DNA of 64,000 bases from a virus: positions 1 to 64,000 of IMG/VR virus record IMGVR_UViG_3300032291_002681. The stretch is one strand, 5' to 3'. Below, one piece after another: positions 1-64,000 of this stretch; positions within the stretch are counted from its first letter, which is position 1, and the number at the start of each line of letters is the position of its first letter. A program made the translations under genes and the position numbers. The notes beneath the pieces were generated by a model. It did not search any database. It was not told the origin of the DNA and saw nothing but the letters and a program-made list of their open reading frames with translations.

Positions 1-2769
1 AATGTTAAATACCCTAACTTAGATTATAGTGAAAGTAAATGTTATAGAGATTTAGGATATATCATTGATGGAGTAGCAACTGATTTACTTTATGGTGGTA
101 ATGAAAGAAGTAGAAAGAATGCAGATTACTATTATGAGTTCCCATCTCAAGCTAATGGTTCTGGTTCACAAGTTGTAGAAACGGTAGAAGCAATTAAGTA
201 CGCAGCTAGAATAACAACCGCATCTATTAGTAGTACACTATTACCAACACCACAAATTATACCTAATACCTTAGCAAATATTAAAGTAACAAACGCTAAT
301 CAATATATTTCAGCATCATCGGCAACTTCTACTGAAGCAACGATACTATCAGCATCAATTGCTATTGTAACAAACATAATTTCTAACGGAACTGGTTCAG
401 CAATAGTATCGGCATCATTAAGTTTACCAACTTCATCTTATACAACGCCGGTAAGCAATGATAACAGATGGATTGCATACGGAATACTAAAAAATAACAT
501 TTCATTCATACAGGATGAAACTATTGCATATTTATCATCATCTTGGTCAACTGCATCTTATGATGAAAGTAAGTGTAGACGTGATGTGGGATTAATTATA
601 AGTGGAGCAGCTGAAGATTTGGTATTTAACTCAAATTCAGCATCAGTAGTAAATGGTAGATTCTATTATCTATATCCATCTCAAGCGCAAGGAGCACAAT
701 TGAATCAAACTATTGATGGAATAAACTACGCAAGTAAGTTAGTACAAAAAGTAATTCAAAACGTAACTTATGTAACGGCATCAGCAGTTGTATCGGCATC
801 ATACGCATTAATAAGAAACAATAGACAATTTATTCAAAACGAAACTATTGCTTATCTATCTTCTTCTTGGAGTACGGCATCTTATGATGAAGTAACTTGT
901 AAGAGAGATGTTGGTCATATCATAGATGCAGTTTCTACGGATTTATTATATGGTGGAAATGAAAGAAGTACAAACGCTGGAGTATTCTATTATCTATATC
1001 CATCACAAGCGCAAGGTTCACAATTACAACCAACATTAACAGGTGTTAAATACGCAGGACAAACTTCTAAGAATGTTGCATCATCATTAACATTTGTGAC
1101 AGCATCTCAATTAGTATCAGCATCAGTTAATTTGTTGAGAAAAAATAGAGAGTTTATACAAAATGAAACACTAGCGTACTTAACTGCTAGTTGGAGTACA
1201 TTTGAGTATGATAAAGATAAGTGTAAGAGAGATACTGGTTATATCTTAGATGGTGTTACTACCGATTTATTATATGGTGGTAATGAGAGAACTGTATTGA
1301 ATGGTAAATTCTATTACGAATATCCATCTTTAGCAATCGTTGAAGGTGATGGTGATGGTGTTGGTCAATTAGGACAAACAATTGATGGTATAAACTACGC
1401 AGGTAGAATAGCACAAAAGATTGCACAAAATATACTATTCGTAACCGCATCAGTAGAGGCATCAGCATCGTTTGATTTATTAAGAAAAAATAAAGCATTT
1501 GTGGCAGAGGAAACTATTGCTTATGTAAGTTCTTCTTGGAGTGGTGTATATTATAACGAAGCAACTTGTAAGAGAGATGTAGGATACCTAATAGATGCAG
1601 CAGCAACGGATGTATTATATGGTGGACAAGAAAGAAGTGTGATAGCAGGACAGTATTATTACTTATATCCTTCTAACGCAATCAATAAAGGTGTACCATC
1701 TACTCAAAATCAATTAGACCCAACTCTTACTGGTATCAGATATGCTGGAAAGACAGCTAAAAAAGTAATAACTAATCCAACTTATTTAGTACCGTCTGCA
1801 TCTCTATTAACAACAGCAAAATTGTTGACAGATAATAAAGAATTGATACAAAAAGAAACTATAACATTCTTATCTTCATCTTGGAGTAATTTGAAATACA
1901 ATGAAGTAAGTTGTAGTAGAGATTTAGGATTTATCATAGATGCAATCAGAACGGATTTGGTTTATGGTGGTAACGAAAGAAGTATTGAAGCAGGTTCATA
2001 TTATTATAAATTCCCATCAGTAGCAATATTAGATAGTTATGGTGATAATAATGGACAAAAGAAACAAACGATAGATGGTATAAACTTCGCAAGAGGAATA
2101 TCTGAAAAAATTGTAGCAAATACTTTATTAACTTACTTAGCACCATCAACTAAGAGAAGACAAGCAGCTGAAAGATTGAAAGCTGGTAAAGATGAATTGA
2201 AACAAAGAGCAATTGGATACACAAATGGAGCTTTCCCATATTTAGTATATAATGAGGCAAGTTGTTCACGTGATACTGGATTTATTGTAGATGCGGCTGT
2301 AACTGATTTATTATATGGTGGAAACGAAAGAGGAATCAGAGCAGCATCGTCATACTATGATGGTCAATATGGAAGTGCAATAGCTGTGACTAGAGACCAA
2401 TTATTGGAAACTTTGGAAACAAATAGATATTTAAGAACTAGAGCAGAGTTTATTGCAGCAGGAGCACCATTAGAATCATTTGGTTCATTAATTGTGGCAA
2501 CTGGTATTGACTACTCTTATAATGGTAGTGGTGTAACATTTAAAGCACTTCCTCCAAATCAGGGTGGTAGTGGTGTTCCTAATCCTGAATTTGAAATTAC
2601 GGAATTAGGTGGTGGTAGAATCTTCTTTACCTCTGGTAACCAAGATGGTGACTTTAGAATTGGTACGGGACTAAGTATTAATCAGGCAACTGGTACTCTT
2701 GTGGGTAGAACATTTAGTAAATCTCTATTCTCATTAGTAACTCCGTTCTCATTGGCACTACAAATATAA
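1..2769 (+). CDS. Repeat-containing virion structural protein (5' partial)
   Basis: The reading frame is open from the first base of the window, so the gene starts upstream; 922 residues and the stop are present. It is built from seven copies of a unit of about 108-117 residues (the first interval is about 178). Each unit has a Cys-x-Arg-Asp motif (cysteines at partial residues 14, 192, 300, 408, 523, 638, 755), then a TDLLYGGNER-type segment, a YYYLYPS segment, a GINYA segment, and a helical stretch ending in ETIAYLSSSW. The last 150 residues are different and rich in Gly and beta-type sequence. Repeats of this kind occur in structural proteins of marine T4-like phages (general recollection, no search done). 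It lies just before the fibre genes, so a neck, whisker or fibre role is inferred. The exact function is unknown. Confidence 0.75.
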   Translation, partial: NVKYPNLDYSESKCYRDLGYIIDGVATDLLYGGNERSRKNADYYYEFPSQANGSGSQVVETVEAIKYAARITTASISSTLLPTPQIIPNTLANIKVTNANQYISASSATSTEATILSASIAIVTNIISNGTGSAIVSASLSLPTSSYTTPVSNDNRWIAYGILKNNISFIQDETIAYLSSSWSTASYDESKCRRDVGLIISGAAEDLVFNSNSASVVNGRFYYLYPSQAQGAQLNQTIDGINYASKLVQKVIQNVTYVTASAVVSASYALIRNNRQFIQNETIAYLSSSWSTASYDEVTCKRDVGHIIDAVSTDLLYGGNERSTNAGVFYYLYPSQAQGSQLQPTLTGVKYAGQTSKNVASSLTFVTASQLVSASVNLLRKNREFIQNETLAYLTASWSTFEYDKDKCKRDTGYILDGVTTDLLYGGNERTVLNGKFYYEYPSLAIVEGDGDGVGQLGQTIDGINYAGRIAQKIAQNILFVTASVEASASFDLLRKNKAFVAEETIAYVSSSWSGVYYNEATCKRDVGYLIDAAATDVLYGGQERSVIAGQYYYLYPSNAINKGVPSTQNQLDPTLTGIRYAGKTAKKVITNPTYLVPSASLLTTAKLLTDNKELIQKETITFLSSSWSNLKYNEVSCSRDLGFIIDAIRTDLVYGGNERSIEAGSYYYKFPSVAILDSYGDNNGQKKQTIDGINFARGISEKIVANTLLTYLAPSTKRRQAAERLKAGKDELKQRAIGYTNGAFPYLVYNEASCSRDTGFIVDAAVTDLLYGGNERGIRAASSYYDGQYGSAIAVTRDQLLETLETNRYLRTRAEFIAAGAPLESFGSLIVATGIDYSYNGSGVTFKALPPNQGGSGVPNPEFEITELGGGRIFFTSGNQDGDFRIGTGLSINQATGTLVGRTFSKSLFSLVTPFSLALQI

Positions 2770-2794
2770 AAAAGAAAATAAAAAATAAAAAGAA

Positions 2795-3739
2795 ATGGCA
2801 GAAGTTTTTGTACCCTTAAATCGGTTTCAGTCAGTTGTAACAGGACTGACTGGTGAACCCGATGAAATCTACACAACACCAGCGGGTGTATCATCGATTG
2901 TGTTATCTTGTCAAATTACAAATAATAGTTTGATAACACAACCTGTGACAATATTTGTAACATCGAATAAAGAAATACCTGTGCCACAGTTTGGAGATAT
3001 TTTTAGTGGTAGTAATTTCATTAGTGCTTCCGCCGGTCCTTTTGCTGTCAATGGAATTGAAAATTTGGGTAGATTTAGTGGTAGTTTTGCGAGTGCATCT
3101 TTATTACTTAATTCAAATAGACAATTTTTAAGAAAAGAAATAGCAGCATACACAAATAATCAAAATAGTTTATCGGAAACTCCGTTTGTTTTTATATCAG
3201 ATTATTTTGAACAAAACACATTAGATGATGTGGATGCAATTAAATATGATATTGTAAATAACACAACTATTAGAACAAATAAAGCAGCAAAAGCATACTT
3301 TGATAAAAATGGTAGAAGTCTTATAGATACAACGGAATATTCAGCATCATTATTTGCATTAGATTATTTAAAAATATTATCTAATCAAATTATAAAAAAT
3401 CAATCAACAACTGGTTCTTCGGATTCGCCATTATTATTTCAAAGTGGAGTAACTCAATCGGTATTAACTAATTTTAATAACGGAACTGTAGCTGGAATTT
3501 CCGCATCAATATATGTTGTAAATTCTTTAGTGGATGTAATTAAGGAAACTATTGAAGCTCCTGTGTTTACTGAACAAGAAGCTGTAAGATTGGTTACAAA
3601 TGTAACAATACCACCAGCGGATTCTCTTTCACCAGTAGTTTCTGGTAAATTAGTGTTAGAAGAAACATACGGATTTATCGTTTCGGGCTCAACTGAATTA
3701 ACCGTAGTTCTTTCTTTGCTTGAAAGTGCTAATGAATAA
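2795..3739 (+). CDS. Virion structural protein related to the upstream repeat protein
   Basis: 314 residues. The N-terminal third (VFVPLNRFQSVVTGL onward) looks like a beta-sandwich. The middle contains a single helical segment (LLLNSNRQFLRKEIAAYTN) that matches the LL-x-N-x-x-FIQ-x-E-x-x-AY part of the repeats in the preceding gene. The C-terminus returns to beta-type sequence ending in VVLSLLESANE. It starts 25 nt after the upstream stop, behind an A-rich leader with no Shine-Dalgarno. The shared segment and position suggest it is assembled with, or diverged from, the neighbouring repeat protein. Function is not known. Confidence 0.7.
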   Translation: MAEVFVPLNRFQSVVTGLTGEPDEIYTTPAGVSSIVLSCQITNNSLITQPVTIFVTSNKEIPVPQFGDIFSGSNFISASAGPFAVNGIENLGRFSGSFASASLLLNSNRQFLRKEIAAYTNNQNSLSETPFVFISDYFEQNTLDDVDAIKYDIVNNTTIRTNKAAKAYFDKNGRSLIDTTEYSASLFALDYLKILSNQIIKNQSTTGSSDSPLLFQSGVTQSVLTNFNNGTVAGISASIYVVNSLVDVIKETIEAPVFTEQEAVRLVTNVTIPPADSLSPVVSGKLVLEETYGFIVSGSTELTVVLSLLESANE

Positions 3740-3757
3740 GTGATATTATCTTTAGGT

Positions 3758-3787
3758 AATATTTATAAGGGATTCATTATATTTATA
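3758..3787 (+). promoter_or_regulatory. Candidate late promoter motif, doubled
   Basis: AATATTTATA at 3758-3767 and TATATTTATA at 3778-3787 lie 40 and 20 nt before the ATG of the giant fibre gene. The same motif recurs before other late genes. No TTG element lies 20 nt upstream. Promoter activity is inferred. Confidence 0.5.
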
Positions 3788-3807
3788 AAAAAGCTGGAAA
3801 GTAAAGA

Positions 3808-6800
3808 ATGGCAATTAGTAATCTATTAACAGGAAGGGTAAGAGTAGTTTCACCTAAAAATGTAACACAGGACAGGTATCAATTTATTGATTTATCACAA
3901 GTTGAACCAAATTTAGGTGTTCCAAATTTTTCGGCATCACTTTCAGGTTCTCCAGCTATTGTAGTTTCGGATGACCAGGGTAATAGAGGATTTGTAAGAA
4001 GTTTAGATTTAGATAGAGCAACTGGAGCATTTACTGGTTCATTTACTGGTTCATTTACTGGTTCTTATTATGGAGACGGTAGAGATTTATTTAATCTACC
4101 TGCCGCAAGATTTATATCAAGTGGTTCGGCAACTGCATCTTTTGTAGAAGGGAATTTATTAATTAATACGAACACTAGAGTTCAAGGTGACCTTTATGTC
4201 GATGATACAATTTATGCGGAAAGTATAATAGTATCTTATATATCATCATCGGTAATTTATTCTTCTGGTTCAAATATATTTGGAGATAATTATACTGATA
4301 GACAACAATTTACAGGATCTGTATTAGTTAGTTCATCTATTATTGTAAATGATATTACCGCATCACAATCTATCACTGGTTCATTTACCGGTTCTTTTTT
4401 TGGTGATGGTAGAGATATATTTAATTTACCACAAGCTACAAGATTAGTAACCGGTTCGGTAACCGCATCAGTAACACCTGAAGATGGATTTAAAGTAGTT
4501 TCAATTGTAAGTGGTTCTCAATTTACTGGTTCTCTTTTTGTAAGTGGGAATATTACTATACCATCTGGTAGTGGTTTTTTTAGTGGTAGTGGTGAAGGAT
4601 TATTTAACATACCACTTTCAGCACTTAATATAGATTCATTAGTAGCTAGTAGAATTGCAAGTGGTAGTGTTACTGCATCAGTTTCACCAACTGAAGGATT
4701 TAAAGTATTATCAGTCGCAAGTGGGTCTACTTTTACTGGTTCTCTTTTTGTAAGTGGAAATGTTGTAATTCCATCTGGTAGTGGATTCTTTAGTGGTAGT
4801 GGTGAAGGATTATTTAATATTCCATTATCGGCACTTAATATCGATTCATTAGAATCAACTTTAATATCAAGTGGTAGTATAACTGCGTCTGTATCTCCTG
4901 TATTTGGATTTAAAGTGCAATCACAAGAAAGTGGTTCTCAATTTAGTGGTTCCGTTAATATTAGTGGTAGTTTATTCGTATCACCATTTAGTGGCTCTTT
5001 ACAATTAGCATCTGGTTCAAATTATTATGGTGAGGGCCAATTCTTAAGAAACATACCTCGTTCAGCATTAACCGAAGACGCATTAATATCTACCGAAATA
5101 AAATCAGGTTCAATAACCGCATCAGTTTCACCTGTATTTGGATTTAAAGTAGAAACACCATTTACTGGTTCTCAATTTGGTTCTCAATTTACGGGAAGTA
5201 TTGATGTAAGTGGTAGTGTTAAAGCATTTGCATTTATAGGAGATGGTTCTCAATTAACAAATGTACAAGCAGCAGCTGCACCAAGAATAGAATCTGGTTC
5301 TGTAACTGCTTCGGTATCACCTAATTTTGGATTCCGTGTAGAATCGCAAATAAGTGGTTCTGAATTTACTGGTTCAATTGATGTGAGTGGAAGTATATTC
5401 ATACCATCCGGTAGTGGTGTATTTAGTGGTAGTGGTGCGGGTTTATTTGATATACCTCGTTCGGCACTTACTCCTGACGCATTATTATCAAACTTAATAG
5501 CAAGTGGTAGTGTTACCGCGTCTGTAACTCCTCAATTTGGATTCCGTGTGGAATCCAGAGTAAGTGGTTCAGAGTTTACAGGTTCAATTGATATTAGTGG
5601 AAGTGTATTTATACCAAGTGGTAGTGGTGTATTTAGTGGTAGTGGTGCGGGTTTATTTGATATACCTCGTTCAGCACTTACACCAGATGCACTTTTATCA
5701 AATTTAATAGCGAGTGGTTCAGTAACGGCATCTGTAACGCCTGATTTTGGATTTAGAATACAATCAATTGATAGTGGTTCTCAATTTACAGGTTCACTTT
5801 TTGTAAGTGGAGCTAGAGGTATTGAATTGGCATCGGGTTCATCTTATTCAGGTAGTGGTGCTAGATTGTTTAATATACCAGTAAATGCAATTGAAGATTT
5901 AGACCTCTCCAAAATTGGTAGTGGTTCGGTAACTGCATCAATAACTCCAAATAATGGATTTAGAGTAAATACATTTTCTACCTTTACCGGTAGTATGATT
6001 ATATCGGCATCTGCTACATATTTTGCAACCGAATCAATCAATCCAATATATAATGTAACTAATAATGGCAGTACATCGTATTCTTTTACCGGTGGAATTA
6101 TTGGTGATAATCCTACACTAACTTTAGTAAGAGGGGTAACTTATACATTTAATTTAAATGCAAGTGGGCATCCATTTTGGATAAAAACAATTCAATCCAC
6201 TGGTATTGTAAACGCATATAATACCGGTGTAACGAATAACGGTGATGATAATGGGGTAATAACATTTACACCACAAGTTGGTTCACCTAATACTCTATAT
6301 TATAATTGCCAACTTCATTTATCAATGGGTGGTATAATTAACATTATAGACGGGGTTTTACAAAAAACACCTGGAGTTGTTATTTCCGGAAGTTTAGATG
6401 TAAGTGAAGTTGTTAGAGCTAGAGAATTTACGGGTTCATTTTCAGCATCATTTATACAAGGTGATGGTGCTGGATTATTTAATATTCCTCGTTCTGCATT
6501 TACCGGAGATTCTTTTAGAATTGCTAGTGGTAGTATAACCGCATCAGTTTCACCTGTATTTGGATTTAAAGTAGAATCGGCTGAAGTTGGTTCTGAAATT
6601 TCTGGAAGTGTTAGAGTAAGTGGTTCGGTAATTGCATCAGCTGTAACCGCTGTATCAATGAGTGCACTTAATTTTAGTGGTTCATTTCAAGGAGATGGTA
6701 GTAGATTAACTAATATTGTTATTCCACCATTGGAGACTACACAAATAGCTAGTGGTTCGGTAACGGCATCAGCTGCACCTGATAAGGGATTTATAGTAAA

Positions 6801-9800
6801 ATCATCGGATTTTGGTTCTCAATTTACTGGTTCAGTTTTCATAAGTGGTAGTAGAGGCATTGAAATTGTATCTGGTTCATCTTACTCTGGTAGTGGTGCT
6901 AGATTATTTGATATACCGAGAACGGCGTTGGCACCTGATGCGTTAGATACCAATAGAATTCTTTCCGGTTCGGTAACGGCATCGGTAACTCCCCAATTTG
7001 GATTTCGAGTAGAATCTACCGAAAGAGGTTCTCAATTTAGTGGTTCGGTATTTTTAAGTGGTTCGGTATTTTTAAGAACAGGTTCGTTTAGTGGTAGTGG
7101 TAGAAATCTATTTGATATACCAGTTGCAGCTTTATCCGATTTAGATACATCAAAAATATTTAGTGGTTCGGTAACCGCATCGGTATCACCTAATTTTGGA
7201 TTTGTAGTAACATCTGTTGCGAGTGGTTCTATATTTAGTGGAAGTTTATTAGTAAGTGGAAGTAGTAGATTTAGAATGGGTGTATCTGCATCCGTATTTA
7301 GTGGTAGTGGAGCAGGATTGACAGATATTCCATTCTCAGCACTATCACAGGAATTATTTAGAATTGCAAGTGGGAGTGTGACTGCTTCAGCATTGCCTGA
7401 CAGGGGATTTGTTGTAGAATCCGTAGCAAGCGGTTCACAGATAACTGGTAGTGTTAAAATAACTGGAAGTTTAACAATAAATGCAACATCTGGAGCATTA
7501 ATACTTGGTTCATCATCTGCTTATTTTGGTGAAGGTACTTATTTAAGAAATATTCCTAGAAATGCTCTTAGTGAAGACGCATTAATATCAACTGAAATTA
7601 AAAGTGGTAGTGTAACGGCATCCGTTTCACCTAATTTTGGATTTGTTGTAAAATCGGCAGAAAGTGGTTCGCAATTTACTGGTAGTGTAAATATTAGTGG
7701 TAGTTTGCTTGTAAGAAGTGGTTCATTTTTTATTGGAGATGGTAGATTCCTTAACAATATTACATTAGCAAATTTAGCAATAGATTCTACAAAAATATTT
7801 AGTGGAAGTGCAACCGCATCAATATCACCATCGGATGGATTTAAAGTAAATACACATTCTAGATTTGATGGAAGTTTTATTGTATCTTCATCTGCAAGAA
7901 GTACACCTGATTATTTAATAGATAGAACTATTGCTGTAACAAATGATGGTAGTAATTCTTATATAATAGAAGTCGGTCTTATTAGTGGTTCAAACCCAAC
8001 TATAACATTAGTTAGGGGATTACAATACACTATTGATGTAAATGCACCTGGACACCCATTTTGGATTAAATATATAGAATCAACCGGTACATCTAATTCA
8101 TATAGTAGTAGTATTACAAATAATGGAACTGATAGTGGTACTATTGTATTCACTCCGCCATCCGGTTCGCCAGATACACTTTACTATAATTGTCAATTAC
8201 ATTCTTCAATGAAGGGTACAATTAATTTAATAAATGAATTAATTATTCCTGCAGAAATACGATTAATTGGAAATACTAAAATAGAAGGTAATCTTACTGC
8301 TTCGATGTATAGTGGTAGTGGTAGAGGTTTATTTGATATTCCTCGTTCTGCGATAACCGAAGATTCAGTTAGAATAGCAAGTGCTAGTGTGACCGCTTCG
8401 GTATCACCTGACTCTGGATTCTTAGTTCAATCGGTTGTTAGTGGTTCTACATTTAGTGGAAGTGTTGTTGTATCTGGAAGTATGTTCTTAAACTTTACTT
8501 CTGGTGCATTATTTATAGATTCATCATCTGGACTTTATTCTGATGGACAATTCTTAAGAAATATACCTCGTTCGGCTTTAACAGAAGATGCATTAATTAG
8601 TACTGAAATTAAATCTGGTTCCGTAACCGCATCCGTTTCTCCTGTATTCGGATTCAGAGTTGAAACTGGATTTACATCATCAATAAATGAAAATGGAGTT
8701 TATACAACTCAAATTGGTTCTAGATTTACTGGTAGTATTGATGTTAGTGGTAGTTTATTTATAAATGAAGTTAGTGGAGCAATATATCTTCAATCATCTT
8801 CAAATTATTATGGAGAAGGAAGATATTTAAGAAATATCCCCCGTTCAGCACTAACTGAAGATGCACTTATTAGTACCGAAATTAAATCGGGTTCAGTAAC
8901 AGCATCGGTAACACCTGATGAGGGTTTTAGAGTAATAACACCATTTACCGGTTCACAAATTGGTTCACAATTTACCGGTTCGGTTAATGTGAGTGGCTCA
9001 CTTATTGGGGATAATTTAACTGCTAGAGGATTTTTCTTTGGTGATGGTAGATTTATTACCAATGTACAAGCGGCTGCAGCTCCATTGATAGCAAGTGGTT
9101 CGGCAACTGCTTCGGTAGCAAGTGGAGAAACATTTGTAGTAAGAACTGAAAAAACAGGTTCTCAAATAGGTTCTGAATTTACTGGTTCAATATCAGTTAG
9201 TGGCTCAATATTAGGACAAGATATAACTTCAACTAGATTCTTCTTTGGAGATGGTAGATTTATTACAAATGTAGTTGCATCCGCAGCTCCATTTATAGCT
9301 AGTGGTTCGGCAACTGCATCGGTAGCAAACGGGTTTGATTTTAGAGTAATAACTGCGGCAACTGGTTCGGAAGTAGGTTCTGAATTTACTGGTAGTGTAG
9401 AGGTTAGTGGTTCATTAAAAGCAGATGATTTAACGGCAAGGGGATTCATTTTTGGTGATGGTAGATTTATCACTAATGTACAAGCATCCGCAGCTCCTTT
9501 AATAGCTAGTGGTTCTGCAACCGCATCGGTAGCAAGTGGAGATACTTTTAGAGTAATAACTGCCCCATCTTCTGGTTCGTTTAAATCACAATTTACATCA
9601 TCAGTAGCAATTAGTGGTTCTATTACTGCATCTTTATTTGTTGGTGATGGTGGTGGATTATTTAATATCCCACCTGATGCGATTGAAAATTTAGAATTAG
9701 CAAAGATTAACTCTGGTTCTGGTATTGCAATTATTGACCCAAATAAATTAGATGTAAATGTACCAATTACAGCATCTCGATTTGATGGAGATGGTAGTGG

Positions 9801-12800
9801 ATTATTTAATATTCCACCTGAAGCATTAGATGATTTGCAGATTGATAGAATTCAGTCTGGTTCATTTGAAGCAGTAATTTCTCCAAATAGAGGATTAGAA
9901 ATTGGAACTAGAACATTTGTGTCTGGTAACCTAAGTGTTAGTGGTGGATTGTTTGTAACTGGTGGAAACATTATAGTATCATCTGGTTCTTCATTCGTTG
10001 GAGATGGTAGTGGTATTACAAATATTAACATTGCTAATTTATCATTTGAAACATCACTATTACAATCAGGCTCAGCAATAGCTAGAATATCTCCAAATTT
10101 TGGATTTGTAGTAAATACATCATCTTTAATTGAGGGTAATTTAGTAGTAACAAACCAAATTACAGCAAGTAATTTAATATTTTCACCATTATTTACTGGT
10201 TCATTCTTAGGAACTTATAATTTCCAAGGAGTAGGACCAACTGCATCTGCGGAATATGATATTTTACGATATGATGAAAATAGAGGATATTTTATACCTC
10301 AACCTGAAACTTCATTAACTGAAACTGTATCATTTAATAATGTTAGTAATTTAACAATTGTACATAATTTGGGAATTAGATACCCAATGGTGCAAGTGTA
10401 CGCAACTGGTTCTGAAGACCAAATTTTACCTGGCACAATAAAATCAATTAATGATGACACTATTCAAATTGTATTTAGTGGATTGACTAGTGGACACGTT
10501 GTAATTGGTAGTGGTGGTTCATTGATTAATGGTACAATACCTGGTGATAGAGTATTTGGAAATGTATTATCTGCATCATACGCTATAACTGCAGAATTTG
10601 CAAAGACTGTAGCGGGATTTGATTCAGCATCATTGGCAAATTTATCTGCATCATTGAGTGATACTGCACAATATGTAAGAAATTCACAAACCGCATCAAT
10701 GACTGTTGGTAGGGCTGTAAGTTCTTCATACGCACTAACCGCATCTTATGTTGAAAACTTAACCGGATTAAATCTAACTGAATATGTAAGAAACGATAGA
10801 ACATCTTCAATGACTGTTTTATCTGCATCATTTGCAAGAACTGCATCTTACGCATTATTTGCACAAAATGCATCGAATGTAGATACCTCAAACTTTGTTC
10901 AGAATTCACAAACTGCATCAATGTTGGTTGGTACTGCTTCATTAGCATTTACCGCATCATACGCTCTTTACGCTTTAAATGCGGAAGGAGTAAATACGGC
11001 ATCATTCTTACAAGTAAACAAAGATTCTACGATAAACGCTAATTTAACTATTAGTGGTAGTTTGGGAGTAAGTGGTAGTTTAATATTACAAAACTTACCA
11101 TCTGGTTCATCTGAAGATGTTGTTATTTGGAATAGTATAACAAAACGATTAGAAAGAAGAAATATAGTAGCTGCTGTTGGTTCATCTGGTACAACTGGTA
11201 CCGCAGGAACTGCGGGTACATCGGGTTCTTCTGGTACTTCGGGAACTTCGGGTACTTCTGGAACATCCGGTTCATCCGGAACAAGTGGAAGTAGTGGTAC
11301 ATCTGGAGAAGATGGGACATCTGGTACATCTGGAAGTAGTGGAACATCCGGAAGTAGTGGCACATCAGGAACTAGTGGTACAAGTGGTACTTCTGGAACA
11401 TCCGGTTCATCCGGAACAAGTGGTTCAAGTGGTACTTCTGGTTCCAGTGGTAGTAGTGGAACATCTGGAACGAGTGGAACATCAGGAACTTCTGGTTCAA
11501 GTGGTACTTCTGGAACATCTGGAAGTGCTGGGACAAGTGGTACTTCTGGAACATCTGGAACTACTGGTTCAGAAGGAACTTCAGGAACATCTGGAAGTAG
11601 TGGAACATCCGGAAGTAGTGGAACATCCGGAAGTAGTGGTACATCCGGAACTTCTGGCACATCGGGTTCTTCTGGAAGCGGAGGAACATCTGGTACATCT
11701 GGTAGCGGTGGTTCTTCTGGAACATCGGGAAGTGGAGGTACATCTGGTACATCAGGTAGTAGTGGAACTTCTGGAACTTCTGGAACATCTGGAAGTAGTG
11801 GAAGTGGTGGAACATCGGGAACATCTGGAAGTGGTGGAACAAGCGGAACATCTGGAAGTGGTGGAACAAGCGGAACATCCGGAACTTCTGGAAGTAGTGG
11901 AAGTGGAGGAACTTCTGGAAGCGGAGGTTCATCGGGTTCATCTGGAAGTGGAGGAACATCTGGTACATCTGCAACTGCTGGTACGGGTGGAACATCTGGA
12001 AGTAGCGGAACATCTGGAAGTGGTGGAACATCAGGAACTTCTGGTACATCTGGTACATCTGGAACATCTGGTACATCGGGAAGTGATGGTGTAAGTGGAA
12101 CTTCTGGAACAAGCGGAACATCTGGCACATCAGGAACTTCTGGAACAAGCGGAACATCTGGAAGTACCGGTAGTAGTGGAACTTCTGGCACATCAGGAAC
12201 TTCTGGTACATCTGGTACATCTGGAACATCTGGAGAAGATGGGACATCTGGTACATCGGGAAGTAGTGGAACATCTGGTACGAGCGGAACAACTGGAAGT
12301 AGTGGTACATCTGGTACAAGTGGAAGTAGTGGTACTTCTGGTAGTAGTGGTTCATCTGGAACAAGCGGTTCATCTGGTACTACCGGTTCATCCGGAACTT
12401 CTGGAAGTAGCGGAACAAGTGGAACTTCTGGAACAGATGGTACATCAGGAACAAGCGGCTCATCAGGAACATCAGGAACTTCAGGAAGCACTGGTTCATC
12501 TGGTACTAGTGGAAGTAGTGGAACTTCTGGAACATCAGGAAGTGATGGAACTTCTGGAACAAGCGGTACTTCTGGTACAAGTGGAACATCAGGAAGTACC
12601 GGTTCAGATGGTACTTCTGGAAGTAGTGGAACATCGGGTACATCGGGTAGTGATGGAACTTCTGGTACATCTGGCTCAGCTGGAACATCAGGAAGTACCG
12701 GTTCATCTGGTACAACTGGCTCCGAAGGTACGAGTGGAACATCTGCAATAGATGGAACAAGTGGTACTTCTGGAACCGATGGTACGAGTGGTACATCTGG

Positions 12801-15150
12801 AACAAGTGGAACATCTGGAAGTACCGGTTCATCTGGTACAACCGGTTCTGAGGGTACGAGTGGTACTTCTGGAACGAATGGCACAAGTGGAACTTCTGGA
12901 ACGAATGGTACAAGTGGAACTTCTGGAACTTCTGGAAGTAGTGGAAGTACTGGTTCATCTGGAACATCTGGCATAAATGGCACAAGTGGAACATCTGGTA
13001 GCGATGGAACATCGGGAACATCTGGTTCATCCGGTTCTTCTGGAACTAGAGGAACATCTGGTTCAGATGGAACATCGGGTTCTTCTGGAACAAGCGGACT
13101 AGATGGTACATATTTTGGCTCATCTGGTACAAGTGGTAGCAGTGGTACATCCGGAACAAGTGGTAGTACGGGAACTGCGGGTACATCGGGTTCTTCTGGA
13201 ACAAGCGGATTAGATGGTACATATTTTGGAAGTAGTGGAACATCGGGAACAAGTGGTAGCACTGGAACTGCAGGTTCTTCTGGAACATCTGGAACATCGG
13301 GTACATCTGGAACTACGGGAACATCCGGAACATCTGGACTAGATGGTACATATTTTGGTAGTAGTGGAACATCCGGCACATCAGGAACATCTGGAACATC
13401 TGGTACATCTGGTACATCTGGTACAACTGGTTCTGATGGAACATCTGGAACATCTGGATTAGATGGTACATTCTTTGGTAGTAGTGGGACATCGGGAACA
13501 TCTGGTACATCTGGTTCGAATGGCACATCTGGTTCTACTGGAACCGATGGTACATCTGGAAGTAGTGGAACATCTGGATTAGATGGTACATTCTTTGGTT
13601 CATCTGGTACAAGTGGTGAAGCTGGTACATCTGGAACTTCTGGAGCAGGTACATCTGGAACAAGCGGAACATCTGGAAGTAGTGGAACAAGTGGAATTGA
13701 TGGAACATTCTTTGGTTCTTCTGGTACGAGTGGTGAAGCTGGAACATCTGGTACATCAGGTGCAGGAACTTCTGGAACAAGCGGAACATCGGGAAGTACC
13801 GGTAGTAGTGGAACATCTGGTTTAGATGGAACATTTTTTGGTTCATCTGGTACAAGCGGGTCATCCGGAACATCTGGAACTTCTGGAACATCTGGACAAA
13901 CCGGTACTAATGGAACTTCTGGTACTTCTGGTACAAGTGGATTAGATGGTACATATTTTGGTAGTAGTGGAACTTCAGGAACTTCTGGTACATCTGGTTC
14001 TACCGGAACTGATGGAACATCTGGAAGTAGTGGAACTAGTGGAGTTTCTGGAACATCTGGATTTGACGGTACATATTTTGGTAGTAGCGGAACTTCAGGA
14101 ACTTCAGGAACTTCTGGTACATCTGGTACATCAGGATTAGGTACAAATGGAACTTCTGGTTCAACAGGAACATCTGGATTAAATGGTACATTCTTTGGTA
14201 GTAGTGGAACATCTGGAACGAGTGGAACATCAGGAACTTCTGGTACATCTGGATTAGGTACAAACGGAACATCTGGAACAACCGGAACAAGTGGATTAAA
14301 TGGTACATTCTTTGGAAGTAGTGGAACATCTGGTACATCTGGAGCACAAGGTACTACTGGTGAGGCGGGTACTTCGGGTACTTCGGGTACAACTCCTCCA
14401 AACTTTACATCTGGTACCGCAGGAACGAGTGGACAGACTGGTACTTCGGGTACTTCAGGCACAACTCCTCCGAACTTTACATCTGGAACCGCAGGAACGA
14501 GTGGTCAAACCGGTACTTCTGGAACATCGGGTACAACTCCTCCGAACTTTACTTCTGGTACCGCAGGAACAAGTGGACAAACTGGTTCATCCGGAACATC
14601 GGGTACAACTCCTCCGAACTTTACCTCTGGAACATCAGGTACAAATGGATTTGCTTTAGCTGGAACTACTAACGATGGATTACTTACTTATTCAAACGCA
14701 CCAGTTGGCGCAGTAGTTGAAAGTAATTTAACATTTGATGGTTCTATATTAACGATAACCGGTACAACTACACAAACGGGTAACATAGGTGTTACAGGAG
14801 CAATATCGGCAACGCAAAATATAACAGCAACAACATTTAGAGAAACTTATTCTGATTTAACAACCGGTGGTAGTGTAACTTTAGATTTATCGACAGCAAA
14901 TAACTTTAGAAGACAATTTAATGGCACATCTACAATAACAATATCAAACCCACCTGCATCAAATGCATTTGGATTTACATTTACAATGGTTAATGCTGGT
15001 GGTTACGCTATAACTTGGCCTGCTAGTGTAGATTGGGTTAATGGAAGTGCTCCAATATTAACATCAATTGGTACAGATGTATTATCATTCTTTACATTCA
15101 ATGGTGGTACAACTTATTACGGATTTGTAGTTGGAAAAAATATGAGTTAA
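3808..15150 (+). CDS. Giant tail fibre with cupredoxin-like domains and Gly-Thr-Ser shaft
   Basis: 3780 residues, the largest gene of the window. Residues 1 to about 2100 are many imperfect units of 60-90 residues of the pattern SGSVTASVSP, FGF, SGSQFTGS, SGSGxxLFNIP, typical of repetitive phage fibres. Two inserted domains (about 750-860 and 1380-1490) carry a type 1 copper signature: His788 with Cys834-x2-His837-x2-Met840, and His1416 with Cys1462-x2-His1465-x2-Met1468. Residues 2458 to about 3614 are nearly uninterrupted Gly-x-y triplets (mostly GTS and GSS), with eleven GLDGTYFG-type interruptions and four TTPPNFTSGTAG units near the end. The C-terminal 165 residues are beta-rich and end in GGTTYYGFVVGKNMS, a common fibre tip type. 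The likely role is a long trimeric fibre for host contact. Copper binding is inferred from the motif only. Confidence 0.85.
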   Translation: MAISNLLTGRVRVVSPKNVTQDRYQFIDLSQVEPNLGVPNFSASLSGSPAIVVSDDQGNRGFVRSLDLDRATGAFTGSFTGSFTGSYYGDGRDLFNLPAARFISSGSATASFVEGNLLINTNTRVQGDLYVDDTIYAESIIVSYISSSVIYSSGSNIFGDNYTDRQQFTGSVLVSSSIIVNDITASQSITGSFTGSFFGDGRDIFNLPQATRLVTGSVTASVTPEDGFKVVSIVSGSQFTGSLFVSGNITIPSGSGFFSGSGEGLFNIPLSALNIDSLVASRIASGSVTASVSPTEGFKVLSVASGSTFTGSLFVSGNVVIPSGSGFFSGSGEGLFNIPLSALNIDSLESTLISSGSITASVSPVFGFKVQSQESGSQFSGSVNISGSLFVSPFSGSLQLASGSNYYGEGQFLRNIPRSALTEDALISTEIKSGSITASVSPVFGFKVETPFTGSQFGSQFTGSIDVSGSVKAFAFIGDGSQLTNVQAAAAPRIESGSVTASVSPNFGFRVESQISGSEFTGSIDVSGSIFIPSGSGVFSGSGAGLFDIPRSALTPDALLSNLIASGSVTASVTPQFGFRVESRVSGSEFTGSIDISGSVFIPSGSGVFSGSGAGLFDIPRSALTPDALLSNLIASGSVTASVTPDFGFRIQSIDSGSQFTGSLFVSGARGIELASGSSYSGSGARLFNIPVNAIEDLDLSKIGSGSVTASITPNNGFRVNTFSTFTGSMIISASATYFATESINPIYNVTNNGSTSYSFTGGIIGDNPTLTLVRGVTYTFNLNASGHPFWIKTIQSTGIVNAYNTGVTNNGDDNGVITFTPQVGSPNTLYYNCQLHLSMGGIINIIDGVLQKTPGVVISGSLDVSEVVRAREFTGSFSASFIQGDGAGLFNIPRSAFTGDSFRIASGSITASVSPVFGFKVESAEVGSEISGSVRVSGSVIASAVTAVSMSALNFSGSFQGDGSRLTNIVIPPLETTQIASGSVTASAAPDKGFIVKSSDFGSQFTGSVFISGSRGIEIVSGSSYSGSGARLFDIPRTALAPDALDTNRILSGSVTASVTPQFGFRVESTERGSQFSGSVFLSGSVFLRTGSFSGSGRNLFDIPVAALSDLDTSKIFSGSVTASVSPNFGFVVTSVASGSIFSGSLLVSGSSRFRMGVSASVFSGSGAGLTDIPFSALSQELFRIASGSVTASALPDRGFVVESVASGSQITGSVKITGSLTINATSGALILGSSSAYFGEGTYLRNIPRNALSEDALISTEIKSGSVTASVSPNFGFVVKSAESGSQFTGSVNISGSLLVRSGSFFIGDGRFLNNITLANLAIDSTKIFSGSATASISPSDGFKVNTHSRFDGSFIVSSSARSTPDYLIDRTIAVTNDGSNSYIIEVGLISGSNPTITLVRGLQYTIDVNAPGHPFWIKYIESTGTSNSYSSSITNNGTDSGTIVFTPPSGSPDTLYYNCQLHSSMKGTINLINELIIPAEIRLIGNTKIEGNLTASMYSGSGRGLFDIPRSAITEDSVRIASASVTASVSPDSGFLVQSVVSGSTFSGSVVVSGSMFLNFTSGALFIDSSSGLYSDGQFLRNIPRSALTEDALISTEIKSGSVTASVSPVFGFRVETGFTSSINENGVYTTQIGSRFTGSIDVSGSLFINEVSGAIYLQSSSNYYGEGRYLRNIPRSALTEDALISTEIKSGSVTASVTPDEGFRVITPFTGSQIGSQFTGSVNVSGSLIGDNLTARGFFFGDGRFITNVQAAAAPLIASGSATASVASGETFVVRTEKTGSQIGSEFTGSISVSGSILGQDITSTRFFFGDGRFITNVVASAAPFIASGSATASVANGFDFRVITAATGSEVGSEFTGSVEVSGSLKADDLTARGFIFGDGRFITNVQASAAPLIASGSATASVASGDTFRVITAPSSGSFKSQFTSSVAISGSITASLFVGDGGGLFNIPPDAIENLELAKINSGSGIAIIDPNKLDVNVPITASRFDGDGSGLFNIPPEALDDLQIDRIQSGSFEAVISPNRGLEIGTRTFVSGNLSVSGGLFVTGGNIIVSSGSSFVGDGSGITNINIANLSFETSLLQSGSAIARISPNFGFVVNTSSLIEGNLVVTNQITASNLIFSPLFTGSFLGTYNFQGVGPTASAEYDILRYDENRGYFIPQPETSLTETVSFNNVSNLTIVHNLGIRYPMVQVYATGSEDQILPGTIKSINDDTIQIVFSGLTSGHVVIGSGGSLINGTIPGDRVFGNVLSASYAITAEFAKTVAGFDSASLANLSASLSDTAQYVRNSQTASMTVGRAVSSSYALTASYVENLTGLNLTEYVRNDRTSSMTVLSASFARTASYALFAQNASNVDTSNFVQNSQTASMLVGTASLAFTASYALYALNAEGVNTASFLQVNKDSTINANLTISGSLGVSGSLILQNLPSGSSEDVVIWNSITKRLERRNIVAAVGSSGTTGTAGTAGTSGSSGTSGTSGTSGTSGSSGTSGSSGTSGEDGTSGTSGSSGTSGSSGTSGTSGTSGTSGTSGSSGTSGSSGTSGSSGSSGTSGTSGTSGTSGSSGTSGTSGSAGTSGTSGTSGTTGSEGTSGTSGSSGTSGSSGTSGSSGTSGTSGTSGSSGSGGTSGTSGSGGSSGTSGSGGTSGTSGSSGTSGTSGTSGSSGSGGTSGTSGSGGTSGTSGSGGTSGTSGTSGSSGSGGTSGSGGSSGSSGSGGTSGTSATAGTGGTSGSSGTSGSGGTSGTSGTSGTSGTSGTSGSDGVSGTSGTSGTSGTSGTSGTSGTSGSTGSSGTSGTSGTSGTSGTSGTSGEDGTSGTSGSSGTSGTSGTTGSSGTSGTSGSSGTSGSSGSSGTSGSSGTTGSSGTSGSSGTSGTSGTDGTSGTSGSSGTSGTSGSTGSSGTSGSSGTSGTSGSDGTSGTSGTSGTSGTSGSTGSDGTSGSSGTSGTSGSDGTSGTSGSAGTSGSTGSSGTTGSEGTSGTSAIDGTSGTSGTDGTSGTSGTSGTSGSTGSSGTTGSEGTSGTSGTNGTSGTSGTNGTSGTSGTSGSSGSTGSSGTSGINGTSGTSGSDGTSGTSGSSGSSGTRGTSGSDGTSGSSGTSGLDGTYFGSSGTSGSSGTSGTSGSTGTAGTSGSSGTSGLDGTYFGSSGTSGTSGSTGTAGSSGTSGTSGTSGTTGTSGTSGLDGTYFGSSGTSGTSGTSGTSGTSGTSGTTGSDGTSGTSGLDGTFFGSSGTSGTSGTSGSNGTSGSTGTDGTSGSSGTSGLDGTFFGSSGTSGEAGTSGTSGAGTSGTSGTSGSSGTSGIDGTFFGSSGTSGEAGTSGTSGAGTSGTSGTSGSTGSSGTSGLDGTFFGSSGTSGSSGTSGTSGTSGQTGTNGTSGTSGTSGLDGTYFGSSGTSGTSGTSGSTGTDGTSGSSGTSGVSGTSGFDGTYFGSSGTSGTSGTSGTSGTSGLGTNGTSGSTGTSGLNGTFFGSSGTSGTSGTSGTSGTSGLGTNGTSGTTGTSGLNGTFFGSSGTSGTSGAQGTTGEAGTSGTSGTTPPNFTSGTAGTSGQTGTSGTSGTTPPNFTSGTAGTSGQTGTSGTSGTTPPNFTSGTAGTSGQTGSSGTSGTTPPNFTSGTSGTNGFALAGTTNDGLLTYSNAPVGAVVESNLTFDGSILTITGTTTQTGNIGVTGAISATQNITATTFRETYSDLTTGGSVTLDLSTANNFRRQFNGTSTITISNPPASNAFGFTFTMVNAGGYAITWPASVDWVNGSAPILTSIGTDVLSFFTFNGGTTYYGFVVGKNMS
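6040..6355 (+). other. Cupredoxin-like domain 1 (coding segment)
   Basis: Encodes a segment with NPTLTLVRGVTYTFNLN, then GHPFWIK (His788), then YYNCQLHLSMGG (Cys834, His837, Met840). The Cys-x2-His-x2-Met spacing is that of amicyanin, and the order His, Cys, His, Met is that of type 1 copper proteins. Found inside the giant fibre. Confidence 0.7.
7920..8240 (+). other. Cupredoxin-like domain 2 (coding segment)
   Basis: A second copy of the fibre-embedded domain, with NPTITLVRGLQYTIDVN, GHPFWIK (His1416) and YYNCQLHSSMKG (Cys1462, His1465, Met1468). The His to Cys distance is 46 residues, the same as in copy 1, and all four putative ligands are kept. Confidence 0.7.
11179..14649 (+). repeat. 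Gly-Thr-Ser triplet repeat tract, fibre 1
   Basis: About 3.5 kb of 9-nt units encoding Gly-Thr-Ser or Gly-Ser-Ser, roughly 1157 residues. Synonymous codons are mixed (GGA/GGT with ACA/ACT/ACG/ACC and TCT/TCA/TCC/TCG/AGT/AGC), so the DNA is repetitive but rarely identical over long stretches. The tract lacks stops on the opposite strand, which creates long false antisense frames. Confidence 0.95.
14389..14640 (+). repeat. 72-bp tandem repeat, TTPPNFTSG units
   Basis: Four copies of a 24-residue unit beginning ACAACTCCTCC at 14389, 14461, 14533 and 14605, with an exact 72-nt period. This is the end of the Gly-Thr-Ser shaft, just before the globular C-terminus of the fibre. Confidence 0.9.
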
Positions 15151-15161
15151 TAATTATAGTT

Positions 15162-16064
15162 ATGAGTATAGCAAGAAAATTAATACCATCTGATTCTGCG
15201 GAAGTATTTCCGTTTGTGTTTAAAATTACAACAACAACAGCAAATACTGTATTTACAGTACCATTGGTTGATTTTGGATTATTAAAACCAAATCTTACAA
15301 TTAGTTGGGGGGATAGTACTAGTTCGCCTTTAATAACATCATCATCTTCTCCTGATAGAATCCACACTTATGTTTCTACTGGAACATATACAATTACTAT
15401 TAGTGGATTTATGCCAGGATTTTCTGTAAATAATAATGCAGCAATTAGAAATTTAATTACTGAATTGGTACAATGGGGAATTGTTGGTATTAGAACTATA
15501 AATTTTTATGGTTGTCAAAATTTAACAACGATACCTGGTAGTAGTGCAATTGATGATGTTGGTGGTTATACTGGTTTATCGGAAGTTGTCAATTTCAACT
15601 CATTTTTCCAAGCAACTAGATTAGCAAATATACCCGCTGATATATTTGATTATTCACCAAATGCAACAACATTTTCTAACTCATTTGCATCAATATTAAC
15701 ATTAACAGGTGTACCAACTGGTTTATTTGATAATGTACCACAGGCAACAACATTCGCATCATGCTTTTTTGCGTGTACGGCATTAACATCAGTTCCATCT
15801 ACTTTATTTGATTTGAATGTAAATGCAACAAACTTTTCCGGAACTTTTAGAAATTGTAGAGCATTAACTAATGTATTGCAATTTACAAATAATATAAATG
15901 CGTTAGTTTTCAATAACTGTTATAATATGAGTTCTACTTCGAACGCATTAACTGGAACTGCTCCTGAATTATGGAATAGAACACCAACGCCATCTGGAAC
16001 TGATTGTTTTAACAATTGTATAAATTTAACAAACTTCGCTTCAATACCTGCAAACTTTAAATAA
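15162..16064 (+). CDS. PKD-like and BspA-like repeat adhesin
   Basis: 300 residues. The N-terminal 90 residues look like a PKD-type beta-sandwich (ISWGD, then HTYVSTGTYTITISG). The rest has units of about 22-25 residues with the pattern ATxFSxxFxxxxxLTxVPxxLFD, including SGTFRNCRALTNV, which resembles BspA or DUF285-type leucine-rich repeats of surface proteins. It lies between two giant fibres and starts 11 nt after the first, so a role as a fibre tip or receptor-binding protein is likely. There is no signal peptide, as expected for a virion part. Family assignment rests on pattern recognition. Confidence 0.65.
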   Translation: MSIARKLIPSDSAEVFPFVFKITTTTANTVFTVPLVDFGLLKPNLTISWGDSTSSPLITSSSSPDRIHTYVSTGTYTITISGFMPGFSVNNNAAIRNLITELVQWGIVGIRTINFYGCQNLTTIPGSSAIDDVGGYTGLSEVVNFNSFFQATRLANIPADIFDYSPNATTFSNSFASILTLTGVPTGLFDNVPQATTFASCFFACTALTSVPSTLFDLNVNATNFSGTFRNCRALTNVLQFTNNINALVFNNCYNMSSTSNALTGTAPELWNRTPTPSGTDCFNNCINLTNFASIPANFK

Positions 16065-16065
16065 T

Positions 16066-16509
16066 ATGTATTTACGAATTATAGATGAAACAATAAATTA
16101 TCCGTATAGTATTTCTCAATTAAGAAATGCGTATCCAAATGTAAGTTTACCGGCTGAATTAACCGATTTAGTATTAACTAATTGGGATATGTATGTAGTT
16201 ACTCCAACTCCAATGCCAAATGATTATACGAAAAATATTACCGAAGGAACTCCTATTTTAACCGATGGTGTATATTATCAAAATTGGATACAAACCGATG
16301 CATCTCAAAGTGAAATAGATTATAGATTAGAAAATCAATGGTTTATTGTTAGAGAAACTCGAAATCAATTATTGGCAGAATGTGATTGGACACAATTAAG
16401 TGATATTTCACAGACTATAAAAGATTTATGGAGTACTTATAGACAGCAACTAAGAGAAATTACAAATCAATCAAATCCTTTTAATATAGAATGGCCTGTA
16501 AAACCTTAA
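16066..16509 (+). CDS. Phage tail assembly chaperone (Phage_tail_APC type)
   Basis: 147 residues. The C-terminal half carries the signature RNQLLAECDWTQLSD followed by a W-x-x-YRQQLREI segment and PFNIEWPVKP. This is the pattern of the Phage_tail_APC family (PF16778), often encoded beside tail fibres. The N-terminal half (YPYSISQLRNAYPNVS) is also typical. The start codon follows the upstream stop by one base, suggesting coupled translation with the adhesin. The likely role is assisting folding or attachment of the neighbouring fibre proteins. Confidence 0.8.
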   Translation: MYLRIIDETINYPYSISQLRNAYPNVSLPAELTDLVLTNWDMYVVTPTPMPNDYTKNITEGTPILTDGVYYQNWIQTDASQSEIDYRLENQWFIVRETRNQLLAECDWTQLSDISQTIKDLWSTYRQQLREITNQSNPFNIEWPVKP

Positions 16510-16523
16510 AAGATATAATAGTT

Positions 16524-16533
16524 TATATTTATA
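16524..16533 (+). promoter_or_regulatory. Candidate late promoter motif
   Basis: TATATTTATA, 25 nt before the ATG at 16559, in a 49-nt intergenic gap. No -33 TTG is present. Confidence 0.5.
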
Positions 16534-16558
16534 CCTATAACAAAATAATTAAGGTAGA

Positions 16559-16840
16559 ATGATAATACACAGTCCTATATTTTCTGGTTCTATTATTCAA
16601 GATAGGAATAATGCATTTGCTGACCTTAGTGGTTCGTTTACTGGTTCTTTAACTGGTTCATTTAAAGGTACAATTGAAGTCCAACAGGCATCATTTGCAA
16701 ATTTAAGTATAACTAATAAATTATCGGTAAGTGGTTCTTTAATAATGACAGGTTCAATGAATCTGACAGCTGGTGGATATTTGGTAGATGGGGTTAATGT
16801 AGTGGATTCGGCTATCGCATTTGCAATAGCATTAGGATAA
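16559..16840 (+). CDS. Small fibre-like structural protein
   Basis: 93 residues. The middle (SGSFTGSLTGSFKGTIEV) and NKLSVSGSLIMTGSMNLTAGG are the same kind of repeat as the N-terminal half of the giant fibre. The C-terminus is hydrophobic (VVDSAIAFAIALG). It begins a transcription unit behind a late-type motif. It may be a short fibre or a fibre-base subunit. Function is not known. Confidence 0.65.
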   Translation: MIIHSPIFSGSIIQDRNNAFADLSGSFTGSLTGSFKGTIEVQQASFANLSITNKLSVSGSLIMTGSMNLTAGGYLVDGVNVVDSAIAFAIALG

Positions 16841-16853
16841 ATAAAATTAAAAA

Positions 16854-17186
16854 ATGGCAAACGCATTTAAAAATAGTATAAATAGTTCAATTGGAACAAC
16901 CGGTGTTAAAGTATATGAAACACCTGCAGCAACTTCAACAACTGTAATCGGTGTTGGAGTAGCTAATGTAAACACAACTAATATTTCAGTTAGTGTAATG
17001 GTACGAGATGTATCTGCTAACAAAGTTGCGTATGTAGTTAAAGATTCTTTAATTTTACCTGGTAGTTCTAATGTATTGGTTGGTGGCGAACAAAAATTGG
17101 TTTTAGAAACTGGAGATTTTCTCTCAGTAACATCATCTTTAGCCAACTCAGCCGATGTAATTGTTTCAGTATTGGAGATAACATAA
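16854..17186 (+). CDS. Hypothetical virion protein
   Basis: 110 residues, beta-rich: TGVKVYETPAATSTTVIGVGVANVNTTNISVSVMV is not recognised as a named family but is typical of small phage beta-sandwich proteins. The first half resembles in style the N-terminus of the protein at 2795-3739 (parameterised by tTPAgvssiVLSCqITN). It sits between fibre genes with 13 nt to the upstream gene and 12 nt to the next. A head-fibre, collar or fibre-connector role is possible. Confidence 0.6.
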   Translation: MANAFKNSINSSIGTTGVKVYETPAATSTTVIGVGVANVNTTNISVSVMVRDVSANKVAYVVKDSLILPGSSNVLVGGEQKLVLETGDFLSVTSSLANSADVIVSVLEIT

Positions 17187-17198
17187 AAGTTTTAATGA

Positions 17199-20100
17199 AT
17201 GGAATATTTAGGAGGTAACCCTAATGGTTTAAATCAACTAAGTTCAAGCTTAGTTGCGTTATTTGTGAGTGGAAGTAGAATAGCCAACTTCACATCGGAA
17301 TCGGTGAATGTAGTGGGTAATTTTACTGCCTCTGGTATCCAAACTAATTTAATAGTTGGACAGACAAATTCTCCAATATCAATAAGAGGTAATGCCGAAA
17401 TATCTGGTTCATTAGCAGTATCATCATCAATTACGGCATCTTTATTTAGAGGTGATGGTAGTGGGTTGTTTAACTTATCAGCTGGAGCTTTAGGAGACCT
17501 AAATCAAATTAAATCAGGCTCGGCAACTGCAACAATTTCACCAAATAGAGGATTAATAATAAATACTGGTGTTACAATAGATAGATTTTTAATAGTAACT
17601 GGTAGTGGTATTTTTAAAGGAGATGTAACTGTAGCTGGAAAAATAACATCAACTGAATTACATACAACTTTTATTTCATCATCGATAATCTACGCAAGTG
17701 GAAGTAACAAATTTGGTGATGCATCAAATGATAAACAAGAAATAACTGGTAGTTTATCAGTTAGTGGCTCAATGTTTGTAACTGGGGATACAATACCAAC
17801 TGATAATACAACAAACGAAGTATTAGTTCTTAACACAACAACAGGAAGAATTAGTAGAAGATTTGCAGCGGCAACTTCAGGAACTTCAGGAACATCAGGA
17901 ACTTCTGGAACATCGGGAACATCTGGTACATCTGGAACTCGTGGTACAAGTGGAACATCTGGTACATCAGGAACTTCTGGTACATCTGGAACAAGCGGAA
18001 GTGGTGGAACATCTGGTACATCTGGTACATCCGGTACATCAGGAACATCAGGAACATCAGGAACCTCCGGCACATCAGGAACTTCTGGAACTTCTGGAAC
18101 TTCTGGTACAAGTGGAACTAGAGGAACATCAGGAACTTCTGGAACTTCTGGTACAAGTGGAACTTCTGGAACATCGGGTAGTAGCGGAACATCTGGCACA
18201 TCAGGAACATCTGGAACATCAGGACAAAGTGGAACATCTGGTTCATCCGGTACGAGTGGTACAAGTGGTACTTCTGGAACATCCGGTCAAACCGGTACTA
18301 GTGGTACATCGGGAACTTCTGGTACATCTGGTACCTCTGGTAGCAGTGGAACATCTGGTAGTAGTGGTACGAGTGGTGTAAGTGGGAGTAGTGGTACGAG
18401 TGGTGTAAGTGGAAGTAGTGGTACGAGTGGTATAAGCGGCACATCGGGAACTTCTGGTACAAGTGGGTTGAGTGGAACTAATGGTACATCGGGTACAAGT
18501 GGAATAAGTGGAAGTAATGGTACTTCTGGAACGAGTGGTACATCAGGAACTTCTGGCACATCTGGATTAACTGGAGCTGGAGGTGGTAGTGGTACTGCTG
18601 GTAGTGGTGGTACATCAGGAACTTCTGGAACAAGTGGAACAAGTGGTACATCTGGAAGTAGTGGGACAAGTGGTGTGAGTGGAAGTGGAGGAACTGCAGG
18701 AACTTCTGGAACATCGGGAACAAGAGGAACTTCAGGAACTTCTGGAATTAGTGGTTCTTCTGGAACATCGGGTACATCCGGTACATCAGGTACAAGTGGA
18801 GCTAGTGGAAGTGCGGGTTCATCTGGAACAAGCGGAACTTCTGGAACTTCTGGAACAAGAGGAACTTCTGGAACATCGGGAACATCAGGAGCACAAGGTT
18901 CATCGGGCTCAGCTGGTACATCTGGAACATCCGGTACATCCGGAATTAGTGGAACTTCAGGTACTTCAGGTACTTCAGGTACATCAGGTACTTCTGGAAC
19001 ACGTGGTACATCTGGTACGAGTGGAATAAATGGCACATCGGGAACTTCTGGTACAAGTGGTGTGAGTGGTAGTAGTGGTACAAGTGGAACATCCGGTACA
19101 AGTGGAACTTCTGGTACAAGTGGTACTTCTGGTACATCGGGTACCTCAGGTACTTCTGGAACAAGTGGTTCTTCTGGAACAAGCGGTACTTCTGGAACAA
19201 GCGGTACTTCTGGTACATCTGGAGTTAGTGGTTCATCTGGAACAAGCGGTACTTCTGGAACAAGCGGCACATCAGGAACTTCTGGAACAAGCGGTAGTAG
19301 TGGAACATCTGGTAGTAGTGGAACATCTGGAGTTAGTGGTTCTTCTGGTACATCAGGAACTTCTGGTACATCAGGAACTTCTGGTACATCTGGTACATCG
19401 GGAACTTCTGGGACAAGGGGTACTTCTGGAACAAGCGGCACATCAGGAACTTCTGGAACAAGCGGTAGTAGTGGAACATCTGGAACTTCTGGTAGTAGTG
19501 GAACTAGAGGAACTTCTGGAACATCAGGAACTTCTGGAACATCAGGAACTTCTGGAACAAGCGGAAGTAGTGGTTCATCTGGATTATTATCATTAACTGG
19601 TACAACTGATAATGGTGTAATCACATTAAACGGAACTGCACCAAATGCAACCGTTGAAGCAAATTTAAGATTCGATGGTAGTACATTGACAGTAACTGGA
19701 GATGCTACAATTAGTGGTAACCTTACTGTAAGTGGTACAACAACAACGATTAATACAGAAACAATCCTATTAGCGGATAATATTATAACTCTTAACTCAA
19801 ACTTTACAACTGGAGCACCAACTGAAAATGCTGGTATAGAAGTTAGGAGAGGTTCATCATCAAATGTATCATTCTATTGGGATGAAAGTACTGATAGATG
19901 GACAGCAGATAATACTTTATCAGTAGCTGGTAACGTAGTTCTTAGTGGTACAATAGATACTGGAATTGGAGCAACTGAAGTTTATTTGATGAATCAGAAT
20001 GTTCGTACATCTGATAACGTTTCATTTAATAGAATAACATCAACAGTAGCAACTGGTACATCTCCATTAGTAGTTTCATCAACTACATTAGTATCAAGCC

Positions 20101-23100
20101 TCAATTCAGATTTATTGGATGGACAAGAAGGCACTTACTATGACCAAAGACAATATACAAGAGCAGATAACTATTTAGGTGGATATTATGTAAGTGGTGG
20201 TAGTGAAAAACCAAACAACTCTATATTTGGAGCTGGTAAATTAAAGGTAGCAATGCTTGCCGGTTCTAATCTTGGATTTGGTGGAAGTTGGAACGATGTT
20301 TTATGGATGTCAACTTATAATGGTGGTGATGTAAAACAAAGCTGGGCAATCGTTGGAGATAAATACTCTGATAATGTTTATATAGCTAGACAAGCATACG
20401 ATTCTGCAACTTGGGGTACTGGTTATAAATTATGGCATACTGGAAACGATGGAGCTGGTACTGGATTAGATGCGGATTTATGGGATGGTTATCAATTTTC
20501 AGACTATCTAAATCAAGCAGTTCGTACAACCGATTCTCCAACATTTGCTTCAATAAATACTGGACCTGGATTTACGGAAGTTCATCTAATGAATCAAAAT
20601 ATCCGTACATCTGATAGTGTATCATTTACAGGATTAAATATTACAGGTGGTGGCGTAGCTCAATTCTATACATCAGCTGGTAGTTTACGAGGATATATTC
20701 AAGCAACCGATACTGATGATAACCATTTAATTATAGCAACTTCAGGTGGTGAAGATATTGTATTCAGAGATGGTGGTTTAGCGGGAGACCGTAATATGGT
20801 TATTAGAGGAAATGCTACTGTGGAAGCATACGGTGATTTTAGAGCACCAATATTCTATGATTCTGCAAATACTGCATATCAATTAGACCTTAATGATTAT
20901 TCAAGATTCAATAGATTAGTATTAGACCAATCCCGAATCAATACCAGCAGATATCCAGTAGGACATTACACACCTGGTGAAACTGTATTTGAATTTGATA
21001 CTGCTTGGACAAATGACCAATTGCAAGCTTACTTTAACAATGGTAATGTAACTTGGGTAAATGATTCAACTTCACCTGGAGGATATGCAATTCAAATAGT
21101 TGGTAATGTGAATGTTGGTGGAGAATATGGTAGTGGATTTCCATATATTCCGGTTGACCAGGATGATATATTCTACATGGAATGTTGGATTAGGAGTACA
21201 GCTGGTTCAAATGGACACTATATGGGTTCTATTGATTATAATAGTGGATTTAGTTCATTAGGTGGTAATCCTGGTTCGTTTGGGTATTGGACAATGAGTA
21301 ATACTTTTCCAGGAGCTTCTTGGACAAAGGTAAGCGGATATATTAGTGGATTTGGAAACTCGGTAGGTCAATTTAGACCAGGAACTAAATTTTGGACTCC
21401 ACAAGCATTATTTAATTATACTGGTGGTGGAACTTCTTATATTAGTGGTTGGAAAGTAATCAAAGTATCCTATTCAGGAAATAGAACATTTAGAGGTTCA
21501 ATAACTGCAAACATTTATTACGGTACTAATACTAATTATTATGTAGACCCGGATGGAACATCTCTAATGGGTGGTTTAACATTGGAAAGTAATGTTGCAA
21601 CTGGTAGAGCATCTTATGGTTCATCAACGGCAAACCTTGTTTTATTGGCAAGTAGTACATACGGTAGAGCAACTATTGATTTTAGAAGTGGTGTAAACTA
21701 TCCATCGGATGGTGCACAAATTTATTATGAAACTGCAACAAATGGTGTAAGTGGTGAAACTTCTAGATTAGTTATCAGAACTGAAAACGATGCGGATGAT
21801 ACAATCCTTATTAGAGGTGGTTTTGTGGAGGTAAACAGCACTACGGTAGATGGTGGAAGTACAAACCCTGGATTTAGAGTATTATACAATGGTAACGCTA
21901 GAATGTACACTTATAGTGATAATACAACGGAATTTGGTTCATTTAGAGCACCAATATTCTATGATTCTAATGATACCGGATATAGATTTCATGGAGATGG
22001 TTTATCTGTTTTAAACGAATTAACTACGTTTGGTTCGATTGATATGAGAAACAACTATAATACGGGTCAAAATTTAAAACTCAATTTAAATGATGCATCG
22101 GCGTATGGTTTAGTTGATTTCCAACAAAATGGTTCACATAAAGGATTCTTTGGGTTAGGTGGTTCATCTCAGTCATTTGGTTCTTATGCAGCTTATGCAG
22201 CCGATGGATTTAGTTGGAATCACGATGGAAGTGGTAGAACAATTATATCATCAAGAACTGCTAGAAGAATCGATTTAAATACCGGTACAGAAGGTAATTC
22301 CAATTTCACAACATTAAGAATGACAAACCAGGATGTTTTTATAACTCCTGATTCCAATACGGGTAATTTCCGTTCACCACTTTTTTATATTCAAAACGAT
22401 ACAACTTACTTATGGAATAGTGATAGAATAGTAGTAAATCAAGTAACATTCCCTTATAGAGAGTGGGATTTTGGTTGGAACGCTCATGGAAATGGAAGTG
22501 GTACACAACCATTATCATTTAGAATGTGGGATAACTATACCCAACCTGGAGCACCATCTTCTTATGGTACGTTGATAGAATATTATGGATTAGTAGGACA
22601 CCAACATGACCAAATGTATTTTAATCAGGGTGAAATAAGACATAGATATGCTTGGTATGGTACTACTGCATGGCAAAGTGGTTGGAGAATTCTTTTACAT
22701 ACTGGAAACTATTCATCTTACGCAATTCCTGTTTCTGGCGGTATAAATATGACCGGTTCTTATGGATTGAATGACCAGAGATTATATTTGAGAACTAATG
22801 GAGATACTAATCACTACATTTGGAATGCAGATGATGATTGGGAAGAATTGGTATTTTATACAGGTACTGGATTTAGAGTAAGAAGTAGTACTGGACAAGT
22901 TCCTGCAACGTTTACAAATGCTGGTATAAACGCATCAAACGTAACGATTGGTGGAGCACAGGTTTGGTACAATAGTGGTAGTTGGTTAGGTGACTTGGCA
23001 TCTTATGGATTTACTAGAGCTTGGGGACTACAAATGAGTGGTGGTGCCGAATTCGTAGTTTTATATAGAGGTGGGCAAGGATATACATTAGTCGATGGTT

Positions 23101-25319
23101 CTTATTACGCTTACGAAGCGGGTGGATTCTATTCATCAAACAACTCAGCAGGAAATACGTTATTAGGATTTAATGCAGATAGTACTTCTTCTGTTAGATT
23201 TAATTCGGCAGTTAGAATTGGTGTTAATAATAACCTTTATTTAGATTACAACTACGGACAATCCGTTGTAGGTGTTTACACATCTACTAGATATCAGGGT
23301 GTATTCTCAATGGGTGATTCATATAAATTACCCATTGATGGTACTAGTGGCGGTAGCTTATATGGTTTAGCTTGGTCACATCCAAACGCTGGAGGACAAG
23401 CATCATTAGGTTTAAATGACCACGGATTGTTGGTAATGAACTATGGTACTACATTTGCAGGAATTTCTTCTAGAATTTGGGCAAGAGACCAAATGAACGC
23501 ACCAATTTACTATGATAGAAATACTGCATTTTATGTGGATGGTGATTCAAACTCAAGATTAAATCACGGAAGATTTGTTGGTTCATCTGGATATTATTCA
23601 TTATTATTAGGTCCTGACACATTAGCAACAAACGGCTCAACCTCAATATATCCCGATGGTGATAGATATGGGTTAGTATTGAACGCACCGTATTATCCAC
23701 ATTTGTATATAAACTCATACGCTGATAATGGTAACACGACACATGGTGGGGTTTTATCATTTATCGGTAATCTTACTTCTGGTGGTTATCGTAAATTCGT
23801 AATGGGTATTGCAAACCGAAATCCAAATGAATTGAGTTTTGGATGGTTTGATAATAACTATAACCCACATTATGGAGTAGGTATTAACTGGTCATACCCT
23901 GCATCCGTTTGGTATGATACCGGACATAACTGGTATGCTAGAGGTTCAATGAGAGCACCAATATTCTATGACCAAGATAATACTGGATACTATGTAAACC
24001 CTAATGGATATAGTGAGTTCGGCACATCAGGGCACGTAATGACAATTACTAAACTTGGAACCGGGCCTAATAGTAGAGCACTGCAAGTAGCAAACAATCA
24101 GGGTGATAACTCTTGGGGTATTGTATCTGAATTTAGAGTAAATGGTGGACCTGGTGGTGATAGACCATCGATTATGTTCTCCAGTGGATTTGATAATAAT
24201 ACTTGGTCTTGTGGATTTGGTTATGCGGATTCTGGATTATTTAGAATTAACTATGACCACGGACATAGAAACCAAAGTTGGGGTACAACTTCGTTTTATA
24301 TTGATAGAGGTGGTAACTCTTACTCAAATGGTAGTTCTAGAGCACCAATATTCTATGACCAAAATGATACGTCTTGGTACGCTGACCCTAATAGTAACTC
24401 AAACTTACAATTTATTGAGTGTAGGAGATATGGTTTCCGTTATCCTGGTGGTGATTCTGGTGTAGGTGCGGAAGCATATAACTTATTCCAAGAAGCTGGT
24501 GGATGGGGTTATCCTTATCCGGATTTAAGAATTGCATATCATACTGGTATTAAATTAGGAGCAAATGCATCGTATGAAGGAACTCGTATATATGATGATT
24601 ACCCGATGGGTACTTTGAGATACCAATTTAATGGTGGAGCTGGATATCAATATCAATATACTTGGACTCAACTTACTGGTCATCATGGTATATATTCTGG
24701 AATAAATGGTGCACACTGGTATCCAAACAACTCAACTTATGGAGCTTGGAGGGCAGATGGTACTAGAAATGGATATGGTGGTATATTAATTGATGTAGGA
24801 AACACACCAGTTCTTATGTTTGATGGCGGTGGTAATGGTGGTATATATTATCAGTCTGGTAGATGGATGTTCTATCACTATTTCCCTTACAACTGCGTGG
24901 GTGTAAACACTTCATCAACATCTCCTTCTTATGGTATGTATGTTAGTAGAGGTATCTACGCTACTGAAAACATTGTAGCATATTCCGATAGACGTGCAAA
25001 AGAAAATATTATAACAATTGATTCTGCATTAGATAAACTACTTCAAATGAGAGGTGTTTACTATAATAGAATTGATGATGAAACTAAAAAGAGACAAATC
25101 GGAGTAATTGCACAGGAAGTTAATGAAATTATTCCTGAAGCTGTAACGTATTGTGATGTTAATGATGAATATGGAGTTGCGTATGGCAACTTAGCAGGTT
25201 TATTTATTGAATCTATTAAAGACCAACAATTGATTATTGATAAGCAAGCTGAAGAAATAAGTTTATTAAAAGAAGAATTACAAAAAATTAAAGATTTTAT
25301 ATTTAATAATAAAGGATAA
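17199..25319 (+). CDS. Giant tail fibre with Gly-Thr-Ser shaft and S74 chaperone
   Basis: 2706 residues. Residues 1-227 contain TGS/SGS fibre repeats. Residues 228-795 are a Gly-Thr-Ser triplet shaft. The long C-terminal part has repeats such as LDADLWDGYQFSDYL, RTSDNVSF, and many copies of RAPIFYDSxDTxYYxDP, a common pattern of phage long fibres. Residues 2596-2706 form a Peptidase_S74 intramolecular chaperone: Ser2596-Asp-Arg-Arg-Ala-Lys2601, then IGVIAQEVNEIIPEAV and a terminal coiled coil. In this family the chaperone trimerises the fibre and then cuts itself off at the serine. The chosen ATG at 17199 is preceded by an out-of-frame ATG at 17195. It is the likely receptor-contacting fibre. 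Confidence 0.9.
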   Translation: MEYLGGNPNGLNQLSSSLVALFVSGSRIANFTSESVNVVGNFTASGIQTNLIVGQTNSPISIRGNAEISGSLAVSSSITASLFRGDGSGLFNLSAGALGDLNQIKSGSATATISPNRGLIINTGVTIDRFLIVTGSGIFKGDVTVAGKITSTELHTTFISSSIIYASGSNKFGDASNDKQEITGSLSVSGSMFVTGDTIPTDNTTNEVLVLNTTTGRISRRFAAATSGTSGTSGTSGTSGTSGTSGTRGTSGTSGTSGTSGTSGTSGSGGTSGTSGTSGTSGTSGTSGTSGTSGTSGTSGTSGTSGTRGTSGTSGTSGTSGTSGTSGSSGTSGTSGTSGTSGQSGTSGSSGTSGTSGTSGTSGQTGTSGTSGTSGTSGTSGSSGTSGSSGTSGVSGSSGTSGVSGSSGTSGISGTSGTSGTSGLSGTNGTSGTSGISGSNGTSGTSGTSGTSGTSGLTGAGGGSGTAGSGGTSGTSGTSGTSGTSGSSGTSGVSGSGGTAGTSGTSGTRGTSGTSGISGSSGTSGTSGTSGTSGASGSAGSSGTSGTSGTSGTRGTSGTSGTSGAQGSSGSAGTSGTSGTSGISGTSGTSGTSGTSGTSGTRGTSGTSGINGTSGTSGTSGVSGSSGTSGTSGTSGTSGTSGTSGTSGTSGTSGTSGSSGTSGTSGTSGTSGTSGVSGSSGTSGTSGTSGTSGTSGTSGSSGTSGSSGTSGVSGSSGTSGTSGTSGTSGTSGTSGTSGTRGTSGTSGTSGTSGTSGSSGTSGTSGSSGTRGTSGTSGTSGTSGTSGTSGSSGSSGLLSLTGTTDNGVITLNGTAPNATVEANLRFDGSTLTVTGDATISGNLTVSGTTTTINTETILLADNIITLNSNFTTGAPTENAGIEVRRGSSSNVSFYWDESTDRWTADNTLSVAGNVVLSGTIDTGIGATEVYLMNQNVRTSDNVSFNRITSTVATGTSPLVVSSTTLVSSLNSDLLDGQEGTYYDQRQYTRADNYLGGYYVSGGSEKPNNSIFGAGKLKVAMLAGSNLGFGGSWNDVLWMSTYNGGDVKQSWAIVGDKYSDNVYIARQAYDSATWGTGYKLWHTGNDGAGTGLDADLWDGYQFSDYLNQAVRTTDSPTFASINTGPGFTEVHLMNQNIRTSDSVSFTGLNITGGGVAQFYTSAGSLRGYIQATDTDDNHLIIATSGGEDIVFRDGGLAGDRNMVIRGNATVEAYGDFRAPIFYDSANTAYQLDLNDYSRFNRLVLDQSRINTSRYPVGHYTPGETVFEFDTAWTNDQLQAYFNNGNVTWVNDSTSPGGYAIQIVGNVNVGGEYGSGFPYIPVDQDDIFYMECWIRSTAGSNGHYMGSIDYNSGFSSLGGNPGSFGYWTMSNTFPGASWTKVSGYISGFGNSVGQFRPGTKFWTPQALFNYTGGGTSYISGWKVIKVSYSGNRTFRGSITANIYYGTNTNYYVDPDGTSLMGGLTLESNVATGRASYGSSTANLVLLASSTYGRATIDFRSGVNYPSDGAQIYYETATNGVSGETSRLVIRTENDADDTILIRGGFVEVNSTTVDGGSTNPGFRVLYNGNARMYTYSDNTTEFGSFRAPIFYDSNDTGYRFHGDGLSVLNELTTFGSIDMRNNYNTGQNLKLNLNDASAYGLVDFQQNGSHKGFFGLGGSSQSFGSYAAYAADGFSWNHDGSGRTIISSRTARRIDLNTGTEGNSNFTTLRMTNQDVFITPDSNTGNFRSPLFYIQNDTTYLWNSDRIVVNQVTFPYREWDFGWNAHGNGSGTQPLSFRMWDNYTQPGAPSSYGTLIEYYGLVGHQHDQMYFNQGEIRHRYAWYGTTAWQSGWRILLHTGNYSSYAIPVSGGINMTGSYGLNDQRLYLRTNGDTNHYIWNADDDWEELVFYTGTGFRVRSSTGQVPATFTNAGINASNVTIGGAQVWYNSGSWLGDLASYGFTRAWGLQMSGGAEFVVLYRGGQGYTLVDGSYYAYEAGGFYSSNNSAGNTLLGFNADSTSSVRFNSAVRIGVNNNLYLDYNYGQSVVGVYTSTRYQGVFSMGDSYKLPIDGTSGGSLYGLAWSHPNAGGQASLGLNDHGLLVMNYGTTFAGISSRIWARDQMNAPIYYDRNTAFYVDGDSNSRLNHGRFVGSSGYYSLLLGPDTLATNGSTSIYPDGDRYGLVLNAPYYPHLYINSYADNGNTTHGGVLSFIGNLTSGGYRKFVMGIANRNPNELSFGWFDNNYNPHYGVGINWSYPASVWYDTGHNWYARGSMRAPIFYDQDNTGYYVNPNGYSEFGTSGHVMTITKLGTGPNSRALQVANNQGDNSWGIVSEFRVNGGPGGDRPSIMFSSGFDNNTWSCGFGYADSGLFRINYDHGHRNQSWGTTSFYIDRGGNSYSNGSSRAPIFYDQNDTSWYADPNSNSNLQFIECRRYGFRYPGGDSGVGAEAYNLFQEAGGWGYPYPDLRIAYHTGIKLGANASYEGTRIYDDYPMGTLRYQFNGGAGYQYQYTWTQLTGHHGIYSGINGAHWYPNNSTYGAWRADGTRNGYGGILIDVGNTPVLMFDGGGNGGIYYQSGRWMFYHYFPYNCVGVNTSSTSPSYGMYVSRGIYATENIVAYSDRRAKENIITIDSALDKLLQMRGVYYNRIDDETKKRQIGVIAQEVNEIIPEAVTYCDVNDEYGVAYGNLAGLFIESIKDQQLIIDKQAEEISLLKEELQKIKDFIFNNKG
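17880..19583 (+). repeat. Gly-Thr-Ser triplet repeat tract, fibre 2
   Basis: About 568 residues of Gly-x-y triplets, mostly GTS, encoded by mixed synonymous codons. It is purer than the tract in fibre 1 and lacks the GLDGTYFG interruptions. Confidence 0.95.
24984..25316 (+). other. Peptidase_S74 intramolecular chaperone domain (coding segment)
   Basis: Begins at the Ser-Asp-Arg-Arg-Ala-Lys motif (Ser2596, Lys2601) and ends with the heptad-like helix of the last 35 residues. The expected self-cleavage is just before Ser2596. Confidence 0.85.
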
Positions 25320-25322
25320 ATT

Positions 25323-25754
25323 ATGGCACTTATAAGAGATTACGAATTACCAGGAACCGGATTAACTGTACCGAATGCGTATCATGTGGTTACAACCGTA
25401 AAAATTGATAAACGAGCAGCAGATATACCTGCACCGTATGACCCAACTAGACCAAATTTAGTAACGTTTGGGGCAAATCAAATAGGAAAAGAAGTTTATT
25501 GGAAAGCTGGATATGTTGCTGAAATAGCAGTTACGGTTTGGAAAGATAAAGCTGCTAGAGAATCTGATAGTAGACCAATAGGATTTGTAGGAACTAATCC
25601 GGCGGATAATCCACATGGTGTAAGTATTGGTACAGCTGGTATGGACCATCATTGTCGCTTCTTTTTGGAAGTACCATCGGAATATAGTGATTTACAACAA
25701 GCATATAGACATCTTTTAACTACTGACTATTATAGTGGTTCGTTGGAAGATTAA
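25323..25754 (+). CDS. Hypothetical virion protein
   Basis: 143 residues, no signal peptide or membrane segment. It begins MALIRDYELPGTGLTVPNAYHVVTTVKIDKR and ends with an acidic tail (YSGSLED). The mix of beta-type sequence and location 3 nt after the fibre stop, before the sheath gene, suggests a virion component. I do not recognise a named family. Confidence 0.6.
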   Translation: MALIRDYELPGTGLTVPNAYHVVTTVKIDKRAADIPAPYDPTRPNLVTFGANQIGKEVYWKAGYVAEIAVTVWKDKAARESDSRPIGFVGTNPADNPHGVSIGTAGMDHHCRFFLEVPSEYSDLQQAYRHLLTTDYYSGSLED

Positions 25755-25767
25755 AATAAAAAAAAAT

Positions 25768-25777
25768 AATATTTATT
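25768..25777 (+). promoter_or_regulatory. Candidate late promoter motif
   Basis: AATATTTATT, 16 nt before the ATG at 25794, in a 39-nt AT-only gap. Confidence 0.4.
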
Positions 25778-25793
25778 ACTAAATAAACAAATT

Positions 25794-26195
25794 ATGGGAT
25801 TAACATACGAATGGAAATTAACAGGTCTTAAAAAACAAAATACATCAACTTTAACTGATGTTATAGTTGGTACACAGTGGAAAGTTACTGGTACTGATGA
25901 AGATGGAAATCAAGGTACATTCACCGGAGCAACTCCATTTTCACATCAAGATTTAAATGGTGATGGATTTGTTGATTATAGAGATTTAACCGAAGAATTG
26001 GTAATAGGATGGATTACAAATTATGTAAGTGGCTCTAATATTAGTACAAATTATATGAATCATATTGACCAACAAATACAAAAACAAATAGATAGTGTTA
26101 AATTTGTATCATTAGATGTAAGTGAAATGGATTTACCGTGGTCACCAACATCTGGTAGTGCAACATTACCGGCCGCTGATAGAGCACCTGTTTAA
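25794..26195 (+). CDS. Conserved phage virion protein with an EF-hand-like loop
   Basis: 133 residues. The pattern YEWKLTGLKK, then VTGTDEDGNQGTFTGATPF, then LTEELVIGWI is one I associate with a small protein of T4-like phages near fibre or tail genes, of unknown function. Residues 53-64 read D-L-N-G-D-G-F-V-D-Y-R-D, with Asp53, Asn55, Asp57, Asp61 and Asp64 in the positions of a dockerin-type EF-hand calcium loop. Calcium binding is inferred. The gene is followed by a long hairpin before the sheath gene. Confidence 0.65.
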   Translation: MGLTYEWKLTGLKKQNTSTLTDVIVGTQWKVTGTDEDGNQGTFTGATPFSHQDLNGDGFVDYRDLTEELVIGWITNYVSGSNISTNYMNHIDQQIQKQIDSVKFVSLDVSEMDLPWSPTSGSATLPAADRAPV

Positions 26196-26216
26196 AAATA
26201 TAAAATTTTTATTGTT

Positions 26217-26264
26217 AAATATCCAAAGTGCAGATTTATAAACAAATTTGTGTTTTGGATATTT
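26217..26264 (+). other. Long RNA hairpin between late units
   Basis: Positions 26217-26237 pair with 26244-26264 over 21 consecutive base pairs around a 6-nt loop. Four are G-U pairs in the + strand RNA, which would be mismatches in the opposite strand, so the fold fits + strand RNA. It lies 5 nt before the late motif of the sheath gene. It could terminate or stabilise transcripts. Confidence 0.6.
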
Positions 26265-26268
26265 TCTT

Positions 26269-26278
26269 TATATTTATA
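26269..26278 (+). promoter_or_regulatory. Candidate late promoter motif of the sheath gene
   Basis: TATATTTATA, 53 nt before the sheath ATG. The leader is longer than at the other late sites. Confidence 0.5.
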
Positions 26279-26331
26279 TCTGTATTTCATACTAGCAAAT
26301 ACAAACCTAAAATACAAATTGAAGAAATAAA

Positions 26332-28647
26332 ATGGCAGAAAGAATCGTATCACCTGGCGTATTCACAAGAGAAAATGACCTATCCTTCTTAGCGCAAGGA
26401 ATTGGTGAAATTGGAGCAGCATTTATAGGACCTTTTAAACAAGGACCTGCATTCGTTCCTACTATTGTTAGAACGCAATCAGAGTTTGAAGAAATCTTCG
26501 GAACTCCTGATGGAACTTATTATACTGAACACGCAGTACAAAACTATTTAAGAGAAGCTGGAACTGCTACCATCGTAAGAGTTGGTGGTATTGGTGGTTA
26601 CACCCAAGTTGCACCTTTAGGTATTTTTGCATCTGGTTCATCCGCTTCAATCGGAACTAAACTTGTTGGAGTATTATACTCAACCGCTAATGGTGATGAG
26701 GGTGTTGGATTTGCAACATCATCGATAGTTAGTAACGATGCAACCGATGGTTCATTTGTAATCAACAATTTGACGGTTGCTACAAACGTATCGGCATCAA
26801 TCTTACCAACAGCTACTAATGATTTAGCAGATGTATTTGGTGAATCTCCATTTGGAGCTAAAGTTGCTTATACATACACTTACTTTGAAAACATTGCAGC
26901 TTTATATACTGGTTCTCTTGGAAATAATATTGTAGTATCTACTGACCCACTACCAAATCAAGTTTATGGTGATGTTAAAACGGCAGAAACTCCTTTTGTT
27001 AAATCTCAATTAATTAGTGGTGAAAGATATGACCTTTTTAAATTTGTAACTTTAGGACATGGTACAACATATAATACTAAATTTAAAGTTGGTATTTCAA
27101 ACGTAAAAGCAGCTGGTGAAGATGGTTCAACTGATTACTCTACATTTACTGTAACAATTCGTTCATTTGGTGATACTGATAAGAGAAAGAGTGTTATTGA
27201 AACATTTAATAATGTAAACTTAGACCCTGCTTCTCCTAACTATATCGCTAAGAGAATTGGTGATAGATACAATGAAATTGAATCTTCTGGTAAAATAACA
27301 GAATATGGTGATTATGCAAATAGGTCAAAATTTGTAAGAGTTGAAATGGCTGAAAATAGTGTTGGAAATCCAATTTCAGCAGCACCATTTGGACATGGAG
27401 CATATACAAACCCAATTAGAGCAACAAATGATTCAGAAGCACAACAAATACCAGCAGTAGTATATCAAACTGGTTCAATAGCTAACACATCATCATCTCC
27501 AATCTATTTTAGTGGATTTGATTTTGAAACAGCTGGTGTAGCAGATGATAATAAACAATATTTAAAACCAATTCCTGAAAGTGCACAAATTGGAGCAAAC
27601 GTAACATTTGCGTTTGATTCTCAATTAGCATTTCAAATGACTGGTTCAACTTCATCTGATATGGTTAAAAGACAATTCGTTCTTGCATTCCAAGAAGGAT
27701 TTGATGGTTTAAATCCAACGATAAAGGCTAACATAAGCACACCAATAACAGCAGCAAACACACAAGGATTTAATTGTGCTACTGCAGCTTCTAATGGTTC
27801 AATCGCATATACAAAAGCAATCAACGCTATTTCAAATGCAGATGAATATGATATTAACTTAGTTGTAACTCCTGGTATTATTCGTTCTGAACACCCAACT
27901 ATTACTAATAGAGTAATTGATATGGTTGAAGATAGACAAGATTGTTTCTATATCGCTGATTTTGTGAATGTAGGTGCATCTATAACCGAAGCAACTGAAA
28001 AAGCAAACGAAGTAGATTCTAACTATGTAGCAACTTACTACCCTTGGATTAAGACGGTAGATGCTAACACAAATAAATTAATACCCGTTCCACCATCAGT
28101 ATTGATGCCGGCTGTATTCGCTGCAAACGATAGATTGGCAGCAGAATGGTTCGCACCTGCTGGTTTGAATAGAGGTGGTATTATTGGAGCAGTTAGTGTA
28201 TTGAATAGATTAACACACTCTGAAAGAGATACATTATATGAGAACAAAGTAAATCCAATCGCAGCATTCCCTGGACAAGGTATTGTGGCATTTGGACAGA
28301 AGACATTGCAAGATAGAGCATCTGCATTAGATAGAATCAACGTAAGAAGATTACTTATCACTGTTAAGAAGTTCATCGCATCTACTTCTCGTTTCTTAGT
28401 GTTCGAACAAAACACAGCAACAACTAGAGCACGATTCTTAAACACTGTAAACCCTTATTTAGAGGCAATCCAACAAAGACAAGGTTTATACGCATTCAGA
28501 GTTGTGATGGATGAAACTAACAATACACCTGATGTAATTGATAGAAATATTATGGCTGGACAAATTTTCTTACAACCGGCTAAGACAGCGGAATTCATCG
28601 TAGTGGATTTCAATATCTTACCAACTGGAGCAAGTTTTAACGCATAA
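26332..28647 (+). CDS. Contractile tail sheath protein, gp18-like
   Basis: 771 residues. The N-terminus (VSPGVFTRENDLSF, then IGAAFIGPFKQGPAFVP) and the C-terminal region (INVRRLLITVKKFI, FLNTVNPYLEAIQQRQGLYAF, then VDFNILPTGASF) are diagnostic of the T4-type sheath family. T4 gp18 is 659 residues, so this one has about 110 extra, probably in the outer domain in the middle. The subunits form the contractile sheath around the tail tube. The tube protein follows directly, as in other contractile tails. Confidence 0.95.
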   Translation: MAERIVSPGVFTRENDLSFLAQGIGEIGAAFIGPFKQGPAFVPTIVRTQSEFEEIFGTPDGTYYTEHAVQNYLREAGTATIVRVGGIGGYTQVAPLGIFASGSSASIGTKLVGVLYSTANGDEGVGFATSSIVSNDATDGSFVINNLTVATNVSASILPTATNDLADVFGESPFGAKVAYTYTYFENIAALYTGSLGNNIVVSTDPLPNQVYGDVKTAETPFVKSQLISGERYDLFKFVTLGHGTTYNTKFKVGISNVKAAGEDGSTDYSTFTVTIRSFGDTDKRKSVIETFNNVNLDPASPNYIAKRIGDRYNEIESSGKITEYGDYANRSKFVRVEMAENSVGNPISAAPFGHGAYTNPIRATNDSEAQQIPAVVYQTGSIANTSSSPIYFSGFDFETAGVADDNKQYLKPIPESAQIGANVTFAFDSQLAFQMTGSTSSDMVKRQFVLAFQEGFDGLNPTIKANISTPITAANTQGFNCATAASNGSIAYTKAINAISNADEYDINLVVTPGIIRSEHPTITNRVIDMVEDRQDCFYIADFVNVGASITEATEKANEVDSNYVATYYPWIKTVDANTNKLIPVPPSVLMPAVFAANDRLAAEWFAPAGLNRGGIIGAVSVLNRLTHSERDTLYENKVNPIAAFPGQGIVAFGQKTLQDRASALDRINVRRLLITVKKFIASTSRFLVFEQNTATTRARFLNTVNPYLEAIQQRQGLYAFRVVMDETNNTPDVIDRNIMAGQIFLQPAKTAEFIVVDFNILPTGASFNA

Positions 28648-28666
28648 TACAAAAAACAACAAAGTA

Positions 28667-28676
28667 GATATTTATT
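28667..28676 (+). promoter_or_regulatory. Candidate late promoter motif of the tube gene
   Basis: GATATTTATT, 23 nt before the ATG of the tube gene. The gene also has an AAGGA sequence 7 nt before the ATG, a rare Shine-Dalgarno-like site here. Confidence 0.4.
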
Positions 28677-28699
28677 AATATAATAAAAAGGATAATAAA

Positions 28700-29188
28700 A
28701 TGGCAGAAATACTAGAGTTTGATAAGATGTTCTATACGAACTTCGAACCTAAGATGAAAAATAGATATGTGATGGAAATCGATGGAATTCCTTCATATAT
28801 GGTTAAAGCGGCAGCTAGACCTTCAATTAACTTTGAACCAATTGTGTTAGACCACATCAACATTAAAAGAAAGTTACAAGGTAAGGGTGAGTGGCAGGAT
28901 ATAACTGTAACATTGTATGACCCAATTGTTCCATCTGGAGCACAAGCGGTAATGGAATGGGTACGTTTAGGACACGAATCAATTACCGGTAGACGTGGAT
29001 ACGCAGATTTCTATAAAAAAGATATAGATTTCTATATGTTAGGACCTGTTGGAGATAAAATTGAACAATGGAAACTAAAAGGAGCATTTATTGTAAGTGC
29101 AAACTTTGGTGATGTTTCATTCGATTCAAACGAACCAGCAACTATTGAATTATCTTTGGCTTACGATTACGCAATCTTAGAATTCTAA
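28700..29188 (+). CDS. Tail tube protein, gp19-like
   Basis: 162 residues, the usual length for T4 gp19. The sequence KNRYVMEIDGIPSYMVKAAARPSI, then WQDITVTLYDPIVPSGAQAVMEW and the ending ANFGDVSFDSNEPATIELSLAYDYAIL are typical of the T4-type tube family. It forms the inner tube of the tail. It follows the sheath and is closed off by a strong terminator, so it can be made in high amount. Confidence 0.93.
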   Translation: MAEILEFDKMFYTNFEPKMKNRYVMEIDGIPSYMVKAAARPSINFEPIVLDHINIKRKLQGKGEWQDITVTLYDPIVPSGAQAVMEWVRLGHESITGRRGYADFYKKDIDFYMLGPVGDKIEQWKLKGAFIVSANFGDVSFDSNEPATIELSLAYDYAILEF

Positions 29189-29219
29189 AAAATATTCCTT
29201 ACGGAAGCTACCGAAGGAC

Positions 29220-29250
29220 AACCCTCATCAGAAATGGTGGGGGTTTTTTT
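29220..29250 (+). terminator. Intrinsic terminator after the tube gene
   Basis: CCCTCATCA at 29222-29230 pairs with TGGTGGGGG at 29235-29243 around a GAAA tetraloop, followed by seven T. Two additional A-T pairs extend the base. Confidence 0.85.
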
Positions 29251-29272
29251 ATTTTCAAAAATTTTAATTTAA

Positions 29273-29282
29273 TGTATTTATA
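29273..29282 (+). promoter_or_regulatory. Candidate late promoter motif
   Basis: TGTATTTATA, 26 nt before the ATG at 29309 and directly after the terminator. Confidence 0.45.
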
Positions 29283-29308
29283 TATACAAACTAAAAAAGT
29301 ATAAAGTT

Positions 29309-30124
29309 ATGGCAGAAGTTAATATTGCACAACAAAATCCAACACCTAGAGAGGTAGAAAAACAAAAATTCGATTTTCCAACGGAAACAATTGAATTGCC
29401 ATCAAAAGGATTGGTATATCCAGAAGGACATCCATTAAGAAGTGGAACTTGTGAAATAAAATATATGACAGCAAGAGAAGAAGATATTCTTGCGAATCAA
29501 AATCTTATTAAAAAAGGTATTGTTTTGGACAAGTTATTTGAATCAGTTGTAGTTCAACCCGGTTTGAACCCAAATGATATCCTTATTGGTGATAAAAACG
29601 CTATTTTAATGGCAACTCGTATTTTAGGATATGGGGCTGATTACCAAGTAGAAATTACTGACCCATTCTCATTGGAAAAACAAGATGTTATTATTGATTT
29701 AGGAAAAGTTCAAACAAAAGATGTTGATGAAGATGTATTGAATTCAAAAAATAGATATACGTTTAAATTACCATCAAATGGAACTGAAATTGTTTTTAAA
29801 TTACTTACACATGGTGATGAGCAAGAAATTACAAAAGAAATACAAGCATTAGAAAAATTAAATAAAAATGCCGGTACGTCATTCGATGTAACTACTAGAT
29901 TGAAATATATGATTGTTTCGGTAGATGGTAACGAAGATAGAGGTTTTGTAAATAGATGGGTGGTTAATTCTTTTTTAGCAAAGGATACGAAAGCATTTAG
30001 AGCGTATGTTAAGGAATTATCACCGGATTTGAATATGAAATTTGAGTTTACATCTGAAGTAACTGGTGAGACGGAGGCGCTAGATATCCCATTTGGGATT
30101 AACTTTTTTTACCCTTCCAACTGA
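29309..30124 (+). CDS. T4-type baseplate/tail assembly chaperone protein, gp26-like
   Basis: 271 residues. The sequence FPTETIELPSKGLVYPEGHPL, then IKYMTAREEDILANQNLIKKG and LLIGDKNAILMATRILGYG-type segments match the T4 base plate protein family (gp26-like). In contractile tails with the order sheath, tube, this gene, tape measure, the equivalent gene encodes a tail assembly chaperone. The last codons overlap the next frame by 32 nt at a run of seven T, so a longer product is probably also made by frameshifting. The stop is TGA at 30122. Confidence 0.8.
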   Translation: MAEVNIAQQNPTPREVEKQKFDFPTETIELPSKGLVYPEGHPLRSGTCEIKYMTAREEDILANQNLIKKGIVLDKLFESVVVQPGLNPNDILIGDKNAILMATRILGYGADYQVEITDPFSLEKQDVIIDLGKVQTKDVDEDVLNSKNRYTFKLPSNGTEIVFKLLTHGDEQEITKEIQALEKLNKNAGTSFDVTTRLKYMIVSVDGNEDRGFVNRWVVNSFLAKDTKAFRAYVKELSPDLNMKFEFTSEVTGETEALDIPFGINFFYPSN

Positions 30125-30323
30125 TTATAAAATTCAACTTCATTCCCAAATTTGGGAAATGGTTCAATTTAGTAATGGATTTACTTGGTCAGAGGTATAT
30201 CACATGCCAACATATCTTCGTAAGTTCTATTTCAATAAACTAATAGACCTTAAGAAAAAAGAAGCAGAAGAACATAAGAAGGCTCAATCAAAAATGAAAT
30301 CAAATAAAGTGAGGATGCGTTAA
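30093..30323 (+). CDS. Frameshifted extension of the tail chaperone (gp51-like)
   Basis: 76 residues in the +1 frame relative to the preceding gene. The first possible start is a TTG at 30093; the first ATG is at 30159. The sequence before that ATG (YKIQLHSQIWEMVQFSNGFTW) reads as genuine protein and leads into EVYHMPTYLRKFYFNKL, a pattern I associate with small T4-like gp51-type proteins. This suggests that the segment is mainly made by a +1 shift at 30104-30110 (TTT TTT T) as a fusion to the upstream protein, as for chaperone extensions of other tailed phages. The C-terminus is very basic. Confidence 0.65.
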   Translation: MGLTFFTLPTDYKIQLHSQIWEMVQFSNGFTWSEVYHMPTYLRKFYFNKLIDLKKKEAEEHKKAQSKMKSNKVRMR

Positions 30324-30338
30324 TATCCTCACTTTTTT
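30306..30338 (+). terminator. Intrinsic terminator after the chaperone extension
   Basis: GTGAGGAT at 30309-30316 pairs with ATCCTCAC at 30325-30332, followed by TTTTTT. Three A-T pairs extend the base. The stop codon of the extension lies in the loop. Confidence 0.8.
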
Positions 30339-30345
30339 ATTTGTC

Positions 30346-30355
30346 AATATTTATT
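30346..30355 (+). promoter_or_regulatory. Candidate late promoter motif
   Basis: AATATTTATT, 19 nt before the ATG at 30375 and directly after a terminator. Confidence 0.4.
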
Positions 30356-30374
30356 GAATATAAACACTCTAATT

Positions 30375-30590
30375 ATGGAAAATAATAAAAAACAAGTTAA
30401 AGAAGGTATATTCGATGCAGCCGATAGATTTGTAACTAAATTTTTTGATGGGTTATCATCTGGTGCTGCGGATACTATTATTAGAAAAGCTGAACAAGCT
30501 AAATTACCACCTCAGGCAATTAAATTAATGAAAGATATTGAAGATAGAGGTGAGGAATTGAGAAGAATAACAAAAGAATTATCTAAGTAA
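30375..30590 (+). CDS. Small hypothetical protein before the tape measure
   Basis: 71 residues from the ATG at 30375; a longer frame from a TTG at 30354 would begin inside the promoter-like motif and is rejected. The protein is helical and charged (GIFDAADRFVTKFFDGLSSGAADTI, then LMKDIEDRGEELRRITKELSK). It lies between the chaperone extension and the tape measure gene, 8 nt upstream of the latter, so a role in tail assembly is plausible. I do not recognise the family. Confidence 0.6.
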   Translation: MENNKKQVKEGIFDAADRFVTKFFDGLSSGAADTIIRKAEQAKLPPQAIKLMKDIEDRGEELRRITKELSK

Positions 30591-30598
30591 ATTATTAA

Positions 30599-33304
30599 AT
30601 GGCACTAACTCCAGAACAAAGAGCAGCTAGAGATGCAGCTAGAGAAGCGGAAGCCGCCTTGCCTATTTTAGAAAGAATTCAAAAATATAGAAATAGAATT
30701 CTTGAGTTGCAAGGAAAGGAAGGGGAATTAACTGCTGCTGAATCTGATGAATTGTATAAGCAAGAAATACTTCTTGCTAAAAATGTTGCTATTCAAGAAA
30801 AAAGAGCAAAAAAGGCACTGGGTACTTATCAACTTGAGCTTGATATTGCCAGTGTATATACATCTCAAGCATCGGATTTATCGTCAATTTCAAAAGTATA
30901 TAAAGGACTGACAGATGTTCAGCAACAAAGTTTAAAAACCGTACAATCATCATTATCAACTGTACAAGGTTCATTGTTAGCCGATGAGAATAAAAAAGCA
31001 TTATTAGATAGTACCTTAACTGGTATAACAGAATTACAAGGACTACAACAAAAAATGGCAGAAACTGGTCCGGAAGATGTAGAAACTCAAAATTCTATCT
31101 CGGCTGCGTATGCTGCGCAAATGAATAGATTAAAAGAAGCAATTGCGATAAAATTATCAATTGGAGAAATTACACAAACTGAAGCCGATGCATTGTTGGC
31201 ATCATTGGATTCGCAACAAGACAGCTTAGCAACTGCACAAAAATATGGTACAATTAATGCGGAAACCAAAGAAATAATAGAGGGGCAGATTCAGGCCTAC
31301 GAAGGTATAAAAAAATCAATTAGAGGGGTAATTGGTACTGCAAAATTATTATTTAGTGGATGGCAAGGATTTGCTAGAGTCACATTAATGGCAGCAGGAC
31401 AGGCTATTGATAAATTAGGAAAAACAACAAGAGAATTTGGTGGGTTTTTAGGGGGAGCTACGGTATCAGCAACAATATTAGGAACTGTATTTGACGATGC
31501 AGGTGATGTTGCTAAAGGATTGGCAGAAGAATTGGGTGGTGTAGATAAGGCAACTTTTGGAGCTCAATTAAATACTAACCTTATGGCCATTAATATGGGT
31601 ATAAGTGGTGCTGAAGCTGCAAAACTAACAGGAGCATTTGCAAGACTAAATGGTGGAAGTGTTCAAACGGCACAAAACCTTGCAGATGGAGCTAAAGAAA
31701 TGGCAAAAACTGCCGGTGTAGTACCATCCAAAGTGATGGCTGATTTAGCAGGTTCTGCTGAAGAATTTGCATTGTATGGTAAAAATGGCGGAAAAAATTT
31801 AGCACAAGCGGCAGTTCAAGCGGCTAAAATGGGAGTTAGTTTAAAAACTATGACCGGAGTTGCTGATAATTTACTTGATTTTGAAAATTCAATCAATAGT
31901 GAATTGGAATTGGGTGCAATGCTTGGTAAAAATATTAATTTAGATAGAGCAAGAGCATTAGCATACGAAGGAGATATAGCAGGTGCAACGCAAGAAACAT
32001 TAAACGCATTGGGTGGGGTTGAAGCTTTTAATCAAATGGATTATTTCCAAAAGAAAAAAACTGCGGAGTTAATGGGAGTTAGTGTTGAGGAGTTACAAAA
32101 AATGGTAACAACTCAAGAAGAAGCGGCAACGATTGGTGGACAAATAAATGGAGCATTTAATACGGTATCAGAAGGATTAACGGCAATAACAACAGGACCA
32201 TTAGGTAATTTTGTAACTGGGTTAAGTGGGGCTATCGGTACAACAAAAGAAATAGGTGAAAATTTTAAATCAGCTGGTGGGTTTTTATCGGATATGGGTG
32301 GTAAAATTAAAGGTATGTTTGGAGCAGCACCCGCATTACCAGGTACACCACCTACACCATCATTACCAGGTACACCACCAGCAGCACCATCGTTACCAAG
32401 TACTCCACCACCACCAACAACAATGGCCCCACAAGCACAAGCCGGACCAGCAGACCAAGCAAATAAAATGTCTAAAATAAAAAGTGGAGATTTGATAAAA
32501 GGGGCAGTTGCATTATTAATATTGGCAGCGGCATTATTTGTAGCAGCAAAAGCATTCCAAGAATTTGCAGAAGTAACTTGGGAATCAGTTGGTATGGGAT
32601 TAGTTGCGTTAGCGGGATTAGCAGGAATCGCGTTTCTACTAAGTAAAATACAGGGTGAAATGATAAAAGGTGCTATTGCGGTAGCTATATTAGGAGCTGC
32701 ATTAATTCCATTTGCATTCGCACTAAATTTAATGAGTAACGTAGATGCGGCTGGGTTACTGGCATCTGGAGCAGCACTTATAGGATTTACTGCAGCAATG
32801 TTTGTATTAGGTGCATTACTAAGTGGACCTGGAGCACTTATATTTGGAGCAGGTGTACTTGGGTTAATTGCATTAGGTGGTGCATTAGTTGTGTTTGGAG
32901 CAGGATTGAATATGGTAGGTTCTGGAATGTCAGCAATAACATCTGCATTACCATTAGTTGTAGAACAAATTGGAATGTTGGCTCAATTAAACTTCTTACC
33001 AATATTCGGATTAGCAGCGGCATTAATGACCTTATCGGTAGCATTGGCGGCAGTTGCTGTTACTGGAATGATGGCATTACCTGCATTACTTGCGTTGGGT
33101 TTAATAGCAGGTGGGGCAGCGGCAGTTATGGGTGGTGGTGAAGAAGGGGGTGATAGAACCGGTGAATTGATTGATGAAATAAAAGGATTGAGAGCAGATT
33201 TGATAGCTGGTAAAATAGCAGTAAATATAGATGGACAAAAAGTTACTTCTAATGTAGGTAAAGTTGTATCTAGAATTAGTTCAAATTCATACGCCAAAGT
33301 ATAA
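30599..33304 (+). CDS. Tail tape measure protein
   Basis: 901 residues. The first 240 are helical and charged with coiled-coil character. Residues around 250-560 have Gly/Ala-rich helical segments (GATVSATILGTVFDDAGDVAKGLAEELGG-like, GVSLKTMTGVADNLLDF). A Pro-rich linker (PGTPPTPSLPGTPPAAPS) at about 580-610 is followed by four or more hydrophobic segments (about 630-850), typical of the membrane-active part of tape measures. It sets tail length and may help DNA entry. Position after the chaperone pair and before baseplate genes agrees. Confidence 0.87.
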   Translation: MALTPEQRAARDAAREAEAALPILERIQKYRNRILELQGKEGELTAAESDELYKQEILLAKNVAIQEKRAKKALGTYQLELDIASVYTSQASDLSSISKVYKGLTDVQQQSLKTVQSSLSTVQGSLLADENKKALLDSTLTGITELQGLQQKMAETGPEDVETQNSISAAYAAQMNRLKEAIAIKLSIGEITQTEADALLASLDSQQDSLATAQKYGTINAETKEIIEGQIQAYEGIKKSIRGVIGTAKLLFSGWQGFARVTLMAAGQAIDKLGKTTREFGGFLGGATVSATILGTVFDDAGDVAKGLAEELGGVDKATFGAQLNTNLMAINMGISGAEAAKLTGAFARLNGGSVQTAQNLADGAKEMAKTAGVVPSKVMADLAGSAEEFALYGKNGGKNLAQAAVQAAKMGVSLKTMTGVADNLLDFENSINSELELGAMLGKNINLDRARALAYEGDIAGATQETLNALGGVEAFNQMDYFQKKKTAELMGVSVEELQKMVTTQEEAATIGGQINGAFNTVSEGLTAITTGPLGNFVTGLSGAIGTTKEIGENFKSAGGFLSDMGGKIKGMFGAAPALPGTPPTPSLPGTPPAAPSLPSTPPPPTTMAPQAQAGPADQANKMSKIKSGDLIKGAVALLILAAALFVAAKAFQEFAEVTWESVGMGLVALAGLAGIAFLLSKIQGEMIKGAIAVAILGAALIPFAFALNLMSNVDAAGLLASGAALIGFTAAMFVLGALLSGPGALIFGAGVLGLIALGGALVVFGAGLNMVGSGMSAITSALPLVVEQIGMLAQLNFLPIFGLAAALMTLSVALAAVAVTGMMALPALLALGLIAGGAAAVMGGGEEGGDRTGELIDEIKGLRADLIAGKIAVNIDGQKVTSNVGKVVSRISSNSYAKV

Positions 33305-33306
33305 CG

Positions 33307-36012
33307 ATGGGAAAGACTATTGAAGAATTATTTAAAACAAAACAATTAGTAGACGGTAAAACGGCTGCTGAAAAATACGAAATTCGTAATAGTAAAGATA
33401 TGCCATTACGTTCTTCTACCGGTGCTATGGATTTACCATTTAAAGCTGTACAAATTGCAAGAAGAAACCTATCATCAAGAACTAGAGAAACAAGATTAGA
33501 ACAAGAGGTAACTGGATTACGAATAATATCTAAATTAGGAGGACCTATTATATATGGTACTGACATTTTTAAATTAAGTACACAAAAAACTGAAATGGTT
33601 TCCGCAATGAAAGATTCGGTTAATCCAAATAATTCAGCTGATAGTGGTTTACTTGGTAACTTATTTCAAAAAGGAAAAGAAAAAGGATTAGAATTATTAA
33701 ATAAAATAGGTGTACAACTACCAACTAAATTAATACCAACCCGAATATCGTTAAATAAAGATTTCAAAGCAGGTAAAGAGCCAGATACAATGGCAACACT
33801 TGCTAAAATAAAGCAAGATGGTGCTGGTAATTTGGCTGGAAAGTTTTTAGCTCAAAATGCAAAAGGAACTCCTAAACAAATAGGTAACCAATTATTGGGT
33901 GGTGGTATTGGTTTATTAAAAGGTGAAGTTAAGAAAAAATTATTTGGAGCACCAAAGCAAGGTGCACAGAATCTTGCCAAAAAAGGTGAAAATGATGTTC
34001 AATACGATAGTACTGCAAGATATTCAGATACCGTTAATCCAATTGATGAAGATTATTTCAAAAGAAATGACCTTTCATCTATATTAGTAGCACAGGAGAC
34101 AAAACAGAATGCTGACCCTGCTGTACAAAAAAGAGTAGATGAATTAGTTCCTAAAGGAAAATCTGTAAATGCATCAAAAAATCCATTTGCTAAATTAGGT
34201 GATAAGGTAGGTGATATTAAAAAAGATAATGAGAAAAAATTATCACAAGCAAAAAAAGTAGGACAGCAAGAAGTATCAGCTGGAAAATCAGTTGGAGATA
34301 CCAAAAGTGGAGCTCCAGCTACTACCGCTGATTCTGTAATTAAATATTCGGATACTGTTGATGAAACATCTGATGATATTGCATTAAGAAATGACCTTTC
34401 TACTATACTTTCTGCAAAAAAAGAAAATGAAGCTCAAAATCCTGATAAGAAAAAAGAAATTGATGCAGCAAAAGGAAATACGGCACCTGTAAATGCATCA
34501 AAAAATCCATTTGCAAACTTAGGTCAAAAAATAGGTGATATTAAAAAAGAAAGTGAACAAAAATTATCCCAGGCCAAAAAAGTAGGACAGCAAGAAGTAT
34601 CTTCCGGTAAAAAAGTTGGAGATACCAAAAGTGGAGGCTCAACAACTACCGCTGATTCTGTAATTAGATATTCCGATACTGTAGATGAAACACAGGATGA
34701 TGTAAAGTTAAGAAATGACCTTTCTACTATACTTACATCAAAAAATGAAAAAGAAAAACAAACTCCTGATAAAAAGAAGCAAATTGAAGCAGCAAAAGGA
34801 AACGTAGGTGCTTTAAATGTAAAACAAAATCCATTTGCAAAATCGGAGGATAAAGTTAAATCCGCTGATGAAGATACAAAAAGTGGATTACAATCTGGTA
34901 GAAAATTAGGACAGCAATCTATATCAGATGGTACTAAAAAAGTAGGAGATTTATCAGCAGCTACTTCAGATGTTATTACATATACATCGACGGTAGATGA
35001 AGCACAAGATGATGTAAAGTTAAGAAACGATTTATCAACTAAGTTAGAAGCATTGACAAAAGCAAGTACTGCAGTTTCTAGTGCGGGGGGTGTTTCTGGA
35101 CTATCTAGAACTGATGTACAAAAAAATATGTATTCATCTCTAAAAAATAAATCAAGTGATGGTAAACCATCAAATTCATTAAAAACTAAATATGGTATTG
35201 AAAGTAGTGATAAGTTGGATTTTTTAAATGAAAAGGCACAATATACTGCAACTGCAGGTGGGAAGCTGCAATTAACGGATGGTACTTATTTAGATGATTG
35301 GGATTTTATAACTCTTAAATTTCAATCAAGAGCTACAGGCAAAGCGGTAAATTTTAGAGCAACTGTTAGTGGTATATCTGAAACGGTATCACCATCATGG
35401 GATAGTGGTAAATTCATAGGTTCTCCGTTTAACTATTATACATATAGTAGTATTGAGAGGAGTGTTAGTTTTAATTTTAAAGTATATTCAACAACATCGG
35501 CACAACACGTTGCAGCTTGGCAAAGAATAAACTTTTTGACTGGACTGGCATACCCACAAGGATATAACCAACCATACGCAACCCCACCATTTGTTTTACT
35601 TACGTTGGGTAATTTGTATGTAAATAAAAATGCGTATATTGAATCACTATCATATACGATGGATGATAATGCTGGTTGGGAAATTGGATTAAATGATGAA
35701 AGTGTAAAAACTTACAAATGTCCTATTGTTGTAGATGTTTCAATTACTTTGAAATTCGTAGAAAGTAGAAATACAACCAGTGGTGGTAAGTTTTATGGTT
35801 TTGAGCTTGGACGAGAAGCAACCGCGGAAGTACCATCATCAGCGAATGCACAGTTATCAAATGATTCAAATGCAAGTGCAGGTTTATTAACTACACAACC
35901 AAAAGATACAAAAGTTGATATCAACGAAAAGAAAAATTTAAATAAAAAGAAACAAACGCAAAAAAGTTCAGTTAAGGCAAACACAAACGTAAAAAATCAG
36001 TTAAAAAAGTAA
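33307..36012 (+). CDS. Baseplate tube-cap-like protein with internal tandem repeats
   Basis: 901 residues. The C-terminal domain (about 640-850) has YSSIERSVSFNFKVYS, AAWQRINFLTGLAYPQ, PPFVLLTLGNLYVNKNAYI and SLSYTMDDNAGWEIG, resembling T4 gp48/gp54-type tube initiator or cap proteins. The N-terminus (SKDMPLRSSTGAMDLPFK, then GLRIISKLGGPIIYGTDI) is likely part of the same unit. Between them lie four copies of a Lys-rich unit of about 108 residues, with RNDLSTIL-type motifs at Arg253, Arg361, Arg469 and Arg573 and repeated KVGQQEVS and NPFA segments. The insert is unusual for the family. It starts 3 nt after the tape measure stop. Confidence 0.7.
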   Translation: MGKTIEELFKTKQLVDGKTAAEKYEIRNSKDMPLRSSTGAMDLPFKAVQIARRNLSSRTRETRLEQEVTGLRIISKLGGPIIYGTDIFKLSTQKTEMVSAMKDSVNPNNSADSGLLGNLFQKGKEKGLELLNKIGVQLPTKLIPTRISLNKDFKAGKEPDTMATLAKIKQDGAGNLAGKFLAQNAKGTPKQIGNQLLGGGIGLLKGEVKKKLFGAPKQGAQNLAKKGENDVQYDSTARYSDTVNPIDEDYFKRNDLSSILVAQETKQNADPAVQKRVDELVPKGKSVNASKNPFAKLGDKVGDIKKDNEKKLSQAKKVGQQEVSAGKSVGDTKSGAPATTADSVIKYSDTVDETSDDIALRNDLSTILSAKKENEAQNPDKKKEIDAAKGNTAPVNASKNPFANLGQKIGDIKKESEQKLSQAKKVGQQEVSSGKKVGDTKSGGSTTTADSVIRYSDTVDETQDDVKLRNDLSTILTSKNEKEKQTPDKKKQIEAAKGNVGALNVKQNPFAKSEDKVKSADEDTKSGLQSGRKLGQQSISDGTKKVGDLSAATSDVITYTSTVDEAQDDVKLRNDLSTKLEALTKASTAVSSAGGVSGLSRTDVQKNMYSSLKNKSSDGKPSNSLKTKYGIESSDKLDFLNEKAQYTATAGGKLQLTDGTYLDDWDFITLKFQSRATGKAVNFRATVSGISETVSPSWDSGKFIGSPFNYYTYSSIERSVSFNFKVYSTTSAQHVAAWQRINFLTGLAYPQGYNQPYATPPFVLLTLGNLYVNKNAYIESLSYTMDDNAGWEIGLNDESVKTYKCPIVVDVSITLKFVESRNTTSGGKFYGFELGREATAEVPSSANAQLSNDSNASAGLLTTQPKDTKVDINEKKNLNKKKQTQKSSVKANTNVKNQLKK

Positions 36013-36019
36013 ATAGGAT

Positions 36020-36307
36020 ATGAGTAGATATAGAAATAACGAAGTTAAAAAAACTTTTGATGGTAAGGAAGTATATAGAACTAGGATACATCCAAATATA
36101 CCATTATCAGATAACGATGTATATGTAATGACTGAAACTGGTGATAGACTTGATACCTTAGCGTATGAATATTATGAAAATTCTTCTTTATGGTGGATAA
36201 TAGCATGTGCAAATAATATACATAATGCACCTATGGGATTGGAAGATGGTACAATATTAAGAATCCCTCAAAATTATATTCAAATACAAAACATTTTTAC
36301 ACAATAA
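36020..36307 (+). CDS. LysM-like baseplate wedge protein, gp53-like
   Basis: 95 residues. The segment GDRLDTLAYEYYENSSLWWIIACANNI followed by LEDGTILRIP is the LysM-like pattern found in T4 gp53 and in tail protein X of P2-type phages. These proteins bridge the baseplate hub and wedges or the tube end. The gene lies between the tube-cap-like and hub genes with 7 nt and 3 nt gaps. It is shorter than T4 gp53 (196 residues), closer to the size of protein X. Confidence 0.8.
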   Translation: MSRYRNNEVKKTFDGKEVYRTRIHPNIPLSDNDVYVMTETGDRLDTLAYEYYENSSLWWIIACANNIHNAPMGLEDGTILRIPQNYIQIQNIFTQ

Positions 36308-36310
36308 TTT

Positions 36311-38611
36311 ATGTCAAGTTTTCCAAATTTATCAAACTTCAAACCTTACATCAAAACTGAATTGGATAATAGGGTAGCGGGCAAACGAAATATCTCCGAA
36401 TTAAACGCTTGGGTTAGGGTATCTTCTGGTGTTGGTGATGGGCTTGTACTATTATCCAATCCAAGTTTTAAATTGTTTGGGGCAGCTGGAGAAGGTTCTA
36501 TATATGGTGATGGTAAGACTAGTGGTACGCTGGGAACTACTTGGGGTGGGGCGGCTGTATCGGCTGAAACCGAAGATTCTGGATTTAGACCTAAACCAAA
36601 TATAACATCTATTGAAATTGATGAAGGTGCTGGTACATTAAGTAGAAAGGCATCGTTTACAATAACCTGTTATACTAAGGGGCAATTGGATACTCTATGT
36701 GAGTACTTTTTAGAACCTGGCTATACTATTTTTTTAGAATGGGGATGGAATCTTCCTCAATCTTTAAATAATTATTCGCCAAACTTAGATGTAAACACTG
36801 TAGCTAGTTATCAAAGTTTTGAGATGGTAAATAAAGCAAGAGAAAATTGTGGTGGTACATACGATAATTATTTGGGATATATAACGGGAGGCGGTATATC
36901 ATCAACAGCAGATACTTATGAAATTTCAGTCAAATGTACTGGATTTACAGAATTACCTGCATATTTTATGGGAGCTGATAATTCTGAAAAAGGAATATCC
37001 GATTCATTAAGTGCACCTGAATATAATACTGCTCAAATTGCAGGAGCAACTTCATTAGGTAAGAAACGATTTATGATGGCTTTTAATAGATTGCCATCAA
37101 ATAGAAGAACTATAAGAGTAGCTTCACTTATTGACAATACCGATGTGGCTAACGAAGCAACTTTTATAAATGTTGATGAAACTGTTAAAGGGGAGGTAAA
37201 CGATAAAACGTCCGGTACTATTATTGCTGGTATAGAGCTAAACGATGAAGAAGCAGATATTGGTGGTGGGGTAATAGTTGAATTTCCGGCTGGTACTATG
37301 TTTGTAAAAGATGAAGCTTACATAAAGTTTGGTGCATTAGTACAAATAATAAATCAAATCGGAATAGATGGGTTTAAGTTAGGTAATCAAGTTATCAAAA
37401 CCGAAATACGAACAAATAGAACAGCATGTTGTGCATTTCCTGAAATATTTAGTACGGATAAATCTAAACTATTTATACCAAATGCAAAAACACCAAATTT
37501 TGATTTAAATTCGGCAGCAAATTCAATAAAACCACCTGAAGGTGTAGTTAAGGATTTTTATGATTGCTCAATTGGTGATGGTGATTATAAAATACAATTT
37601 CCAGCAGCAGGAAAAATTGAAAATGGTAAAGCACAGAAAAAAAATACTGGCTCCAGTCCTGTTAGTACTACAATCCAAAGTAAAGTAGATTCTACATTTA
37701 TATCTCTAACCAAAGAACAGGGACAGTGGGGATTTTTGGATGACCTTTATGTTAATTTAGATTTTGCAAAGGGAATATTAGAGGCTAAAAACTTTTCAAT
37801 AAAAGATGGATTGTATCAAATATTAAACGGAATGTCATCTGCTGCAGGCGGTATTTGGGATTTTCAAATTATCCCAAATGAAAATAATACTCAACTAAAA
37901 GTAATTGATTTAAATTTGACACCAACTAACGGTGATGAGCCATATTTATTTGTATTAGCTGGATTAAAATCTATTTTTATAGATGCATCTTTGGATATGG
38001 ATATAAGTGGTGCTAAGATGAATCAAATAATTGGTAATAGACTTGGAGCAACTTTAAATGGAAGTCAAAAAGATGTAAAATTTTCAGAAGAAAATACGGG
38101 ATTGTTTACTAGTAAAAAAGATAAAGTTTTAACGGAAATAGTAGAAAGGGCAAAACCGGCAGTAGCTACACCACCAGAAGGTGGGGATGTTGATATTGAG
38201 GAGATGAAGAAGAAAAACTTAAAATTATTTTTAGATAAATCAAGTTATATGCCATATCCAAAATATCAAAGTGCGGATGTTCCAGCCACACTACTTACGA
38301 AAGATGGTACACCTGGTGCATGTTTCCCATCTGCATATAACGACCAATCGATATTTGAATATTTTAAAAATAAAAATGATAAAGACTTTGTTAGAAAAGA
38401 AAATAAGAGAGTGGGACCTATCATGCCGATTAAATTTACATTTACCATACATGGTATAAGTGGAATTAAAAGAGGTGATAAATTTAAAGTATCTGGATTA
38501 CCTAAAAACTATGAGAAAAATGGGTTTTTCCAAGTAACATCAGTAAAACACGTAATATCGGATATGTTATGGAAAACTGATATAGAAGGAAGTTTTAGAC
38601 AATCATCATAA
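36311..38611 (+). CDS. Baseplate hub protein, gp27/gpD-like
   Basis: 766 residues. The segments ITSIEIDEGAGTLSRKASFTI, EYFLEPGYTIFLEWGWN, and the C-terminal KFTFTIHGISGIKRGDKFKVSG followed by GFFQVTSVKHVISD are typical of hub proteins of contractile tails. The hub connects tube and spike and forms the centre of the baseplate. No lysozyme motif is seen, so the cell-wall-cutting function of T4 gp5 must be elsewhere. Position after the LysM-like gene is the same as protein D in P2-type tails. Confidence 0.75.
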   Translation: MSSFPNLSNFKPYIKTELDNRVAGKRNISELNAWVRVSSGVGDGLVLLSNPSFKLFGAAGEGSIYGDGKTSGTLGTTWGGAAVSAETEDSGFRPKPNITSIEIDEGAGTLSRKASFTITCYTKGQLDTLCEYFLEPGYTIFLEWGWNLPQSLNNYSPNLDVNTVASYQSFEMVNKARENCGGTYDNYLGYITGGGISSTADTYEISVKCTGFTELPAYFMGADNSEKGISDSLSAPEYNTAQIAGATSLGKKRFMMAFNRLPSNRRTIRVASLIDNTDVANEATFINVDETVKGEVNDKTSGTIIAGIELNDEEADIGGGVIVEFPAGTMFVKDEAYIKFGALVQIINQIGIDGFKLGNQVIKTEIRTNRTACCAFPEIFSTDKSKLFIPNAKTPNFDLNSAANSIKPPEGVVKDFYDCSIGDGDYKIQFPAAGKIENGKAQKKNTGSSPVSTTIQSKVDSTFISLTKEQGQWGFLDDLYVNLDFAKGILEAKNFSIKDGLYQILNGMSSAAGGIWDFQIIPNENNTQLKVIDLNLTPTNGDEPYLFVLAGLKSIFIDASLDMDISGAKMNQIIGNRLGATLNGSQKDVKFSEENTGLFTSKKDKVLTEIVERAKPAVATPPEGGDVDIEEMKKKNLKLFLDKSSYMPYPKYQSADVPATLLTKDGTPGACFPSAYNDQSIFEYFKNKNDKDFVRKENKRVGPIMPIKFTFTIHGISGIKRGDKFKVSGLPKNYEKNGFFQVTSVKHVISDMLWKTDIEGSFRQSS

Positions 38612-38616
38612 TAAAT

Positions 38617-38988
38617 ATGTTAGACATTAAACGATATAAAATAATTAATAAGGATACTACCGTTTACAATGGTGTAAGTATAAAAACATATACGCCAAAT
38701 GTAACTGAAACAGATTATAAAAGAGGATATGTAACTCGGTACTTTGTACAAAAGGCTAATGATATCGAATCGGTAATATATGAAGTAGATTATATAGGAT
38801 TTAGTAAAGCAATAGATAATCCGTTTTACACTTGTGAAAGTATTAATTGGAGAATAATTGGAGATGATGCAGCTATCAAAGATTCTAATCTCAAAGCAAT
38901 AAAATTGGTAATTCCTAAAATCCCAAAAATACAATTGTATTTACCAAACTTATTACAGTTTAAACAAAAAAAAGATTTGGAAGTTTAA
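38617..38988 (+). CDS. Hypothetical protein at the end of the tail operon
   Basis: 123 residues, basic, beta-rich, with many aromatic residues (RGYVTRYFVQKANDIESVIYEVDYIGF). It starts 5 nt after the hub gene stop, so it is translated with it. It could be a small baseplate protein. I do not recognise the family. Confidence 0.6.
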   Translation: MLDIKRYKIINKDTTVYNGVSIKTYTPNVTETDYKRGYVTRYFVQKANDIESVIYEVDYIGFSKAIDNPFYTCESINWRIIGDDAAIKDSNLKAIKLVIPKIPKIQLYLPNLLQFKQKKDLEV

Positions 38989-39007
38989 TTATTTTTTCGT
39001 ATATTTG
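38977..39007 (+). promoter_or_regulatory. Bacteroidota-type promoter of the tmRNA gene
   Basis: TTG at 38977-38979, spacer of 20 nt, TATATTTG at 39000-39007. The -33 element lies inside the end of the preceding gene. Transcription would start about 8 nt before the mature 5' end. Confidence 0.75.
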
Positions 39008-39020
39008 TATTTATCAATAT

Positions 39021-39407
39021 GGGGGTGACTCGGAATTGATTACAATGAGAATTGTAGTATCACACGTAGACAGAAGTGCTAGATGTCTTTAAATCTGTAC
39101 AAAACAATAACTGACGTAGAATTATCTACTTGGAACTTCGAAGATGCTATGGCATTTGTAGGAGCTTACGATTACGCTGTAGCAGCCTAATCACCACCCG
39201 CATCACTCGTGGGTTTTAAATAGAAGTGAACAAACCGGAGCATTACTTATCGGCTCCCTAAAACTGATAGGTTGGTGGAATCGCTGAACTAACCATTCGG
39301 CCCCAATTATTTTGGAAAGTTAATAAGATTAAACTTTATCCTAAACGTGTGAATCTCTGGTATTATGGTTACTTTGTAAGACATGGGTTCGAATCCCATC
39401 ACCTCCA
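39021..39407 (+). ncRNA. ssrA: Transfer-messenger RNA (tmRNA)
   Basis: About 387 nt. The 5' end GGGGGTG (39021-39027) pairs with CACCTCC (39400-39406) over 7 bp with one G-U pair, giving the acceptor stem with A39407 as discriminator; CCA is not encoded. A 5-bp T arm with loop TTCGAAT lies at 39383-39399. The open frame GGA GCT TAC GAT TAC GCT GTA GCA GCC TAA at 39161-39190 encodes the tag GAYDYAVAA, of the Bacteroidota type. Hairpin-rich sequence after the tag fits pseudoknots. tmRNA rescues stalled ribosomes and tags the unfinished protein for degradation. It has its own promoter and terminator. Confidence 0.92.
39161..39190 (+). other. tmRNA tag reading frame
   Basis: Encodes G-A-Y-D-Y-A-V-A-A followed by TAA. 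The terminal Ala-Ala and Tyr-Ala-x-Ala-Ala pattern match proteolysis tags; the first Gly matches Bacteroidota tags. The exact resume codon is inferred by comparison. Confidence 0.8.
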
Positions 39408-39411
39408 CAAT

Positions 39412-39446
39412 AATCCCGAACTATTATTTGGTAGTTTGGGATTTTT
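39412..39446 (+). terminator. Intrinsic terminator of the tmRNA gene
   Basis: A 12-bp stem, AATCCCGAACTA at 39412-39423 with TAGTTTGGGATT at 39432-39443 (one G-U pair), 8-nt loop, followed by a T run. Confidence 0.85.
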
Positions 39447-39458
39447 ATATTTATGTGT

Positions 39459-39857
39459 ATGATATCGTTAAAAGAATTATTGAAAGAAAGTACAATCAGA
39501 TACACTCATCCAAACTTTGATAGTGAATGGGAAGAAGCACAGCGTTATCCAGAATTTGTTGAAATGGGTAGATTGGAATGGATTAAAAGAGGTAAAGCTG
39601 GATACGTTGTAAACTATTCTCAGATAAAAGATATTTTGGGAAATGTAGATTTAGATTTTAATGGATTACATCCAATCAAAAAGAAGTTTGTCTTACAATA
39701 TATAAAAGATGGGTTAGTTGAGCATCCAATAGTTGTAAAGTTTAGTGATACCGATTATGATTTAGTTGCCGGAAACACTCGTTTATCCGGTTTAGTTAAA
39801 TTCGGACATGACCCAAAATTGTGGGTTGTTGATATATCCGATATATTTGCAAAATAA
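39459..39857 (+). CDS. ParB-like domain protein with a leader-like N-terminus
   Basis: 132 residues from the ATG at 39459; an ATG six bases earlier (39453) is also possible but the later one gives MISLKELLKES, matching the N-termini of two other proteins nearby. The rest resembles a small ParB/sulfiredoxin-type fold: NYSQIKDIL, then VEHPIVVKFSDTDYDLVAGNTRLSGLV, with the Gly-Asn-Thr-Arg box. Such domains bind nucleotides and can be nucleases. Leu-Lys-Glu at residues 8-10 fits the cut site of T4-type prohead proteases, so it may be a packaged internal protein (inference). Confidence 0.65.
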   Translation: MISLKELLKESTIRYTHPNFDSEWEEAQRYPEFVEMGRLEWIKRGKAGYVVNYSQIKDILGNVDLDFNGLHPIKKKFVLQYIKDGLVEHPIVVKFSDTDYDLVAGNTRLSGLVKFGHDPKLWVVDISDIFAK

Positions 39858-39889
39858 TTTGGTAAATTGGTAAAAAAGTTGTATATTTG
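39858..39889 (+). promoter_or_regulatory. Bacteroidota-type promoter
   Basis: TTTG at 39858-39861, 20-nt spacer, TATATTTG at 39882-39889, 17 nt before the ATG at 39906. It begins right at the stop of the ParB-like gene. Confidence 0.75.
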
Positions 39890-39905
39890 TACAAATTGAT
39901 TTCGT

Positions 39906-40169
39906 ATGTCAAAAGCACAATCAGTAAATGATAAACCCAGAAAATTCCAACACATCTACAAAGATGATGATGGGGTAGAATCTATTTGGAAATACGATTT
40001 AGATAAGTTTCCTAATGGACCAATTTCGGTAGAGAATAAATTTCCACCTCACTATGAGAAGAAATTAAAAGCTCAACAAAAAGAAGCTAAACTGGTAAAG
40101 AATCAATCAATATTAGAAAAAGCAAAAGCTGCAAATAAGAATGATAAAGATAGTAGAAAATATTGGTGA
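39906..40169 (+). CDS. Small basic hypothetical protein
   Basis: 87 residues with a charged helical C-terminus (EKKLKAQQKEAKLVKNQSILEKAKAANK). The N-terminal half contains FQHIYKDDDGVESIWKYDLDKFPNGPISV. No known family recognised. Its end overlaps the next gene by 29 nt, so the two are probably co-translated, which could point to a role with the polymerase-like protein. Confidence 0.6.
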   Translation: MSKAQSVNDKPRKFQHIYKDDDGVESIWKYDLDKFPNGPISVENKFPPHYEKKLKAQQKEAKLVKNQSILEKAKAANKNDKDSRKYW

Positions 40170-41427
40170 GATTAACGAATTGATGGAAAAATTGGAAACT
40201 GAATCATCGATTTGGTATCCATTGTGGGTGGATAATGATAAACATCCACAAAACACTCATATATCCTTCCTGTTCGTTCAAACTTCAACTGATAGGTACA
40301 TTCTACCACATCAACATACGGACTCTCTATCACTCTCTAAACCGGTTATAGAGGGTATCTTAAATACAACAGGTGAAAAGTGGGTATTCCAAAAGAAAAA
40401 GCTACTACAATCGTTTCAAAATCTAAGGGAAGGGTTGAATGATGTTGATACTACTCACTTTCTAAAAACAGGTGAAACGATAGACTACTCCCAACAACTA
40501 CAACAATTAGTAGCTCCTTATTTACACAAAGGTTACAAAGAAAACATCATTCAATCCATTCCTATTCTTAAACTTGCGGAAGCGATAGAACCACTATTGC
40601 TAAAATGTACAAATCAAAAGAGTAAAACTTATAATTGGTACAATGATATCTTCTTACCAACCCTTTCAGATATTGAACGATATGGGGTTCGGGTCGATAG
40701 GGAAAAATTTATTGATAGATGGCCTCAAGCTCAAAAGCAAGTATCCTCCGATAACTTAGTGTACACCGAATACAATCCATTTACGGTGACCGGTAGACCA
40801 TCCAATAGACATGGTGGTGTAAACTATGCAGCCCTAAACAAAACCGATGGTAGTAGAGAGTGTTTCGTTTCCGATGGGATATTCCTACAAATGGATTATA
40901 ATGCGTATCACCCACGATTAATTGCTAAGTTGATTGGATTTGATGTACCGGATGGGAATATGCACCAATGGTTAGCTGACCAATATGGTTGTAGTGTGGA
41001 TGAATCGAAGGGGATAACATTCCAATTATTGTATGGTGGTATCGATGATGAGTTCCGCCAAATCCCATACTTTGATAAGGTGGCTGATTATATTGATGAG
41101 TTGTGGGTTGAAACGCAAAAGAAGGGATACTTGCAAACACCACATAGAGAGATTCCTTTGAGCTGGATAGAACAACCGAATGCACAAAAGGTATTTAACT
41201 ACTTACTACAAGCGGTGGAAACTGAAATGAATGTGGATGTGATGAGAAAGATATTAGATTATGTGAGAGGGAGTGGAATCCGATTTTGTTTATACACATA
41301 CGATTCGTTTCTTTTTGATGTACCGACTGGAATAGATAAGAATATTATTAGAGGATTGAAGGAAATAATTGAGGGAAGTGGGTTTCCTGTGAAAGCCAGT
41401 TGGGGATTAGATTACGGAAAATTATAA
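40141..41427 (+). CDS. Compact family-A DNA polymerase-like protein
   Basis: 428 residues. Residues 1-120 look like a degenerate 3'-5' exonuclease domain (ISFLFVQTSTDRYILPHQH, then GEKWVFQKKKLLQSF) without the acidic metal ligands. The polymerase domain has TVTGRPSNRHGGVNYAALNK, motif A at Asp252 (LQMDYNAYHPRL), a motif B-like segment with Lys290 and Tyr298 (SKGITFQLLYGG), and motif C as Tyr-Asp388-Ser389 in place of His-Asp-Glu. Family-A enzymes are usually about 600-900 residues. Both metal-binding aspartates are kept, so activity is possible, but motif B lacks the usual Arg and motif C lacks Glu. It sits among accessory genes, not with the replication genes. Confidence 0.75.
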   Translation: MIKIVENIGEINELMEKLETESSIWYPLWVDNDKHPQNTHISFLFVQTSTDRYILPHQHTDSLSLSKPVIEGILNTTGEKWVFQKKKLLQSFQNLREGLNDVDTTHFLKTGETIDYSQQLQQLVAPYLHKGYKENIIQSIPILKLAEAIEPLLLKCTNQKSKTYNWYNDIFLPTLSDIERYGVRVDREKFIDRWPQAQKQVSSDNLVYTEYNPFTVTGRPSNRHGGVNYAALNKTDGSRECFVSDGIFLQMDYNAYHPRLIAKLIGFDVPDGNMHQWLADQYGCSVDESKGITFQLLYGGIDDEFRQIPYFDKVADYIDELWVETQKKGYLQTPHREIPLSWIEQPNAQKVFNYLLQAVETEMNVDVMRKILDYVRGSGIRFCLYTYDSFLFDVPTGIDKNIIRGLKEIIEGSGFPVKASWGLDYGKL

Positions 41428-41431
41428 CAAT

Positions 41432-41441
41432 CATATTTATA
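41432..41441 (+). promoter_or_regulatory. Candidate late promoter motif
   Basis: CATATTTATA, 25 nt before the ATG at 41467. Confidence 0.4.
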
Positions 41442-41466
41442 CTATATACAAAAATAGTGTCATAAT

Positions 41467-42069
41467 ATGAAAAAAATCAGTACCCTTATAGGTTTCCTAC
41501 TTGTTTCGTTAATTTCGTTTGGACAAGATGTTAGAATTAAAAACGAAGTATTTGAAGTTCTTTATTCTCAATCATTGGAACAACCCCTAATAATTAAATA
41601 TCGTTCAACTAATAGACCTACAAATGTGAACAGGGGTACAATGGATTTCTATAAAGAACCAACGATTAAAACATCGGATGCGGCTGATTACAAATCAAAC
41701 ATATATGATAAAGGACATGGAGCTCCAGCAGCATCATTTTCTGATAATATGGTAAACCTAAAACAAACATTCTCATATTTAAATTGTATAATGCAAGACC
41801 AATACCTTAATAGAGGTGAGTGGAGATTGTTAGAAGAACAAATTCGTAAATGGGATGATACTGAAAATATAACTGTACTAATAAAAACATTCTTTGATAC
41901 ACCTGTAAAACGAGTACCAACTGGAGCGGCAATTCCATCTTACTTACAAAAGCATGTTTATTTTGAAAAAAGTAACAAATGGAAATGTTTTGTATTTCTA
42001 AATCAAAAACCAAAATTTCATTGGGATGAGTTAGAAATGATATGCGAAGACGAAGACCACAAATTTTAA
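41467..42069 (+). CDS. Secreted DNA/RNA non-specific endonuclease (NUC1 type)
   Basis: 200 residues. The first 19 residues (MKKISTLIGFLLVSLISFG) are a signal peptide, with cleavage likely after Phe-Gly or Gln. The active site matches the Serratia nuclease family: Asp81-Lys-Gly-His84 with GAPAASF (the DRGH box), followed by Asn115 in LNRGEWRLLE, the metal-binding Asn context. The protein is shorter than typical family members. Export to the periplasm or outside is inferred. It could degrade host or competitor DNA at lysis. The last base of its stop overlaps the start of the next gene. Confidence 0.8.
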   Translation: MKKISTLIGFLLVSLISFGQDVRIKNEVFEVLYSQSLEQPLIIKYRSTNRPTNVNRGTMDFYKEPTIKTSDAADYKSNIYDKGHGAPAASFSDNMVNLKQTFSYLNCIMQDQYLNRGEWRLLEEQIRKWDDTENITVLIKTFFDTPVKRVPTGAAIPSYLQKHVYFEKSNKWKCFVFLNQKPKFHWDELEMICEDEDHKF

Positions 42070-45000
42070 TGAATATGAATTTATCTGAATTAATAAACGA
42101 AATACTTTCTGAATGGGCATATCGAGTTGAAAACGGGATGCCAAACCCAAAGAACCCAATCCACTTAAATGAATTGGGTATTATACTTTCAGAAATGGGG
42201 CTATCACATATCAAAAATGATTTGGTAGAAAACCTATTGATGGAAAAAGGAAAAACACCTCAAAAAAATGTTGCAGAAGCTGAAGGTAATTTTAAAAACC
42301 CAGTTCTTAACAAATCTATTAAATATAAAAACGATAAAGGTGAAGATGCAGAAGGTATCGTTGGTAATCTATTAAGATTGGCAAAAGAACATCCTGGTAG
42401 AGTAGCGGCAGAAAAAACATTACCACCAGAAGGTTCTCCAGAAAGAGATTCATTAAACAAAGATTTGGGTGCTCAAAATAAACCTGCTGGTGCTGACCAA
42501 CCAAAAGCCGATGCCGGTGGTGAAGAAGCTCCAAAAGAAGACCCAGCAAAAGCTGCAGCTGCAATGTTTGACCCAAAAGCAGACCCTGCGATGGCAGCTA
42601 GAATGGATAAAGAAAAAGAAGTTCAAGCTCAAATAGCAAAAGATACTCAAGCACAAAACGTACCTCCTCCAACTCCAAAAAATCAAACAACAAATAAACA
42701 ATTAGCAAAAGCAGCTGGATTTGATAATGTTGGTAGTTGGTATAATGACCTTAATAAGAAAGCAATGTCTGACGATCCTGAAGTAGCATCACAGGCGGAA
42801 AAAGATTTAGATACATACGAAAAAAATAAAGTAAAAGATGCTCAATCTGCAGGTGATTTCAATCCAATAGATAGTAAAGATGTAGCAAAGGAAATGCCAC
42901 AAGCTGATCCAGATACATTTAGTGGAGGTTCTGATATTCCTGATGGAGTAGAGCCTGAACAATTGGAAAAATTCAATACCGATATTAGTAAAGTAGCACA
43001 ACAAGTAGCTGATGCAAAAGCTAAGGGAGAACCTGCTCCAAACATCAACTTATGTGATGTGACTGTTCCAGGTACTAACTTATATTGTGATGATAACTTG
43101 GGTATTCCGAGAGACCAGATGCCACAATTCAAAGGTACTGCTCAACCTGGTAGTAGAGCAGCTTCTATGGATGTGGATGCAAGTGGTGAGGTAGATACTG
43201 AACCTGTATTCAAAGAAATGTTAAAAGAGAAAGGTATTAAGACCCTTCAAACGGAAATACCTGCTGATAAATTAAAAGCAACTCAACAAGATTTAGTTGG
43301 TGCAAAAGTAGTTGGTATGATGGGTGTTTTAAAAGACCCAAATCACCCAGCTTTTGAAAAAATTACTGCACCAATATATGTGAGTAGAGATGGACACGTA
43401 ATTGATGGACATCATAGATGGGCAGCAGTTGTAGCTCATAATGCAGCAAATCCAGACAATCAAATACCAATGAAAACAACGGTATTGGATATGGATATTA
43501 AAGATGCAATACCAATGGCAAATAAATTTGCAGAAGATATGGGTATTGCGGCTAAGAAAGCCGATGCAAATAAAGAAACTCCATCAGAACCACAAAAAGT
43601 AACATCCGCACCAAAGGTTACTGAAAAAATAAAGAAAAAAATAGAAAAATGGACTGAAAAAGAAAAAGCATTCTTTGAAAGAAATGAAGGAGCTCCTGGT
43701 TCAGAAATGCGTAGAAGTTTAGGACAGGCATTAAAAGATAAAGCTAAAGGGGCTTGGAAAGCAATTAAGAAAGGATTTAAACATGAGGTTGAAGAATTTA
43801 AAGCAGCCGGGCAAGGTGTTCAAAACTTTTTTAGTGGTAAACCTTTGAGTGAGCATGAACAAAAAGCAGTTAAAGCCGTTGCATTTAAAGTAGTAACTAC
43901 TGCCGTATTTGGAGCTGCATTTGGTGGTTTATCACATGGAGCTGCATATTTTGCTAAACACGTGGCAATGGAATTTATACCCCATGTTATTGGTGAAACA
44001 ATCTTAAAGGGAGTTGGTAAAGCTGCAGTATTTGCTGATGCTGATGGTGAAGCTGAAGATGATGCAAATATGATTAAGTTTACCGAATTAATTGCAAAAG
44101 GACTTGAAGAAATGGAAATTACTCCTGAAATGATGGAGCAGATGGTTGATTCGTATAATGAAAAGAAAGAAAACGGTGAAATCGAAGATGAGCCATCTGG
44201 TGTAAAAGCTGAACATTTACATTTAGTAGATGAGTTGATGTTAGAAATGATTTACGGATTTATTGATGAAGTAAAAGGTAAGACATTTACAGCGATAAAG
44301 AAAGATACTGGTGAGACATCGGTATTTAAATCACAAAAAACAAGAGATGCAGCAGTAAAAGCGGGAACACATAAAGATGTGGATGCGAAAGATGATTCAG
44401 CTGAACCGGTTCCTGGTGCAGGATTATTTGATGACCCAGAATATCAAACACAAAGAGGTGGTAATGCTAAAAAAGATACTAAAACCTCAAAAACCGAATT
44501 ACCACAACTTTTACCACAATCGCAAATTGAAAATACTTTAATGAAAGATAATTTGAGTTCATTACTTGAAACAAATAAAATTCTTAGTAAGTTAAGGGAT
44601 ATGGGTATTGCCGGTGCAGGTGGCGCGGTTGCATCCTATGGTGAGAATTTATGTGTAAATACAACAAATTCACTTCAAAAAATGGGTGGAGTTGATGGAT
44701 TTGTACAAAAAAATAAAACTGCGGTAAAGGCGAAAGAAAAAATGATTCTTTCTAATATGAGTACATTTAAAAGACAAATAAATAGTGTTGCGGGGCAATT
44801 AGGATTTGTATTACCAGAAGATGAAGCCGAAGTTATTAAATATATAGCTGCCAGAATGGTGTTTACTGACCAAGAAAAAGAAAGATTGCAGGCTGATAAA
44901 ACATCATTGTATTACAAAAAAGGAAAAGAAGGATTTGCTGAAAACGAGAAAGCAGTGGAAGATTGGTGTAAAGCAGCATGGGATGGTGCGATGAGTACAC

Positions 45001-46271
45001 TTAGTGATTTGAAATATGATTCATTAATTGATATGAGTAAACCATTTATTGTAATGCAATCAAACCCAAAAGAAGGTGGGCATGATGCACCTGTATTAAG
45101 CGTACTACAAAAGAAATTAGAAGAAGCAAAATCAAATGGTGATAAGAAAGCGGTAAAACATTATGAGGAAGAAATTTATGCGTTTACTAAATTGGGATTC
45201 CACGATACTTACGCAGTTGGTTATACTAAAGATGGTTTACTAACCGTAAAGCATATTACTAATAAAAAACAAGATGATTTACAAGATATTTGGGGTAATA
45301 CAACACCTGAATACGCATTAAATTTAATTAAAAAATCGTTTGGTCCAAAAGTATCAAAAGCGGTTGTTGATGTTATTGAAGATGGTATAGTAAAGGTAAA
45401 AGATAGTAAAGCCGCAACTACTAGATTATTTTCTAAAATGAATATTGATGATGAGTTTGTAGCAATTTGTGATACTAAACAAATGAAACCTTACATAGAT
45501 GAGTTAAAAGAGCACGGAAAATTCAATCAATGGTTAAACGAAAAGGGAATTTCTCCTAAGAATACAAAAGAGTGGTTAAAATACGCACAAGAATATGTTA
45601 AACAAACACCAAATGCATCTTATGGTACATTTGGTAAATTAGTAAATAAAGTTGGAGAATTTTCTCAATTGGGTCCTTTTGTGAGAGCGAACCCAAAAAT
45701 AAATTTTAATAGTGATTCTGTAAAAACTGCTGTAAAAAATAAAAATGATGAAAAAGAATTAGTTGCAGCAGTTCATAAAGATGTAGCCGATTCAATAGCA
45801 AAGGCAGATAAAAAATTAGGATTTCCTGATAAAAATGGAAAAAACGGTCCACATACTCAGGCATACCTAACAGTAGTAATGCATTCAATGCACTTTGATT
45901 TAATGGTTGAAAACTTTGATAAAAGATTATCGGCATTGACGGGCATTAGAGCCTCAAGTCCTGCCGATTTTAGAGAATGTTTAGAGGTACTGAGTGGATA
46001 TAAGAGAAATCCAAAACACAGTGAGGAAGAACACCGAAAATCTTTAAATAAACATCTTTTAGAAAAATGTAAAATCAATCCACAAACAAGAGCAATTGAA
46101 ATTACTGATAAAACTGGAACAAAAGTATTGGCTGAAGATACGTGGAGAACCGCAGGAACATCTCAAAAAGTTGAAAAGAAATTAGGGGGTTCTCTAAGAG
46201 AATGTATTTCGGCAAAAGTTGATGTAAGACAAAAGCAAAGAAGACAGGCAGAAAAGCGTAAACGAAAATAA
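42069..46271 (+). CDS. Very large accessory protein with ParB-like domain
   Basis: 1400 residues from the ATG at 42069 (TAATG overlap with the nuclease stop); an upstream ATG at 42042 would add MRRRRPQIL and is less likely. The N-terminus MNMNLSELINEILSE resembles a capsid-targeting leader. Residues 90-320 are Pro/Ala/Lys-rich and low complexity. About 330-520 is a ParB-like domain with Asp446-Gly-His-His-Arg450-Trp. A hydrophobic Gly/Ala stretch lies near 610-660. Residues about 738-790 are a module shared with the protein at 48076-49263. The rest is helical, with no family recognised. A packaged or injected virion protein is the preferred guess; the function is unknown. Confidence 0.65.
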   Translation: MNMNLSELINEILSEWAYRVENGMPNPKNPIHLNELGIILSEMGLSHIKNDLVENLLMEKGKTPQKNVAEAEGNFKNPVLNKSIKYKNDKGEDAEGIVGNLLRLAKEHPGRVAAEKTLPPEGSPERDSLNKDLGAQNKPAGADQPKADAGGEEAPKEDPAKAAAAMFDPKADPAMAARMDKEKEVQAQIAKDTQAQNVPPPTPKNQTTNKQLAKAAGFDNVGSWYNDLNKKAMSDDPEVASQAEKDLDTYEKNKVKDAQSAGDFNPIDSKDVAKEMPQADPDTFSGGSDIPDGVEPEQLEKFNTDISKVAQQVADAKAKGEPAPNINLCDVTVPGTNLYCDDNLGIPRDQMPQFKGTAQPGSRAASMDVDASGEVDTEPVFKEMLKEKGIKTLQTEIPADKLKATQQDLVGAKVVGMMGVLKDPNHPAFEKITAPIYVSRDGHVIDGHHRWAAVVAHNAANPDNQIPMKTTVLDMDIKDAIPMANKFAEDMGIAAKKADANKETPSEPQKVTSAPKVTEKIKKKIEKWTEKEKAFFERNEGAPGSEMRRSLGQALKDKAKGAWKAIKKGFKHEVEEFKAAGQGVQNFFSGKPLSEHEQKAVKAVAFKVVTTAVFGAAFGGLSHGAAYFAKHVAMEFIPHVIGETILKGVGKAAVFADADGEAEDDANMIKFTELIAKGLEEMEITPEMMEQMVDSYNEKKENGEIEDEPSGVKAEHLHLVDELMLEMIYGFIDEVKGKTFTAIKKDTGETSVFKSQKTRDAAVKAGTHKDVDAKDDSAEPVPGAGLFDDPEYQTQRGGNAKKDTKTSKTELPQLLPQSQIENTLMKDNLSSLLETNKILSKLRDMGIAGAGGAVASYGENLCVNTTNSLQKMGGVDGFVQKNKTAVKAKEKMILSNMSTFKRQINSVAGQLGFVLPEDEAEVIKYIAARMVFTDQEKERLQADKTSLYYKKGKEGFAENEKAVEDWCKAAWDGAMSTLSDLKYDSLIDMSKPFIVMQSNPKEGGHDAPVLSVLQKKLEEAKSNGDKKAVKHYEEEIYAFTKLGFHDTYAVGYTKDGLLTVKHITNKKQDDLQDIWGNTTPEYALNLIKKSFGPKVSKAVVDVIEDGIVKVKDSKAATTRLFSKMNIDDEFVAICDTKQMKPYIDELKEHGKFNQWLNEKGISPKNTKEWLKYAQEYVKQTPNASYGTFGKLVNKVGEFSQLGPFVRANPKINFNSDSVKTAVKNKNDEKELVAAVHKDVADSIAKADKKLGFPDKNGKNGPHTQAYLTVVMHSMHFDLMVENFDKRLSALTGIRASSPADFRECLEVLSGYKRNPKHSEEEHRKSLNKHLLEKCKINPQTRAIEITDKTGTKVLAEDTWRTAGTSQKVEKKLGGSLRECISAKVDVRQKQRRQAEKRKRK

Positions 46272-46299
46272 CCTGTTTTTATCCTTCCTTTTGGTTTTT

Positions 46300-46309
46300 A
46301 ATATTTATA
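46300..46309 (+). promoter_or_regulatory. Candidate late promoter motif
   Basis: AATATTTATA, 20 nt before the ATG at 46330. The gene start is also preceded by AGAGG, a weak Shine-Dalgarno-like site. Confidence 0.45.
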
Positions 46310-46329
46310 GTTAATTAAAAGAAAAGAGG

Positions 46330-46761
46330 ATGAAGACACAGTTACTTTGTACATTTACAACAAAAGGAGAGTTACAAAATACTCTACAACAAATTAGAGA
46401 AACGTATCATATAGTGTATAATTACATTTATATTTTACAAAACAAATCTAATTTGGATGAGTTGTTTATTACATATAATATAGATACAGCTTTCCAACCG
46501 GATACTCCATTGGAAAATACAATATTGATACATAGAAAGAAGGAATCTAATTCACTATATACTATTAATGCTCTTAACGAATTGGTTAAAGAGGAAAATA
46601 GTGGGGTATTAGATTCTTCGTTTGTCATTAATTGGCAGAAATTTAAGAATTCAATCATACTAACAAATGCGGAAGGAACTAAGAAAATTCAGACACGAGT
46701 TTTTGAAGTGATGTCATTTGGTGAGGATGTAACAAATAACAATAAAAATAGTGAGGGATAA
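46330..46761 (+). CDS. Conserved T4-like hypothetical protein
   Basis: 143 residues. MKTQLLCTFTTKGELQNTL, then FITYNIDT, and the segment ILIHRKKESNSLYTINALNELV with SFVINWQKFKNSIIL form a pattern I have seen in T4-like phages, where the function is not assigned. It has no membrane or signal segment. It lies 6 nt before the SpeD-like gene, so both probably share a transcript. Confidence 0.65.
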   Translation: MKTQLLCTFTTKGELQNTLQQIRETYHIVYNYIYILQNKSNLDELFITYNIDTAFQPDTPLENTILIHRKKESNSLYTINALNELVKEENSGVLDSSFVINWQKFKNSIILTNAEGTKKIQTRVFEVMSFGEDVTNNNKNSEG

Positions 46762-46767
46762 TTAAAA

Positions 46768-47169
46768 ATGTTTATACCAAATCATTTACATTTACTTGTA
46801 AAAGGATACATAAAAACCCCACCACAAACCGAAAACGTATTAAACGAATGGTTTAGACAATTAGTTACTAAGGTAGGAATGAAAGTGGTAGCAGGACCTA
46901 CATCAGTTTATGTGAATGAACCTGGCAACGAAGGAATAACTGGAACTGTGACCCTAGCAACATCGCATGCTAGTATTCACGTTTGGGATAACGAAAATCC
47001 AGCTATGTTTCAATTTGATTTATATAGTTGTTCGGATTTTACACCAACGCAAGTATTAGACCATATTGATGAATGGTTTGAATTAAATGAAGCCTATTGG
47101 CAGTTTATAGATAGAAACGGAAGTACCTTTGAATTAGTAAATTCTGGGCATTTCACAAAAAACAAATAA
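46768..47169 (+). CDS. S-adenosylmethionine decarboxylase-like protein (SpeD family)
   Basis: 133 residues, the size of bacterial SpeD. The core EGITGTVTLATSHASIHVW followed by FQFDLYSCSDF aligns without gaps through the processing site of SpeD-type AdoMet decarboxylases: Ser66 at the pyruvoyl position, His71 as the processing His, Cys88 as the catalytic Cys. Thr58 replaces the usual Ser and Thr65 replaces the Glu before the cleaved bond. SpeD makes decarboxylated AdoMet for polyamine synthesis, and phage copies are known in cyanophages. The substitutions could mean altered or lost activity. No other polyamine gene is nearby. Confidence 0.72.
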   Translation: MFIPNHLHLLVKGYIKTPPQTENVLNEWFRQLVTKVGMKVVAGPTSVYVNEPGNEGITGTVTLATSHASIHVWDNENPAMFQFDLYSCSDFTPTQVLDHIDEWFELNEAYWQFIDRNGSTFELVNSGHFTKNK

Positions 47170-47185
47170 TTTAAATACTAACATT

Positions 47186-48022
47186 ATGATACTTAAAAAA
47201 GGAGACAACAACGAAAATGTTAAGTTGATGCAACAAAAGCTGGGAATCGAACCAGCAGTAACTAATTTTGGACCTAAAACTGAAGCAGCTGTAAAAGAAT
47301 GGCAAGCAAAGAATGGTTTAGTTGCGGATGGTATAGTAGGACCGGCAACTTGGGCAAAAATTATGGGAGAATCAACGCCAGTACCAGCAGCACCAGTTCA
47401 ACCTGTAGCAAATGTGGGTGGATTAAAATTAGATAAACTTAAAGGACATATTCCTGATGCAGTTATCCAAATGATTCCTGATACGGCAGCTAAATTTCAA
47501 ATTAATACTCCATTAAGATTAGCACACTTCTTAGCACAATGTGGACATGAGAGTGGTGGATTTAGAGTAACACAAGAAAACCTAAACTATTCAGCTAAAG
47601 GATTGGCTGGTATCTTTAAGAAATACTTTCCAACCGAAGCAGCAGCAACTCCTTATGCTAGACAACCACAAAAGATTGCAAACAAAGTATATGCAAATCG
47701 TATGGCTAATGGTTCGGAAGCAAGTGGTGATGGCTACAAATTCAGAGGTAGAGGATATATTCAATTAACAGGTAGAGATAACTACACTCAATTTGGTAAA
47801 GCAATTGGTGAGGATATTGCATCAAATCCTGATAAGGTATCATCTCAATACGCATTATTATCAGCAGCATGGTTCTGGTCTAAGAATGGATTAAACAAAT
47901 TGGCAGATGGTGGAGCAGGTGATACTGTGGTAACATCTATTACTAAAAGAGTAAATGGTGGTACAATTGGATTAGCTGACAGAATAAAGCATTTCAAAGA
48001 ATACTATCATTTATTAGCGTAA
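47186..48022 (+). CDS. Endolysin: peptidoglycan-binding domain plus GH19 glycosidase
   Basis: 278 residues. Residues 1-60 form a PG_binding_1 domain (FGPKTEAAVKEWQAKNGLVADGIVGPATW). A Pro/Ala linker follows. Residues about 85-278 are a family 19 chitinase-like lysozyme domain: HFLAQCGHESGGF with the catalytic Glu122, YKFRGRGYIQLTGRDNY, and KRVNGG. It cuts the glycan chains of the cell wall at lysis. No signal peptide is present, so release needs a holin; none is evident in this window. Confidence 0.92.
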   Translation: MILKKGDNNENVKLMQQKLGIEPAVTNFGPKTEAAVKEWQAKNGLVADGIVGPATWAKIMGESTPVPAAPVQPVANVGGLKLDKLKGHIPDAVIQMIPDTAAKFQINTPLRLAHFLAQCGHESGGFRVTQENLNYSAKGLAGIFKKYFPTEAAATPYARQPQKIANKVYANRMANGSEASGDGYKFRGRGYIQLTGRDNYTQFGKAIGEDIASNPDKVSSQYALLSAAWFWSKNGLNKLADGGAGDTVVTSITKRVNGGTIGLADRIKHFKEYYHLLA

Positions 48023-48025
48023 AAC

Positions 48026-48058
48026 TTGGTAAATTAAAAAAGATTTCGTATATTTATA
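48026..48058 (+). promoter_or_regulatory. Hybrid promoter (host-type -33, late-type -10)
   Basis: TTG at 48026-48028, a 20-nt spacer and TATATTTATA at 48049-48058. It combines the host-like -33 with the phage late motif, 17 nt before the ATG at 48076. Confidence 0.55.
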
Positions 48059-48075
48059 GAATATAATAACATAAA

Positions 48076-49263
48076 ATGAAAAATATAAGTTTAAAATCAT
48101 TACTTGAAGCCGAAGATTTTAAGGCAAGAAGTAAACAAACTGGAAAGTTAGTACACTTTAAATCAAAGGATTCATACGATGCGGCAATCAAAGCCGGTTC
48201 TCATGAAGACCCTAAAGCTAAAAAAGGTGATTCATCTAAAGCAGCTACAAAACCAAATGATATGTTTGGTGGAGATTATACAAAAGATAGAGGTGGTAAA
48301 ACTCCAAAAGCTGACCCTGTTATTGCAGTAGCATCTAGAGCTCAAATGGTCCCAAAAGCGGTAGCAGGTTGGGCAGATAAAAATCGTGTAGACCTTTCCA
48401 AAGTATCCGATGATTTAAATTCAGGTAAGTTAAACGTATTTGATTTTATGACGGCCGTTAGTGGTATCCCTGGTAACAAATACGCTAAAGATGTAATTGC
48501 TAAATATCCACAATCTGATTCTAATATGAACTATTCACAATCGGCTAAACAAGATAATGATTCTGATGTAGACGGACAAACTGATGATGAATTATACGAT
48601 GCTTTGTATGATATGGGATATGATTTCGGAGAACTTGGTAGTGATGATTTTGATGAAGAAGGATTTGCCGATGCAGCTATGAATTTAGGTTACCGATATG
48701 ATGACACGAATAAAGTGTGGAATCATAGAGATGAAATGGAAGATGAACCTGTTTCTACCCCAAAAGAAGCTAGAAAAGGTAATCCATCGGTAAATAAAGA
48801 AGCTAAGAAAAACGCAGAACAATTTGGTATTACTCCACAAAAGTTGGGTAAAGAAGAATATCCAAAAACAATGTTAAAAGCTGCAGTTGAAGCTTTAACT
48901 GATGCAAACTTTCACGATGAAGCTAGAGAATTGATATCAAAAATTGAAGGAAAGCCAGAATGGGCTAAGAGAGTGGATTACCCATCAATGGATGACCCTA
49001 AGTACAAAGAAAAAATGGCAGATATAAGAACCAATGGTGTAGACAGTTCGGAATATTGGAAAGGGGATAATAACTCACATGAATTTGGAAGAAAAGTATC
49101 ATCAGCATCCGGATGGGATGGAGTTGATGCAGCAGATGGAATTGCATTCACCTTAAGAATGAATGGGTTTCATAAACAAGCGGATATGATTCAATCCGTA
49201 TTTGATGACAAACCATATATGAGAGAACAATCAACGAAATTAACCACAATGATTAAAAAATAA
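48076..49263 (+). CDS. Hypothetical protein with leader-like N-terminus and shared module
   Basis: 395 residues. The N-terminus MKNISLKSLLEAEDF contains Leu-Leu-Glu followed by Ala, a match to the T4 prohead protease site and to T4 capsid-targeting leaders such as that of internal protein III. Residues 15-70 (TGKLVHFKSKDSYDAAIKAGSHEDPKAK in two parts, with RGG near the end) match a module of the 1400-residue protein. The middle is acidic (about 160-215), and the C-terminal third has ALTDANFHDEARELISKIEG. It may be a packaged internal virion protein. No family recognised. Confidence 0.6.
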   Translation: MKNISLKSLLEAEDFKARSKQTGKLVHFKSKDSYDAAIKAGSHEDPKAKKGDSSKAATKPNDMFGGDYTKDRGGKTPKADPVIAVASRAQMVPKAVAGWADKNRVDLSKVSDDLNSGKLNVFDFMTAVSGIPGNKYAKDVIAKYPQSDSNMNYSQSAKQDNDSDVDGQTDDELYDALYDMGYDFGELGSDDFDEEGFADAAMNLGYRYDDTNKVWNHRDEMEDEPVSTPKEARKGNPSVNKEAKKNAEQFGITPQKLGKEEYPKTMLKAAVEALTDANFHDEARELISKIEGKPEWAKRVDYPSMDDPKYKEKMADIRTNGVDSSEYWKGDNNSHEFGRKVSSASGWDGVDAADGIAFTLRMNGFHKQADMIQSVFDDKPYMREQSTKLTTMIKK

Positions 49264-49267
49264 CTAA

Positions 49268-49294
49268 AAGGGAGAAACTAATTCTCCCTTTTTT
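49268..49294 (+). terminator. Intrinsic terminator
   Basis: AAGGGAGAA at 49268-49276 pairs with TTCTCCCTT at 49282-49290 around a 5-nt loop, followed by TTTT. It separates the late accessory region from the replication region. Confidence 0.85.
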
Positions 49295-49296
49295 AT

Positions 49297-49327
49297 TTGG
49301 TAATACCGAATATATTTCGTATATTTG
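49297..49327 (+). promoter_or_regulatory. Bacteroidota-type promoter, distal for gp32
   Basis: TTG at 49297-49299, 20-nt spacer, TATATTTG at 49320-49327. It is the first of two tandem promoters before the single-stranded DNA-binding protein gene. Confidence 0.75.
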
Positions 49328-49387
49328 TATATGTCCACAATCATATATAAATGCCAATAGTCCTTAAAATATACTTCAAAAAAACAT

Positions 49388-49418
49388 TTGGAATTGTGAG
49401 AAATTTGTTGTATATTTG
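49388..49418 (+). promoter_or_regulatory. Bacteroidota-type promoter, proximal for gp32
   Basis: TTG at 49388-49390, 20-nt spacer, TATATTTG at 49411-49418, leaving a leader of about 80 nt before the ATG at 49509. A short GGTGA/TCACC hairpin (49449-49465) lies in the leader. Confidence 0.78.
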
Positions 49419-49508
49419 TATTTCTATTATATTTATTAATGTAACGGAGGTGAAGGACACTCACCAAAATAAAACCATAAAACTTAAACTCTTAAAATCT
49501 TAAAAGAC

Positions 49509-50327
49509 ATGGCTATTAACTTAGACGCAATTAAGAGCAGACTTAACAAACTGCAAAACACCCAAAGAACCACAGTAGAACTTTGGAAACCAGCACCCGG
49601 TAAACACACAATCCGATTGGTGCCGTACAAATTCAATAAAGAAAATCCTTTTATTGAACTTTATTTTCACTACAACATTAACAACAAAACTTATCTATCT
49701 CCAATTTCATTTGGTAGACCTGACCCAATTGTTGAGTTTGCTGACAAACTTAAAAGAATGGGCGATAAGGAAGATTGGAAAGCTGCTAAAAAAATGGAGC
49801 CGAAACTTAGAACTTTTGTACCAGTATTGGTAAGAGGTGAAGAAGGTGAAGGTGTAAAATTTTGGGGCTTTGGTAAAACTGTATATCAAGAGATTCTTGG
49901 GTATATGGCAGACCCTGATTACGGTGATATTACTGACCCAAATGAAGGTAGAGATATTACTGTTGAAGTAGTATCGGCTGAAGACAGTGGTACTTCTTAC
50001 CCTGTAACAACGATTCGTGTTAAACCAAAGGAAACTCCATTGGCAACTTCTAAAGAAGACACGGACAAGTATTTAACTTCTCAAAAAGAAATTACTGAAC
50101 TTTATTCAGAATTAACTTATGCAGAATTGAAAAATGTATTAGAAGGATGGTTAAATCCATCGGGAGCTGCTTCTGACGAAGAAAAATCAGTTTCCGCACA
50201 AACTTTATCATCAACAGCAACTGATGAAGATGAAGTACCATTTGATACAACTCCATCAAAACCAGCAGCACCAGCTAAAAAAGTTGATGATGTTGCAGCG
50301 GCATTTGATGACCTTTTCAATTCATAA
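49509..50327 (+). CDS. Single-stranded DNA-binding protein, gp32-like
   Basis: 272 residues. The segments TVELWKPAPGKHTIRLVPYKFNKENPFIELYFHY and SPISFGRPDPIVEFADKL are typical of the T4 gp32 family core. The C-terminus is an acidic tail (DDVAAAFDDLFNS), which in gp32 recruits replication proteins. No cysteine is present, so the zinc site of T4 gp32 is missing. It coats single-stranded DNA in replication and recombination. Two tandem promoters and an AU-rich leader fit high expression; T4 gp32 controls its own translation through its leader. Confidence 0.88.
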   Translation: MAINLDAIKSRLNKLQNTQRTTVELWKPAPGKHTIRLVPYKFNKENPFIELYFHYNINNKTYLSPISFGRPDPIVEFADKLKRMGDKEDWKAAKKMEPKLRTFVPVLVRGEEGEGVKFWGFGKTVYQEILGYMADPDYGDITDPNEGRDITVEVVSAEDSGTSYPVTTIRVKPKETPLATSKEDTDKYLTSQKEITELYSELTYAELKNVLEGWLNPSGAASDEEKSVSAQTLSSTATDEDEVPFDTTPSKPAAPAKKVDDVAAAFDDLFNS

Positions 50328-50341
50328 AATAATAAGTTAAT

Positions 50342-51463
50342 ATGGCGAAAGCAACTAAGGAAGTGGACTTAGCAGAAGTGCTAGCGGAGTCCCTTAACAA
50401 ACAATCAAAAGACCAACGAGTAGCATTCTTTTTGGACAACAATGATTCTCCTACAAACGTAGAAGGTTGGATTTCAACCGGAGCATCAATGTTGGATGTG
50501 GCAATCTCTAATAGACCTTATGGAGGTTTACCTGTTGGTAGAATTACCGAAATTACTGGATTGGAACAAAGTGGTAAATCATTGGTATCAGCACATTTAC
50601 TTGCCGAAACTCAAAAGTTAGGTGGTATCGCTGTACTGATTGATACTGAAAATGCGGTAAGTAGAGAATTCTTAGAAGCCATTGGAGTAGATACATCAAA
50701 ATTACTTTATGTAGCAGCTGAGACTGTTGAACAATGTTTTGAATATACCGAAACTATTATTGAGAAAGTGAGAACTAACTCAAAAGATAAATTCGTAACA
50801 ATCGTTGTGGATTCAGTAGCAGCAGCATCAACTGAAAAGGAGATGGAAGCTGATTATGGTAAAGATGGTTATGCTACGGATAAAGCAATTATCATTTCCA
50901 AAGCAATGCGTAAAATCACAAATCTTATTGGTAGACAGAAAATCACTTTGGTTTTCACAAATCAATTAAGACAGAAAATGAACGCAATGCCATTCTCTGA
51001 CCCTTGGACAACTTCTGGTGGTAAAGCAATTGCTTTCCATGCATCGGTTCGTTTAAGATTAAAGAGTATGGGAACGATTAAGGCTAAAGAAAATGGTAAC
51101 GATAGAATCGTAGGTATCAAAGTTCGTTGTCAAGTAGTAAAGAATAGGATGGGACCTCCGTTACGTTCCGCCGATTTCGATATCTTCTTTGACAGAGGAA
51201 TTGATAACTATGGAGCTTGGTTGGGTATGATGAAAGAGAATTCAATCGTAAAACAAAGTGGTGCATGGTATGAATATACTGATATTGATACCGGTGAAAT
51301 CATTAAGTTTCAAGCGAAAGATTTTCCTTCCACATTAGAAAACAACCAGGAAGTTAAAGAGCAAATCTATAAAAGGATTTGTGAAGGAACTATTTTACAA
51401 TACAAAAAAGATTCACTTGATACTGATAATTTGGTGACAGATTCAGAGGTGATTGGTGATTAA
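50342..51463 (+). CDS. uvsX: RecA/UvsX-like recombinase
   Basis: 373 residues. Walker A is GLEQSGKS at residues 73-80. The following AVLIDTENAVSREFLEAIGVD, TIVVDSVAAAST (Walker B) and LVFTNQLRQKMN, PWTTSGGKAIAFHASVRLRL are RecA-core motifs. It pairs single strands with duplex DNA in recombination-dependent replication, working with gp32. It begins 14 nt after the gp32 gene. Length and order agree with T4-like UvsX. Confidence 0.9.
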   Translation: MAKATKEVDLAEVLAESLNKQSKDQRVAFFLDNNDSPTNVEGWISTGASMLDVAISNRPYGGLPVGRITEITGLEQSGKSLVSAHLLAETQKLGGIAVLIDTENAVSREFLEAIGVDTSKLLYVAAETVEQCFEYTETIIEKVRTNSKDKFVTIVVDSVAAASTEKEMEADYGKDGYATDKAIIISKAMRKITNLIGRQKITLVFTNQLRQKMNAMPFSDPWTTSGGKAIAFHASVRLRLKSMGTIKAKENGNDRIVGIKVRCQVVKNRMGPPLRSADFDIFFDRGIDNYGAWLGMMKENSIVKQSGAWYEYTDIDTGEIIKFQAKDFPSTLENNQEVKEQIYKRICEGTILQYKKDSLDTDNLVTDSEVIGD

Positions 51464-51481
51464 TAAAGGTTATAAAACAAT

Positions 51482-52525
51482 ATGAAAGACTTATACAAAA
51501 AATTACTCAATGAAGTTGAGACAGAGCATGAATCAAACGCCCAAAGGGTAAGGAATGGTAGAGTTCTTATCATAGATGGACTCAATACCTTCATCCGTAG
51601 TTGGACAACCAATCCCATTATGAATGAGGATGGTGAACATACGGGTGGAGTTATTGGTTCATTAAATTCAATCGGATATCAAATCAGACAATTTAATCCT
51701 ACTAGAGTTGTTCTTACTTTTGATGGTAAGGGTGGTTCTAAAGGTAGGAAAGAATTATTTGAAGGATACAAAGCTGATAGAGGTAAGAATCGTTTTAGGG
51801 TTAATCGTCAATACCCTGAAATGATGAGTGAAGAAGATGAGCAGGTTTCAATGAAAAGACAATTTGTGTGGTTAGTAGACTTGTTATATAGTTTACCAAT
51901 TACTACAATGATATATGATGGTATTGAAGCAGATGACGTAATCGGACACATTGCTAAGCATGTACTTAGTGAAGAAGAAGAATGTTATATTGTTTCTACC
52001 GATAAAGATTTTTTACAATTAGTGGATAAAAAAACTTTTGTTTATTCACCAACTAAAAAGAAACTTTATAATAGAGAACTAGTTAAACAGGAATGGGGGA
52101 TATATCCGCAAAATCTTTTACTATTTAGAACATTGGATGGAGATAATTCGGATAATGTTCCTGGTGTAAAAGGATGTGGATTGAAGACAGTTCTTAAAAG
52201 ATTTCCTGAATTATCGGAAGATAGAGAAATAACTTTTGATGAATTATTTCAAATATGCGAAGATAAAAGGAAAGAGGCTAAAATCTACGAAGATATACTT
52301 GCAGCTAAAGATGATGTTCTAAGAAATAGACAAATCATGCAATTACAAGAACCACATATCAATACAAATACAAAGTTGAAAATCAATGACCGTTTTGCCG
52401 AACCAAACAAAAAGTTTGATAAAATGGAATTCATCAAAGCCGCTATGAAGTATAAAATTCTTCAAAATTGGAAAGATATAAACGATTGGCTTAAATCAAC
52501 TTATACAAACATAATTGTAAAATAA
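51482..52525 (+). CDS. rnh: 5'-3' exonuclease / RNase H (T4 rnh type)
   Basis: 347 residues. Acidic metal-site motifs are in order: LIIDGLNTFIRSW, TFDGKGGSKGRKE, GIEADDVIGHI, STDKDFLQL, then DGDNSDNVPGVKGCGLKTVL, the helix-three-turn-helix of the FEN/PIN-type nucleases. T4 RNase H removes RNA primers from lagging-strand fragments. The position between uvsX and the helicase gene fits. The C-terminal part is basic and helical. Confidence 0.87.
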   Translation: MKDLYKKLLNEVETEHESNAQRVRNGRVLIIDGLNTFIRSWTTNPIMNEDGEHTGGVIGSLNSIGYQIRQFNPTRVVLTFDGKGGSKGRKELFEGYKADRGKNRFRVNRQYPEMMSEEDEQVSMKRQFVWLVDLLYSLPITTMIYDGIEADDVIGHIAKHVLSEEEECYIVSTDKDFLQLVDKKTFVYSPTKKKLYNRELVKQEWGIYPQNLLLFRTLDGDNSDNVPGVKGCGLKTVLKRFPELSEDREITFDELFQICEDKRKEAKIYEDILAAKDDVLRNRQIMQLQEPHINTNTKLKINDRFAEPNKKFDKMEFIKAAMKYKILQNWKDINDWLKSTYTNIIVK

Positions 52526-52526
52526 T

Positions 52527-52557
52527 TTGGTGAACTCACTAAATTATCGTATATTTG
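52527..52557 (+). promoter_or_regulatory. Bacteroidota-type promoter of the helicase gene
   Basis: TTG at 52527-52529, 20-nt spacer, TATATTTG at 52550-52557, 19 nt before the ATG at 52577. Confidence 0.78.
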
Positions 52558-52576
52558 TACAACTTTAAAACACAAA

Positions 52577-53971
52577 ATGCAAAGCGAAGATACATTATCA
52601 AAATATGGACAATCATTTCAAACTAAAGTAGTAGCTGCCATCCTAAGTGATGATAGAATGCTGGATACTTTAGGTGATGTAATTCACAAAAAATTCTTTG
52701 AATCCGAAGCAAACAAATGGATTGTAGAGGAAGTAGTAGCATACTATAATGATTACCATAGATTACCATCATTGGATGTATTTAAGGTGCAAGTTTCTAA
52801 AGTTGATAACCCAGCATTACAAAAAACAATCGTAGCACAATTAAAAGAAGTTTATCAAAGTATTGGAGGTTTGGACCTACAATATATTAAAGATGAATTT
52901 ACAGCATTTTGTATTAATCAAAACTTAAAGAATGTAATTGTACAATCAATCGATTTACTAAAATCAGGCAACTATGATAAAATCAAAGAGTTGGTTGATA
53001 AGGCAATGAAGGTTGGAGTTGATGCTGATTTGGGTATGGATTACTTAACCGATTTCGAAGAACGTTACGATGAAACGGCTAGAGATACGGTGGCAACTGA
53101 TTGGGAATGTATCAACGAATTGATGAATGGTGGATTAGGGCCAGGTGAATTAGGAGTTGTAGTTGCACCATCCGGTGTTGGTAAGACTTGGGTTTTAGCA
53201 GCATTAGGAGCAGCAGCTGTAAAAGCTGGAAAGATTGTGGCTCACTATACATTAGAACTTTCACAAGGATATGTTGGATTACGATACGATACTGTGTTTA
53301 CACATATCGCATCATCTGATTTATCACAAAGGAGAGATGAAGTTTTGGATAAAGTAAAAAGATTAAAAGGTAAACTTAAAATCAAATACTATCCACCAAA
53401 GGGAGCATCATCTAAAACAATTCAGGCTCACTTAGAAAAGATGATAGCAGCCGGTAATAAGCCCGATTTAGTTATTGTGGATTACGCCGATTTGTTATTA
53501 TCACATTCAAACAAAACCGATAGTACATACGCTGAGCAAGGTGGTGTGTACATTGATTTAAGAGGAATGAGTGGTGAGTTAGGAATTCCGGTTTGGACCG
53601 CATCACAAACAAATCGTTCAGCAATCGATAGTGAGGTTATTGAAGCTGATAAGATAGCAGATTCATACGCTAAAGTAATGAATGCTGACTTTATTATGAG
53701 TTTGAGTAGAAAAGCTAAAGATAAACTTAGTAATACTGCTAGGGTGCATGTTATGAAGAACCGTTTTGGGCAAGATGGAATTACATTCCCAGCCAAAATG
53801 GATACAACACATGGTAGTTTAGAAGTATATACTGCAACATCTGCGGATGGTGTAATGGCTACCAAAGAAAGTGCAGATGGGGGACAAATAGAAAGGCAAT
53901 TATTGCATAAAAAATATGTTGAAACTATGCCGTTTGGAAACAAACCACAATTAGTTACAGGATTAGGATAA
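52577..53971 (+). CDS. Replicative DNA helicase, gp41/DnaB-like
   Basis: 464 residues. The N-terminal 150 are helical. The RecA-like core has Walker A APSGVGKT at residues 197-204, AHYTLELSQGYVGLRYD, and Walker B with Asp302 in LVIVDYADLLL, followed by LGIPVWTASQTNRSAI. This is the DnaB-type pattern; T4 gp41 has 475 residues. It unwinds the replication fork. It has its own host-like promoter. Confidence 0.9.
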   Translation: MQSEDTLSKYGQSFQTKVVAAILSDDRMLDTLGDVIHKKFFESEANKWIVEEVVAYYNDYHRLPSLDVFKVQVSKVDNPALQKTIVAQLKEVYQSIGGLDLQYIKDEFTAFCINQNLKNVIVQSIDLLKSGNYDKIKELVDKAMKVGVDADLGMDYLTDFEERYDETARDTVATDWECINELMNGGLGPGELGVVVAPSGVGKTWVLAALGAAAVKAGKIVAHYTLELSQGYVGLRYDTVFTHIASSDLSQRRDEVLDKVKRLKGKLKIKYYPPKGASSKTIQAHLEKMIAAGNKPDLVIVDYADLLLSHSNKTDSTYAEQGGVYIDLRGMSGELGIPVWTASQTNRSAIDSEVIEADKIADSYAKVMNADFIMSLSRKAKDKLSNTARVHVMKNRFGQDGITFPAKMDTTHGSLEVYTATSADGVMATKESADGGQIERQLLHKKYVETMPFGNKPQLVTGLG

Positions 53972-53989
53972 CAATTAAAAACAAAAACT

Positions 53990-54169
53990 ATGGCACAAAC
54001 AAGTCAAGAATTATTCGAACAAATCAAAGGACATTTTACAACCTTTGAAACCGAACACAATGGAACTAAAAAAGTAAACAAATCAAGAGCTAGAAAAGCA
54101 ATTGGTGAGTTGAAAAAATTAGTAACTGCTTATAAGAAAGCTTCTACGGAAGAAGGAAAAGCGGCCTAA
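53990..54169 (+). CDS. Histone H1-like basic protein (Hc1-like)
   Basis: 59 residues. The sequence QELFEQIKGHFTTFETEHN, then KVNKSRARKAIGELKKLV is close to the Hc1/histone H1-like proteins of Bacteroidota, in which a GTRARKAMQELKKLA-type segment is typical. It is basic (many Lys/Arg) and rich in helix formers. It follows the helicase gene by 18 nt and ends in a hairpin. It may compact or coat DNA. The identification is from pattern, not a search. Confidence 0.65.
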   Translation: MAQTSQELFEQIKGHFTTFETEHNGTKKVNKSRARKAIGELKKLVTAYKKASTEEGKAA

Positions 54170-54170
54170 T

Positions 54171-54204
54171 AATGATAGGGGAGTCTTACGGCTCCCCATT
54201 CATT
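54171..54204 (+). terminator. Hairpin after the histone-like gene
   Basis: GGGGAGTC at 54178-54185 pairs with GGCTCCCC at 54190-54197, with a TTAC loop; AATGA and TCATT extend it beyond a 2-nt mismatch. There is no T run, so it may be a weak terminator or mRNA end stabiliser. Confidence 0.6.
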
Positions 54205-54284
54205 ATGTTATAATAGACACTAATAGAAATAGACTAAAATATTAAAAAAATATTTGTAATTATAAAAGGTTTATGAGTATATAT

Positions 54285-54294
54285 TGTATTTATA
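54285..54294 (+). promoter_or_regulatory. Candidate promoter motif of the nrdB operon
   Basis: TGTATTTATA, 36 nt before the nrdB ATG. It is of the late-motif type, although nrdB is normally an early or middle gene. Confidence 0.35.
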
Positions 54295-54330
54295 TTCACC
54301 CCAAAGAACTTACAAAAATTAAATTACACT

Positions 54331-55344
54331 ATGAGCAAATTATTTACGGATAGAATCCCCTACAAACCATTTGAATACCCAGATTACTATAATGAGGGTT
54401 GGTTAAAACAAATGCAGGCGTTTTGGTTACATACCGAAATACCAATGCAGGGAGATGTGAAGGATTGGAATGAGAATTTAACAAAAGAGGAAAAGCACTT
54501 AGTAGGTAATATCCTTTTAGGATTTGCTCAAACCGAATGTGCGGTATCTGATTATTGGACTGGTATGGTTACTAAATGGTTTCCAAAGCATGAGATTAGA
54601 CAAATGGCAATGGCATTTGGTTCACAAGAAACAATTCATTCAGTTGCATATTCGTATTTAAATGAAACATTAGGATTAGATGATTTCGCAGGTTTCCTAC
54701 ATGATGAAACAATGAAGGAACGATTTGAGTTATTAACAAACACAACCGCAGATTGGTCACCTGAAGATTTAAGAACAAACCATCAGGCTAGAGTTGAGGT
54801 TGCTCGTTCACTTGCTATCTTTTCGGCATTTGCGGAAGGCGTGGCATTATATTCATCATTTGCTGTATTGTATTCATTCCAAATGAGAAACCTTTTAAAA
54901 GGAATTGGGCAACAAATGAAGTGGAGTGTTAGAGATGAATCCCTACACTCAAAAATGGGTTGTCAATTATTCAGGCACATGTGTGATGAATTTCCTGAAT
55001 TATTAGAAGAAGCTAAAGCAGATATCTACAAAGCAGCTGAAATGATTAGAGATTTAGAACACAAATTCATTGATAAAATATTTGAAATGGGTGATTTAGA
55101 AAATCTTAAAAAAGATGACCTAAAAGAATTCATTACAAAAAGAGTTAATGAAAAGTTAGGAGAATTAGGATATAACCCAATCAAAGGTGGTGATGATTAT
55201 TTTGAATTTGATGAAACAAAAGCATCGGAGTTGGATTGGTTTTATCATTTGACTGGAGGCGTAACTCATACTGATTTTTTTGCTATGAGACCTACTGATT
55301 ATTCCAAAGCAGGTGAAGGTGAAAATTGGGATAATATATTTTAA
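54331..55344 (+). CDS. nrdB: Ribonucleotide reductase small subunit (class I)
   Basis: 337 residues. The diiron and radical motifs are visible: ILLGFAQTECAVSDYW (first ligand region, Glu where many have Asp), Glu100-Thr-Ile-His103 with Tyr107 at the radical position, FAEGVALYSSFAVLYS, and VRDESLHSKMGCQL with the last Glu and His ligands. It makes the radical used by NrdA to convert ribonucleotides to deoxyribonucleotides. nrdA follows by 9 nt. Confidence 0.93.
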   Translation: MSKLFTDRIPYKPFEYPDYYNEGWLKQMQAFWLHTEIPMQGDVKDWNENLTKEEKHLVGNILLGFAQTECAVSDYWTGMVTKWFPKHEIRQMAMAFGSQETIHSVAYSYLNETLGLDDFAGFLHDETMKERFELLTNTTADWSPEDLRTNHQARVEVARSLAIFSAFAEGVALYSSFAVLYSFQMRNLLKGIGQQMKWSVRDESLHSKMGCQLFRHMCDEFPELLEEAKADIYKAAEMIRDLEHKFIDKIFEMGDLENLKKDDLKEFITKRVNEKLGELGYNPIKGGDDYFEFDETKASELDWFYHLTGGVTHTDFFAMRPTDYSKAGEGENWDNIF

Positions 55345-55353
55345 AAATAATTT

Positions 55354-57135
55354 ATGAAAAATTACGGAGAAGAAAATGGATGGGAAGTAGATGTTGATTT
55401 TCCATCTTGGGGTAATAATGAGATATATGTAAAAACTATATCCAAAACATATTTGCAAGCAGGAGAAAAACCAAAAGATGCATATTGGAGAGTTGCTACG
55501 GCAGTTGCTAAAAGGTTGGAGAAACCACAATTGGCAACAAAGTTCTTTGATTACATTTGGAAAGGATGGTTGTGTTTAGCAACACCAGTATTATCAAATA
55601 CAGGTACCGATAGAGGTTTACCAATTTCTTGTTTTGGTATTGATGTGGGCGATAGTATCTATGAGATTGGTTCTAAGAATTTAGAACTAATGTTGTTAGC
55701 AAAACATGGTGGTGGTGTTGGTATTGGTATCAATATGATTAGACCTGCGGGTTCTAAAATTACCGGCAATGGTACATCTGATGGTATTGTACCATTTGCA
55801 AAGATATACGATTCTACGATACTTGCAACGAATCAGGGAAGTGTTCGTAGAGGAGCAGCATCGGTAAACATTAAAATCGAACATAAAGATTTTGAAGATT
55901 TTTTAGAGATTAGAGAACCTAAAGGTGATGTGAATAGACAATCACTTAACTTACATCAATGTGTTGTAGTTAGTGATAGATTTATGAAGAAGCTAGAAGA
56001 AGGCGATTCTGAGGCTAGAAGAAAGTGGAGTAAGTTACTTCAGAAACGTAAAGCAACAGGCGAACCTTATATTATGTATAAGGGTAATGTAAACAAACAA
56101 AATCCTGAAATGTATAAGAAGAACGGATTAAAAGTTCACATGACTAATATTTGTTCTGAAATCGTTTTGCATACCGATGAACAACATTCATTTGTTTGTT
56201 GCTTAAGTTCTCTAAACTTAGCAAAGTACGATGAGTGGAAAGATACGGATTTAGTTTATACATCTACTATTTTCTTAGATGGTGTACTAGAAGAATTCTT
56301 ACAAAGAGCTAAGAATATGAAAGGATTTGAGAATTCAGTTCGTTCAGCAGAAAGAGGTAGAGCATTAGGTTTAGGTGTATTGGGATGGCATACTTATTTA
56401 CAACAAAAAGGATTACCATTTGAAGGATTACAAGCTCAATTTGAAACCCGTAAGATTTTCTCTCAATTAAAGATTGAATCTGAAAGAGCGAGTAGATGGT
56501 TAGCAACTGAATATGGTGAACCTCTGTGGTGTAAAGAAAGTGGATTTAGAAATACACACTTGAGAGCAGTAGCACCTACGGTATCAAACTCTAAGTTAAG
56601 TGGTAACGTAAGTAGTGGTATTGAACCTTGGGCAGCTAATGTATTTACCGAACAAACATCAAAAGGAACTTTTATTAGAAAAAATCCTGAATTAAAAAAG
56701 GTGTTAAAGAAAATTGGATTTGATACAAAAGAAACTTGGGATAAGATTTTAGCAGATGGTGGTTCGGTACAAGATTTACACTTCTTAGATGAGTGGTGTT
56801 TCTTAGATGGTAAATTAGTTGAGTGTAACGAAGTGACTGAAGAATCACACAAAGGTAGATGTAATTCAGTTAAAGATGTATTTAAAACATTTAAGGAAAT
56901 CAACCAATTAGATTTAGTAAGACAAGCTGGTGTAAGACAACAATACATTGACCAGGCAGTTTCTCTAAACTTAGCATTCCCTGCAACCGCAGAGCCAAAG
57001 TGGATTAATCAAATTCACATGGAAGCTTGGAAGCAAGGTGTTAAAACACTTTACTATATGAGAACTGAATCAGTATTGAGAGGTGATATAGCAGCAAAGG
57101 CAATGGATGAAACTTGTGTAAGTTGTGAAGGATAA
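55354..57135 (+). CDS. nrdA: Ribonucleotide reductase large subunit (class I)
   Basis: 593 residues. Catalytic residues visible: Cys93 in PISCFG, Asn265-x-Cys267-x-Glu269 in NICSEI, the partner Cys282 or Cys283 in FVCCLSSLNL, the radical-transfer tyrosines Tyr567-Tyr568 in TLYYMRT, and the C-terminal shuttle pair Cys588-x2-Cys591. Typical NrdA has about 760 residues; the N-terminal ATP cone is absent here, so dATP feedback inhibition is probably lost. With nrdB and thioredoxin it forms a complete dNTP-making unit. Confidence 0.93.
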   Translation: MKNYGEENGWEVDVDFPSWGNNEIYVKTISKTYLQAGEKPKDAYWRVATAVAKRLEKPQLATKFFDYIWKGWLCLATPVLSNTGTDRGLPISCFGIDVGDSIYEIGSKNLELMLLAKHGGGVGIGINMIRPAGSKITGNGTSDGIVPFAKIYDSTILATNQGSVRRGAASVNIKIEHKDFEDFLEIREPKGDVNRQSLNLHQCVVVSDRFMKKLEEGDSEARRKWSKLLQKRKATGEPYIMYKGNVNKQNPEMYKKNGLKVHMTNICSEIVLHTDEQHSFVCCLSSLNLAKYDEWKDTDLVYTSTIFLDGVLEEFLQRAKNMKGFENSVRSAERGRALGLGVLGWHTYLQQKGLPFEGLQAQFETRKIFSQLKIESERASRWLATEYGEPLWCKESGFRNTHLRAVAPTVSNSKLSGNVSSGIEPWAANVFTEQTSKGTFIRKNPELKKVLKKIGFDTKETWDKILADGGSVQDLHFLDEWCFLDGKLVECNEVTEESHKGRCNSVKDVFKTFKEINQLDLVRQAGVRQQYIDQAVSLNLAFPATAEPKWINQIHMEAWKQGVKTLYYMRTESVLRGDIAAKAMDETCVSCEG

Positions 57136-57155
57136 ACAATTAAAATAAAAACAAG

Positions 57156-57419
57156 ATGTTAGAAGTTAAAAGATTTTCGGCAGTATGGTGTGGACCGTGT
57201 AGAGCATTAGCACCTGTAATGGAAGGTATTAAAAATGAATATACCAATGTGGTATTTGAAACTATTGATGTGGATGTAGACCACGAACAAGCATCTCAAT
57301 TCGGGATACGTTCAGTACCAACTGTTGTATTTGTAAAAGATGGGGTTGAAGTTAATAGATTAGTGGGAGTAAATTCAAAATTAGCTTATGTTAATTCAAT
57401 AAATGAGCATTTAAAATAA
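57156..57419 (+). CDS. Thioredoxin
   Basis: 87 residues. The active site is Trp11-Cys12-Gly-Pro-Cys15, and the cis-Pro loop is GIRSVPTVVFVKDG. It is slightly shorter than the usual 105 residues because the first beta-alpha unit is reduced. Its position 20 nt after nrdA points to a role as electron donor for the phage ribonucleotide reductase, reducing the C-terminal Cys pair of NrdA. Confidence 0.92.
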   Translation: MLEVKRFSAVWCGPCRALAPVMEGIKNEYTNVVFETIDVDVDHEQASQFGIRSVPTVVFVKDGVEVNRLVGVNSKLAYVNSINEHLK

Positions 57420-57450
57420 TTGGTAATATCAAAAAGTTTTCGTAAATTTG
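57420..57450 (+). promoter_or_regulatory. Bacteroidota-type promoter of the asnB cassette
   Basis: TTG at 57420-57422, 20-nt spacer, TAAATTTG at 57443-57450. The -7 box ends 4 nt before the ATG at 57455, so the transcript would be leaderless or nearly so, or initiation starts within the gene and a later start is used. Confidence 0.65.
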
Positions 57451-57454
57451 TTAT

Positions 57455-58912
57455 ATGTGTGGAATCATAGGCGGTAATTGGTTTAGTTCGGAAGAACAAA
57501 CTCATACCCATTTAAATAAAATAATTCATAGGGGTAGAGATGCTTCCGAAGTGGATGTTGTAGATACTTTCTACATTGGACATAATCGTCTTTCAATACA
57601 AGACCTGTCATCAACTGCAAATCAACCAATGTGGAATGATGACAGGACAGTTTGTATTGTGTATAATGGTGAGCTATGGGAGAGTTCTCATACCGAAGAA
57701 CTAAAAAATAGTATCAAAACACCATTCAAAACGAAATCAGATACCGAAATAATCTTAAATGCATATTTGGATTATGGAACTGAATCATTCAAAGATTTGG
57801 ATGGTATGTTTTCGTTTGCAATAGTTGATAGTAAACTTAATAAAGTATTTGTTGTTAGAGATTATGTAGGAGAATTACCTTTGTGGTATGCAATTGATAA
57901 TGATAATAAATTAGTATTTTGTTCAGAAAAGAAAGGATTGCCTATTTCAGATTTATATGAGAAGCAAGTAAAGGCAATATATCCAGGTACATTTTTAGAA
58001 TACAATTACAAAACATTAGAACATACGATTAAAACATATTACAAACTTCCAACTGAAATAATAAACGATGATAGAGAAACTATCGTTAAGAATATTAGAA
58101 CAATGATGGAAGAAGCTGTAAAAGTTAAAATGGTATCGGATGTTCCTATTTGTACAATTTTAAGTGGTGGTATCGATTCGGTTATTACAACATACATACT
58201 TTCAAAAATCAAACCAGATATCCAAGCATTCGTTGTATCAATGGGTGATGGTGATACTAAAAATGATGATATAAAGTATGCAAGAATTGCAGCTAAAGAA
58301 TTTGGTGTAACACTACATGAAATTATTTTAACCGAACAAGATGTTGAAGATGCTATCAATGAAACTCTCTATGTGATTGAACAAAGTAGATGGCAAAATG
58401 TTGGTAGTGCAATTGCACAAATAGCATTATCTAAAAAGATAAATGAGCTAGGATTCAAAGTTGTATTTAGTGGTGACCTATCTGATGAAATTTGGGGGAG
58501 TTATGGACATATTCAAGCGTTTCATTGGAGACCTGAAGATTATGATAAGGCTAGAAGAAAATTGGTAGAGGATGTGCATAAAACGAACTTTTTAACAACA
58601 AATCAATCTATTATGTGGGGTGGAACCGTTGAGGTAAGAACTCCATATAGTTGGAGACCGTTTGTAGAATACACATTAAATATTCCACCATTATATCAGA
58701 AAGAAGGTGGGCACATGAAACCTCTATTAAGAGCTGCATTCAAAGGGGAGATTTCAGACGAACTATTATATAGACCAAAAGTTTACTTTGCAAAAGGATG
58801 TAGAACCGGTGATATGATGGAAGCCAAAAAAAATATTTTGAAATCTCAATTAAAATCACTATATTTGTATAAAGACGAAATAAACTTAAATAAATTCTTT
58901 CAATATGCTTAA
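57455..58912 (+). CDS. asnB: Asparagine synthetase (glutamine-hydrolysing)
   Basis: 485 residues. Met1-Cys2-Gly-Ile gives the N-terminal nucleophile of a class II glutaminase, with HRGRDASE (usually HRGPD), NRLSIQDLS and VYNGELWE. The synthetase half has the PP-loop SGGIDS at residues 237-242 and SGDLSDEIWGSYGH. It transfers ammonia from glutamine to an acid, normally aspartate, with ATP. It is shorter than host AsnB (about 550). The gene overlaps the next by 8 nt, so it belongs to the following cassette. Asparagine supply or amidation of another substrate are both possible. Confidence 0.88.
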   Translation: MCGIIGGNWFSSEEQTHTHLNKIIHRGRDASEVDVVDTFYIGHNRLSIQDLSSTANQPMWNDDRTVCIVYNGELWESSHTEELKNSIKTPFKTKSDTEIILNAYLDYGTESFKDLDGMFSFAIVDSKLNKVFVVRDYVGELPLWYAIDNDNKLVFCSEKKGLPISDLYEKQVKAIYPGTFLEYNYKTLEHTIKTYYKLPTEIINDDRETIVKNIRTMMEEAVKVKMVSDVPICTILSGGIDSVITTYILSKIKPDIQAFVVSMGDGDTKNDDIKYARIAAKEFGVTLHEIILTEQDVEDAINETLYVIEQSRWQNVGSAIAQIALSKKINELGFKVVFSGDLSDEIWGSYGHIQAFHWRPEDYDKARRKLVEDVHKTNFLTTNQSIMWGGTVEVRTPYSWRPFVEYTLNIPPLYQKEGGHMKPLLRAAFKGEISDELLYRPKVYFAKGCRTGDMMEAKKNILKSQLKSLYLYKDEINLNKFFQYA

Positions 58913-59426
58913 TTTTGTAAAAGCCGAAAAAGGTACATCCGAAATGATAGAAGCCGTTAATCAAGCTTCAACCATCATTGATTTGTATCCTGAAATATTT
59001 CCACACTTATATAAACAAGGATTTAAGTTGGAAAAGTATATTGAAAAAGGTGGTATGATACTTCAGGATGGAGTTGTTATTACTTTTGGAAAATATAAAT
59101 CTCATGGTAGAATGAGTAAAAACGCTACCACTTATAAAAAGAAAGGTGATTACATTTTACATCAAATTGCAACTAATCATTCCAAATCAAACGCATCGAT
59201 AGAAGTTTTGAATAAGTTTGTAGAATATTGTAAAGAACAACATGCAGAAAACTTATTCTTAACTGTTAGAGCATTCAATTATAGAGCAGTACTTTTCTAT
59301 GAAAGATATGGATTCGTAAAAGATAGTGATATAACTTGGACTAGTAAAAAAGATGGAGTTATAAATGGGATTGTGTTTAGATTAAGATTGGTTGCAAATA
59401 AAAATATAGAAACAGTATGTATTTAG
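58905..59426 (+). CDS. GNAT family acetyltransferase
   Basis: 173 residues. The C-terminal half has the GNAT pattern: DYILHQIATNHSKSN (acyl-CoA loop region), NLFLTVRAFNYRAVLFYERYGF, where the Asn, Ala, Tyr and Gly-Phe are typical. The substrate is not known. The ATG overlaps the asnB stop by 8 nt and the gene overlaps the next methyltransferase by 10 nt, so the three are translationally linked. Acylation of a DNA base, as done by Mom-type GNATs, is one possibility. Confidence 0.8.
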   Translation: MLNFVKAEKGTSEMIEAVNQASTIIDLYPEIFPHLYKQGFKLEKYIEKGGMILQDGVVITFGKYKSHGRMSKNATTYKKKGDYILHQIATNHSKSNASIEVLNKFVEYCKEQHAENLFLTVRAFNYRAVLFYERYGFVKDSDITWTSKKDGVINGIVFRLRLVANKNIETVCI

Positions 59427-60646
59427 AATATTTTGATAAATTCAAAGGAATGACTCCGTATCTTCACATAAATTCCGAAGAATGGAAACACATCAAACTT
59501 ACATTTGATGTTAATGATGTTAAAGAATCATTAGCAGAGGTAAGTATGACTTATGAGTTACCATACGCGGATATTAGCGAAGATGATGCAAGAAAAGAAT
59601 ATCTTGCACTTAAAGGCATTCGTTGGAATGAATTATTTACTGAAGGAGAATGGTTTCCGAGAAAAGCATCCGATTTCAGATATAGTTTAGATTTTCAAGG
59701 TAAACCACAATACATTCGTAGATTAAATACGGGTAACGATGCATCGAATCATTTCCAACAATCAAATCGTTGGAGTGTAGACGGTACCGTTTCACCTGGA
59801 CCAAAAAGAACTTGGGCAAGTAAAGAGTTTATGACAACTCTGATGGGAGGATTATATACTCTTAAATTTGATGAAGTTGGTAGAAACCAACTAAGAGTGT
59901 GTTTGAGTTTAAGAAAATATATTTGTTCACAATTTAAACCAAATGCTGCAAAAGTATTATACGATTTTTATGAAGCTAAAAACGTATTAGACATATCAGC
60001 GGGATGGGGTGATAGATTGTGTGGATTCTTTGCATCTGAATTCGGAGAACATTATGTAGGCATTGACCCTAGAAAAGAAAATCATCCAATCTACAATCAA
60101 CAGGCTGAATTTTATACTAAACACAATTCATTCTTTGAAACTGAAAAGAAAGCGGATTTTATAGAATCACCTGCCGAAGATGCGGATTTAACTCAATATA
60201 AAGACCACTTTGATATAGTATTTAGTTCACCTCCGTATTTCAATGTAGAACGATATTCATACGATGATACTCAAAGTTGGGTAAGATACAAAAATATAGA
60301 TGCATGGAATAAAGAATTCTTGCATAAAACAATTGCAAATGTATGGCCTACTTTGAAGAAAGGCGGTATATTGGCAGTTAATATTGCAGATGTATATGCA
60401 TCATCGAAAGGTGATGGTAAAGGCTATAAGGAAATTTGTAATCCAATGAATGATTTCATTCAAACATTAGGTGCAGAATACGAAGGGTGCTTGGGAATGG
60501 AAATGGCGAAAAGACCTGGTAGTGCTGGTGCAGCTTCTATTATAGAAGGGGATGAGGAAAGGTATAGTGAAGAAGCGTTAAAAAAGGCAGAAGAAGCGGG
60601 TGATAAAACATTTTGTGAACCTATCTGGATATGGAAGAAGTTATGA
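59417..60646 (+). CDS. DNA methyltransferase-like protein A
   Basis: 409 residues. Residues 1-180 are a conserved N-terminal region (MYLEYFDKFKGMTPYLHI, then a GNDASNHFQQSNRW segment). The AdoMet motif I is Asp192 in LDISAGWGDRLCGFF. The catalytic motif IV is SSPPYF at 270-275, followed by ERYSYDDTQSW. SPPY-type motifs are found in N4-cytosine and N6-adenine methyltransferases. No specificity domain or restriction partner is recognised. It is a paralogue of the next gene and shares motifs with the gene at 62643. Confidence 0.82.
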   Translation: MYLEYFDKFKGMTPYLHINSEEWKHIKLTFDVNDVKESLAEVSMTYELPYADISEDDARKEYLALKGIRWNELFTEGEWFPRKASDFRYSLDFQGKPQYIRRLNTGNDASNHFQQSNRWSVDGTVSPGPKRTWASKEFMTTLMGGLYTLKFDEVGRNQLRVCLSLRKYICSQFKPNAAKVLYDFYEAKNVLDISAGWGDRLCGFFASEFGEHYVGIDPRKENHPIYNQQAEFYTKHNSFFETEKKADFIESPAEDADLTQYKDHFDIVFSSPPYFNVERYSYDDTQSWVRYKNIDAWNKEFLHKTIANVWPTLKKGGILAVNIADVYASSKGDGKGYKEICNPMNDFIQTLGAEYEGCLGMEMAKRPGSAGAASIIEGDEERYSEEALKKAEEAGDKTFCEPIWIWKKL

Positions 60647-61857
60647 TAAAAGAATATTTTAAAAAGTTTTATGGAATGGAACCGTATCTTCGTATTGAAA
60701 AAGACGAATGGCAGACTATTCTTAAAACTTATACAAAAGAAGAAATCATAGATGAACTTTCAGAAGTATTACACACATACCCACCACCAATTCCGAATAT
60801 TACGGAAGAAGATACTTTAGATGCTTATAAAAAACTAAAAGGTACTTGGTGGCCAGATATTTTGGTAGAAGGTAAATGGTTTCCACGCAATGAACGAGTA
60901 TCGAAATATCCATTAACTTACGATGGTTCTGAATTTTATTTTAGAAGAACTAATGTAGGTAATAATGCATCCAACCCATTTCACATAGAAAATCGTTGGA
61001 AGGTTGATTGGGTGAGAACGCCATCGGGTTGGAAAACTTGGCAAACGGTAGATGGTATTAAAACGATTGTGAGAGCATATTTTACTTTGGATAAAATGTT
61101 GTTAGATGTGAATTTGGAAACTTTGAAAATGGCAACAACATTAAGAAAGTATGTAGCATCACAATTTAAACCTGTTATAGCAAAAGCATTCTATGATAAA
61201 TTTCAGAGTGTTAATGTTATGGATTTTTCAGCAGGATGGGGTGACCGATTGGCTGGATTTTTTGCAGGAGAAACAACAAAATTTTATTTAGGTATAGACC
61301 CAAATAGTAGTAATCATCCTAACTACCAAAAACAAATTGAATTCTATAAAAAACATACAACATTTTTTGAAGAAGATAAAGATGCAAAAATGTTAGAAGC
61401 GGCAGCGGAAGATGTAGATTATTCGGAGTATGAAAACTTCTTTGATACAATCTTTACTTCACCGCCATATTTTAATACCGAAAGATATAGCTTTGATGAT
61501 ACTCAAAGTTGGATTAGGTATAAAAAGTTTGATGATTGGAACAAAGGGTTCTTTCATACAACTTTGGAAAAAATTATACCTACACTTAAAAAGGATGGTA
61601 TATTGGCAATCAATATTGCGGATGTATTTTCTGCACCTGATAAGGGGTATGTAGATATAGTCAATTCTATGAACGATTTCCTCCATTCTAAGGGGTTATC
61701 TTATAAAGGGTGTATTGGTATGGAAATGACAAAAAGACCCAACAGCGGAGGTGCTGGGATGGCGGTATCGGAGTATTATTCCGATGAATTGAAAGAAAAG
61801 GCGGAAGAAACGAAAAATCACGCATTTGGAGAACCAATTTGGATTTGGCAAAAATAA
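60643..61857 (+). CDS. DNA methyltransferase-like protein B
   Basis: 404 residues from the ATG at 60643, chosen over an upstream ATG at 60631 because the protein then starts MIKEYFKKFYGMEPYLRI, aligned with the start of protein A; the ATG overlaps the stop of A (ATGA). Motif I is Asp194 in MDFSAGWGDRLAGFF; motif IV is TSPPYF at 272-277, then ERYSFDDTQSW. It is the tandem paralogue of A over its whole length, moderately diverged. The two could form a heterodimer or act on different sites. Confidence 0.82.
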   Translation: MIKEYFKKFYGMEPYLRIEKDEWQTILKTYTKEEIIDELSEVLHTYPPPIPNITEEDTLDAYKKLKGTWWPDILVEGKWFPRNERVSKYPLTYDGSEFYFRRTNVGNNASNPFHIENRWKVDWVRTPSGWKTWQTVDGIKTIVRAYFTLDKMLLDVNLETLKMATTLRKYVASQFKPVIAKAFYDKFQSVNVMDFSAGWGDRLAGFFAGETTKFYLGIDPNSSNHPNYQKQIEFYKKHTTFFEEDKDAKMLEAAAEDVDYSEYENFFDTIFTSPPYFNTERYSFDDTQSWIRYKKFDDWNKGFFHTTLEKIIPTLKKDGILAINIADVFSAPDKGYVDIVNSMNDFLHSKGLSYKGCIGMEMTKRPNSGGAGMAVSEYYSDELKEKAEETKNHAFGEPIWIWQK

Positions 61858-61859
61858 AT

Positions 61860-61890
61860 TTGGTTTATTCAATAAAAAATCGTATATTTG
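61860..61890 (+). promoter_or_regulatory. Bacteroidota-type promoter of the clamp gene
   Basis: TTG at 61860-61862, 20-nt spacer, TATATTTG at 61883-61890. The clamp ATG is 33 nt downstream. Confidence 0.78.
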
Positions 61891-61923
61891 TATTCACAAT
61901 TTAAAATTTAAACATAAACAAAC

Positions 61924-62643
61924 ATGAACAAAGCAAAACTTACAAGGTTCATCCAAAAGTACAGTTTGGGTGGGTTAGTAGAATCGGTAACATTGAAAGC
62001 AGGAGATAACAAATTAGTTACTCGTTTTATTTCAGATGACAAGACTGTATTAGGTGAAATTGAATTAGAAAAATTCACATTTAATTCTCCTGATTTAGGA
62101 GTGTACACAACATCTCAATTATCAAAACTACTTTCAGTAGTTGGTGAAGATATTGAATTGGATGTGCAAGAAATCGAAGGTAAAGCGGTAAACCTTTTCA
62201 TTAAGAGTGGTTCTACCAAAGTTCAATATCCATTGGCAGATTTGGCAGTTATTCCAAATGTACCGGATTTAAAAAAACTTCCAGAATTTGATATTGATAT
62301 CAATTTCGATGGTGCGTTTATTGACAAATTTATCAAAGCTAAAAACGCGTTGAGTGATGTAGATACTTTTACTGTGTTAAGTGAAAAAGGACAATTAAAA
62401 ATTGTACTAGGATATTCAAATATTAATTCAACTAGAGTTGATTTTGTAGTAAATGAATCACATAGTGGTGATGTAAAACCAATTTCATTCTCTGCTAAGT
62501 ATTTGAAAGAAATCTTAACCGCAAATAAAGAAGCAACTGCAGTTGTACTTAAAGTATCAACACAAGGTATTTCGCATGTTGAATTCAAAATTGATGATTT
62601 TACAGCAAAATACTTCTTAGTAGAACAACAATTATCAGCATAA
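61924..62643 (+). CDS. DNA polymerase sliding clamp, gp45-like
   Basis: 239 residues (T4 gp45 has 228). The sequence MNKAKLTRFIQKYSLGGLVESVTLKAGDNKL, the SDDKTVLGEIELEKFTF segment, KLPEFDIDINFDGAFIDKFIKAKNAL and the C-terminal YFLVEQQ are typical of T4-like clamps. It tethers the polymerase to DNA and, in T4, also activates late transcription. The stop overlaps the next ATG (TAATG). Confidence 0.85.
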   Translation: MNKAKLTRFIQKYSLGGLVESVTLKAGDNKLVTRFISDDKTVLGEIELEKFTFNSPDLGVYTTSQLSKLLSVVGEDIELDVQEIEGKAVNLFIKSGSTKVQYPLADLAVIPNVPDLKKLPEFDIDINFDGAFIDKFIKAKNALSDVDTFTVLSEKGQLKIVLGYSNINSTRVDFVVNESHSGDVKPISFSAKYLKEILTANKEATAVVLKVSTQGISHVEFKIDDFTAKYFLVEQQLSA

Positions 62644-64000
62644 TGAGTTTTAACTATAAGAAAAAATATTTCTATGAAAAGAATGACTGGTTGTACGAAC
62701 CGGAAGTAAACTTATTATACGAAGATGTTCTCAAAATGCCATTCGCTGATTTTGAAAAGTGGGTGGCATTTTTCAGAGAACTTGCAGTAAGAGTTTGGAA
62801 TGAAACTGGCGCACCACCTCGTATCGGAGTAGACGAAGGCGAGATGATTGAGCAGTTTTCTAAACTACAAACTTACAAAGTAGAAAGGTTTGAAGAAAAA
62901 GATGACGATGGAAATGAAGTTATTTTTAATTTTAATAAGTTTGCAACACCAGTAAATCAATTCTTTCCTGCAATGTATAAGACTGGAATTGGTGGTTCGG
63001 CATACGATAAACCAAAACCATCTATATACGATGTATTTGCAGATGATACCTATTTGCCAGAATTTGTCAAACAAATGAGAAGATTGACAAGACAAGATGG
63101 TATGTATCGTTTTTCCAAAACCTTACATTTGGATAATCCAGAATTCCATAACTCGCACATTCAAAGTGGTAAGGAGTGGATTGAAAAATGGGCAGCTGGT
63201 AATAAAAAAGAAGGGTATGGGTTTTGTTTATCACAAGCGGATAGCAAAGTTCCATCACCACCAATTACCGCACAAGAAGTTAGGGACCTGTATAATGCCG
63301 GTATATTAAAGTATGAAAACATATCTTCATTAAAAACTGCCGATTGGGGTGAGAATATTGATAATTTAATTGATGTTCCAAAACAACCAATTCAGATTAA
63401 AATATATCCATTAGGACAGAGAATATTTCCTGAAGCAACTGCAGCATTTCGTATTGGTATGGGTACACAAGCGGTTGTAAACTTTCCACCACTTACTGCG
63501 AAGTATCTTTACAAAAGATTTACTGACCATATCAAAGAGCAAGATGTGATAAACATTTATGACCCATCTGCGGGTTGGGGCGGTAGAATATTAGGAGCAT
63601 TGAGTCTTGATGATAGAAATGTTCATTACATAGGAAATGACCCTAATACTGAAAACTACATTGAAGAAATTGGAAAAACTCGTTACGAATATCTTGCCGA
63701 ATTCTTTAACAATAAAGTACCTGGTGCGGCAAATCCTTTTTGGGGACACGCTAATACCTACGAAATATTTACAACGGGTTCAGAAGTTATTTCAGATGAT
63801 GAAAGATTCCAAAAATATAAGGGTAAATTAGATTTCGCATTTACTTCACCACCGTATTTTGATAGAGAAAGATATTCGGATGATGATACACAATCGTTTA
63901 AGAAATTCGGAAACTATGAAAGTTGGAGAGATGGGTTCTTAAGACCAACACTAACAACAATTTATGAATATCTTCGTAATGATAGATATGTTTGTTGGAA
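62643..64000 (+). CDS. DNA methyltransferase-like protein C (3' partial)
   Basis: 452 residues are inside the window; the gene runs past its end. Residues 1-300 contain a long N-terminal region without a recognised family. Motif I is Asp307 in IYDPSAGWGGRILGAL; motif IV is TSPPYF at 401-406, then DRERYSDDDTQSF. The DPSAGWG, PPYF and DDTQS motifs link it to proteins A and B at 59417 and 60643, but the N-terminal part is different. It is translationally coupled to the clamp gene by a TAATG overlap, which suggests action at the replication fork. Confidence 0.78.
   Translation, partial: MSFNYKKKYFYEKNDWLYEPEVNLLYEDVLKMPFADFEKWVAFFRELAVRVWNETGAPPRIGVDEGEMIEQFSKLQTYKVERFEEKDDDGNEVIFNFNKFATPVNQFFPAMYKTGIGGSAYDKPKPSIYDVFADDTYLPEFVKQMRRLTRQDGMYRFSKTLHLDNPEFHNSHIQSGKEWIEKWAAGNKKEGYGFCLSQADSKVPSPPITAQEVRDLYNAGILKYENISSLKTADWGENIDNLIDVPKQPIQIKIYPLGQRIFPEATAAFRIGMGTQAVVNFPPLTAKYLYKRFTDHIKEQDVINIYDPSAGWGGRILGALSLDDRNVHYIGNDPNTENYIEEIGKTRYEYLAEFFNNKVPGAANPFWGHANTYEIFTTGSEVISDDERFQKYKGKLDFAFTSPPYFDRERYSDDDTQSFKKFGNYESWRDGFLRPTLTTIYEYLRNDRYVCW

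Follow-up and report, generated by a model that had tools for sequence, protein, structure and literature searches.

The stretch of DNA analysed here (the window; 64,000 nucleotides, positions 1 to 64,000 of the virus record IMGVR_UViG_3300032291_002681) carries on its plus strand a tail-fibre open reading frame (ORF) of 3780 amino acids (3808..15150), as indicated by matches to Pfam Collagen (3.1e-110) and to tail fibres in PHROGs. The ORF consists of a repeat-rich shaft, two domains predicted to be cupredoxins, a collagen-like Gly-Thr-Ser region at about residues 2458-3608 and a C-terminal part of the tail-fibre/virion-protein type. Domain 1 (5992..6351, + strand; residues 729-848) matched the PHROGs family phrog_677 at 4.1e-23, and domain 2 (7873..8241, + strand; residues 1356-1478) matched the same family at 1.4e-20 (for 7885-8253). 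As the two are 58% identical, they represent homologous copies rather than two independent events. No further copies were found in the whole 91,070-base virus record (E up to 0.01). Two adjacent ORFs of 901 amino acids were considered as a duplication pair, which was ruled out by the lack of any mutual similarity.

In domain 1, the first copper-ligand position is His788 (6169..6171, + strand), which aligned to the cupredoxin His column, and the loop Cys834-x2-His837-x2-Met840 (6307..6327, + strand; codons at 6307-6309, 6316-6318 and 6325-6327) aligned to the remaining ligand columns. The corresponding residues of domain 2, His1416 (8053..8055, + strand) and the loop Cys1462-x2-His1465-x2-Met1468 (8191..8211, + strand; codons at 8191-8193, 8200-8202 and 8209-8211), were assigned by sequence motif. 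Both domains follow the pattern His-x45-Cys-x2-His-x2-Met, with Cys, His and Met located on a single C-terminal loop as expected for a type 1 copper site. The residue positions bear out the original prediction that two domains about 630 residues apart (628 between the Cys residues) each keep His, Cys, His and Met in cupredoxin order, with an identical His-to-Cys spacing of 46 and with Cys-x2-His-x2-Met in both copies. The exact spaced pattern, present twice in the ORF, occurred in 0 of 20,000 shuffles of the ORF residues, which together with the conservation among relatives rules out a chance origin. The whole ORF contains only two Cys residues, both within the motifs, and four of its seven His residues are motif residues.

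The original prediction was to be checked by structure prediction, and AlphaFold2 models of both domains were found to match cupredoxins in Foldseek and VIA comparisons. The models reached a mean pLDDT of 91.9 and a pTM of 0.83 for domain 1 and of 93.3 and 0.84, respectively, for domain 2, with eight and nine strands and a core block mostly at pLDDT 93-98. Among the Foldseek matches listed, 50/50 for domain 1 and 44/50 for domain 2 were cupredoxin-fold copper proteins by title, the other six for domain 2 being oxidase complexes or entries whose titles name no protein. The best VIA Z scores were 10.9 for domain 1 (2dv6_A, 92 residues at 2.4 A; rusticyanin 2cal scored 10.3) and 10.0 for domain 2. 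The predicted models therefore meet the test for a cupredoxin fold, i.e., a beta-sandwich or barrel of about eight strands that superposes on known cupredoxins, and based on these models the fold of both domains is near certain. A generic Ig-like sandwich is not favoured, as the listed PDB matches are cupredoxins.

The domains share fold and ligand type with rusticyanin, auracyanin and the N-terminal cupredoxin domain of Hyphomicrobium nitrite reductase. However, these three are cellular electron carriers or enzyme domains, whereas the domains described here are inserted in a virion fibre, and the identity in the listed alignments is only about 18-26%. The spacing Cys-x2-His-x2-Met equals that of the amicyanin-type loop; the title of PDB entry 2vmj, which is among the Foldseek matches listed, names the loop CTPHPFM, i.e., C-x2-H-x2-M, which we take to be the loop of amicyanin. 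In contrast to this shared spacing, no NCBIfam model, the amicyanin model TIGR02657 included, matched domain 1.

The sequence link to cellular cupredoxins was assessed with a profile of 76 relatives. When aligned to 33 cellular PF00127 proteins, all four ligands were in register, and the profile-profile match had a probability of 90.2 (E 1.5e-6, score 40.3); the reversed profile scored 9.4 and the best of 100 column shuffles 21.3. Masking the four ligand columns decreased the match to a probability of 8.7 and a score of 22.1, near the best shuffle, so that the similarity in sequence to PF00127 depends largely on the ligands. The match was also weaker when PF00127 was split by type (probability 66.3 for six small proteins and 34.0 for 27 azurin-like proteins, in the latter case with the second His out of register). 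The Pfam cupredoxin models PF00127 (Copper-bind) and PF13473 (Cupredoxin_1) were not matched by the window domains and only weakly by the 76 members (four, best 0.03, and two, best 0.0083, respectively). PF25489 (At5g54830-like domain) was matched by 45/76 members at E up to 0.5 (best 6.1e-7), and domain 1 reached 14.4 bits, below the cut-off of 27. Among the cupredoxin models of NCBIfam, TIGR02657 had the most member matches (4/76, best 0.0013); rusticyanin (2/76, 0.0013), Cu nitrite reductase (2/76) and plastocyanin (1/76) were also weakly matched, as were unrelated models. A single-domain search of PDB sequences returned one match only, which was unrelated (E 0.6), and the profile search of PDB yielded nothing significant, with auracyanin B first (E 0.12) and a Cu nitrite reductase third (0.64) in a list that also contained unrelated proteins.

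Relatives of domain 1 occur in 289 phage records, a number that includes both GenBank and RefSeq copies, mostly of marine Synechococcus and Prochlorococcus phages, and two scans of IMG/VR recovered at least 546 and at least 589 relatives. In many marine cyanomyoviruses, the domain is also located at the C-terminal end of gp9, the baseplate wedge tail-fibre connector (phrog_677). This gp9 domain is homologous to both window domains, and the gp9 proteins examined likewise possess all four ligands. However, gp9 of S-RIM2 starts with the T4 gp9/10 N-terminal domain PF07880 (1.3e-10), which was not among the Pfam matches of the window ORF. The window ORF, in which two copies are situated inside a long fibre, was accordingly ruled out as a gp9 connector. 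In the open-access literature we found no title describing a cupredoxin-type copper domain in phage tails or virions; as only open-access work was covered, this absence is weak evidence.

The original prediction had inferred selection from the conservation of all four ligands, and homologues lacking them would have argued against it. Such homologues exist but are not the rule: 152/164 unique domains (six of 170 hits failed to cover the two ligand regions and were removed; loci L001 and L002, which belong to the window itself, were not counted) kept all four. Two of the three IMG/VR scans used peptide patterns including ligands, which inflates the intact count; in the ligand-blind scan, 48/49 domains were intact. 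After clustering, 36/47 clusters were intact at 60% identity, 15/23 at 50% and 11/13 at 40%. In 22 named phages, hand-picked for variety from the listed matches, the ligands were present in 22/22 phages. Of the 24 domain hits, 23 span both ligand regions and could be read by column; all 23 have the four ligands, even where identity is only about 30%. The remaining hit, an incomplete second domain in S-RIM2 (E 0.0013), has the motif when read by eye. Among bacterial relatives, ligands were intact at all 11 separate loci for which the two regions could be seen. At the cellular loci L085/L252 and L090/L251 the frame is broken before the Cys loop, which for L090/L251 appears intact in another piece. 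Outside the motif Cys is scarce, as 143 of the 253 Cys residues in 100 non-overlapping frames (150,110 amino acids; each domain counted once, loci of the third scan included) were ligand Cys, with the domains making up 12% of the length. The Cys codons at the site were TGC in 74 and TGT in 78 cases.

Fibre and baseplate proteins are often decorated with beta-sandwich domains, and the window domains might similarly be structural or adhesive sandwiches which derive from a cupredoxin and no longer bind copper, the residues being kept for loop packing or by slow decay. In line with this, the 12 unique domains without a full site are still recognised as the domain, and 8/23 clusters at 50% identity lack a full site. 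However, the persistence of all four ligands to about 30% identity in the named phages speaks against such an explanation, as does the pattern of loss: where the site is incomplete, Cys is missing in 12/12 and the second His in 11/12, whereas none of the 152 Cys-bearing copies lacks any other ligand. Site-less copies also have longer end branches (median 0.56 versus 0.13, Mann-Whitney p 1.6e-5; tree built without ligand columns), although sparser sampling around them could contribute. When concerted loss was tested on the phylogeny, which was poorly resolved and had 10 changes, the result was not significant; well-supported branches retained only three independent loss pairs, too few for a test, and Fisher tests on ligand loss ignore relatedness. 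Co-occurrence of lost and intact copies was not counted as evidence, because most loci were retrieved via an intact copy. Together, the retention and the invariable absence of Cys at lost sites fit selection for a metal site, and we regard non-binding sandwiches as unlikely. Neither the predicted folds nor the homologues refuted the original prediction. As some fibres carry a ligand-less copy, metal is probably dispensable for the fold to function.

His-Cys-His-Met is the ligand set of type 1 copper sites and aligns here to copper proteins, which renders it improbable that the virion site holds another metal, such as zinc or iron, or copper merely as a passive contaminant. Zinc is possible in cupredoxin sites, as in one of the matches listed, the zinc-bound Cupredoxin_1 entry 4hcg. 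Iron in phage tail fibres has been published: a metal site is likewise proposed for the HxH fibres of T4 gp37 and alterophage R22Y (PMC11705849). However, that motif is a different one, and as no His-x-His occurs across the 3780 amino acids of the window fibre, its identity as such an iron-binding fibre was ruled out.

A redox-active or signalling copper, exchanging electrons at the host surface or luring a host copper-uptake receptor similar to the iron Trojan-horse idea, is highly improbable: type 1 sites are electron-transfer sites by nature and many cyanophages have the module in their fibre or gp9 proteins, but the sites are rigid with no apparent trigger, direct evidence is lacking, and we know of no partner, receptor or phenotype.

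The explanation we favour, and consider likely, is that the domain decorates phage fibres and baseplates as a type 1 copper-binding module, a cupredoxin with a complete site, whose copper binding and role are inferred. This is based on four computational results: the predicted fold, the alignment of the ligand columns with cellular cupredoxins, the joint retention of the ligands in divergent relatives from phages and bacteria, and their concerted loss in a minority. Copper binding itself is probable but not shown, as there are no binding data. Each domain lies between repeats of the shaft in this long tail fibre of a myovirus; that the module is a decoration exposed along the shaft, and in marine cyanomyoviruses at the end of gp9, is a weaker inference. 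Because fibres are made in the reducing, copper-poor cytoplasm, copper would most likely be acquired outside the cell, after lysis. On this weaker reading, it would hold the loops of the domain in place and form or stabilise a surface in contact with the host or an adjacent protein, and catalysis would not be its purpose. The long fibres of A-1(L) are trimers and number six per virion, and if this also applied here, a particle could have up to 36 sites; in the accessible part of the A-1(L) paper, copper appears once, for the microscope grid (PMC10966104).

A further-reaching possibility, which we consider doubtful, is that cyanophages and their relatives bear working blue-copper domains on fibres and gp9, tens per virion, with copper functional in infection. 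It might then act as a sensor of redox state or of the copper available at the host surface, exploit host copper uptake or carry electrons. If so, natural waters would contain, in the form of phage particles, a hidden reserve of tightly bound copper.

It is unexpected to find a complete type 1 copper site within virion proteins, and here it looks common. The presence of the module in tail proteins of hundreds of cyanobacterial viruses with known sequences is a hint that copper may be bound to the particles of many phages. Should the domains bind copper, existing isolates would allow tests of the metal content and copper sensitivity of cyanophage particles and of the part that gp9 and the fibre shaft play in attachment, and the idea of a metal-bearing phage tail would extend from iron to copper.

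The whole IMG/VR record comprises 91,070 bases, of which the window is the leading 64,000. As judged from its sheath and tube genes (26332 and 28700), the window encodes a contractile-tailed phage; sheath and helicase comparisons place Microcystis phage Mel-JY01 and Flavobacterium phage immuto closest among cultured phages, which leaves the host unsettled. The giant fibre ORF (3808-15150, 3780 residues) consists of a shaft of degenerate repeats, a Gly-Thr-Ser collagen-like region (Pfam Collagen, 3.1e-110) and, at the C-terminus, a region with matches to tail-fibre and virion-protein families. The shaft is interrupted by two domains of about 120 residues each, domain 1 (5992-6351) and domain 2 (7873-8241). 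A 1164-aa antisense frame over the collagen-like repeats (10968-14462, minus strand) probably results from the repeats themselves. Elsewhere, the window carries a second giant fibre ORF (17199-25319, 2706 aa), whose product contains collagen repeats and has a Peptidase_S74 endosialidase chaperone domain at its C-terminus, and an asparagine-synthase/glutamine-amidotransferase-like protein (57455-58912) adjoining ribonucleotide reductase genes (54331-57135). Two neighbouring ORFs (30599-33304 and 33307-36012), both exactly 901 aa long, had no Pfam match at 1e-4, and comparison found no similarity between them.

The original observation, that four copper ligands occur twice in order and with equal spacing, was borne out by His-x45-Cys-x2-His-x2-Met in both domains. 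AlphaFold2, run on a 76-row alignment that combined domains from the window, IMG/VR and MAGs, produced confident models of domain 1 (mean pLDDT 91.9, pTM 0.83) and domain 2 (93.3, 0.84). Foldseek against the PDB returned 35 and 9 matches, respectively, at E up to 1e-3. Among the matches listed, all 50 for domain 1 were cupredoxin-fold by title, including rusticyanin, AcoP, nitrite reductase, laccases, plastocyanin and amicyanin, as were 44 of 50 for domain 2, the remaining six being four respiratory-oxidase complexes and two titles naming no protein. VIA gave Z scores to 2dv6_A of 10.9 for domain 1 (92 residues, 2.4 A) and 10.0 for domain 2 (95 residues, 2.5 A), so that the proposed comparison with cupredoxins came out positive for both, although fold likeness alone does not demonstrate function.

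When the 76-row domain profile was aligned by hhalign to 33 cellular PF00127 proteins, drawn from the phylum to which a Flavobacteriales MAG belongs, first His, Cys, second His and Met all fell on cupredoxin ligand columns (probability 90.2, E 1.5e-6). The score of 40.3 compared with 9.4 for the reversed profile and at best 21.3 in 100 column shuffles. The probability was 66.3 against the six small proteins only and 34.0 against the 27 azurin-like ones only, the second His being out of register in the latter case, and masking the ligand columns lowered the score to 22.1, indicating that the sequence link to PF00127 is largely ligand-based. The likeness of the predicted fold is evidence separate from this link.

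Selection had been inferred from the presence of the ligands in both window copies. As the domains are 58% identical, the two motifs are not independent of each other, and it is conservation elsewhere that carries weight. Three IMG/VR scans, GTDB/genome loci and four phage records yielded 170 unique domains, 164 of which span both ligand regions and were counted. All four ligands were present in 152; the Cys is missing from each of the remaining 12, together with the second His (11), the first His (6) or the Met (5), and no Cys-bearing domain lacks another ligand (0/152). Search patterns of two scans contained ligand residues. In the third, whose pattern was only the stretch between ligands and of which the best 80 of 223 relatives were kept, 48 of 49 unique seed domains were intact. 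So were all 23 alignable domains of 22 named phages, hand-picked from tblastn lists without the motif as a criterion and including cyanomyovirus gp9 (the baseplate-fibre connector), podoviruses P-GSP1 and P-SCSP2 and actinophage DSL-LC01. The predicted retention among homologues thus mostly held. Clustering lowered the intact share to 36/47 (60% identity), 15/23 (50%) and 11/13 (40%), because the ligand-less copies are diverse. Fibre copies in four relatives' loci (L074 1195-1560, L063 3001-3366, L064 1102-1467 and L230 from residue 442) have lost Cys and at least one other ligand but kept the rest of the domain, and are natural ligand-less controls.

On a domain tree computed without ligand columns, the 12 lost copies need 10 changes; support is poor, with 67 of 159 inner branches unsupported and just three independent pairs on well-supported branches. 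End branches were longer for lost copies (0.56 vs 0.13, p 1.6e-5), as expected if the site had constrained the sequence, with thinner sampling there as a confounder. Each window copy is closest to other phages' copies rather than to its partner (top identities 73%, in relative L004, and 84%, in L067). The ligand position accounts for 143 of 253 cysteines in 100 non-overlapping frames, the domains making up only 12% of the length, and at this position the two Cys codons occur with near-equal frequency.

Domain 1 was matched in 289 phage records and domain 2 in 246 (GenBank and RefSeq copies both included), of which 283 and 242, respectively, are named Synechococcus, Prochlorococcus or cyanophage. 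Predicted viral structures gave further matches in tail-fibre, gp9 and giant-virus 'beta-sandwich' proteins. S-RIM2 gp9 (L295 616-1848) starts with the T4 gp9/10 N-terminal domain (PF07880, 1.3e-10) and ends with the cupredoxin domain. An intact C-terminal cupredoxin domain also occurs in gp9 genes of other named cyanophages among loci L297-L310; the marine cyanomyovirus gp9 annotations examined do not name it. In Actinomycetia phage DSL-LC01, a YHYH domain (PF14240) is fused to an intact cupredoxin domain (L294 2128-3498), beside collagen-like genes and a tryptophan halogenase. Within a single phylum (Bacteroidota, judged from its Flavobacteriales member L088), 7 of 198 genomes carry cellular relatives at E up to 1e-5; others come from Nannocystaceae, Saprospiraceae and Flavobacteriales MAGs, and the domain looks rarer in cells than in phages. 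The motif is kept in all 11 distinct cellular loci with both ligand regions in view, and one cellular relative bears a secretion-sorting tail.

What computation shows is the predicted fold, the alignment of the ligands and a joint constraint on the four residues. The cupredoxin fold and type 1 site are already known; of their place in virion fibres and gp9, no description was found by title in the open-access literature. The published metal-bearing phage fibres considered here concern iron at HxH motifs (PMC11705849), whereas the window fibre has a putative His-Cys-His-Met copper site. A redox role for the copper, or one as a receptor lure, is possible but has no direct support from these data. 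By inference, the site would bind copper, most probably outside the cell and following lysis, and the domain would be a decoration module on the fibre shaft and at gp9. Type 1 sites hold copper tightly and rigidly, and the plainest role of the site would therefore be a locked interaction surface stabilised by metal.

Follow-up and report, generated by a model that had tools for sequence, protein, structure and literature searches.

Among the closest described systems, CmoA-CmoX-CmoY of Synechococcus phage S-B43 includes CmoY, an AsnB homolog that ligates glycine to 5-carboxymethylcytosine in DNA, and a second ligase cluster in the same study also has a glutaminase domain (PMC12783734). The locus analyzed here shares with that system the position of an asparagine synthetase homolog, next to a DNA methyltransferase gene within the replication region. 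In contrast to S-B43, CmoA and a C5-methyltransferase were not found here, there is a GNAT in addition, the methyltransferases belong to the SPPY amino type, and AsnB1 has a glutaminase domain as ammonia donor, whereas CmoY uses glycine; identity between AsnB1 and S-B43 CmoY is only 21% over the synthetase domain. The thymidine hypermodification cassette of phage M6/SN1 has also been described (PMC9476957). Its PLP enzyme family, phrog_7093, which includes gp052 of phage M6, is matched with E-values down to 8e-42 by enzymes in the same slot of sister phages, but a phmmer search through the ORFs of G000, G001 and the greater part of G003 matched none of the M6-type proteins (kinase, radical SAM, aGPT-PPlase, PLP enzyme).

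Mom of phage Mu, a GNAT-fold enzyme, yields a base of the carbamoylmethyl type, and the terminal amide of this product would fit AsnB chemistry; Mom is not known to need an AsnB partner. An earlier note on this DNA had offered Mom as a parallel for the GNAT described here. The two have the fold in common, but no sequence kinship was detectable with hhalign (probability 0.1%), and kinship with Mom was rejected.

Layout of the locus

The window, a stretch of 64,000 nucleotides, ends in the genes listed in Table 1. The overlaps read in the earlier note agreed with the coordinates: 8 nt between asnB1 and the GNAT gene, 10 nt between the GNAT gene and mtA, and 4 nt (ATGA) between mtA and mtB, the last becoming 16 nt if mtB starts at the upstream ATG. 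The third related enzyme after the clamp gene, mtC, was likewise recovered. The trx gene adjoins the cassettes in most relatives, and asnB1-GNAT belongs to the replication module in every relative seen, at a long distance from the glycan cluster. A large glycan cluster of the phage lies at 75-91 kb. Cultured phages yielded no close DNA relatives of this virus.

Table 1. Features at and around the asnB1-GNAT locus.
Feature	Position	Strand	Evidence or remark
trx, thioredoxin gene, upstream border of the swap slot	57156..57419	+	Pfam Thioredoxin 1e-19
Bacteroidota-type promoter-like site TTG-N20-TAAATTTG	57420..57450	+	between trx and asnB1; close relatives keep it ahead of asnB
asnB1, class II glutamine amidotransferase/asparagine-synthetase-like amidotransferase, 485 aa	57455..58912	+	TIGR01536 285 bits; PDB 1ct9 2e-47
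GNAT acyltransferase, 173 aa	58905..59426	+	weak Pfam/PHROG GNAT matches; AlphaFold pLDDT 91.8; Foldseek PaiA/RimI-like
mtA, SPPY amino-methyltransferase-like, 409 aa	59417..60646	+	PF01555 2e-5; AlphaFold pLDDT 89
mtB, mtA paralog	60643..61857 (alternative start 60631)	+	50% identity to mtA; PF01555 > cutoff
Second Bacteroidota-type promoter-like site	61859..61890	+	precedes clamp gene
Sliding clamp (PCNA/gp45-like)	61924..62643	+	phrog_947 3e-5; PCNA_C 0.003
mtC, third SPPY paralog, 523 aa	62643..64000, on to ~64214 beyond the window	+	L005:5643-7214

One promoter had been proposed for the cassette. A sigma-70-like promoter sought before asnB1 gave no signal above chance and was dropped in favor of the Bacteroidota-type site at that place; a promoter-like site before asnB1 was thus retained, but it is not the only one, as another precedes the clamp gene. 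Half of the Bacteroidota-type sites within the window are intergenic. The host is probably a member of Bacteroidota.

The paralogy of mtA and mtB was confirmed, and SPPYF and DDTQS are present in mtA, mtB and mtC alike. Motif I reads DISAGWG in mtA, DFSAGWG in mtB and DPSAGWG in mtC, which is 25% identical to mtA. N6_N4_Mtase was matched near the cutoff by mtA and mtB, and mtC had no Pfam match. In the AlphaFold model, the C-terminal part of mtA adopts a class I methyltransferase fold. The earlier suggestion to predict the structures of the N-terminal regions gave a modeled helical domain of about 165 aa in mtA, but no whole-chain match in the PDB. Motif I, the SPPY motif IV and the class I fold together predict amino-DNA-methyltransferases of the N4-cytosine/N6-adenine type.

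The asnB1-GNAT pair

asnB lies directly upstream of this GNAT in 78 of 80 GNAT contigs, and all 47 asnB contigs carry the GNAT following asnB, usually with overlapping ends. These counts indicate that the linkage is not due to chance. The survey of co-occurrence proposed in the earlier note thus upheld only half of its four-gene cassette: mtA is universal in the clade, usually downstream of asnB1-GNAT, but many phages have it in the absence of any AsnB, and mtB is optional. Since mtA and mtB are found without asnB-GNAT, a unit of four genes was rejected, and the core of the locus is asnB-GNAT alone. No paper describing this pair was found in the literature searched.

AsnB1 resembles asparagine synthetase B (E. 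coli AsnB and human ASNS) in domain order and keeps the glutaminase residues C2, R45, N71, G72, E73 and D96, the PP-loop SGGIDS (SGGxDS in asparagine synthetase B) and, at the position of K449, the catalytic Lys. In contrast, its C-terminus is shorter, the TTxR motif common to the E. coli (T322/T323/R325) and human enzymes is replaced by WQNxG, and the GEGSDE loop of true asparagine synthetases by GDLSDE, both in all AsnB1 sequences aligned. Because ordinary cellular AsnB relatives have D at position E348 as well, the change there is not diagnostic by itself. AsnB1 exceeded the cutoff of the asparagine-synthase equivalog TIGR01536 (285.4 bits against 267.1), which counts against a role in hypermodification, but fell below that of the curated equivalog NF006949 (284.5 against 499). 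Across 84,980 cellular species, a scan turned up nothing closer than AsnB with 38% identity or less in any segment, which counts in favor of such a role. The identity of 89% for asnB against 56% for dpol was rejected as proof of a recent transfer, as nrdA is conserved equally. QueC matches in the data set were the AsnB genes themselves.

The GNAT scored at or below the Pfam cutoffs, but its structure model is confident. In sequence and fold it resembles N-terminal and RimI-type protein acetyltransferases, and the model is similar to the PaiA/RimI type. No copy was found in cultured phages.

Alternative occupants of the slot

Sister phages fill the position of asnB1-GNAT with other genes: a TS-like pyrimidine hydroxymethylase (tsL) with AsnB2 and a PLP enzyme; the same set with a glutaminase-free, CmoY-related ligase in place of AsnB2; or a PLP enzyme alone. 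The exchange is visible between trx and mtA, where the window has asnB1-GNAT and L036 has tsL-asnB2-PLP, and between rfc and mtA, where asnB1-GNAT in L038/L045 corresponds to the PLP gene in L051/L052 with the same spacer of about 277 nt. AsnB1 and AsnB2 never occurred together in the records tested, exactly one of them being present in 30 of 43, and the mtA tree requires at least 13 switches of cassette label. Six contigs lack an AsnB2 match at the AsnB2 place; in L238, the one read, that place is taken by a ligase of 308 aa with kinship to S-B43 CmoY. The best match of tsL, which is present in cassette II phages only, is CMP 5-hydroxymethylase, and its Cys and Asp are invariant. The alternative occupants are thus homologs of DNA-hypermodification enzymes. 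A TS homolog is also lacking from PLP-only phages such as G005, whose PLP genes therefore need not act on 5-hydroxymethyl bases.

Enzymes that could form a chemical handle on the base were also sought. TS homologs (PF00303) were absent from G000, G001, G002, G004 and G008, among them the cassette I genomes G002, G004 and G008, and G003 alone had an ordinary ThyA. The carboxy-SAM (Cx-SAM) synthase CmoA (TIGR00740) was not found in 17 records, which may be fragments, and among 14 control genomes a single one scored above its cutoff. No C5-methyltransferase (CmoX, PF00145) was present in 11 records. A Tet/JBP search gave no match, and its control matched nowhere either. The missing handle-forming enzyme in cassette I genomes counts against a role in hypermodification.

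Possible functions of the asnB1-GNAT module

We consider it slightly more probable than otherwise that asnB1-GNAT is a two-gene accessory module of an early DNA-replication operon, tailoring phage DNA bases or nucleotide precursors beside the core mtA/B/C. In sister viruses the slot is filled by relatives of base-decorating enzymes, suggesting that the pair probably helps to make a new kind of modified DNA rather than asparagine. We infer that the substrate is DNA, as well as which reactions take place and in which order. In this scheme, Cys2 of AsnB1 would carry out glutamine hydrolysis, and the enzyme would convert a carboxylate, once activated with ATP, to a terminal amide; acyl-CoA would serve the GNAT as donor of the acyl group that it transfers. 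Since neither a hydroxymethylase nor a carboxy-SAM synthase nor a C5-methyltransferase was seen in the cassette I genomes tested, we prefer an order in which the GNAT (or mtA) puts a carboxylate-bearing group on a base amino group, which AsnB1 then amidates. A specific hydroxymethyl-free route, in which the GNAT would load a carboxylated acyl group on the base's own or an mtA-prepared amino group and AsnB1 would form the amide, is proposed only tentatively. The earlier idea of AsnB as amide supplier in DNA modification is supported by the slot partners, the CmoY precedent (PMC12783734) and the residues lost from AsnB1, but not in the form of a four-gene cassette or a Mom relative.

We judge hypermodification of DNA (or nucleotides) more likely than asparagine supply. 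According to the latter, AsnB1 would make asparagine for the synthesis of phage proteins in a nitrogen-limited or asparagine-poor host, the GNAT would acetylate some protein or metabolite and have no link with it, and DNA protection by the methyltransferases would be a separate matter. The TIGR01536 score, the complete glutaminase site with the K449-equivalent Lys, and the metabolic neighbors nrdA, nrdB and trx agree with this, and genes of the replication region can indeed serve nucleotide or amino-acid metabolism, which counts against hypermodification; however, WQNxG in place of TTxR, the constant company of the GNAT, and the alternation in one slot with hypermodification-type genes, including the CmoY-like ligase of L238, make asparagine supply unlikely. 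Slightly less likely still, AsnB1 and the GNAT may act on a small molecule or produce one (a sugar, dipeptide or cofactor in amidated or acylated form), for instance for virion glycans or host takeover, leaving DNA untouched. AsnB-type amidotransferases do occur in glycan clusters, as in Synechococcus phage S-SCSM1, this phage has such a cluster of its own, and the GNAT model is PaiA/RimI-like, but the distance of the pair from the glycan cluster and the base-modification homologs in its slot point elsewhere.

Carboxymethylation of a base amino group by mtA with Cx-SAM, followed by amidation by AsnB1, would mirror CmoA-CmoX-CmoY with an amino-methyltransferase, the product being a carbamoylmethyl base as in Mu Mom. 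This chemistry parallels that of S-B43 (PMC12783734), but we regard it as very unlikely given the lack of CmoA in all 17 records, the probable Bacteroidota host with the single control genome above the CmoA cutoff, and the many phages with mtA and no AsnB. Modification of a protein target (the RNA polymerase or ribosome of the host, or a protein of the phage) for takeover or counter-defence would suit the resemblance of the GNAT to protein acetyltransferases; it leaves the inseparable AsnB and the swapping with PLP and TS-like genes unexplained and is highly improbable.

If the hypermodification reading is true, base-decoration modules are exchanged at a single slot, with a core methyltransferase family around it, in a widespread group of aquatic phages whose hosts are probably Bacteroidota. 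Under the hydroxymethyl-free route, two enzymes would suffice for an amide-bearing base, at a slot where related phages exchange whole base-decoration chemistries. On the hypermodification reading in general, the “asparagine synthetases” of this phage group, which tend to be classed with auxiliary metabolic genes, would act as DNA amidotransferases; this would change how such genes are read in viromes and would provide a defined, testable set of enzymes for work on novel DNA chemistry and on evasion of restriction.

Layout of the locus and its promoter-like sites

The record containing the window (G000, 91,070 bases) has T4-like structural and replication genes, and its DNA polymerase is closest, among cultured phages, to that of Microcystis phage Mel-JY01 (48%). 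The coordinates of asnB1, GNAT, mtA and mtB bore out the overlaps of 8, 10 and 4 nt described in the earlier note, the last being 16 nt should translation of mtB begin at the upstream ATG (60631). The third related enzyme reported after the clamp gene was likewise found: mtC shares motif I (D-x-SAGWG), SPPYF and DDTQS with mtA and mtB.

The single promoter proposed for the cassette is not a sigma-70 site. A Bacteroidota-type site, TTG-N20-TAAATTTG, does lie at 57420-57450 and is kept in close relatives, and a second precedes the clamp gene. Half of the promoter-like sites of this type on this strand are intergenic. Together these observations suggest a Bacteroidota host.

Positions of the features discussed (L028 and L238 are compared contigs)
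Feature	Position	Strand	Remark
asnB1	57455-58912		between thioredoxin and sliding clamp
GNAT	58905-59426		overlaps asnB1
mtA	59417-60646		overlaps GNAT
mtB	60643-61857		overlaps mtA
mtC	last base of clamp gene to ~64214		ends beyond window
Intergenic Bacteroidota-type promoter-like sites (TTTG-N-TAnnTTTG)	38976, 39858, 49296, 49387, 52526, 57420, 61859	+	
Cassette II (TS-like hydroxymethylase, AsnB2, M6-type PLP enzyme)	L028:12465-15500		also L231, L243, L306
CmoY-like glutaminase-free ligase	L238:8696-9619		between tsL and PLP

Other features were observed in the record and its relatives. A 428-aa protein (40141-41427, +) looks, from its motifs, like a short C-terminal part of a family A DNA polymerase, and a full family B DNA polymerase follows mtC at L005:7223-9775. 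A phage-encoded tmRNA, unusual in phages, lies at 39021-39410 (+; Rfam RF00023, 65.9 bits against a threshold of 47), with an odd ARAGORN tag, VNKPEHYLSAP. The end of the record (76-89 kb; L006:1019-14419) holds a large putative glycan/nucleotide-sugar cluster with glycosyltransferase-like, UDP-GlcNAc epimerase-like, aminotransferase-like and acetyltransferase-like genes.

A two-gene unit exchanged beside mtA

IMG/VR scans yielded 80 contigs kept of 211 for mtA, 47 for asnB1, 80 for GNAT (profile scan) and 50 for the TS-like protein; many are near-copies, and the counts are of contigs, not independent events. GNAT followed asnB1 in all 47 asnB1 relatives, and asnB1 lay at most 60 nt upstream in 78 of the 80 GNAT contigs. 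The exceptions, L208 and L211, carry distant lone GNATs, showing that the search could detect unlinked ones. Where there was room, mtA occurred within 3.7 kb after the pair in 64 of 67 cases (directly in 49); it was present in 22/22 longer records tested and also in many contigs without asnB1, and mtB was optional. Thus, the unit is asnB1-GNAT, adjoining a core methyltransferase family, and not the four-gene cassette proposed earlier; the suggested survey of co-occurrence upheld the link of asnB1 with GNAT, and found mtA and mtB also without the pair.

SPPY methyltransferases number one to four copies per record, and a further short paralog (~351 aa) stands beside the helicase gene in many relatives (e.g. 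L017:4508-5560). At L108:6613-7745, mtA spans two reading frames, and the gene may be broken or the assembly wrong. A marine branch of the cassette I (asnB1-GNAT) phages has an HD-domain gene joined immediately before asnB1 (L186:5913-6563, L032:12796-13455, L175); in L306 such a gene follows the PLP gene.

An AsnB profile run over 43 records gave one match in 30 and two in none. Mapped onto a tree built from 80 mtA proteins, the labels of the cassettes required at least 13 changes; counting well-supported branches, at least 7 were required for cassette I and at least 8 for cassette II. These results indicate that the modules are repeatedly exchanged around a conserved neighbour, a pattern that restriction pressure on base-modification modules would be expected to produce.

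Alternative occupants of the slot

In other relatives the same place holds cassette II, consisting of tsL (232 aa), asnB2 (34-35% against asnB1) and a PLP-fold enzyme, in this order in 40 of the 50 tsL contigs; asnB1 and GNAT were each absent from all 50. In record G025, mtC-tsL-asnB2-PLP is contiguous. The PLP gene alone can also occupy exactly this slot: L052 reads rfc, 277 nt, PLP, mtA, against rfc, 277 nt, asnB1-GNAT-mtA in L038.

The tsL protein is distantly homologous to thymidylate synthase; among solved structures it matches CMP 5-hydroxymethylase best (E 3e-4), matches to thymidylate synthases being weaker (E ~1). It has invariant Cys151 and Asp182, the latter of which we take to be the Asn/Asp position separating uracil from cytosine enzymes (the N-to-D rule). 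Cassette II is probably a cytosine-type hypermodification module, and we found no description of it in the papers searched.

The slot PLP enzymes belong to phrog_7093, the family of gp052 of Pseudomonas phage M6, whose cassette produces hypermodified thymidine (PMC9476957). The asnB2 match was missing in six tsL contigs (L234, L238, L253, L254, L257, L259). In L238, the one of these that was read, its place is taken by a 308-aa ligase that lacks a glutaminase domain. The best cultured-phage matches of this ligase are a Staphylococcus phage protein and CmoY of Synechococcus phage S-B43, both encoded with a CmoA-like gene on one side and a C5-methyltransferase gene on the other. Experiments have shown that CmoY of S-B43 joins glycine to 5-carboxymethylcytosine in DNA; the same study describes a second cluster of ligases, which has a glutaminase domain and an unproven product (PMC12783734).

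DNA modification or asparagine supply

AsnB1 retains the glutaminase residues, the SGGIDS loop and the catalytic Lys. Every AsnB1 aligned has Q, N and G at the positions of E. coli T322, T323 and R325, and GDLSDE instead of GEGSDE; TTxR is lost in AsnB2 too. A loop D and the absence of TTxR in this register are seen in ordinary cellular AsnB relatives as well; the changes thus argue against an E. coli/human-type asparagine synthetase and not for any one substrate, and the distinctive one is G-to-L in the loop. Across the genomes of 84,980 species, a scan turned up no AsnB1-like protein of cellular origin; the AsnB proteins it did detect reached no more than 38% identity in any segment. The confident GNAT model (pLDDT 91.8) is similar to PaiA, RimI and N-terminal acetyltransferases; comparison with Mu Mom found no kinship. 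The predicted structure of mtA (pLDDT 89) combines a class I methyltransferase with a helical N-terminal domain of ~165 residues.

The earlier note weighed DNA modification involving AsnB against simple asparagine supply. Slot swapping and the homologies make modification the better supported reading for asnB1-GNAT, though with two genes and not four, and we infer that the pair modifies DNA or one of its precursors. The cassette I genomes tested, whose records may be incomplete, yielded no hydroxymethylase, CmoA or C5-methyltransferase, and no M6-type enzymes were found in records G000 and G001 or most of G003, so the carboxylate for AsnB1 must come from elsewhere. Most economically, the GNAT would load an acyl group that carries it, or it would come with a product of mtA. 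On this reading, with the chemistry as a candidate only, asnB1-GNAT would belong with the known phage DNA hypermodification modules that use AsnB-type ligases.
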